Source of the DNA: a virus
DNA length: 24,070 nt
IMG/VR virus record: IMGVR_UViG_3300023184_000513
Span: 1-24,070 of that record
Reading direction: 5' to 3' (one strand)
The translations under genes and the position numbers were made by a program. The notes under the pieces were generated by a model, which ran no database searches, was not told the origin of the DNA, and saw nothing but the letters and a program-made list of their open reading frames with translations. The first letter of the stretch is position 1. Every line of letters starts with the position of its first letter. Shown piece by piece: positions 1 to 24,070 of the stretch.

Positions 1-261
1 GAAGGATATGCGGCACCAACTATGTGTAACATCTACGATGGCCTAAATGCAGATGGCATATTTGCTACCAACATCGCTGACTATAAGTCATATGGCAACA
101 AAGAATATAAAGTTGTCGATCGTTGGGTAGCCACAGCTGAAAAGATTGGATTCAAATATCAACGCACTATCAAGATGGTCTTAAACACACGCCCGGGAGT
201 TGGTAATAACAAAACTGAAGGACGTGAGAAGTGGGAGGGGGTATATGTATTCTCTAAATAA
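1..261 (+). CDS. C-terminal end of a SAM-dependent methyltransferase-like protein (5' truncated)
   Basis: The reading frame is open from the first base of the window, so the gene begins outside it; about 86 residues are visible. The segment GIFATNIADYKSY followed by a helix (VVDRWVATAEKIGFKY), a strand and a C-terminal GVYVFSK strand resembles the last third of a class I methyltransferase, as in phage DNA methylases where a 'G(G/I)xFxxNIAD' strand precedes the final beta-hairpin. The catalytic and SAM-binding motifs would lie upstream and cannot be checked, so the substrate (DNA base or other) is unknown. Its 3' end overlaps the next gene by 17 bases, and its purine-rich end (GGAGGGGG) probably serves as that gene's ribosome-binding site. 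The family call is an inference from pattern only. Confidence 0.5.
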   Translation, partial: EGYAAPTMCNIYDGLNADGIFATNIADYKSYGNKEYKVVDRWVATAEKIGFKYQRTIKMVLNTRPGVGNNKTEGREKWEGVYVFSK

Positions 262-595
262 TCAAGTAATGACAGAGTCAGAATACAATCATATCCATAA
301 GAGTAAGTATCACTATTGGACATGGGTCGTGCGATTTTATCTACAACGTCCAGGGTGCCTGTGGCGTGACCTGTGGTGGGCATGGATGCCAGGTGAGGTT
401 ATTAGGTTTAACAGCACTGTTGATTGGAACCGTATGGATTTTGAATATTGGTTGTGGAACAATGTTGGTGTTAAAAATCTAAGTTGGGGCCTGCGCATAG
501 ACAACTGGGTTAAAGATGAAAGCTACGACTTTGCTATTAAAATACGTTGGGGCAAGACCAAGTATATCTCACAGCTGGCACTCGTAGCACGATGA
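245..595 (+). CDS. Small phage protein, LRW-motif family member with C-terminal extension
   Basis: A 116-residue protein of unknown function, rich in Trp and Tyr. I chose the ATG at 245 because GGAGGGGG lies about five bases upstream, inside the preceding gene; an ATG at 269 is also possible. Near the end is YDFAIKIRWG, which matches the C-terminal motif (hydrophobic-x-L/I-R/K-W-G) of many genes in this block. Here the protein continues for about 14 more residues, so it is the only member where the motif is not terminal. Before the motif, FEYWLWNNVGV matches the 'FxxWLxxxxG' helix seen in other members. It overlaps the next gene as ATGA. There are no signal peptide or membrane features. Function is not recognised. 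Confidence 0.72.
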   Translation: MYSLNNQVMTESEYNHIHKSKYHYWTWVVRFYLQRPGCLWRDLWWAWMPGEVIRFNSTVDWNRMDFEYWLWNNVGVKNLSWGLRIDNWVKDESYDFAIKIRWGKTKYISQLALVAR

Positions 596-846
596 CTAAT
601 AACAATAAGTTATATCAACCGCAGGAACGCCTAAACACCCTCACAGGTGTTGAAGATCATTGGTGGGAGATGTTACGTAAAGCACAAATAGAATATAATG
701 CCACTGGTGGTGACAAAGCTAATTTCCAGTTTTGGCTCACTGAACACTATGGCCTACAGATCTACTATGACTATGATGGAATATTGCCCAACCACGACAT
801 AGTAGATGAACAGAAGTATCTATTGTTTCAGTTGAAATACAGATGA
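592..846 (+). CDS. Small phage protein, LRW-motif family
   Basis: An 84-residue protein of unknown function. The ATG at 592 overlaps the stop of the previous gene (ATGA), which suggests translational coupling; no clear Shine-Dalgarno is seen. The middle holds FQFWLTEHYGLQIYYDYDG, the shared 'FxxWL...hG' helix followed by a beta-strand, and the end is DEQKYLLFQLKYR, a divergent form of the family motif (Tyr in place of Trp). This layout of a tryptophan helix, two strands and a terminal helix recurs through the plus-strand block. It overlaps the next gene as ATGA. Confidence 0.75.
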   Translation: MTNNNKLYQPQERLNTLTGVEDHWWEMLRKAQIEYNATGGDKANFQFWLTEHYGLQIYYDYDGILPNHDIVDEQKYLLFQLKYR

Positions 847-1046
847 GACTACAGCTCAGTGATCAATTGGTAGATAAGATCGTCACACGATTTGGAGTTG
901 AGAATGGCTACTTCGTCTGGGATGAGATCCCTGGTTGGTTGCGTGCCCATGGGTATGATGTTAAAATGCTAACTGATGATGAACTGTTCTACTTAGATTT
1001 TGAACAGGCCTCAGAGTGTAGCAAGTTTCTATTGGAGTGGGCGTGA
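843..1046 (+). CDS. Small phage protein, LRW-motif family
   Basis: A 67-residue acidic protein of unknown function. It starts with ATG in an ATGA overlap with the previous gene. It has IPGWLRAHGYDVKML (the 'WLxxHG' helix of the family), a beta-strand DELFYLDF, and the terminal motif QASECSKFLLEWA. The last codons (TTGGAGTGGGCG) contain GGAG about eight bases before the next gene's ATG. The end of this protein therefore appears to encode both the motif and the next ribosome-binding site. Confidence 0.75.
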   Translation: MRLQLSDQLVDKIVTRFGVENGYFVWDEIPGWLRAHGYDVKMLTDDELFYLDFEQASECSKFLLEWA

Positions 1047-1249
1047 TGCAATTAAAGAAAGTATCCGGCGGTGAAGGCGCCAGCATCTACATTGTCAGTC
1101 CATACGAAGATTTATATGCTGAGGAGTTTGACCGATTTAAAGCATGGTTACACCAATACTGTCCAAATGAATATGATTTAGATAACCGTTATCTGACCAT
1201 AACCACCCGTGCTGAAACGATTTTGGCATTGACTTTTGAGTTGGTTTAG
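1046..1249 (+). CDS. Small phage protein, divergent LRW-motif family member
   Basis: A 67-residue protein of unknown function. The ATG at 1046 shares one base with the previous stop (TGATG) and has GGAG upstream, so it is preferred over the GTG at 1037. FDRFKAWLHQYCPNEYD corresponds to the family's tryptophan helix, DNRYLTITTR to a strand, and AETILALTFELV to the terminal helix, but the LRW triplet is lost. A sigma-70-like promoter for the following gene is embedded in its last codons: the -35 TTGACT lies inside the coding sequence and the -10 TATAAT just after the stop. Confidence 0.7.
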   Translation: MQLKKVSGGEGASIYIVSPYEDLYAEEFDRFKAWLHQYCPNEYDLDNRYLTITTRAETILALTFELV

Positions 1250-1257
1250 TGTATAAT
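1229..1257 (+). promoter_or_regulatory. Sigma-70 type promoter, leaderless geometry
   Basis: TTGACT at 1229-1234 and a perfect TATAAT at 1252-1257, with the optimal 17-base spacer. Six bases separate the -10 box from the ATG at 1264, so the expected start of transcription falls on or next to the start codon. The -35 lies within the end of the upstream gene. No Shine-Dalgarno fits in the remaining space. Confidence 0.72.
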
Positions 1258-1263
1258 CATACT

Positions 1264-1491
1264 ATGAAAATCACCATGCAAGAATTTGAAGAGTTCGAAA
1301 AGCAGTTCCTTTTTGAACGAATCAAGAATCCATATTATCGTTTAGGGCAAGCGTTTAGCAATCAATTCCCAGATATTGCTAACAGCATGGAACAAGATGG
1401 TGATAATGGGTATAGAGCCGCTGTTAGACTATGGAACAGTAGCAACCGTGAAGAAGTATTAGAGATATTAGATTGGTATATCGTAAAATGA
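1264..1491 (+). CDS. Small conserved phage protein ('YRxGQAF' type)
   Basis: A 75-residue acidic protein. The ATG at 1264 is chosen because it sits six bases after the sigma-70 -10 box; a GTG at 1249 in the same frame would lie inside the promoter. The sequence PYYRLGQAFSNQFPDIANSM followed by an acidic loop and a final helix (REEVLEILDWYIVK) resembles small proteins common in T4-like aquatic phages, which carry 'RxGQAFxNxLxxxxPxxA' and end in a Trp-containing helix; their function is unknown to me. It ends in an ATGA overlap with the phosphoesterase gene, so the two are probably co-transcribed from the promoter just upstream. Confidence 0.75.
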   Translation: MKITMQEFEEFEKQFLFERIKNPYYRLGQAFSNQFPDIANSMEQDGDNGYRAAVRLWNSSNREEVLEILDWYIVK

Positions 1492-2381
1492 AAATAGCTA
1501 TCGCAAGTGACGTCCATTTAGAGTTTGGACCATTAGATATTAAGAACACAGAGGCAGCTGAACTATTAGTGTTAGCTGGTGACATCTGTGTGGCTCAACA
1601 CTTCAAAGCACAGGACAAGTTTATTAAGAGATATTTAGAGTTCTTCCGTCAGTGTAGCGAAGAATTTCCACAGGTCGTCTACATCATGGGCAATCACGAA
1701 CACTACAACGGTGACTTTGCCTATACTGCACATGTATTACGTGACGCACTTAAACCATTTGAGAATATACATCTATTAGACAATGAAACATTTCAGTTGG
1801 GTGACATAACTTTTATTGGCACGACCTTGTGGACTAATATGAACGAGGAAGACAGCCTTACCTTGTATCACATGAAAAGCATGATGAACGATTTCCGTTG
1901 CATTAAAAACAGCGATCGCCCCGTCTATCGCACCGTACCGCTTTATCTTAAAGATGAGAATGACAACTACGTGTTGGATGAGAACGATAACTACATTCCT
2001 CATGGTAGCAAACAAAAGGCTGAAGCCAGCAGATTTAGTCCAGAAGACGCTGTAGTAGAACATCGCAAAGCACTTGACTACATTAATCATGTGATCACGG
2101 GCAGAGATAACGACAAGTTTGTCGTTGTAGGGCACCACACGCCCAGCCATCGTAGCATACATGAACGTTGGCGACATGATAAGATCATGAATGGTGGCTT
2201 TAGCAGCCAACTTGATGACTATATCAGCTATCGTCCGCAGATCAAACTTTGGATACACGGTCATACACACGATCCATATGACTACATGATCGATCACTGT
2301 CGTGTGGTATGTAATCCACGCGGCTATATCAACTACGAGAAGTTTGCTGAAAACTTTAAATTGAAGTATATCGATGTCTAA
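1488..2381 (+). CDS. Calcineurin-like metallophosphoesterase
   Basis: A 297-residue protein. It has the ordered metal-binding motifs of the calcineurin-like phosphoesterase superfamily: DVH near residue 8, AGD(I) near 30, GNHEH near 70, VGHH in the last third, and HGHTHD before the C-terminus. These ligands bind two metal ions and hydrolyse phosphoester bonds; the substrate (nucleotide, nucleic acid or protein) cannot be told from sequence. The ATG overlaps the previous stop (ATGA). A variable loop in the middle contains a tandem duplication (DENDNYV then DENDNYI), absent from the core fold as I know it. It overlaps the next gene by eight bases. Confidence 0.92.
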   Translation: MKIAIASDVHLEFGPLDIKNTEAAELLVLAGDICVAQHFKAQDKFIKRYLEFFRQCSEEFPQVVYIMGNHEHYNGDFAYTAHVLRDALKPFENIHLLDNETFQLGDITFIGTTLWTNMNEEDSLTLYHMKSMMNDFRCIKNSDRPVYRTVPLYLKDENDNYVLDENDNYIPHGSKQKAEASRFSPEDAVVEHRKALDYINHVITGRDNDKFVVVGHHTPSHRSIHERWRHDKIMNGGFSSQLDDYISYRPQIKLWIHGHTHDPYDYMIDHCRVVCNPRGYINYEKFAENFKLKYIDV

Positions 2382-2700
2382 GATACCTAAATCTGTCGTA
2401 GTCGATGAAATAGTTGAAAGTGATATCTGGGATTGGGAGCATACCGATCTGCAGGAAACTATACTTGCTGATCTGGGTCGAGAATTCCAAGACAGCATGG
2501 ATCGCAGTTGGCACTGGTATGTGAGAGTTGACAGATATAAATTACAGGGTTGGTCACATATTACCATCAACAGTGATCATAAAAATCTAACTGTGGCCAA
2601 CTGGTTGACTGCTAACAATGCAGAGTTCTATTATGAAGGGCAGGAGTTTTTGATTAAAGAATCTGATGTGGCTATCATGACTGCGTTGCGGTGGGTATAA
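2374..2700 (+). CDS. Small phage protein, LRW-motif family
   Basis: A 108-residue protein of unknown function, starting with an ATG inside the last codons of the phosphoesterase gene. VANWLTANNAEFYYEGQEFLI gives the family's 'WL' helix and two strands, and it ends in ESDVAIMTALRWV. The final codons GCGGTGGGTATAATG provide GGTGG upstream of the next start and overlap it as TAATG. The N-terminal 60 residues have no counterpart in the shorter members. Confidence 0.75.
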   Translation: MSKIPKSVVVDEIVESDIWDWEHTDLQETILADLGREFQDSMDRSWHWYVRVDRYKLQGWSHITINSDHKNLTVANWLTANNAEFYYEGQEFLIKESDVAIMTALRWV

Positions 2701-2888
2701 TGATGATTCCTACTACTGCCGTGCATCGTGCGGCTTTGGCTATACAGGATCGTGGCGATATCAGTCAGTGTGATTTTGAAGATCACTATCACTGTCGCTT
2801 TGGCCTAAGTCCAGATGTGGTTAACTATTATTACGTAGAATTTGATACTGAGCAAGATGCTACTGCTTTTATGTTAAGGTGGATGTAA
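2700..2888 (+). CDS. Small phage protein, LRW-motif family
   Basis: A 62-residue protein of unknown function. The ATG at 2700 overlaps the previous stop (TAATG); a second ATG follows directly at 2703, and a GTG at 2691 is less likely. It has FEDHYHCRFGLSPDVVNYYYVEF and a very clear family end, EQDATAFMLRWM, nearly identical to that of the next gene (KDATAFSLRWL). This supports recent duplication. The codons for LRWM (TTAAGGTGGATG) hold AGGTGG about six bases before the next ATG. Confidence 0.75.
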   Translation: MMIPTTAVHRAALAIQDRGDISQCDFEDHYHCRFGLSPDVVNYYYVEFDTEQDATAFMLRWM

Positions 2889-3184
2889 TGATGGCACAAG
2901 AACATCGTGCGGCCACCGGAGAAAGACATGAAGCAGAACGAGTGCTTGAGGCGCAAGGTTGGACTGCGGTGTCTGTTCCAAAAAATCTCATGCGTGCAGA
3001 CCGCAATAACATCACAATGATGATGAAGTGGTGCGAAGATCATATAGGCACTGGCAGGATAGAACCTGGAGAAAAATGGTTAGATGAACATGACGTTTGG
3101 TATAGTTTCAGTTGGTATGGTTATTGGACTTTTCATTTTAAACACGACAAGGATGCTACTGCATTCTCATTGAGGTGGCTATGA
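2888..3184 (+). CDS. Small phage protein, LRW-motif family
   Basis: A 98-residue protein of unknown function, starting with ATG in a TAATG overlap and preceded by AGGTGG. The N-terminal half is a charged, probably helical segment (EHRAATGERHEAERVLEAQG). The second half follows the family plan with MMKWCEDHIG, KWLDEHDVWYSF, aromatic strands (WYGYWTFHF) and the terminal KDATAFSLRWL. The last codons TTGAGGTGGCTATGA contain GAGGTGG and overlap the next ATG as ATGA. Confidence 0.76.
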   Translation: MMAQEHRAATGERHEAERVLEAQGWTAVSVPKNLMRADRNNITMMMKWCEDHIGTGRIEPGEKWLDEHDVWYSFSWYGYWTFHFKHDKDATAFSLRWL

Positions 3185-3444
3185 AATCAATCATACTACG
3201 GCATCGTGAGTGGGAACGGATATTTGCTCGGATCAAGCAAGAATATGCTGCAACTCCCAGCACATACCTAATGCGCAACAAGATGCGCGAACAACTGGGA
3301 TTTACGGTGCGTGAACACGTTCATTACGATCAAGATAAAGTCAGTGATGATTATGGTGATGATTGGCGCGACTATCGTAGTCAGATACACATCGACTTTT
3401 ATGACGAAGCCGCACGAACTATGTTTATGTTAAAGTATCTATGA
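3181..3444 (+). CDS. Small phage protein, LRW-motif family
   Basis: An 87-residue protein of unknown function, starting in an ATGA overlap with GAGGTGG a few bases upstream. It begins with a basic helix (ILRHREWERIFARIKQEYAA). The acidic middle (YDQDKVSDDYGDDWRDY) is followed by IHIDFYDEAARTMFMLKYL, a family end with Lys-Tyr in place of Arg-Trp. It overlaps the next gene as ATGA. Confidence 0.75.
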   Translation: MKSIILRHREWERIFARIKQEYAATPSTYLMRNKMREQLGFTVREHVHYDQDKVSDDYGDDWRDYRSQIHIDFYDEAARTMFMLKYL

Positions 3445-3677
3445 GTATATTAGATGGTGCCAATGGTCGTAGATTTATCGTAGTCACTCCAGAAGAAGTT
3501 GGCTGGAAGGACTATATGATAGTCATAGCAGACTTTGCTTGGTGGATACAAAACGAAAAGGGTATATACAGTTGGATGGAAGAGCATCTGCCCAAGGGAC
3601 GTATGCATCACGAAGGTATGGTCATGAACATGCCCTCAGCTGAATTAGTCACGGCGTTTTTACTCAAATGGGGATAA
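3441..3677 (+). CDS. Small phage protein, LRW-motif family
   Basis: A 78-residue protein of unknown function, starting in an ATGA overlap. It has FAWWIQNEKGIYSWMEEHLPKG, a strand (EGMVMNM) and the terminal SAELVTAFLLKWG. The ATG of the lipoprotein gene that follows is formed across its AAA-TGG (Lys-Trp) codons in another frame. It is the last recognisable member of the family in the plus-strand block. Confidence 0.75.
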   Translation: MSILDGANGRRFIVVTPEEVGWKDYMIVIADFAWWIQNEKGIYSWMEEHLPKGRMHHEGMVMNMPSAELVTAFLLKWG

Positions 3678-4048
3678 GGCTTTTAATCGTTATCAGTTTA
3701 CTGCTACCGGGATGTGCAACTATGGTAGCTACTAATATGGGTGCCGGGGCTACTGTAGTGGCTACTGCTGAAACTGTGGATCAGGCCAAAACAGCCGCAG
3801 ATGTAGTAGCTTATGGAACTACTGGCAAGACACTTACTGATCATGCCTTAGATGCTGTAACAGGCCGCGATTGCAAACTGTTTAATGTGTTTGATAAATA
3901 TCACAAGGTCTGCAAAGAACGCATGCCCGATTTGTCAACTCGAGAAAAGATACAAGAGTTCCAACGATCCAAGGGTATAGAACCTACAGGAACCATTGGG
4001 CCAAAAACACGTATGGCCATATGGCGCATTAAAAACGAATTAGATTAA
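3668..4048 (+). CDS. Lipoprotein with C-terminal peptidoglycan-binding domain
   Basis: A 126-residue protein. It has a type II signal peptide: MGIRLLIVISLLLPGC, with a lipobox (LPGC) that would leave Cys16 as the lipidated N-terminus. An Ala/Thr/Val-rich middle and the segment TTGKTLTDHALDAVTGRDC are like envelope lipoproteins of Gram-negative bacteria. Residues about 88-125 (REKIQEFQRSKGIEPTG...IGPKTRMAI) match the peptidoglycan_binding_1 repeat. The product would be anchored in a membrane, probably the outer one, and hold the cell wall; possible roles are lysis (spanin-like), envelope modification or exclusion of other phages. It overlaps the previous gene by ten bases, with no obvious ribosome-binding site. 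Host origin is an inference. Confidence 0.82.
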   Translation: MGIRLLIVISLLLPGCATMVATNMGAGATVVATAETVDQAKTAADVVAYGTTGKTLTDHALDAVTGRDCKLFNVFDKYHKVCKERMPDLSTREKIQEFQRSKGIEPTGTIGPKTRMAIWRIKNELD

Positions 4049-4057
4049 GAGGATAAC

Positions 4058-4561
4058 ATGGCAACAATATTTTTAGACATGGACGGCGTAGTAGCAGATT
4101 TCGATGCCTATGCCGAGCCTATAGTGGGATATAAGAGTCCGGGTGGGCACAGATACAATGATGAAGATTGGCAAAAGATATCAGTCAATCCAAGATTATA
4201 CAGCATATTACCTAAATGTCCAGATGCTGATCGATTAGTTAAAGAAGTCCAAGAATTAGCCAAACAGCATAAAATGTCTGTGGGATTCTTATCAGCTATT
4301 CCTAAGGAAAACAACTTACCTTGGGTCTTCTGGGATAAAATGCATTGGATACAAAAATATTATCCAGGCATACCGTTGTTCATGGGACCTTATAGCAGGG
4401 ACAAACAACATCACTATACTCCAGGTGATATACTTATAGACGACAGAGTTAGTAATATCGAAGAATGGCGAGCTGTGGGCGGACAAGCGATCCTGCACGA
4501 AGGTGATGTAATCGCTACCTTGTTTGAATTGCGTAGCCTAGTGAATAGTCCTATTAGCTAA
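4058..4561 (+). CDS. HAD-family 5'(3')-deoxyribonucleotidase-like phosphatase
   Basis: A 167-residue protein with HAD superfamily motifs: LDMDGVVADF near the N-terminus (the two Asp are the nucleophile and acid/base), LSAIPKEN in the position of motif II, and DILIDDRVSNIEEWRAVGG as motif IV. The arrangement fits the NT5C-type 5'-nucleotidase branch common in T4-like phages, which could adjust the deoxynucleotide pool alongside the reductase genes on the other strand. A clear GAGG lies about five bases before the ATG. It is the last plus-strand gene and runs 24 bases into the end of a convergent minus-strand gene. Confidence 0.85.
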   Translation: MATIFLDMDGVVADFDAYAEPIVGYKSPGGHRYNDEDWQKISVNPRLYSILPKCPDADRLVKEVQELAKQHKMSVGFLSAIPKENNLPWVFWDKMHWIQKYYPGIPLFMGPYSRDKQHHYTPGDILIDDRVSNIEEWRAVGGQAILHEGDVIATLFELRSLVNSPIS

Positions 4562-4768
4562 CGGGCCGCCATCTCTGTTGATAAAGAACTTGAATATTTC
4601 TTCTACTCTATCGCTGGCCGTAACATCAGTCTCTGGAAGACTTATACCTTTAAGATTGCCGTCCTGGCTAACCACAAATACGTAATCCTCGGGTGCGATG
4701 TCACCCAGGACATCATCATCTACGTTTAAATTGAGGGCGTTTGAATGCTCTTCTGTGATTTTTGCCAT
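4538..4768 (-). CDS. Small acidic protein, unknown
   Basis: A 76-residue acidic protein starting MAKITEEHSNALNLNVDDDVLG. The ATG at 4768 is chosen over the one at 4774 because AGGAG then has a normal seven-base spacing. Its first 50 or so bases overlap the end of the metallopeptidase gene in another frame, and its last 24 bases overlap the convergent nucleotidase gene. A TTAAATA motif lies just upstream. No domain is recognised; the acidic loops and lack of Cys or membrane segments give no functional clue. Confidence 0.62.
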   Translation of the reverse strand: MAKITEEHSNALNLNVDDDVLGDIAPEDYVFVVSQDGNLKGISLPETDVTASDRVEEIFKFFINRDGGPLANRTIH

Positions 4769-5423
4769 TGTCATTCTCCTTAAAGTATTTAATGTTTGCC
4801 TTGACCTTTTTCAACAACAGTTTAGTTATTTCGTGATCCTTGCCAAATGCCTTGTAATACTGCTTGAGATCTGGACTGTTTAATTTGCTGGCGCTTGTAA
4901 TATTTAACTTATATTTCATCAAGTAGTGCCTGGCTGCTATGTTCTGTGCATAGGCATCTATTTCGTCTGGATCACCGAGATATTCTTGATCTGCTTTTTT
5001 CTGTGGATCTCTGTGATCGCTTTTGTAAGTATTCCTATGATAACGATATCTGCGACTTCGGAACTGTCTTTGATGTTCGTATTCGTGGATCAGCGTTTCT
5101 AACAAGTCCATGGCCAACTTGTCTGCCATCTCAGCTGTGATTTCTATTGGAACAGTTTTAGGATGATTCAAGATAAAATCAATAATAAACTGTTTTTTAT
5201 GTGCTTCGTCTAATCCTGGATCGTATTCTGCACCAATGGTAAATTCGTCAGGATCTAATGCGCCCTTGGCGCCGGTATAGAGTTTCACGCGAACAGGATG
5301 TTCGTGTTTGTTGAGATGCTTACCTAAGATTTTTACTAAACTGCGAGGAGTTATCTTACGACCAATCAGATTGGCTGCCCACTTGCTAATATGATTATAT
5401 TCAACTGTGGGATTAAGATACAC
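4716..5423 (-). CDS. Zinc metallopeptidase-like protein (HExxH)
   Basis: A 235-residue protein starting at GTG, with GGGAGG six bases upstream inside the end of the previous gene. Residues 113-117 are HEYEH, the HExxH zinc site on a predicted helix (METLIHEYEHQ type context), and DPDEIDAYA at 151-158 offers a third acidic ligand, as in gluzincin-like peptidases. The C-terminus is strongly basic (KNHRRAFKRPQFKRR), which could bind nucleic acid. It lies directly downstream of a large virion-like gene, so a role in processing virion or host proteins is possible. The substrate is unknown. The C-terminal 50 or so bases overlap the next gene. Confidence 0.7.
   Translation of the reverse strand: MYLNPTVEYNHISKWAANLIGRKITPRSLVKILGKHLNKHEHPVRVKLYTGAKGALDPDEFTIGAEYDPGLDEAHKKQFIIDFILNHPKTVPIEITAEMADKLAMDLLETLIHEYEHQRQFRSRRYRYHRNTYKSDHRDPQKKADQEYLGDPDEIDAYAQNIAARHYLMKYKLNITSASKLNSPDLKQYYKAFGKDHEITKLLLKKVKANIKYFKENDNGKNHRRAFKRPQFKRR
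4786..4792 (-). promoter_or_regulatory. Late-promoter-like motif (TTAAATA)
   Basis: TTAAATA followed by C on the minus strand, 17 bases upstream of the ATG at 4768 and followed by AGGAG. It resembles the T4 late promoter box TATAAATA. It lies inside the coding region of the gene before, so it could be chance. Confidence 0.35.
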
Positions 5424-5424
5424 G

Positions 5425-7068
5425 TTAGCCTCCCATTAATCTGGCACCAGCATTGGTGTTTAAACTACTATCTTCTCCGGCATAACTTGGTGCGCCTTCA
5501 AACGGATTAGTTTTAAGTGGTCCCATGCCATTTGCTGCCAATAGATTATTATTGTTACCTTCTGCTAAACTGGCCTTGATACTTTCACCATACTTAGTGC
5601 TGGTATTTGCCATTCCACGCAATACATCAGCTACGCCGGATCCAGATTTATCAGCACCAAACTTATGTAGGTTAGTGGCGAATGCCATAGAACTTCCCAA
5701 GCAGTTCAGCGGTGGGCTGGTTAAATCGACTCCAGCCGTGGCCCATAGGCTGCTGGCATTGGATACGGATCCTTGCAGTGCAAGGCATGAGCTATTGCTG
5801 ATAGTATCTCCATTGAATATATCAATATCAGGACCACCAGCAACATGTTGGGCAAAATCACGTATATTAGGTAAACCTCTATATCCATTACCTGACCCTG
5901 TCATTGAATCTATATCAGGTTGCAATGAAGACATGAGACTAGGCAAAGTTGGATGTTGGCTGTTAGTTAGTGGGGTATTAACTGTTTGTATGCTGCTGAA
6001 GAAACTGGGTGCTTGGGCTGCGTCGCTTATTGTTCCGCCTCCCATGTCTTTAAATTTAGTCGCCAATGCACCGGCTCCACTGAACCCCGCGGTATCTGCT
6101 GGATTAGCTAATTTCGTATAATCGCTTAGATCTCTAAGGCTTTGTATTCCACCAGCATTACCTACCTCAGGTGCACTTGCGGCGCCGAATGCAGTGCTGG
6201 GTCCACTGGAACCAACGGTAACTGCACCAGATGGCACGTCTGATGTAGCAGTAGATGTGCCACCTAAGAATGTCGGAGTATTATACAAACTACTATCGGA
6301 TCCGGTATATGTTGGTAATCCGGCATAAGGATCTGTAATTCCAAACTGATCAGCAGATATATTGATAGCTCTTGGATCAGTTATGCTACCCATAACCTGA
6401 TTAATCTGATTAGTATACACGGGATTATCTAAATCATTTAAATCAACACCTGCTTCAGCTAATTTTTGATTGACCCCTGTAACATTAGATAATTTATTGT
6501 TTTGCAGTGATTGGACTAACCCAGTAGGAGTGCTAAAATTCTTTATATCAATACCGTTAAACATCGATCCAGTAGATGCCATGGCGACTCCGGCACCTTT
6601 GAAACTTCCTATCTGGTTAGTTAACCCACGATCAACCATGCTGGACATATTAGTAATGCCGCTGCCAAAATCTTCATAGTTTGTATTAGCCATAAAGTCT
6701 GTAGCACGTCTGACTTCAATTCCATCTTTGATATGACTTTGTGCCTGATTGAGAAAACTTCCGAATGCCGCATGATTGGGACTTCCACCAAACCCTAATC
6801 TGGATTGTAAGCTGGTCAAAGCATTGTAGGCGATATTAGCGTTGGCGGCCAGTGCCGGATCATCACCAAATCGAGCCTGATCTAATTTTGTCATGGCGGC
6901 TTTGACATTAGCTTCTAAATCTAATGCTATACCTTTATTAATACCTACCATGGCTGTTACAGTAGCGGGGGTTACACCACCTGCGGCGGTGCCAAAAGTA
7001 ACCTTTTGATTCTCTGCTATTACAGAACCAGCTTGCCCAGTTACCAGATTTATGTCATGTTCAGACAT
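5425..7068 (-). CDS. Large Gly/Ser/Ala-rich protein, probable virion component
   Basis: A 547-residue protein of low complexity, rich in Gly, Ala, Ser, Thr and Asn with few charged residues and only two Cys in the visible part (SSCLALQGS and LNCLGSSM), as is common for extended virion proteins. The first 120 residues (MVGINKGIALDLEANVKAAMTKLDQARFG) look helical. The middle has many short Gly/Ser linkers (TGSDSSLYNTPTFLGG). GAPSYAGEDSSLNTNAGARLMGG at the end partly echoes LPTYTGSDSSLYN in the middle. The ATG at 7068 is preceded by GGTAG. I do not recognise the family; a tail or baseplate-associated role is an inference from composition and place. Confidence 0.75.
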   Translation of the reverse strand: MSEHDINLVTGQAGSVIAENQKVTFGTAAGGVTPATVTAMVGINKGIALDLEANVKAAMTKLDQARFGDDPALAANANIAYNALTSLQSRLGFGGSPNHAAFGSFLNQAQSHIKDGIEVRRATDFMANTNYEDFGSGITNMSSMVDRGLTNQIGSFKGAGVAMASTGSMFNGIDIKNFSTPTGLVQSLQNNKLSNVTGVNQKLAEAGVDLNDLDNPVYTNQINQVMGSITDPRAINISADQFGITDPYAGLPTYTGSDSSLYNTPTFLGGTSTATSDVPSGAVTVGSSGPSTAFGAASAPEVGNAGGIQSLRDLSDYTKLANPADTAGFSGAGALATKFKDMGGGTISDAAQAPSFFSSIQTVNTPLTNSQHPTLPSLMSSLQPDIDSMTGSGNGYRGLPNIRDFAQHVAGGPDIDIFNGDTISNSSCLALQGSVSNASSLWATAGVDLTSPPLNCLGSSMAFATNLHKFGADKSGSGVADVLRGMANTSTKYGESIKASLAEGNNNNLLAANGMGPLKTNPFEGAPSYAGEDSSLNTNAGARLMGG

Positions 7069-7078
7069 GATTACTACC

Positions 7079-7390
7079 CTATGTTATGATGCCGCCTGCT
7101 GTTACTGGTTCTATACCAGTTGTTGTTTTAATATAGTGATTTTCCACATCTTTTACCGTAGGACTGTGTAACATCACGTGTTGTTTACTGAGGCGTATAT
7201 GCTTATTTAAGTCGCTGGTAAATAAACTCTGCATTAGCCCAAGTCCCTGTTGGCTGGGCATAACTGTAGTTGGTTTGCTAATGATGAATGCATCATCGGT
7301 TTCTTCCACAATCTTGGCTACTAATTCATCGCCATTCATGATTTTAAAACTTACTACTTGATCTTTTTCGTATTTGTTACTCACTAACAT
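7079..7390 (-). CDS. Conserved small phage protein, possible Sm/SH3-like barrel
   Basis: A 103-residue protein. The first 50 residues, VVSFKIMNGDELVAKIVEETDDAFIISKPTTVMP, alternate strands and turns like a small Sm or SH3-type beta-barrel. Near the end, VENHYIKTTTGIEPV is a conserved-looking tail. I associate proteins of this shape with T4-like aquatic phages, where they remain uncharacterised. The start overlaps the glutaredoxin gene by 14 bases, so it belongs to the end of the nucleotide-reduction operon, although a functional link is not shown. Confidence 0.72.
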   Translation of the reverse strand: MLVSNKYEKDQVVSFKIMNGDELVAKIVEETDDAFIISKPTTVMPSQQGLGLMQSLFTSDLNKHIRLSKQHVMLHSPTVKDVENHYIKTTTGIEPVTAGGIIT

Positions 7391-7643
7391 TTGAAAATCC
7401 CTCTAATCTATTGAATAGTTCTTCATCTGATAACTTTGCTAGTCCTTGATAACCACCCTCTACAAACAATTTACCATTCTGATAAATCTGCGGAGCAGTG
7501 CGATGCCCTTGTGCTATCAACCACTCACGTGCATCTGGATCTTCATCTATCATTAATACTTCATGATTAATATTTTTATTTCTTAATAGCTGTTTGGCCT
7601 TTTCGCAATAAGGACAATTATTTTTACTGTATACTGTTAACAT
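7377..7643 (-). CDS. nrdC: Glutaredoxin
   Basis: An 88-residue glutaredoxin with the active site CPYC at residues 10-13 after a first strand (MLTVYSKNN), the cis-proline loop TAPQIY near 50, and the GG(Y) glutathione-binding turn that follows. The ATG at 7643 is chosen because it sits one base after the NrdB stop; the longer open frame upstream overlaps NrdB and adds nothing to the fold. As in T4, it would keep the class I ribonucleotide reductase reduced. The gene symbol is by functional analogy with T4 nrdC. Confidence 0.93.
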   Translation of the reverse strand: MLTVYSKNNCPYCEKAKQLLRNKNINHEVLMIDEDPDAREWLIAQGHRTAPQIYQNGKLFVEGGYQGLAKLSDEELFNRLEGFSNVSE

Positions 7644-7644
7644 C

Positions 7645-8745
7645 TTATAACTCCGGTAATTCATCGTAATCAACGTTTTCGCCCATAACACCAATTACGT
7701 AGTTTGTTGATTCATTTTCTTGTAAGGCTGTTTGTTTCTTGCTGGTATCCGAATGTTTGTTAAACCATGGTATAGGTGTAGTCTTAGGTGCAGGTGATTG
7801 ATATTTAATACCTATATCTTTTAATGCACCAACTGCGGTATAGTCTACAAACTCTTTTAGAATGTTTGCGTTAAGACCAATTACAGGACCTAATTTAAAC
7901 AAATAATCAGCCCAGGCTTTTTCTTCACGGATAACATCTTCATACATGGCATAGACTTCTTCAGCACACTCTTCCTTGACCTTGGCAAAACGTTGATCTT
8001 CTTTGACTACCTGATTGATCAACCAAGCGGTCCATTCTTTATGTAGAACTTCATCTTGTAAGATCAAGCTAATGATATTACCGTTGCCGATGAAGATCTT
8101 GTTTTCAACCATTGCTAAACTTGTAGCGAATGATACCATGAAACGGAACGCCTCGAGTCCGTAACTGGCGTTTAGTGCCAACCATATGGCTTTAATATGT
8201 AGTTGTTCGTCTACTTTGTTTCCTAGCTCTACCTTGCAGTTGATACGGTGTAGAGCATCATAGTAGTTGCCTATGGTGGATGCCATACTAACAATCTCTT
8301 CCGTGTCGTGGATAGTGTTGAACACATCCTTAGGCACATTGTAGATATTGCGGATAATATGGCTGTAAGAGCGTGAATGGATATTGGTTTCAAAGAAACT
8401 CCAATTATACATCAACGCTTCTAATTCTGGAATACTTACTACTGGCGTGAATACCTGTGCTGGACCGCGACCTTGTAAGCTGTCTAAGGCTGTTTGGCGT
8501 AGTAAGTTGCTGGTAAAGATATGTTTGACTGTATCTGAGGCATCTTTAAAATCATTAGAATCTTTAGTTAAACTAACTTCTTCAGGAACCCAAAAGAAAC
8601 CACGAGCGGTCTGTTCTAATTTAACTAATTTATTATACTTAACTTCTTCAAATCTCTGTATGGTAACCGGACCAGCTGGGTCCAAGAACATCTTACGGTT
8701 AAGATAATCTGTATCGTGTTTAAGATCGTATTGTGCCTTACTCAT
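7645..8745 (-). CDS. nrdB: Ribonucleoside-diphosphate reductase, small subunit
   Basis: A 366-residue class I radical-bearing subunit. Candidate di-iron ligands are D88 (TALDSLQG), E119 and H123 (FETNIHSRSY), E198 (GLEAFRF), and E232 and H235 (DEVLH); Y127 in SRSYSHI matches the radical tyrosine. The spacing between E119 and H123 is one residue longer than the usual E-x-x-H. Its ATG overlaps the NrdA stop as ATGA, which fits balanced expression with the large subunit. It acts in the host cytoplasm, making deoxynucleotides for phage DNA. Confidence 0.97.
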   Translation of the reverse strand: MSKAQYDLKHDTDYLNRKMFLDPAGPVTIQRFEEVKYNKLVKLEQTARGFFWVPEEVSLTKDSNDFKDASDTVKHIFTSNLLRQTALDSLQGRGPAQVFTPVVSIPELEALMYNWSFFETNIHSRSYSHIIRNIYNVPKDVFNTIHDTEEIVSMASTIGNYYDALHRINCKVELGNKVDEQLHIKAIWLALNASYGLEAFRFMVSFATSLAMVENKIFIGNGNIISLILQDEVLHKEWTAWLINQVVKEDQRFAKVKEECAEEVYAMYEDVIREEKAWADYLFKLGPVIGLNANILKEFVDYTAVGALKDIGIKYQSPAPKTTPIPWFNKHSDTSKKQTALQENESTNYVIGVMGENVDYDELPEL

Positions 8746-11066
8746 AGTTTACAGCTTTCGCAGTCCTCTTCTTGTTGTTCTGTTGTATCTTGCACCTGTG
8801 TTTCAATAACTTCATCTACAGATTTGCTACCAGCTTTATTAATCAAGCTGTAGTAGAAAGTCTTGATGCCCCACGCATGTGCCTGCATCAAGTTCTTAGC
8901 TATTAATGTAGTTGGCACTTTGCGATCTGGGAAGTGTGCTGGATTGTAGAATGTATTTGTTGAAATACTCTGATCTACATAAGCCGCCAACACCGCCGCA
9001 GTTTTTAAATAACCATCACAGTCTGTTTGTTCCCACATCAATTGATATCTATTCTTTAATTTGTTATATTCTGGAACGACCTGTATGAATGACCCTGCTT
9101 TCGATTCTTTAACTGAAATCAAACTCATAGGCATTTCAATACCGTTAGTTGAGTTGATTACCACGCTTGAACTTTCCACTGGAGCGATAGCCATTAGCGT
9201 AGCATTACGCACACCATAGGATCTCATATCGCTACGTAACTGTTCCCAATCTAATTCTCGTGTTGGAGTAAAGTCTACTAATTTGTTTAAGGCCTTGGCA
9301 CGACGTTCCCATGGGAATACGCCTTGACCATAACGGGTATGTTCGCTATGCAGACACGCACCACGTTCTTTAGCTAATTCTACTGTTGCTTCTGTTAAAT
9401 AGAATGCCTGATGTTCCATCCATGTTTTTACTTCTTGTAGAGCATCTGACTCGCCATATTGTAGATTTTTCTTAGCATGCCAATAGGCAAGATTAGTTAC
9501 ACCAATACCCAATGGTTGTATTTCATCGTTAGATAATTTACTTTGTATGCTTAGGAAATCTTGATAGTCAAGGATATTACATAAGCTACGTTGTAGGATG
9601 CGACAAGCACGTCGCATGTCCTCTGGGTTGCGGAAAGCACCCCAATTTATACTACCTAATGTACACAGGGCTATGCGACCAGAGGCGTCATCTAAGCGTT
9701 TAAATGGCTTAGTGGGTAGTAAAATTTCGCAACACAGATTACTTTGATAGATGGTATGATACTCTGGATCAAATGGACCTTGGTTCATGACGTTGTCAAT
9801 GAACACAAGATAGATACGTCCAGTATCAGTTCTCTCCTTTAGTATTCCACTTTTGAAAACTTCTTCTGCGCTAAGAACTTTCTTACGCAGTCCTTTTTGG
9901 CGCTCATACTTCTCATACAACTCTTCAAACAGTTTTGTATTTTTGTAAAATGCCTCATACAAATCTGGTACTTCATTAGGATCAAAGAACGTTATGTTTT
10001 CTTTGTTCTTGAAACGACGCCAGAACATGGCATTTAATACAACACCATAGTCCATGTGGCGAACACGTGTTTCTTCTGTTCCTTGATTATTCTTGAGAAC
10101 GATAAGATCATCAAACTGATGATGCCATATAGGGTAAAACACTGTAGCTGATGCGTTACGTATACCACCTTGCGAGCAACTACGTAAATCACCAAACCAT
10201 TTTTTGAGGAAAGGGATCATGCCTGTGTGCATGATTTCCCCTCCTCGTATCGGACTTCCCAAAGGGCGCAAACGACCGATCTCTAAGCCAATGCCTGCAC
10301 GTTTGCTGGCATACTTGGCCATCATCTCACCTGATGCAAAGATACTATCTAAGTCATCATCACTTTTAATCAGCACGCAACTGCTGAATTGTTTTGTAGG
10401 GGTGCCTAAGCCAGCAAGAACGGGGGTAGCAAGAGTGAACAATCCGTCACTGGCACAGGCGTAGTAATCTCTGATATATCTTAAGCGTTGATTAGGATTT
10501 TCATTATGGAATACTGTTGCGGCCGCTACCATATAGCGGACCTGTGGTGTTTCATAAATTTGTTTTGTTGAACGATTCTTCACAAGATATTTTTCTATCA
10601 ATTGTTCAACCGCGGCATAACTATATTCTTCATCTTTACTATGATCGATGATATCATCCATGCGATTCCATTCATCTTCTGTATACCATTGTAGGAGTTC
10701 TTCTGTATATAATCCAGTAGCTACGTTAGTTTTTACGATTTCATAGAGATGGGGAGGAGTGTAGTCTCCATATACATCTTTACGCAACATGCTAACACGT
10801 TGTTTGCCTGCTACGAATTGATAGTTAGTGTGCCCTACTTCAGGTTCATGTTCTACGTCAATTAAGTCAACTATAGCACGGAGTGTGATTTCGTCAATTT
10901 CTCGTGTGCTAATGCCATCATAAAAATGTGGCTGTGCTTTAATCTCTATCATGGATTGGCTTACGTCGGCTACGCCCTGACATACTTTGGCTACCTGCGC
11001 CTGCCATTTTGTTAGATCCAGTGGTACGATCTGGCCACTGCGTTTCTTGACTTGAATAGTGCTCAA
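8742..11066 (-). CDS. nrdA: Ribonucleoside-diphosphate reductase, large subunit
   Basis: A 774-residue class Ia-type catalytic subunit. Residues about 3-95 look like an ATP-cone allosteric domain (VKKRSGQIVPLD...). Catalytic residues match the E. coli enzyme: C230 in SSCVLI, N443, C445 and E447 in SNLCCEI, and C468 in ALCTLGS. The C-terminal pair C769 and C772 (CESCKL) would take electrons from glutaredoxin. The only fitting start is TTG at 11066, with AGAGGT about six bases upstream; this unusual start may lower translation. It is followed by NrdB and glutaredoxin in one operon. Confidence 0.97.
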   Translation of the reverse strand: MSTIQVKKRSGQIVPLDLTKWQAQVAKVCQGVADVSQSMIEIKAQPHFYDGISTREIDEITLRAIVDLIDVEHEPEVGHTNYQFVAGKQRVSMLRKDVYGDYTPPHLYEIVKTNVATGLYTEELLQWYTEDEWNRMDDIIDHSKDEEYSYAAVEQLIEKYLVKNRSTKQIYETPQVRYMVAAATVFHNENPNQRLRYIRDYYACASDGLFTLATPVLAGLGTPTKQFSSCVLIKSDDDLDSIFASGEMMAKYASKRAGIGLEIGRLRPLGSPIRGGEIMHTGMIPFLKKWFGDLRSCSQGGIRNASATVFYPIWHHQFDDLIVLKNNQGTEETRVRHMDYGVVLNAMFWRRFKNKENITFFDPNEVPDLYEAFYKNTKLFEELYEKYERQKGLRKKVLSAEEVFKSGILKERTDTGRIYLVFIDNVMNQGPFDPEYHTIYQSNLCCEILLPTKPFKRLDDASGRIALCTLGSINWGAFRNPEDMRRACRILQRSLCNILDYQDFLSIQSKLSNDEIQPLGIGVTNLAYWHAKKNLQYGESDALQEVKTWMEHQAFYLTEATVELAKERGACLHSEHTRYGQGVFPWERRAKALNKLVDFTPTRELDWEQLRSDMRSYGVRNATLMAIAPVESSSVVINSTNGIEMPMSLISVKESKAGSFIQVVPEYNKLKNRYQLMWEQTDCDGYLKTAAVLAAYVDQSISTNTFYNPAHFPDRKVPTTLIAKNLMQAHAWGIKTFYYSLINKAGSKSVDEVIETQVQDTTEQQEEDCESCKL

Positions 11067-11079
11067 TTTGATACCTCTT

Positions 11080-11541
11080 TTAGTATTTCTCTAATGCTAA
11101 ATCTGTGCTTGAATATTGATACAACAAATGCAACTGTGTTTCTTCTATCTGTTTTGTATTTACTATTTCATACGGCCAGTAATTAAGAATATATTTTCCA
11201 TTATCTAACCAAGCTACTGTGTAGCGTTGTTTGTCTTTATAATCATAATATACTCTTATTTCCATCGGAGTAGTTCTATGATGTGTAAAATATATAGTAT
11301 ATATGATTCCAAGAGCTTTAGCAACGTCACACCAGTAGTTTTCGGCTAACAATGTCCAGGGATCTGGCCAGGTTTTTGGATCGCTGGCATCTAAGTTATA
11401 GTTAACAAATGGAGCAGTGCTCCACATGTTGTTTAGCTCTACTACTGCTGATTCCAAGGGTAGACGATCCAGCTGATGGCGAAAGTCTTTCCACTGCGCC
11501 AGCCTGTCATTGACACGCAGATTCCAAAAATTCTGCCACAT
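11080..11541 (-). CDS. Conserved phage protein of unknown function (WPDPW motif)
   Basis: A 153-residue, tryptophan-rich protein. It has LDRLPLESAVVELNNMW, then TWPDPWTLLAENYWCDVAKALGIIYT, a strand-rich region (MEIRVYYDY) and NGKYILNYWPYEIV. This order, in particular WPDPW-LL-N-YC and ALG-YT, is one I associate with a conserved protein found next to virion genes in T4-like aquatic phages; its role is not known to me. It sits between the fibre-like gene and NrdA, with only three bases to the former, so they are probably co-transcribed. Confidence 0.78.
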   Translation of the reverse strand: MWQNFWNLRVNDRLAQWKDFRHQLDRLPLESAVVELNNMWSTAPFVNYNLDASDPKTWPDPWTLLAENYWCDVAKALGIIYTIYFTHHRTTPMEIRVYYDYKDKQRYTVAWLDNGKYILNYWPYEIVNTKQIEETQLHLLYQYSSTDLALEKY

Positions 11542-11544
11542 GGT

Positions 11545-12129
11545 TTAGCTCAGGTGTTGGTAGACAAAGGTCAGTGTAGCGTTGTCACCAGTATTAGTAG
11601 TAGTATAGCCCATTACTGCGGCATTAGAATTGGCCGCAAAAGACAGCGTCACGCCTGTTGCAGCATTTTCGCTATAGTCATCATCATAGGCTACGTTGCC
11701 GCTGAGATTAGTAACTTTGATACTACCAATCCTGATGGCAGTATTTCTGGTTATGTTATAACTGATGATTCTTGAATTAGCCGAATTTAGTGTCATCAAG
11801 GCTATGTTACTTACCGTTGCTGTATTATCTGTTAGCGTCACGGTTTGTGGAGTAAGATTACCTACGACTGAGGTCAAGGTAGCTACGTTAGCTGATAGAT
11901 TCGCTACGTTAGCTTCAAGCGCAACAATACCGACATTAATCAACCCAATACTGTATTCTGTAAGGATTTCAGTGACACCTGTAGTTGGTGCACCTTCTGC
12001 TAATGTACCTTTTCCGATGAATAGGCGTTGTGTGTCTACGCACCAACCAAATTCACCTGTGGCCAGTGCTGGTAGATCTTCCTGATACCCACTACGGACC
12101 TGTATTTGACTTACTTGTATTACAGCCAT
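11545..12129 (-). CDS. Fibre-like virion protein (tropism-determinant-like N-terminal domain)
   Basis: A 194-residue protein. The first 45 residues (IQVSQIQVRSG, LPALATGEFGWCVDT, RLFIGKG) match the short beta domain found at the start of many phage tail-fibre and receptor-binding proteins. Residues about 68-95 (ALEANVANLSANVATLTSVVGNL) form a heptad-like coiled coil suited to a trimer. The rest is Thr/Asn/Ser-rich beta structure. The size suggests a short fibre or fibre tip rather than a long tail fibre. A late-promoter-like ATAAATA box lies about 25 bases upstream, consistent with late expression. Confidence 0.8.
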   Translation of the reverse strand: MAVIQVSQIQVRSGYQEDLPALATGEFGWCVDTQRLFIGKGTLAEGAPTTGVTEILTEYSIGLINVGIVALEANVANLSANVATLTSVVGNLTPQTVTLTDNTATVSNIALMTLNSANSRIISYNITRNTAIRIGSIKVTNLSGNVAYDDDYSENAATGVTLSFAANSNAAVMGYTTTNTGDNATLTFVYQHLS

Positions 12130-12154
12130 GATTTTACCTTAGTTCGTTATCAAG

Positions 12155-12161
12155 TATTTAT
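12155..12161 (-). promoter_or_regulatory. Late-promoter-like box (ATAAATA)
   Basis: GCATAAATAC on the minus strand, about 25 bases upstream of the fibre-like gene at 12129. It matches seven bases of the T4 late box TATAAATA. The TAA inside it is the stop codon of the nuclease gene, an economical overlap seen again at 18348-18354. Confidence 0.6.
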
Positions 12162-12856
12162 GCTAATTTATAATACTGCTCAACTCTATCGAACCAGCGA
12201 TCCATCCAAATATTCCACTCGTTGCCTTGTAGAACCCAATGTTGAAATTCAGGTGTTTCATTGGGTTTTGGCGCTACAGCCATAAGGATAACGCCCTGGC
12301 GGATATCAGTTCCGTGGACTTCATTATGTGCGGCAGCATAGGCGCATAATTGAAGGAAATAGTCTTCAATCCACTCCTTTTTCTTGGGTTTATTGGTCTG
12401 TTTGTAGTCTAAAATTGAGGGTTGATTATCGTATAGGCCACAGGCGTCTGTAGTTCCTGCATACAAGCCCGGAACATATAAAGGCACTTCGATACCCCAT
12501 ACTTCCTGCACATTTACAAGTCCATTATTGATAATTTCACGAGCCATGCTGTGTGCTTCAACACTGTAGGGATTTGATCCTGGATCATTTAGTGTCCTGT
12601 TATTACGCACATAGTCCTCTAAAAACTTGTGCATACGTGTGCCTCGACCAGCGGCTTCAGTGGTTATTTCAGTTGCACGCTTTTCTCCCACAGACTTGCG
12701 CCAATTGGCCAAAGCTTCACGTTTTTCTTGTGGTTTGGTACGATCAAGGATGGTAGTCACTGATGGAACTTTGGAACCATCGGGCAGGGTATATAACCGT
12801 TTACCTTCTATAGATTCTCTGTTAATTGGGGTATAATTATATTTTTGTATTAGCAT
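12158..12856 (-). CDS. PD-(D/E)XK family nuclease
   Basis: A 232-residue protein. It has SVTTILDRT, then AAGRGTRMHKFLEDYV with His76 in the position of the family's conserved histidine, GIEVPLYVPGLYAGTTDACG with E123 and D137, and SILDYKQ with D150 and K152, which make the D-(D/E)xK core; LQLCAYAAA follows as the Q-motif helix. This is the RecB/Cas4-type fold of DNA exonucleases. Unlike Cas4, it lacks the four cysteines for an Fe-S cluster. The start at 12856 is one base after the FkbM stop; the longer frame upstream overlaps FkbM. It may act in phage recombination or DNA repair. Confidence 0.88.
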   Translation of the reverse strand: MLIQKYNYTPINRESIEGKRLYTLPDGSKVPSVTTILDRTKPQEKREALANWRKSVGEKRATEITTEAAGRGTRMHKFLEDYVRNNRTLNDPGSNPYSVEAHSMAREIINNGLVNVQEVWGIEVPLYVPGLYAGTTDACGLYDNQPSILDYKQTNKPKKKEWIEDYFLQLCAYAAAHNEVHGTDIRQGVILMAVAPKPNETPEFQHWVLQGNEWNIWMDRWFDRVEQYYKLA

Positions 12857-12857
12857 A

Positions 12858-13529
12858 TTAGATTTTTTTGTAAACTGCGTGCCCGGGCATGACATCAGTG
12901 AGTATGAATGAACCCTGTTGGAATAATTGCTCAACTATATCCGCCGATGGATAAATTTCAGGATATCCATGCTCAAGGCTGATTAAGCTACATTTTGTAA
13001 ACTGTGCCCAATCTACACTCATGGCCAGTTCAACATCAATACCTTCAGCATCAATAACTATAAGATCAAAATCTTTCCCTACGTGATCGATTAAGTGTTG
13101 AAAGGAAACTGTGTTTGTTAGTATTGGTATTTTCTTAGGGTTTTTGTCAAATTCATAGTTAAAATAAGATAGTGTTTCTTCTAAATGATCTGGGTCCAGG
13201 CTTGACAGGAATGAACTATTGATACTCATATAAAAAGGTTTTAGGCCGCCTATTGGGCTTACAGCAACATTAACTAAACTTACTTTATCTCTGAATCTTT
13301 CAGTATTTTGAATCAGTGAAGAAAAAGCTATTGGATCAGGTTCACAATAAACCCCAGTCCATCCTTTTTCAAGTAAAGGAAACCCCCAATCTAATCCTAT
13401 GTTTGCGCCGATGCCCAAAAATCTACCTGTAGATTCTTTGAACTGGTCCGACAAAATATTATCAAAATTATTATTTGGTTCGGGAGTATGATGATATGTT
13501 GGATTGGGCGATTGAAATTTTTCTGTCAT
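12858..13529 (-). CDS. FkbM-type SAM-dependent methyltransferase
   Basis: A 223-residue protein. Residues 37-45 (FLGIGANIG) are the SAM-binding glycine loop, YCEPDP near 61-66 the acidic strand-2 end, and IDAEGID at 159-165 the FkbM signature. FkbM enzymes O-methylate sugars or small molecules, and phages often carry them; a surface glycan or modified base are both possible targets. The gene has its own strong sigma-70 promoter whose predicted transcript starts at the ATG, which separates it from the Fe-S genes upstream and suggests early expression. The local sequence is A+T-rich. Confidence 0.86.
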   Translation of the reverse strand: MTEKFQSPNPTYHHTPEPNNNFDNILSDQFKESTGRFLGIGANIGLDWGFPLLEKGWTGVYCEPDPIAFSSLIQNTERFRDKVSLVNVAVSPIGGLKPFYMSINSSFLSSLDPDHLEETLSYFNYEFDKNPKKIPILTNTVSFQHLIDHVGKDFDLIVIDAEGIDVELAMSVDWAQFTKCSLISLEHGYPEIYPSADIVEQLFQQGSFILTDVMPGHAVYKKI

Positions 13530-13535
13530 AATACT

Positions 13536-13563
13536 ATTATATAGTATTATTTCTAAATGTCAA
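13536..13563 (-). promoter_or_regulatory. Strong sigma-70 promoter, leaderless geometry
   Basis: On the minus strand, a perfect TTGACA (13563-13558) and a perfect TATAAT (13541-13536) with a 16-base spacer. Six bases later comes the ATG at 13529, so transcription should start at or beside the start codon. No Shine-Dalgarno precedes the ATG. The -35 overlaps the end of the IscA-like gene. Confidence 0.8.
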
Positions 13564-13880
13564 ACAGTAAATGATTCTCCGCAACCACAGCGAGCTTTTT
13601 CGTTGGGATTAGCAAATTCAAATCCTTCGTTCAGACCTTTTTTAACCCAGTCTATTTCCATGCCCTGTAGATATACAAGATCTTTCTTATTAATTACAAG
13701 AGTGATTCCACGTTCTTCTATTTCAAGATCACCTTCAAAAATCTGATCAGCAAATTCTAATAGATATGCGAATCCGCTACATCCACTGGTCCTTACTCCA
13801 ATGCGCATACCAATGCCCTTGCCTCGATAATGCAGGGCGGCTTGCATTTTTTTACTAGCTGATTCTGTTAGTGATATCAT
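13560..13880 (-). CDS. iscA: A-type iron-sulfur carrier (IscA/SufA/ErpA family)
   Basis: A 106-residue protein with the three conserved cysteines of A-type carriers: C34 in RTSGCSGFAY, and C98 and C100 in ARCGCGESF at the C-terminus. These bind Fe-S clusters and pass them to target enzymes. The start at 13880 (MISLTESASKKM) fits the family length; it overlaps the stop of the four-cysteine gene before it as ATGA, and the longer open frame to 13913 lies inside that gene. Together with the IscU gene upstream it forms a scaffold-plus-carrier set. Iscs-like desulfurase is not visible, so sulfur must come from the host enzyme. The exact subfamily (IscA, SufA, ErpA) is not settled. Confidence 0.94.
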   Translation of the reverse strand: MISLTESASKKMQAALHYRGKGIGMRIGVRTSGCSGFAYLLEFADQIFEGDLEIEERGITLVINKKDLVYLQGMEIDWVKKGLNEGFEFANPNEKARCGCGESFTV

Positions 13881-14047
13881 TTGTTTTTGTTTTTCTTTAT
13901 GATACGATTCCACACAGTTTGGCGCTGTTCATCAGTAAGTTCGTACCATTCAAAGGCTTCTTCTTGTGTGCGGAAACAACCCTTACATTCACCACCTATA
14001 AATTGACATACACCTATGCAAGGGCTATCAATGGGATTGCGCTTCAT
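13877..14047 (-). CDS. Small four-cysteine DUF1289-like (predicted Fe-S) protein
   Basis: A 56-residue protein not long enough for usual gene-length cut-offs. It reads MKRNPIDSPCIGVCQF, then GGECKGCFRTQEEAFEWY and LTDEQRQTVWNRI, the full order of the DUF1289 family: SPC-x3-C, C-x2-C-x-R-T-x-E-E, W, then D-E-x-R-x-x-V-W. Cysteines are C10, C14, C21 and C24. The family is described as a predicted Fe-S protein, with no proven role. The gene lies between IscU (20-base overlap) and IscA (ATGA overlap), so all three are probably translated together. This placement supports a link to Fe-S clusters. Confidence 0.88.
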   Translation of the reverse strand: MKRNPIDSPCIGVCQFIGGECKGCFRTQEEAFEWYELTDEQRQTVWNRIIKKNKNK

Positions 14048-14417
14048 TCTTTTTCCTATAGTCTGCTATAGCACTCTTGATCGCATCTTCTGCGAGAACA
14101 GAGCAGTGTATCTTGACCGGTGGCAGAGCAAGTTCTTCAGCAATCTTAGAGTTCTTGATCTCTGTTGCTTGGTCAAGCGTTTTGCCTTTAAGCATCTCAG
14201 TGACGAGACTCGAGCTTGCAATCGCGCTTCCGCATCCGTAAGTTTTGAATTTCGCATCAGTAATAACGCCATCATGTACCTCTATCTGTAGTTTCATTAC
14301 GTCTCCGCAGGCTGGAGCTCCTACCATACCTGTGCCCACATCTGGACTATTCTTGTCCAAGGTGCCCACATTACGGGGATTTTCGTAGTGATCTAAAACT
14401 TGAGCTGAATAAGCCAT
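14028..14417 (-). CDS. iscU: Iron-sulfur cluster scaffold protein IscU
   Basis: A 129-residue complete IscU. All ligands are present: C37 and D39 (APACGDV), C62 (YGCGSA), H104 and C105 (KIHCSV). LPPVK at 98-102 matches the recognition motif bound by the HscA chaperone, so the protein should be able to use the host HscA/HscB system. The start MAYSAQVLDHYENPRNVG is typical; the longer frame to 14474 is a non-coding extension. GGAG lies about ten bases upstream, and a late-like ATAAATA box about 37 bases upstream. It would assemble clusters on sulfur from the host IscS. Its operon continues with the DUF1289-like and IscA-like genes. Confidence 0.96.
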   Translation of the reverse strand: MAYSAQVLDHYENPRNVGTLDKNSPDVGTGMVGAPACGDVMKLQIEVHDGVITDAKFKTYGCGSAIASSSLVTEMLKGKTLDQATEIKNSKIAEELALPPVKIHCSVLAEDAIKSAIADYRKKNEAQSH

Positions 14418-14454
14418 ATAGTAAATACTCCAATAGTTGACTATTATACTACAG

Positions 14455-14461
14455 TATTTAT
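14455..14461 (-). promoter_or_regulatory. Late-promoter-like box upstream of iscU
   Basis: AATAAATAC on the minus strand contains ATAAATA, as in T4 late promoters, about 37 bases before the iscU start. A TATAAT also occurs at 14448-14443, but the nearest TTGACG is 20 bases away, too far for a good sigma-70 promoter. Late expression of the Fe-S operon is the better reading. Confidence 0.5.
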
Positions 14462-14476
14462 TATAGCTCGTCAACC

Positions 14477-15295
14477 TTAACGGTAAAATTTGAGCTCTTG
14501 TTCTGTTACTGGTGGTGGAAAATCGGGTTTAGGGAGATTTTCTTGTAATTCACCTAGTGCTGTGTGCCACTTCATGTCTTGTGGACAAAATTCGCACTGC
14601 GGAATATGTTGATCCTTGGTCGCTACAAAGTTTTGTAATTCTTCTTCAGAGCAATCAGCTGTTAATGGTTTGTAGCTATACAGTAATTCACGTTGCCTTT
14701 GGTCAATTCTTAAATCAAACTGATTATCAAAATCTGGTAAGTTGCTCATAGCAGGACACTTGTATAACATACCCTGATACATAGTATGATCATGTTTCAT
14801 ATCGCAGGCCGCAAATGCCTGCACTGGATTACTTTGATGTAATACAAAATGGTCGTCTTGTTTAATTACAGTGCTCTGATGGAATACGTATGCTTCTATT
14901 AGGCCTGCATAATTACGCCATTTAGCTTTTAGTTCATCTGCTGTTGCGGGATCGTGTAAACTTAATCCAAATCCTACACGATATTTGTCCCAAAAGGTTA
15001 AATGTTCAGGGCGTTGATAGGTGCCGTTGGTCTGTATCATTATAACAGCATTGGGCCATAATCTTCTTAAATTACTAGCCCATAATTCTAAATCAGGATT
15101 GAGTGTGGGTTCACCACCAATGATAGTAATACGAGGTAATTCTAAGCGTTTACTCCATGCTTCGTATGCATCTGCATGATCAGTCCACCGCTGGTGTCCT
15201 TTGAAATTTAGATCATTGAATCGATTACATCCGCGGCAACTTAAATTGCAGACATTGGTGATGTAGAATTCTACCACAGGGAATAGCTTGATCAT
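14477..15295 (-). CDS. Radical SAM enzyme with auxiliary cysteine cluster
   Basis: A 272-residue protein. The first strand leads to C16-x3-C20-x2-C23 (VCNLSCRGC), which binds the [4Fe-4S] cluster and SAM; IGGEPTLN at 59-66 is the GGE motif. C164, C180, C215, C234 and C237 in the last third suggest a second, SPASM- or twitch-like cluster. The reaction is unknown; peptide modification is common for such enzymes. It lies upstream of the IscU genes, which would supply its clusters, though a late-like box between them could split the unit. The ATG at 15295 has no Shine-Dalgarno and sits four bases after a TTAAATA motif. Confidence 0.9.
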   Translation of the reverse strand: MIKLFPVVEFYITNVCNLSCRGCNRFNDLNFKGHQRWTDHADAYEAWSKRLELPRITIIGGEPTLNPDLELWASNLRRLWPNAVIMIQTNGTYQRPEHLTFWDKYRVGFGLSLHDPATADELKAKWRNYAGLIEAYVFHQSTVIKQDDHFVLHQSNPVQAFAACDMKHDHTMYQGMLYKCPAMSNLPDFDNQFDLRIDQRQRELLYSYKPLTADCSEEELQNFVATKDQHIPQCEFCPQDMKWHTALGELQENLPKPDFPPPVTEQELKFYR

Positions 15296-15299
15296 CTAG

Positions 15300-15306
15300 T
15301 ATTTAA
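15300..15306 (-). promoter_or_regulatory. Late-promoter-like motif (TTAAATA), next to start codon
   Basis: TTAAATA followed by CTAG and then the ATG of the radical SAM gene. If it works as a T4-type late -10 box, transcription would begin at the start codon. The first base differs from the consensus, so the call is tentative. Confidence 0.4.
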
Positions 15307-15311
15307 TTAGA

Positions 15312-15695
15312 TTATAGTGCAGCGCCACGTGTCTTGGCAGCACGTTTAGCCATATTTGAAACTGTGTCTACTGGAGCGGTTGTTGCTTCACCGTCTGGGG
15401 TGTTTGTAGTTGTAGCATCAGTATCTGCTTCTTCACCAGCTGGAACTAATTCTACATAGTCTTTGTTATAACTTTTGATTAGATTTTTAAGTGCTGGATT
15501 GTTTTCGTTAGCTGAAACCAGGGCATCATAATCAAAAGTTTTGTCTGTGTTTAAAACTAAGTTGATCAGACTCTGTGTTGAGATTTTCGGGGGTTGTTGT
15601 TTGTCTTTGTAGCGGTTACGAATAAGTTCCAGAGCCGTTGTTAAATTTGACTCTGGAGTATTCTTTGGACTGTGGATGAACTCACTTAGGCGCAC
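15312..15695 (-). CDS. Conserved phage protein, possibly prohead- or virion-associated
   Basis: A 127-residue protein starting at GTG, two bases after the previous stop. The N-terminus MRLSEFIHSPKN is followed by a helix (NLTTALELIRNRYKDK), ISTQSLINLVLNTDKTFDYDALVSANENNPALKNLIK, an acidic Thr/Asp/Ala-rich linker, and VSNMAKRAAKTRGAAL. I associate this order with a protein conserved next to structural genes in T4-like aquatic phages. The short N-terminal 'M(K/R)LxEF' recurs in several genes here and recalls capsid-targeting sequences of T4 internal proteins. Function is not known. Confidence 0.72.
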   Translation of the reverse strand: MRLSEFIHSPKNTPESNLTTALELIRNRYKDKQQPPKISTQSLINLVLNTDKTFDYDALVSANENNPALKNLIKSYNKDYVELVPAGEEADTDATTTNTPDGEATTAPVDTVSNMAKRAAKTRGAAL

Positions 15696-15697
15696 GA

Positions 15698-16384
15698 TTA
15701 TCTACGTTCGCGGCCAAGTTCTTCTGCACCACCAACTGCTGCGTCAGTAGCACCAAAACCATCTGTTTCATCTTGATCTAAGTCACTGCCTGGTGCTGGA
15801 GGTAAATCACCACCGCTTAGGTCTGCACCTTGATCGCCTGGCATTGCCATTGGTTGATCAACTTGCTCTCCGCTTAATACGCGAACGCCATTGTCAACAC
15901 CTTCACGTGCTGCCTGTAGGTTTTGCATTAGCGTGCTGAGTGTTTCACCTACTGCTGATTTAAATGCTTCTGATTGTTCTGAACCAATTTGATCACGGAT
16001 ACTGTCTAATAGTTGTGGAAGTTGTTCATTTTGCATCTTGCCTACTTTTTCAATAGCGTCTTGAACTGAATCTACCATGTCTTTGGCAGCCAACAACACT
16101 TCTGCATTGCCAACTTCACCTTCTGTTAGTTGTTGGCGATGTTCTTCTAACCAGGTAGCTAAACCTTCTTGGACTGTAAGTAGTTCCATATAGCGTGGGT
16201 TAGTTTGTGCTGTGTGTAATGCTACACTGTGGCGGATTTTATCAAGGTTAGCTTGGATAGTTTCGCTGAGCTTTTCCGCTTTTTCAACAGTAAGATTACT
16301 GTAGTTAATAGCAAAACCAAAACGACTTTCCAACAATTTGTTGATTTTACGTGATGATTTCACTGACATTTCTGATAGTTTCAT
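15698..16384 (-). CDS. Conserved helical protein, possible prohead core or virion protein
   Basis: A 228-residue protein starting at the ATG at 16384, with AGGA about eight bases upstream; a TTG at 16390 is less likely. Residues 1-20 are MKLSEMSVKSSRKINKLLES, where LLE-S could fit a T4 gp21-type cleavage site. Long helices follow (NLTVEKAEKLSETIQANLDKI; AEVLLAAKDMVDSVQDAIEKVGKMQNEQLP), then an acidic, Gly/Pro-rich tail (GDQGADLSGGDLPPAPGSDLDQDE). The helical, acidic nature is like scaffold or core proteins. I recognise it as conserved in related phages but not its function. Confidence 0.75.
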   Translation of the reverse strand: MKLSEMSVKSSRKINKLLESRFGFAINYSNLTVEKAEKLSETIQANLDKIRHSVALHTAQTNPRYMELLTVQEGLATWLEEHRQQLTEGEVGNAEVLLAAKDMVDSVQDAIEKVGKMQNEQLPQLLDSIRDQIGSEQSEAFKSAVGETLSTLMQNLQAAREGVDNGVRVLSGEQVDQPMAMPGDQGADLSGGDLPPAPGSDLDQDETDGFGATDAAVGGAEELGRERR

Positions 16385-16398
16385 GGTCAAATTCCTAT

Positions 16399-16890
16399 TT
16401 AGACTTTAATATATTTAGCCAAGTTTAGGTTTTTCTTAATTTCTTTCTTGACTTGTTCTATGCGTGACATGGTTTCTGTGTAGCGAGTAGAATAGAATTC
16501 TTCACCCCACGTATCCTGTATTTGCTGTGATTTTTTGTAACGTATACGATATAAAGAGGCCTCAAATTCTAATCTATTGAGCAGACTGTCATTGTCTCGT
16601 ATATCTTGGGCTAACTTAGTTTGTTGTTTGTGCAGGGCAATACAGTAATAGATAGCATCTTTGCGACTGAAAAAATCAAATAATTGTTTGTCATTTTCTG
16701 TAACTCGCCAACAATGATCAGTTACCTTTACTACACGATATCGTCCTACTAAAACATCAGTGCCTACCTGATAACAGAATGGTAACTCGGTGGGGTTATT
16801 AGCTAATCGAGTGAGTTCCTGCTGGGTAAAACGTCGGATTTTTTCAATATCAAAACTATCTGATAAGTTTTTTGTAATAGATTTTGCCAT
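16399..16890 (-). CDS. Conserved phage protein of unknown function
   Basis: A 163-residue protein. The ATG at 16890 gives MAKSITKNLSDSFDIEKIRRFTQ. The middle (LPFCYQVGTDVLVGRYRVVKVTDHCWRVTEN) forms a small beta-barrel-like unit. FDFFSRKDAIYYCIALHKQQTKLAQDI and a long charged helix (LLNRLEFEASLYRIRYKKS) follow. The family looks shared with T4-like aquatic phages. It overlaps the upstream small gene by 35 bases, and no Shine-Dalgarno is evident. Confidence 0.74.
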   Translation of the reverse strand: MAKSITKNLSDSFDIEKIRRFTQQELTRLANNPTELPFCYQVGTDVLVGRYRVVKVTDHCWRVTENDKQLFDFFSRKDAIYYCIALHKQQTKLAQDIRDNDSLLNRLEFEASLYRIRYKKSQQIQDTWGEEFYSTRYTETMSRIEQVKKEIKKNLNLAKYIKV

Positions 16891-17065
16891 CGTTGTTGGT
16901 GCGTAACAACACATCCTTGACTGTTAGACTGTGTGCCAATACCTGCTCACGCTCACCTAATTGGCTTTTAGCAATAGGAGTATCGCCCTCAAATTGCTCG
17001 AGCAACTCTTGCTCTTCGTTGGTGATAGGTAGTAGTATTTTGTTGGTAAGTTCGACTATCTTCAT
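16856..17065 (-). CDS. Small conserved phage protein
   Basis: A 69-residue protein: MKIVELTNKILLPITNEEQELLEQF, then IAKSQLGEREQVLAHSLTVKDVLLRTNNDGKIYYKKL. The second part looks like a short winged-helix or similar helix-plus-hairpin unit. The ATG at 17065 is preceded, five bases away, by CTAAATA and has no Shine-Dalgarno. It overlaps the next gene. No function is recognised. Confidence 0.7.
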   Translation of the reverse strand: MKIVELTNKILLPITNEEQELLEQFEGDTPIAKSQLGEREQVLAHSLTVKDVLLRTNNDGKIYYKKLIR

Positions 17066-17070
17066 GCAAG

Positions 17071-17077
17071 TATTTAG
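17071..17077 (-). promoter_or_regulatory. Late-promoter-like motif (CTAAATA), next to start codon
   Basis: GCTAAATAC on the minus strand, five bases before the ATG at 17065 and one base after the stop of the previous gene. A T4-type late start would fall on the A of the start codon. Confidence 0.4.
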
Positions 17078-17078
17078 C

Positions 17079-17342
17079 TTACTTAAAGACTGCGTGACCG
17101 ATAAATCCGATAAGTCCTGCTAAGATTACACCTAAGATGCTGACCAGGAGACTGACGCTTTGTTTGCCGCGCCCCTCTAACTTATTATCGAGACTGTCCT
17201 TGATGCTGACTAGGTAGCCTTCAAGTTTGTCCATACGATGTTCAAGATTCTGTAGTTTGGTTTCCAAGTTGCTGTACCTTACAGCACATATCTCAACGTG
17301 GGCTTCCAGACTCTGTTTTTCAATTTCTGATGGTTTGGCCAT
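17079..17342 (-). CDS. Small coiled-coil protein with C-terminal membrane segment
   Basis: An 87-residue protein. Residues about 8-55 form a charged coiled coil (EKQSLEAHVEICAVRYSNLETKLQNLEHRMDKLEGYLVSI). Residues about 62-84 (SVSLLVSILGVILAGLIGFIGHAV) form one hydrophobic membrane segment near the C-terminus. Topology would put the coil on one side of the inner membrane, and similar small proteins occur in other tailed phages. It could be a holin-like, spanin-like or scaffold-anchoring protein; none is shown. AGAGGAAG lies about four bases before the ATG and is partly within a short inverted repeat. Confidence 0.76.
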   Translation of the reverse strand: MAKPSEIEKQSLEAHVEICAVRYSNLETKLQNLEHRMDKLEGYLVSIKDSLDNKLEGRGKQSVSLLVSILGVILAGLIGFIGHAVFK

Positions 17343-17376
17343 CTCGCTTCCTCTGTGTAAGCGATGCCGTTTTTGT

Positions 17377-17420
17377 GTGCCTAAGTCGTGCCCTAATATG
17401 TGCCTTAATGAATGCCTATA
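17377..17420. repeat. Degenerate tandem repeat, four copies of about 12 bases
   Basis: Copies start at 17377 (GTGCCTAA), 17388 (GTGCCCTAA), 17400 (GTGCCTTAA) and 17412 (ATGCCTATA), spaced 11, 12 and 12 bases. They fill most of the 95-base gap upstream of the membrane-protein gene. The spacing near one helical turn suits protein binding on one DNA face. Confidence 0.45.
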
Positions 17421-17430
17421 GCATCTTGTA

Positions 17431-17437
17431 TATTTAG
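17431..17437 (-). promoter_or_regulatory. Late-promoter-like motif (CTAAATA)
   Basis: ACTAAATAT on the minus strand directly after the stop of the gene ending at 17438. It could drive the membrane-protein gene starting at 17342. The first base differs from the T4 late consensus. Confidence 0.4.
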
Positions 17438-17863
17438 TTATTGCTTTACGGATTTAAAATATATGTTATTCCATGGACCTTTTGGTGTAAACACTGCAAG
17501 TTCTGGTTTGATTGTTTCTTCGAGTCCTAGCACGATCGGAGTGATTTGAAAATCGTATTTTACCAAGCCAAATTTATCCGGTCCTTCTTGATAGATGTCT
17601 GCATAATCTACCCCAAACTTAAAAGTCCAGACGTGATGTTGGCCTTGATAGTTAATACCAAAATTGTAGTCTTTAACATCAGCAACAAAATCACTGGTTT
17701 CTAATATGGTAGGCTGTGTGCGTAGGCTTAGGATCTGTTGAACAGTTTCCCAGTTGCGCTGTTGATTGCGCTTGAATTCATTCTGCGGAGAATGATTGAT
17801 AACTCCAGTTGGAGTTATGTCAATGAGAGTAAAGCCTTGATAGAGATATTGTTGATCAGTCAC
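17438..17863 (-). CDS. Conserved phage protein, possible virion component
   Basis: A 141-residue protein if it starts at GTG 17863 (VTDQQYLYQGFTLIDITPTGV). An ATG at 17917 is in frame, but the added residues would be encoded by a transcription terminator hairpin, so I reject it. Conserved-looking segments are RNQQRNWETVQQILSLRTQP, NYQGQHHVWTFKFGVDYADIY and PVVLGLEE-like VLGLEETIKPEL. This set is one I associate with T4-like aquatic phages near structural genes. The start is four bases after an ATAAATA box and lacks a Shine-Dalgarno. Confidence 0.7.
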   Translation of the reverse strand: MTDQQYLYQGFTLIDITPTGVINHSPQNEFKRNQQRNWETVQQILSLRTQPTILETSDFVADVKDYNFGINYQGQHHVWTFKFGVDYADIYQEGPDKFGLVKYDFQITPIVLGLEETIKPELAVFTPKGPWNNIYFKSVKQ

Positions 17864-17867
17864 GAAG

Positions 17868-17874
17868 TATTTAT
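17868..17874 (-). promoter_or_regulatory. Late-promoter-like box (ATAAATA)
   Basis: CCATAAATAC on the minus strand, four bases before the GTG at 17863 and just downstream of the terminator at 17883-17909. Its place after a terminator supports a true promoter. Confidence 0.58.
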
Positions 17875-17882
17875 GGCCAATA

Positions 17883-17909
17883 AAAAAGCCCTTGTAAAAA
17901 GGGCTTTTT
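17883..17909. terminator. Intrinsic terminator, bidirectional
   Basis: A perfect 11-base inverted repeat, AAAAAGCCCTT / AAGGGCTTTTT, with a five-base loop. Read on the minus strand it gives a stem followed by a run of T. It lies about 25 bases after the stop of the small gene at 17934-18305 and should end its transcript. Confidence 0.9.
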
Positions 17910-17933
17910 CTATTCATTTACTAAGTGTTTAGA

Positions 17934-18305
17934 TTAGTATGTGAATGCTGCTACTGTAGCGCCTGAAACACCTGAACCATTTACGTATGTGTTGCAATAT
18001 GCTTGTAGTGAAGTACCGCCTGTTGATGGGCTTGGTGCTGCACCTGAAATTGCTACGTGGAATAGGTTGCCACTTAGTGGAATACCTAATAGTTCGATAG
18101 AACCAACTTGTTCGATAGCTAAAACTAGTTTTTCATAGTCTGAACCAGCTGCTAAGTAGTTCATGTTTACACCGTTACCGTAAGTTGTTAAACCTGCTGA
18201 TGTAACTGTGTAGTGCGTAAGGGTGCGGCCGGTAATCTGTGCATTACCTGCTGAACTACCGTCTGCTGGGCGTGCGCCGCCGTTTGTACGTGAAATTGTT
18301 GCCAT
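17934..18305 (-). CDS. Small probable virion protein, own transcription unit
   Basis: A 123-residue protein rich in Gly, Ala, Ser and Thr (MATISRTNGGARPADGSSAGNAQITGRT). The strand-rich core (LTHYTVTSAGLTTYGNGVNMNYLAAGSDYEKLVLAIEQVGSIELLGI) and a Gly/Ser-rich end are typical of small capsid or tail proteins. It has GGAG eight or so bases before its ATG, an ATAAATA box 43 bases upstream and a strong terminator downstream, so it forms a single-gene late unit. That layout fits an abundant structural protein such as a decoration protein. The family is not recognised. Confidence 0.78.
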   Translation of the reverse strand: MATISRTNGGARPADGSSAGNAQITGRTLTHYTVTSAGLTTYGNGVNMNYLAAGSDYEKLVLAIEQVGSIELLGIPLSGNLFHVAISGAAPSPSTGGTSLQAYCNTYVNGSGVSGATVAAFTY

Positions 18306-18347
18306 TTTATATTTCTCCTAAAGTTTGTACGCTTTCGCGCATGTAAT

Positions 18348-18354
18348 TATTTAT
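18348..18354 (-). promoter_or_regulatory. Late-promoter-like box (ATAAATA)
   Basis: GCATAAATAA on the minus strand, 42 bases before the ATG at 18305. The TAA inside the box is the stop codon of the ligase-like gene. Confidence 0.62.
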
Positions 18355-19595
18355 GCCTTAGACAAAAAATTGGTCCTACTAAACTGCAAACGATCTACTA
18401 ATTTTACAGCGCCGCCATTGTGCCCAATAGCTACGAAACCTTCTGGTGCTGTGACCTTGTATCCGTCGTTGGTTCGTTGGAATGTGCCTATACCTTCTAC
18501 CTGCTGTAGTTTGTGCAATAGCATGCCTTTAAGCTCTACAACACGTTTATAAGTAGCTAATACTCCAGTTAGTGCATTCTGATTATCTGCGATCCACTGC
18601 TCTTTGGCTTTGATCTTGGCCAAGCGATTCTGTGCCGCACGTCCTTGCGGACCACCACTGAGTGTTTCTATATCTTTGAGCATCTGCTCGTTATAGTGAT
18701 TGATGAAATCCTGTAGGAATTGCACTGGATCTGCGGCATGCACGCCTACACGTATCATCTTGTTAATAAATGGTTTAACCATGCGTGCGAATTCTTTATC
18801 ATGCAAGATTATATCAAAGCGTTGCTGGCCAATTTTCTGCATGGTCTTGGCAGTGGCTGAGAGATATTTGCGGATTTTCGCATCTTCTGTAGGAGTCAGA
18901 CTGGCAATACCTGTGTAGTCTTTATAGGTAGCGTCATCAAACCACACGTCTTTGGTCTGCGTAAATCCCGTGACATTAACTCCAAATTGTGCAGTCATTT
19001 CATCTATGGTATCACCACCTGAGTATGTAGTATGGAATATGATACCCAATTTAGCATTGGCTATGCGTTGTCCTAAGTTGCTATTTACAGGCACTGCATA
19101 GGTAATAGTATTAGGTGTAAACACATAGCTGTCTTCATCATTTACACTGACCACGCTTACTTTACCAGGAGTAAACAGTAGATCGCCCTGCACTACTCCA
19201 CCTATGTTGAGTTTCTTAAGATATTGCAGTGCTGACAATAAAATTTCAGCCAGCTCGGGCTGATCACCATAAAATGTTTCTACATCTCGAGGAGTTTTGC
19301 TACGGCGCGGATTAGTCTTAGAAAATACCGCTTTAGTGCCTACAAAAAACTTACCGTCTGCGGGGTCAATGCCACAGATGATCGCGGGAGATCCATCCCA
19401 TTTGACTGTGAGTTTGGTTGTGGTGCCGGTGCCTTCTGCTAACATATGGCGCAGGCTATCTATATAGTTAAGTGCTTCTTCTGCACCAGCATAGCCATTA
19501 TTGAAGATCAGGTCTTCTAAATGTTCGAGATGAACATTCTTACTTTCTGTTAGTAAGAATTTTGGTGTTTGCCCTTTGATTTCAAATAGTTTCAT
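18351..19595 (-). CDS. Nucleotidyltransferase/ligase-like protein with KxDG motif
   Basis: A 414-residue protein. KWDGSPAI at 65-72 fits motif I of the DNA/RNA ligase superfamily (K-x-D-G, the lysine that takes AMP). FVGTK (84-88), GVVQGDLLF (133-141) and KLGIIFHTTY (182-191) fit the strand positions of motifs III and IIIa. EGFVAI (385-390) and AVKLVDR (396-402) fit motifs IV and V. The fold and reaction are inferred from this order only. Between them lies a helical insert (DAKIRKYLSATAKTMQKIG and onward). The N-terminus MKLFEIKGQTPKFLLTES resembles a capsid-targeting sequence with an LTE-S site. I recall a conserved uncharacterised family of this kind in cyanophages. Its ATG overlaps the previous stop as ATGA. 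Confidence 0.8.
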   Translation of the reverse strand: MKLFEIKGQTPKFLLTESKNVHLEHLEDLIFNNGYAGAEEALNYIDSLRHMLAEGTGTTTKLTVKWDGSPAIICGIDPADGKFFVGTKAVFSKTNPRRSKTPRDVETFYGDQPELAEILLSALQYLKKLNIGGVVQGDLLFTPGKVSVVSVNDEDSYVFTPNTITYAVPVNSNLGQRIANAKLGIIFHTTYSGGDTIDEMTAQFGVNVTGFTQTKDVWFDDATYKDYTGIASLTPTEDAKIRKYLSATAKTMQKIGQQRFDIILHDKEFARMVKPFINKMIRVGVHAADPVQFLQDFINHYNEQMLKDIETLSGGPQGRAAQNRLAKIKAKEQWIADNQNALTGVLATYKRVVELKGMLLHKLQQVEGIGTFQRTNDGYKVTAPEGFVAIGHNGGAVKLVDRLQFSRTNFLSKA

Positions 19596-20179
19596 GATAC
19601 TATGGCGTTACCTTGTGCGTCATACTGTATTGGTTTACCACCTGGACCCAATAGGCCACTTGGTGATGTAGTTGAAGCGGGCTTATCGGTTGTGCCAGCT
19701 ACAGAATCATCTGTGTTTTGATAGTAGATCGCATTTAACTTATTAATTATATTAGGATCTTTTACTGGTTGATTAGTATCTGTAGTCCACCCTTGCGCAG
19801 ACATCTTAAACGTGCCCAGTCCTGTTTCTAATGTAGTGCCTACTGGTATAGTCTTTTGAGGAACAGTCGGATTAGCCTTGGTAAAGTAGCTCTGTCCGGT
19901 AGAAGCGGCTCCGATAGTTTTAGCGAGATCACCCGCAAAACTACTAACATTTTTTGTTCTTAATTGGCCCGGAGTTAAGTTTTGTGAGGCAGCGGCTTGA
20001 GCAAATCTCTGTTGTTGTGCCTGACGTGTCTGTTGATAGGTCTGACCAACTTTATTTGCAACTGTACCTACGCCTTGTTTGATACCTTGCCCTACAGTGC
20101 TAACTCCCTGACGGACTTGTTGTCCTGTGGTCTTGAGTTTGTCCCAAACACCTTCGTTGATTATTTCGTTAATCTTCAT
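19592..20179 (-). CDS. Possible internal head protein with capsid-targeting-like N-terminus
   Basis: A 195-residue protein starting at the ATG 20179. The N-terminus MKINEIINEG closely recalls T4 internal-protein targeting sequences (MKTYQEFIAEA type), and INE-G fits the gp21 protease pattern (I/L-x-E, then A/G/S). Next is a basic, Gln/Gly-rich region with imperfect repeats (KTTGQQVRQGVSTVGQG, IKQGVGTVANKVGQ). The rest is Thr/Pro/Gly-rich, ending in GGKPIQYDAQGNAIVS. It overlaps the gene before by 11 bases and the ligase-like gene after as ATGA, so the two are coupled. Function is not known; packaging in the head is an inference. Confidence 0.72.
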   Translation of the reverse strand: MKINEIINEGVWDKLKTTGQQVRQGVSTVGQGIKQGVGTVANKVGQTYQQTRQAQQQRFAQAAASQNLTPGQLRTKNVSSFAGDLAKTIGAASTGQSYFTKANPTVPQKTIPVGTTLETGLGTFKMSAQGWTTDTNQPVKDPNIINKLNAIYYQNTDDSVAGTTDKPASTTSPSGLLGPGGKPIQYDAQGNAIVS

Positions 20180-20417
20180 CTTTGATCTTCCTAATGCCAC
20201 GTGTGAATTTTGCAGGATCTTGACCTTTGATAGCATTAAGAAGGCGGCGCTCAAGCTCAAGAGCTTGCTCGGCTTCATAGTTTTCACGGATGTAACGGAT
20301 TAGGTTAATAGCACCATTGATGATGTTATTAGCACGGCTTTCAAGGAGATTGTCCTTGTCTTTGTGCGTGAGTAATTCGTCAAGCTCTGTAAGTATGCTA
20401 CGGGTGCGTTTCTGCAC
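20169..20417 (-). CDS. Small conserved helical phage protein
   Basis: An 82-residue protein starting at GTG 20417 with GGAG eight bases upstream. It is almost all helix and highly charged: RTRSILTELDELL, ESRANNIINGAINLIRYIRENY, ELERRLLNAIKGQDPAKFTRGIRKI. I associate 'ESRANNIIxGAINLI' and 'LERRLxNAIxGQDxxKFxRGIRK' with a protein conserved in T4-like aquatic phages, of unknown role. It is the first gene of a late unit that follows the helicase. Confidence 0.78.
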   Translation of the reverse strand: MQKRTRSILTELDELLTHKDKDNLLESRANNIINGAINLIRYIRENYEAEQALELERRLLNAIKGQDPAKFTRGIRKIKDED

Positions 20418-20438
20418 GATTCTGACTCCAATTTAGTA

Positions 20439-20445
20439 TATTTAT
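20439..20445 (-). promoter_or_regulatory. Late-promoter-like box (ATAAATA)
   Basis: AGATAAATAT on the minus strand, directly after the helicase stop and 21 bases before the GTG at 20417. It marks the change from replication genes to probable virion genes. Confidence 0.6.
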
Positions 20446-21840
20446 CTAATCGGCTTTCTTCAAGCCCGCAAGCATACTTTTGAGTTTTGTGCTATCTACT
20501 GTAGCAGCAATTTTTGGTGAAGAATCTTCTGGTTGACTAATGCTACTACCAGTTTTAATTTGGCTTAGGATGTTAGTTGCACCTACTCCACGTAAGCCGC
20601 TTTCTTGTGCTTCTTCGCCTGGATCAGTGATGCGTAGAGTTTCAATATCATACTCTAAGTCTACTTTCATACCTACACCAGAACTACTACGTGTTTTCAT
20701 CAGTTGCAATTGATAACGACCACGTTCACGCATAGCACGTGACGTAAAGATACCAAACACATTATCTGCGGTGTTGATCTTACTCAGCCCGCCTGCGATA
20801 TGACTGTGATCAAATTCAATCTCTTCTACAGCACCACGATTAAGTTGTGACGCAGTAATCATTAATATGTTTAATTCACGTGCCAAGTTACGTAGTTCTT
20901 CTGATACATATTTGTCTTTAACAAACAAATCATTTGGTGACACTTTAGCTGATACTGGCATAACCAAGTCCAAGTAGTCTACCATGATAAAGTCTAGGCG
21001 CTTGCCAGTTTGGATCTGTAGTTCTTTTAGATAACTGCGGATTTGGTTTACGTTTGACTGTGCTGGCATATACTTGATACGCAGACTACCAGATTTCTTA
21101 CCAGTCATCTTGACTTTCATTTCAATAGTGTCTAAGTCTTTGAACACTTCTTTAGTTGAAACATTGGCTACCATACTGTCCATACGCATAGCACATAAAC
21201 CTTCACTAAGTTCTAAACTTAGATATACACCGTTAAGTCCTTGTGTGACCCAATTGATCGCTATGTTCTGCATGAACAAACTTTTGCCTGAACCAGATCC
21301 ACCTGCAAAGATATTAAGTTCACCACGGTTCATACCACCAAACAATCGTTTATCTAAAGTTGGCCAACCAGTGCTTACTTGTCCATTATTGCTCTTGATC
21401 GCCATAAGTCTGGCACGTGGATCTTCAAAGTATTCTGTGCCTAAGTCTTTGGTTAATGAAATTTGGACTGCGTCCTTGATCAGTTTCTCAACAGGATCAT
21501 ACTCGCCTTTTTCCAGCATGTCTGCGGCTTTGAGAATAGCACGTTCAAGTTCATTACGCTTAGTGAATCCTTCAAATTCTGTCATGAACCAACTGTAGTG
21601 ATCTTCTGTTAGGTCTGGCACGTGTTTAAGCTCAACTCCTGTCACAGCTTTAACCTGTTCAGCAGTAGGCATGGTTTTGTGATCATCTGTGTGTGATTTG
21701 ATAAACTTAGCCACGTCACGTAGACTGCGATCAAAATTTTCTGGATTGTAGATGTTGGTTACCCTGGTGTAGGCACTGGCGTCCTGCAACATCATTTCTA
21801 AAAATAATTTTTGTAGTTCTGGGCTATATTCTTTTGTCAT
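20446..21840 (-). CDS. 41: Replicative DNA helicase (DnaB-like, T4 gp41 type)
   Basis: A 464-residue helicase. The first 140 residues form the helical N-terminal domain used in hexamer and primase contacts. The RecA-like core has Walker A GGSGSGKS at 180-187, a following LSLELSEG strand (motif 1a region), Walker B in DFIMVDYLDLV near 285-293, and ITASQLNRGA (motif 3) and LMKTRSSSG (motif 4). It would unwind DNA 5' to 3' at the fork, powered by nucleotide hydrolysis. The ATG overlaps the stop of the radical SAM gene as ATGA, with primase further upstream, so the three form one unit. Confidence 0.95.
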   Translation of the reverse strand: MTKEYSPELQKLFLEMMLQDASAYTRVTNIYNPENFDRSLRDVAKFIKSHTDDHKTMPTAEQVKAVTGVELKHVPDLTEDHYSWFMTEFEGFTKRNELERAILKAADMLEKGEYDPVEKLIKDAVQISLTKDLGTEYFEDPRARLMAIKSNNGQVSTGWPTLDKRLFGGMNRGELNIFAGGSGSGKSLFMQNIAINWVTQGLNGVYLSLELSEGLCAMRMDSMVANVSTKEVFKDLDTIEMKVKMTGKKSGSLRIKYMPAQSNVNQIRSYLKELQIQTGKRLDFIMVDYLDLVMPVSAKVSPNDLFVKDKYVSEELRNLARELNILMITASQLNRGAVEEIEFDHSHIAGGLSKINTADNVFGIFTSRAMRERGRYQLQLMKTRSSSGVGMKVDLEYDIETLRITDPGEEAQESGLRGVGATNILSQIKTGSSISQPEDSSPKIAATVDSTKLKSMLAGLKKAD

Positions 21841-22742
21841 AGTTTAGGGCAGTTAAAGGTACAATAATTTAGTTTAGCATCTTCTAATGTAGAATAAAAG
21901 TCTGTCAGACTAGTTAACACTTCCGTAATAGTAGTTTTACTTATATCATATAAATCTCTATTCTTATAGAATTCGGTTTTATAATAAAATCTATAATCGC
22001 CAATGTAACAGCAAGGTAGATAATATCCATCTGCAGAAATAAAATGCTGATTATGATCTTTCTTACATTGTGGATCTATTAGTTTGGTTTTATCGTATGA
22101 TGTCCAAATTATATTACTTGCTATTCTTTCTTCTGCAAAGGGCGTTGATGGTTTCAATTCGTCTTGATTACTAACCCATCTGTTGCTAGGCAATAATAGA
22201 AATTCATCTACTCCTATATTCAATGCGAAATTCTTTATCGCATCAATTTTATTTTCATTAAATGAAAATGGTATACATTGCCACACGGTTTTAATTTTAG
22301 AATTTGCCAGTATTCTTAATCCGGCTAAAACTGATTCCCACTCAGAATTAATTCTATAGTTCATATAATTTTCTGGCAAACCATCTATACCAAAAATTAC
22401 TTCATCTTCAGAAGTTAATATTTCTATAAGTTCTTTCCACCATTTTTCTGTTTTATAACTACCGTTGGTTGCTAATCTAATAGAACATCCCTGTTCTTTA
22501 AAAAAGTTGATCATTTCAAATAACTGATCATAATATATCGGATCACCATAGTTACCACAAAGACTAATATTTTTACCTTGGAGATTTATATCCAAGAAAT
22601 TTTTTAAATGATCTAACTTTAGATTTTTATTAGTCCAACGTTTAGGAAATTTCTCAATAAATTCTGTGCGGCTACATCGTGGACATTTTGAGGTACACAT
22701 GTTAGTAGGTTCAATATGAAATCCTTTGATTTGATCAAGCAT
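21837..22742 (-). CDS. Radical SAM/SPASM-type enzyme between primase and helicase
   Basis: A 301-residue protein from the ATG at 22742 (an ATG at 22793 would overlap primase much further). EPTNMCTSKCPRCSR carries C16-x3-C20-x2-C23 for the [4Fe-4S] cluster. ISLCGNYGDPIYY replaces the GGEP motif, and LATNGS follows. Cysteines in QCKKDH, LPCCYIGDYRF and CTFNCPKL at the end fit an auxiliary SPASM-like cluster. Enzymes of this kind often modify peptides; the substrate here is unknown. It overlaps primase by eight bases and helicase as ATGA. The gene is clearly richer in A and T than its neighbours, which suggests later arrival. Confidence 0.88.
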   Translation of the reverse strand: MLDQIKGFHIEPTNMCTSKCPRCSRTEFIEKFPKRWTNKNLKLDHLKNFLDINLQGKNISLCGNYGDPIYYDQLFEMINFFKEQGCSIRLATNGSYKTEKWWKELIEILTSEDEVIFGIDGLPENYMNYRINSEWESVLAGLRILANSKIKTVWQCIPFSFNENKIDAIKNFALNIGVDEFLLLPSNRWVSNQDELKPSTPFAEERIASNIIWTSYDKTKLIDPQCKKDHNQHFISADGYYLPCCYIGDYRFYYKTEFYKNRDLYDISKTTITEVLTSLTDFYSTLEDAKLNYCTFNCPKL

Positions 22743-23766
22743 ACAATTTTTTCCGCATGAGCTCAATTTTGAGTTTACTTGACTCTTTTGCATCTAATAT
22801 AGTTTTCAGCACAAACAACTTGCCATATTTAACCACCGCTTCGTTGATATCTTTGCAGGTTTCTAACCATATAGGAAAACTCACACTCCATCCATACTCT
22901 AAGGCATTCTTAATCATCTTTGCACCAGCACGATCCTTATCTGCCACAACAATAACTTCTTTACCCAATGATTCTATAATGTCTGCTTGGGTTTCATTAC
23001 ACTCATTATTTAACACAGCTACTCCATCTATGCTCATAGCATCAAATGGCCCTTCACAGACTATGACGAATTTTGATTCTGGTCTTTGATTATTCATGTT
23101 GAATACGAAATTGGGCTCATAATGACTGTAGTATTTGGGTTTGACTCCATCTACAAATGCTCTCGATGTATATCCGATTGTTTTGCCTTGCCAAATGCAG
23201 GGAATGATCACACGTTGATGTAGGCTGTGTTCGGTCGAGTCTGTCCAATAGAATTCATACTTCTTATGATCTATTTTACGCTCCTCAACGTAATCAACTG
23301 CGGTATTTAACAACCCAGGAACATTTTCAAAGTTGTCTAAGATATGGAATGTTATATACTGTTGGAAGCTGACGGCATTCGCTGGTAAATCACGTACTTT
23401 AAATTCAATCCGTTCTTCTTCTGCTTCAGCTTTGACCTCTTCTGGATTAACCAATTCTCTGACACGTATGGCTTCGATCACCAAACGCTTTATGTCGTTT
23501 TCATCTGCACCTAACCATTTTAATAACTTACGGAATTTGAATGTTAGATGACGACCAGGTTGATATGATGCTTTGAAATTACAGTTGAAACAGTGATAGC
23601 TGACACTACCATCAGCATTGGCAGTAAGCCCACCACGACCACGAGTATCAGCTGATTCTCCGTTATGTATGCAACAGGGCGCATTGAAACTGGTCCACCC
23701 ACTGGGTGTAGTTTTCTTCTTAGCTGGTAAGATTGATTTAATAAAGTCAGCGATGATATTCAGCAT
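22735..23766 (-). CDS. 61: DNA primase (T4 gp61 type)
   Basis: A 343-residue primase. The N-terminal zinc ribbon has PCCIHNG (C31/C32, H34) and YHCFNCNF (C59, C62). The TOPRIM catalytic part has VIVCEGPFDAMSI with the catalytic Glu, and VIVVADKDRAG with the D-x-D metal site. It would make RNA primers for lagging-strand synthesis with the helicase encoded downstream. A sigma-70 promoter ends seven bases before the ATG, so the mRNA has almost no leader. The length fits the T4 family. Confidence 0.93.
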   Translation of the reverse strand: MLNIIADFIKSILPAKKKTTPSGWTSFNAPCCIHNGESADTRGRGGLTANADGSVSYHCFNCNFKASYQPGRHLTFKFRKLLKWLGADENDIKRLVIEAIRVRELVNPEEVKAEAEEERIEFKVRDLPANAVSFQQYITFHILDNFENVPGLLNTAVDYVEERKIDHKKYEFYWTDSTEHSLHQRVIIPCIWQGKTIGYTSRAFVDGVKPKYYSHYEPNFVFNMNNQRPESKFVIVCEGPFDAMSIDGVAVLNNECNETQADIIESLGKEVIVVADKDRAGAKMIKNALEYGWSVSFPIWLETCKDINEAVVKYGKLFVLKTILDAKESSKLKIELMRKKLYA

Positions 23767-23773
23767 ATACTAC

Positions 23774-23802
23774 ATTATACACTGATTTTTTGAATAGATC
23801 AA
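23774..23802 (-). promoter_or_regulatory. Sigma-70 type promoter of the primase-helicase unit
   Basis: On the minus strand, TTGATC (23802-23797) and a perfect TATAAT (23779-23774) with a 17-base spacer. Seven bases later is the ATG of primase at 23766. There is no room for a Shine-Dalgarno between the likely start of transcription and the ATG. Confidence 0.75.
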
Positions 23803-24070
23803 CTATAATTTGACTATAGTTATATAACCTGCGGCATTGTTATAAGTGCCTAGATTAGTAATACTTGCACCGTTAAATGTACCACTCAAATCAAACTGTC
23901 CATCGCTGGTAGCTACGCTGGTAGCATTACTATCAATATAACTACCTCCACCGCCACCGGAATCAATCTGAGTGCCACCAAGGTTAAATGCGCCACCGCC
24001 GCCCGAGTATCCGCCACCGCCACCACCAGTGATTGGTCCAGCACCACCCCCGCCACCAAAGCCACCCAGA
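23803..24070 (-). CDS. Glycine-rich fibre or adhesin-like protein, C-terminus (5' truncated)
   Basis: About 88 C-terminal residues are visible, ending at TAG 23805-23803; the gene begins beyond the window. The segment is built of glycine runs (GGFGGGGGAGPITGGGGGG, YSGGGGAF, DSGGGGGSYI) and ends in a strand AGYITIVKL. This matches the glycine-rich domain at the tip of many phage tail fibres and adhesins, where Gly-rich loops form the receptor-binding face. Just before the end is DGQFDLSGTFNGASITNLGTYNN. The stop codon abuts the -35 of the primase promoter. Host range role is an inference. Confidence 0.75.
   Translation of the reverse strand, partial: LGGFGGGGGAGPITGGGGGGYSGGGGAFNLGGTQIDSGGGGGSYIDSNATSVATSDGQFDLSGTFNGASITNLGTYNNAAGYITIVKL

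What the first reader, a model, noticed from the sequence alone, without database searches (positions are those of the whole stretch)
18351..19595. Unrecognised ligase-like nucleotidyltransferase in a probable head-gene unit
Seen: KWDG (65-68), GVVQGDLLF (133-141), KLGIIFHTTY (182-191), EGFV (385-388) and K398 in AVKLVDR follow the order of motifs I, III, IIIa, IV and V of DNA/RNA ligases and capping enzymes. A helical insert separates motifs IIIa and IV, and no OB-fold follows. The N-terminus (MKLFEIKGQTPKFLLTE-S) could be a prohead-targeting sequence cut by a gp21-like protease. Inferred: an enzyme packaged in the head and injected, as T4 Alt is, that adenylates or seals a nucleic acid or modifies a protein.
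Basis: partly seen in the sequence, partly recalled or inferred. Interest (0 to 1): 0.7.

Follow-up and report, generated by a model that had tools for sequence, protein, structure and literature searches.

The report
Ligase-like phage enzyme, probably capsid-packaged
A protein of unknown function shared by hundreds of T4-like water phages carries the invariant catalytic signature of RNA/DNA ligases and, in this lineage, a removable-looking N-terminal tag like the one T4 uses to pack proteins into its head, so it may be an enzyme delivered into the host with the phage DNA.

Summary
The ORF is real: minus strand, 19595..18351, 414 aa, Pfam DUF6267 (E 1.7e-105), T4-GC 71 of cyanophages, in at least 469 phage records. 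Short relatives lack most of the helical insert but keep the motifs. Two confident AlphaFold models (pLDDT 87-89) find ligases and capping enzymes first in the PDB, but weakly (best E 0.1). Sequence methods give no link, nor do they link undisputed T4 ligases to each other. A covalent nucleotidyltransferase is likely, not proven. The N-terminus is supported as a T4-type capsid-targeting propeptide: [LIVMF]xE-[SAG] in 40/40 distinct window-clade N-termini, T4 register in 65/80 of the sister clade against 0.07% background, gp21 in a relative. Cyanophage members lack it and are absent from two published virion lists, whereas the linked, tag-bearing cytidylyltransferase is present. Packaging and substrate are untested. 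No description of this family as a nucleotidyltransferase was found.

The parts
18351..19595 (-). DUF6267 / phrog_455 / T4-GC 71 protein, 414 aa, ligase-like nucleotidyltransferase candidate
   Evidence: (E 1.7e-105, 353.9 bits against cut-off 27)
19545..19595 (-). Residues 1-17, MKLFEIKGQTPKFLLTE: putative capsid-targeting propeptide with gp21-like cleavage site LTE-S
   Evidence: Low confidence in model; 40/40 distinct window-clade N-termini carry [LIVMF]xE[SAG]; absent from cyanophage members
19512..19532 (-). Residues 22-28 HLEHLED: conserved family signature before motif I (H25 invariant)
   Evidence: role unknown
19392..19403 (-). Motif I, K65-W-D-G68 (putative nucleotidyl-lysine)
   Evidence: Invariant in 107 sequences; K65 follows the strand 61-64 in the model
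19173..19199 (-). Motif III-like strand GVVQGDLLF 133-141
   Evidence: Q136 and D138 invariant, G137 at least 90%; strand 134-141
19023..19052 (-). Motif IIIa-like strand KLGIIFHTTY 182-191
   Evidence: H188, T189, Y191 invariant; strand 183-192
18507..18893 (-). Helical insert, residues 235-363
   Evidence: Helices in model; much of it missing in natural short forms L085, L086, L290
18432..18443 (-). Motif IV EGFV 385-388
   Evidence: E385, G386, V388 invariant
18390..18410 (-). Motif V AVKLVDR 396-402 (K398, R402)
   Evidence: K398 and R402 invariant; strand 396-399
19592..20179 (-). Upstream neighbour, probably starting at the internal ATG that gives MKINEIINE-G, a capsid-targeting-like N-terminus
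   Evidence: 43 of 67 window-clade upstream neighbours match the pattern; resembles T4 gp24 MAKINELLRES
20169..20417 (-). Small protein of the same unit, phrog_11854 virion structural protein
   Evidence: E 9e-17
15698..16390 (-). phrog_14154 virion structural protein homologue; N-terminus with KLLE-S
   Evidence: E 5.9e-12
16856..17065 (-). phrog_16215 virion structural protein homologue
   Evidence: E 6.9e-6
20446..21840 (-). gp41-type replicative helicase, conserved upstream landmark of the DUF6267 locus
   Evidence: phrog_19 E 7.7e-76; same order in cyanophages

Best explanation
The protein is a remote branch of the covalent (lysyl-NMP) nucleotidyltransferase superfamily of RNA/DNA ligases and capping enzymes. 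K65 attacks the alpha-phosphate of a nucleoside triphosphate (ATP most likely; inferred), E385 and K398 assist, and the nucleotide is passed to an acceptor, most likely an RNA or DNA 5'-phosphate end (inferred). In the lineage of the window it is made with a 17-residue propeptide that targets it to the prohead core and is cut by the gp21-type protease after LTE, so that the mature enzyme, starting at S18, is carried in the head and acts at the start of infection (inferred). Cyanophage members have no such tag and probably act in the cell in which they are made, genetically linked to a head-packaged HxGH-type nucleotidyltransferase (T4-GC 190). My estimates: nucleotidyltransferase chemistry 0.75; packaging in this lineage 0.55; nucleic-acid end as acceptor 0.4. 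Shown here: motif invariance, fold resemblance, conserved cleavable-looking N-terminus, gp21 in relatives, linkage to T4-GC 190. Not shown: any activity or the virion location of this protein.
For: Motif residues invariant across 107 homologues at 29-83% identity to the window protein and in short forms. Secondary-structure order in the models (K after a strand; III, IIIa, IV and V on strands) follows the ligase order. Foldseek on the short-form model: every listed PDB hit with probability of at least 0.09 is a DNA ligase, RNA ligase or capping enzyme, 21 of 50 rows in all; background rows have at most 0.03. The window model ranks Naegleria RNA ligase first and second, and giant-virus RNA ligase first after its own family among viral models. 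Capsid signal: T4-register pattern in 65/80 DLP_6-clade members and 114/119 cyanophage T4-GC 190 proteins, against 9 of 12,418 internal methionines. T4-GC 190 with this tag was found in virions of S-SM1, S-SZBM1 and S-CREM2 (PMC3037559; PMC9146016; PMC10665884; N-termini). In T4 the ten-residue tag suffices for packaging, residues 4 and 7 for targeting, 8 and 10 for processing (PMC9026906). gp21 and gp23 occur in genomes of relatives, including a 210-kb window-clade contig. N-terminal type is a clade-level trait.
Against: No PDB fold match is significant on its own (best E 0.1; TM below 0.3). No sequence-profile link to T4 Rnl2 or other ligases. Motif III has D for E, IIIa lacks a conserved aromatic, motif V has one K. 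In S-SZBM1 and S-CREM2, virion proteomics list T4-GC 190 but not DUF6267 (both lack the tag). The window-clade tag is 17 residues and does not fit the strict T4 register (0/80). Genome-wide enrichment of the cleavage pattern in the 210-kb relative is weak (8/177 ORFs against 3% of internal windows).
Confidence: 0.55

Rival explanations
1. An NAD+-linked pair: DUF6267 takes AMP from NAD+ (as LigA does), releasing NMN, and the linked T4-GC 190 (NMNAT/cytidylyltransferase-like) resynthesises NAD+ from NMN and ATP, or the pair places a nucleotide cofactor on an acceptor.
For: T4-GC 190 relatives were found in 189 fetched loci, usually within 0-5 kb of DUF6267; fused in L105 and within profile phrog_455. 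S-CREM2 holds both although about 65 kb apart. Weak NCBIfam and PHROG matches to NMN adenylyltransferases.
Against: T4-GC 190 was found nowhere in the window, near the window-clade loci or in the 210-kb relative, so the pair is not obligatory. No Ia-like NAD+ domain was recognised. Substrate of T4-GC 190 is unknown.
Confidence: 0.15
2. A protein-modifying (AMPylating) head enzyme, functionally analogous to T4 Alt: the lysyl-nucleotide is transferred to a host or phage protein.
For: Packaged enzymes of T4 include the protein modifier Alt (annotation). Motifs III and IIIa deviate from nucleic-acid ligases, and there is no OB-fold.
Against: No known member of the lysyl-NMP superfamily is, to my knowledge, a dedicated protein AMPylase; no evidence specific to this.
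Confidence: 0.1
3. A non-enzymatic structural or core protein whose motif resemblance to ligases is convergent.
For: Neighbours match virion structural PHROGs; Foldseek E-values are not significant; the conserved HxEHxED and K-L-V-D-R-x-x-F-S-x-x-N-F blocks have no clear counterpart in classic ligases.
Against: Invariant charged residues in ligase order over very diverse sequences; both models rank only nucleotidyltransferases above background probability.
Confidence: 0.2
4. Nucleotidyltransferase, but not packaged: the N-terminal peptide is an ordinary disordered leader and the enzyme works in the producing cell, as probably in cyanophages.
For: Cyanophage members lack the tag and are not in virion lists. 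The window-clade peptide is longer than the T4 signal.
Against: Conservation of [LIVMF]xE[SAG] in all 40 distinct N-termini; a T4-register tag in the sister clade; a tag-like N-terminus on the upstream neighbour; gp21 in relatives.
Confidence: 0.3

Closest known systems
Pfam DUF6267 (PF19782) / PHROG 455 / T4-GC 71 of cyanophages
   Same: Full-length family member, 353.9 bits against a cut-off of 27; same position downstream of the gp41 helicase
   Different: Window clade carries an extended cleavable-looking N-terminus and lacks the linked T4-GC 190 cytidylyltransferase
RNA ligases of the Rnl5/Rnl2/REL type (Naegleria RNA ligase 5cot/6vtd, Trypanosoma REL1 1xdn, T4 Rnl2)
   Same: KxDG, EG(F/Y)V and K motifs in the same order; among the first PDB fold matches
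   Different: D instead of E in motif III, no conserved aromatic in IIIa, single K in motif V, helical insert, N-terminal HxEHxED; no sequence-profile similarity
ATP-dependent DNA ligases and mRNA capping enzymes
   Same: Motif order and fold matches
   Different: No OB-fold and no motif VI; the chain ends 16 residues after K398
T4 head proteins cut by gp21 (IPII, IPIII, gp24, Alt)
   Same: Short N-terminal peptide ending in hydrophobic-x-E before a small residue; sister clade in T4 register
   Different: 17 residues rather than 10 in the window clade; virion location not shown

Membership tests
DUF6267 (PF19782) | Score above Pfam gathering cut-off over the full model | tested here: met
   353.9 bits against 27, model 1-373 of 376
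Covalent nucleotidyltransferase superfamily | Motif I KxDG with invariant lysine | tested here: met
   K65-x-D67-G68 invariant in 107 sequences
Covalent nucleotidyltransferase superfamily | Motif III aromatic-x-G-E | tested here: not met
   Invariant Q136 and D138 with G or A between: conservative D for E, no aromatic
Covalent nucleotidyltransferase superfamily | Motif IIIa aromatic stacking residue | tested here: inconclusive
   Strand present, but the residue before H188 varies; H188-T189-x-Y191 invariant instead
Covalent nucleotidyltransferase superfamily | Motif IV EGxV and motif V lysine | tested here: met
   E385, G386, V388, K398 invariant
Covalent nucleotidyltransferase superfamily | Nucleotidyltransferase fold | tested here: inconclusive
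   Top PDB matches are ligases/capping enzymes in two models, but E 0.1-0.3 and TM below 0.3
Covalent nucleotidyltransferase superfamily | Lysyl-nucleotide adduct | not testable with these tools
   Needs biochemistry
T4 Rnl2-type RNA ligase | Detectable sequence-profile similarity | tested here: not met
   No Pfam ligase hit; hhalign probability below 1%; T4 gp30 and Rnl1 against Rnl2 score no better, so the test lacks power
DNA ligase / mRNA capping enzyme | C-terminal OB-fold with motif VI | tested here: not met
   Only a 12-residue helix follows motif V
T4-type capsid-targeted proteins | N-terminal tag in T4 register: hydrophobic residues at 4 and 7, I/L at 8, E at 10 | tested here: not met
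   Window clade 0/80 in strict register; sister clade 65/80
T4-type capsid-targeted proteins | Hydrophobic-x-E followed by a small residue, near the N-terminus | tested here: met
   LTE-S in the window; 40/40 distinct window-clade N-termini
T4-type capsid-targeted proteins | gp21-type prohead protease in the genome | tested here: met
   PF03420 in a 210-kb window-clade relative, E 1.7e-28; the window itself is a fragment in which no head-assembly genes of this kind were seen
T4-type capsid-targeted proteins | Presence in the virion, cleaved | not tested
   No proteomics found for this clade; supplementary tables of cyanophage proteomes could not be opened

The most novel reading that the evidence does not exclude
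A ligase-type lysyl-nucleotidyltransferase packaged in the head and injected, in many phages linked or fused to a packaged NMNAT-like nucleotidyltransferase, forming a virion-borne nucleotide (possibly NAD+)-handling system that modifies nucleic acid or protein in the first minutes of infection.
Probability: 0.2. Interest if true: 0.85.

Novelty: new variant of a known kind. Interest (0 to 1): 0.6.

Why it matters
DUF6267 is in at least 469 phage records, mostly T4-like cyanophages of the sea, and has no assigned function. Recognising it as a likely ligase-type nucleotidyltransferase names a lysine to mutate and an adduct to look for. If the tagged clades do package it, it would be a delivered nucleotidyltransferase, a kind of head enzyme not known to me. 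The comparison across clades (same enzyme with or without the tag, cyanophage partner nearly always tagged) also suggests a simple sequence predictor of head content in T4-like phages that agrees with three published proteomes.

Tried and rejected
Sequence search of PDB chains with the single protein and with the profile: only chance hits. Weak Pfam hits PorV and PoNi_N are below their cut-offs and rejected. Profile-profile comparison with 79 Rnl2-type ligases failed, and so did controls among undisputed T4 ligases, so it is uninformative. Literature: DUF6267 is named in no held paper; two broad surveys (jumbo-phage RNA repair; viral NAD+/ADP-ribose systems) gave no description of this family in the passages read. 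Hits in bacterial and archaeal genomes are mostly contigs of metagenome-assembled genomes with unrelated host names and look like phage sequence binned with hosts; not examined further. Klebsiella tail-fibre hits at E of about 1 are chance. Looking for T4-GC 190 in the window clade found none.

Full report
What is there. The finding's interval holds a single 414-aa open frame on the minus strand (19595 to 18351). It is a full-length member of Pfam DUF6267 and of PHROG 455, both without function. tblastn finds 469 phage records at E<=1e-3, mostly Synechococcus and Prochlorococcus myoviruses, plus Pelagibacter HTVC008M, Methylophilales phages and Stenotrophomonas phage DLP_6. In cyanophages it is annotated T4-GC 71 and usually sits a little downstream of the gp41 helicase gene, as in the window (helicase 20446-21840).

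Conservation test. From scans of viral contigs with the window protein, a DLP_6-led alignment, a cyanophage protein and a short form, 107 sequences were chosen and aligned. Invariant columns include K65, W66, D67, G68, P70, Q136, D138, H188, T189, Y191, N278, K356, E385, G386, V388, K398, R402, F405, S406, N409 and F410. Cyanophages such as S-SM1, P-SSM4 and ACG-2014f encode 300-325 aa versions that lack much of the helical region but keep the motifs, with QAD for QGD in motif III in some.

Fold. AlphaFold2 on the window protein with that alignment gave mean pLDDT 87.4, pTM 0.81; on a short form (L290, 308 aa) 88.9 and 0.85. In both, motif I lies just after or at the end of a strand, motifs III, IIIa, IV and V fall on strands in ligase order, and the chain ends with one helix after motif V. 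Foldseek against the PDB: for the window model the first two matches are Naegleria RNA ligase, with REL1 and a capping enzyme further down; for the short form 21 of the 50 listed rows are DNA ligases, RNA ligases or capping enzymes from several distinct families, and all rows with probability of at least 0.09 belong to them. Against predicted viral structures, the first match after its own family is a giant-virus RNA ligase. No single PDB match is significant (best E 0.1), TM-scores are below 0.3, and the coordinates could not be examined, so the active-site geometry is not verified. Profile-profile comparison with Rnl2 is negative, but the same test does not connect T4 gp30 or Rnl1 to Rnl2 either.

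N-terminus. T4 internal proteins carry a ten-residue capsid-targeting sequence in which residues 4 and 7 target and 8 and 10 govern processing by gp21 (PMC9026906). T4 IPII and IPIII begin MKTYQEFIAE-A and gp24 begins MAKINELLRE-S (cleavage points from general knowledge). A strict pattern in that register matches 65 of 80 DUF6267 proteins in the clade of DLP_6, 74 of 79 and 40 of 40 T4-GC 190 cytidylyltransferases in two cyanophage groups, none of 80 window-clade DUF6267 proteins and 1 of 116 cyanophage ones, against 9 of 12,418 internal methionines. The window clade instead has a longer MKLFEI...[LIVMF]xE[SAG] peptide, present in all 40 distinct N-termini examined, and its upstream neighbour often starts MKINEI-x-x-E-G. 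On a tree of 121 sequences the extended type forms one clade of 28 with full support, and the tag types are strongly clustered. A 210-kb window-clade contig encodes gp21 and gp23; in it the DUF6267 unit has several proteins with such sites, though genome-wide enrichment is weak.

Partner and virion data. A cytidylyltransferase/NMNAT-like protein, T4-GC 190 (phrog_395/3041), was found in 189 fetched loci, usually within 0-5 kb downstream of DUF6267; one locus (L105) and the PHROG 455 profile show a fusion. It was not found in the window, in the window-clade loci or in the whole 210-kb relative. T4-GC 190 was detected in purified virions of S-SM1 (PMC3037559), S-SZBM1 (PMC9146016) and S-CREM2 (PMC10665884), and an NMNAT-like protein in S-SCSM1 (PMC9602691). 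The first three proteins all begin with a tag-like sequence: MKKFSAFLNE-A, MRFRQFIIE-A, MKNFSSFLTE-A. The untagged DUF6267 proteins of S-SZBM1 (SSZBM1_141) and S-CREM2 (58914-59762) do not appear in the published lists. The authors of two of these studies caution that abundant enzymes may co-purify. The tag thus agrees with the published virion content, and it predicts that DUF6267 is packaged in the window and DLP_6 clades but not in cyanophages.

Mechanism. The best-supported reading is lysyl-nucleotide chemistry at K65, with transfer to a nucleic-acid end as the usual role of the superfamily. The D for E in motif III, the H-T in IIIa and the conserved N-terminal HxEHxED mean that the nucleotide and acceptor cannot be assumed. 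The NAD+-recycling idea with T4-GC 190 is attractive but cannot be general, since the window clade lacks the partner. Packaging, injection and substrate are inferences.

Novelty. No held paper names DUF6267, and the passages read in two broad surveys do not describe it. I file it as a new variant of a known kind: a candidate new branch of the ligase/capping superfamily. It is not filed as an RNA ligase, DNA ligase or capping enzyme, because tested defining features are missing.

Noticed in passing
window 200-3677 (+): A run of about ten small, mostly overlapping ORFs (65-131 aa), several ending in a similar (F/A)xLRW / LKW / LKY C-terminus; nearly all without PHROG matches. Possibly a tandem family of diverged paralogues.
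   Followed up: partly
window 13560-15295 (-): Phage-encoded Fe-S cluster genes: NifU/IscU-like scaffold (14028-14474, E 1.5e-51), IscA-like (13560-13913) and a radical SAM protein (14477-15295) in a row; a NifU-like N-terminus also follows the same unit in the 210-kb relative.
   Followed up: partly
window 21837-22793 (-): A second radical SAM/SPASM protein between the helicase and a Toprim-type primase (22735-23766).
   Followed up: no
window 12858-13529 (-): FkbM-family methyltransferase.
   Followed up: no
L085 6902-8062, L083 9200-10276 and other cyanophage loci: T4-GC 190 cytidylyltransferases carry an almost universal T4-like capsid-targeting N-terminus, which would explain why they are found in virion proteomes; not pointed out in the passages read.
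   Followed up: yes
L088 7392-9179; L084 9706-11871: In HTVC008M and DLP_6 the cytidylyltransferase has long C-terminal regions: DUF5824 in the first, a stretch with weak ParB-like matches in the second.
   Followed up: no
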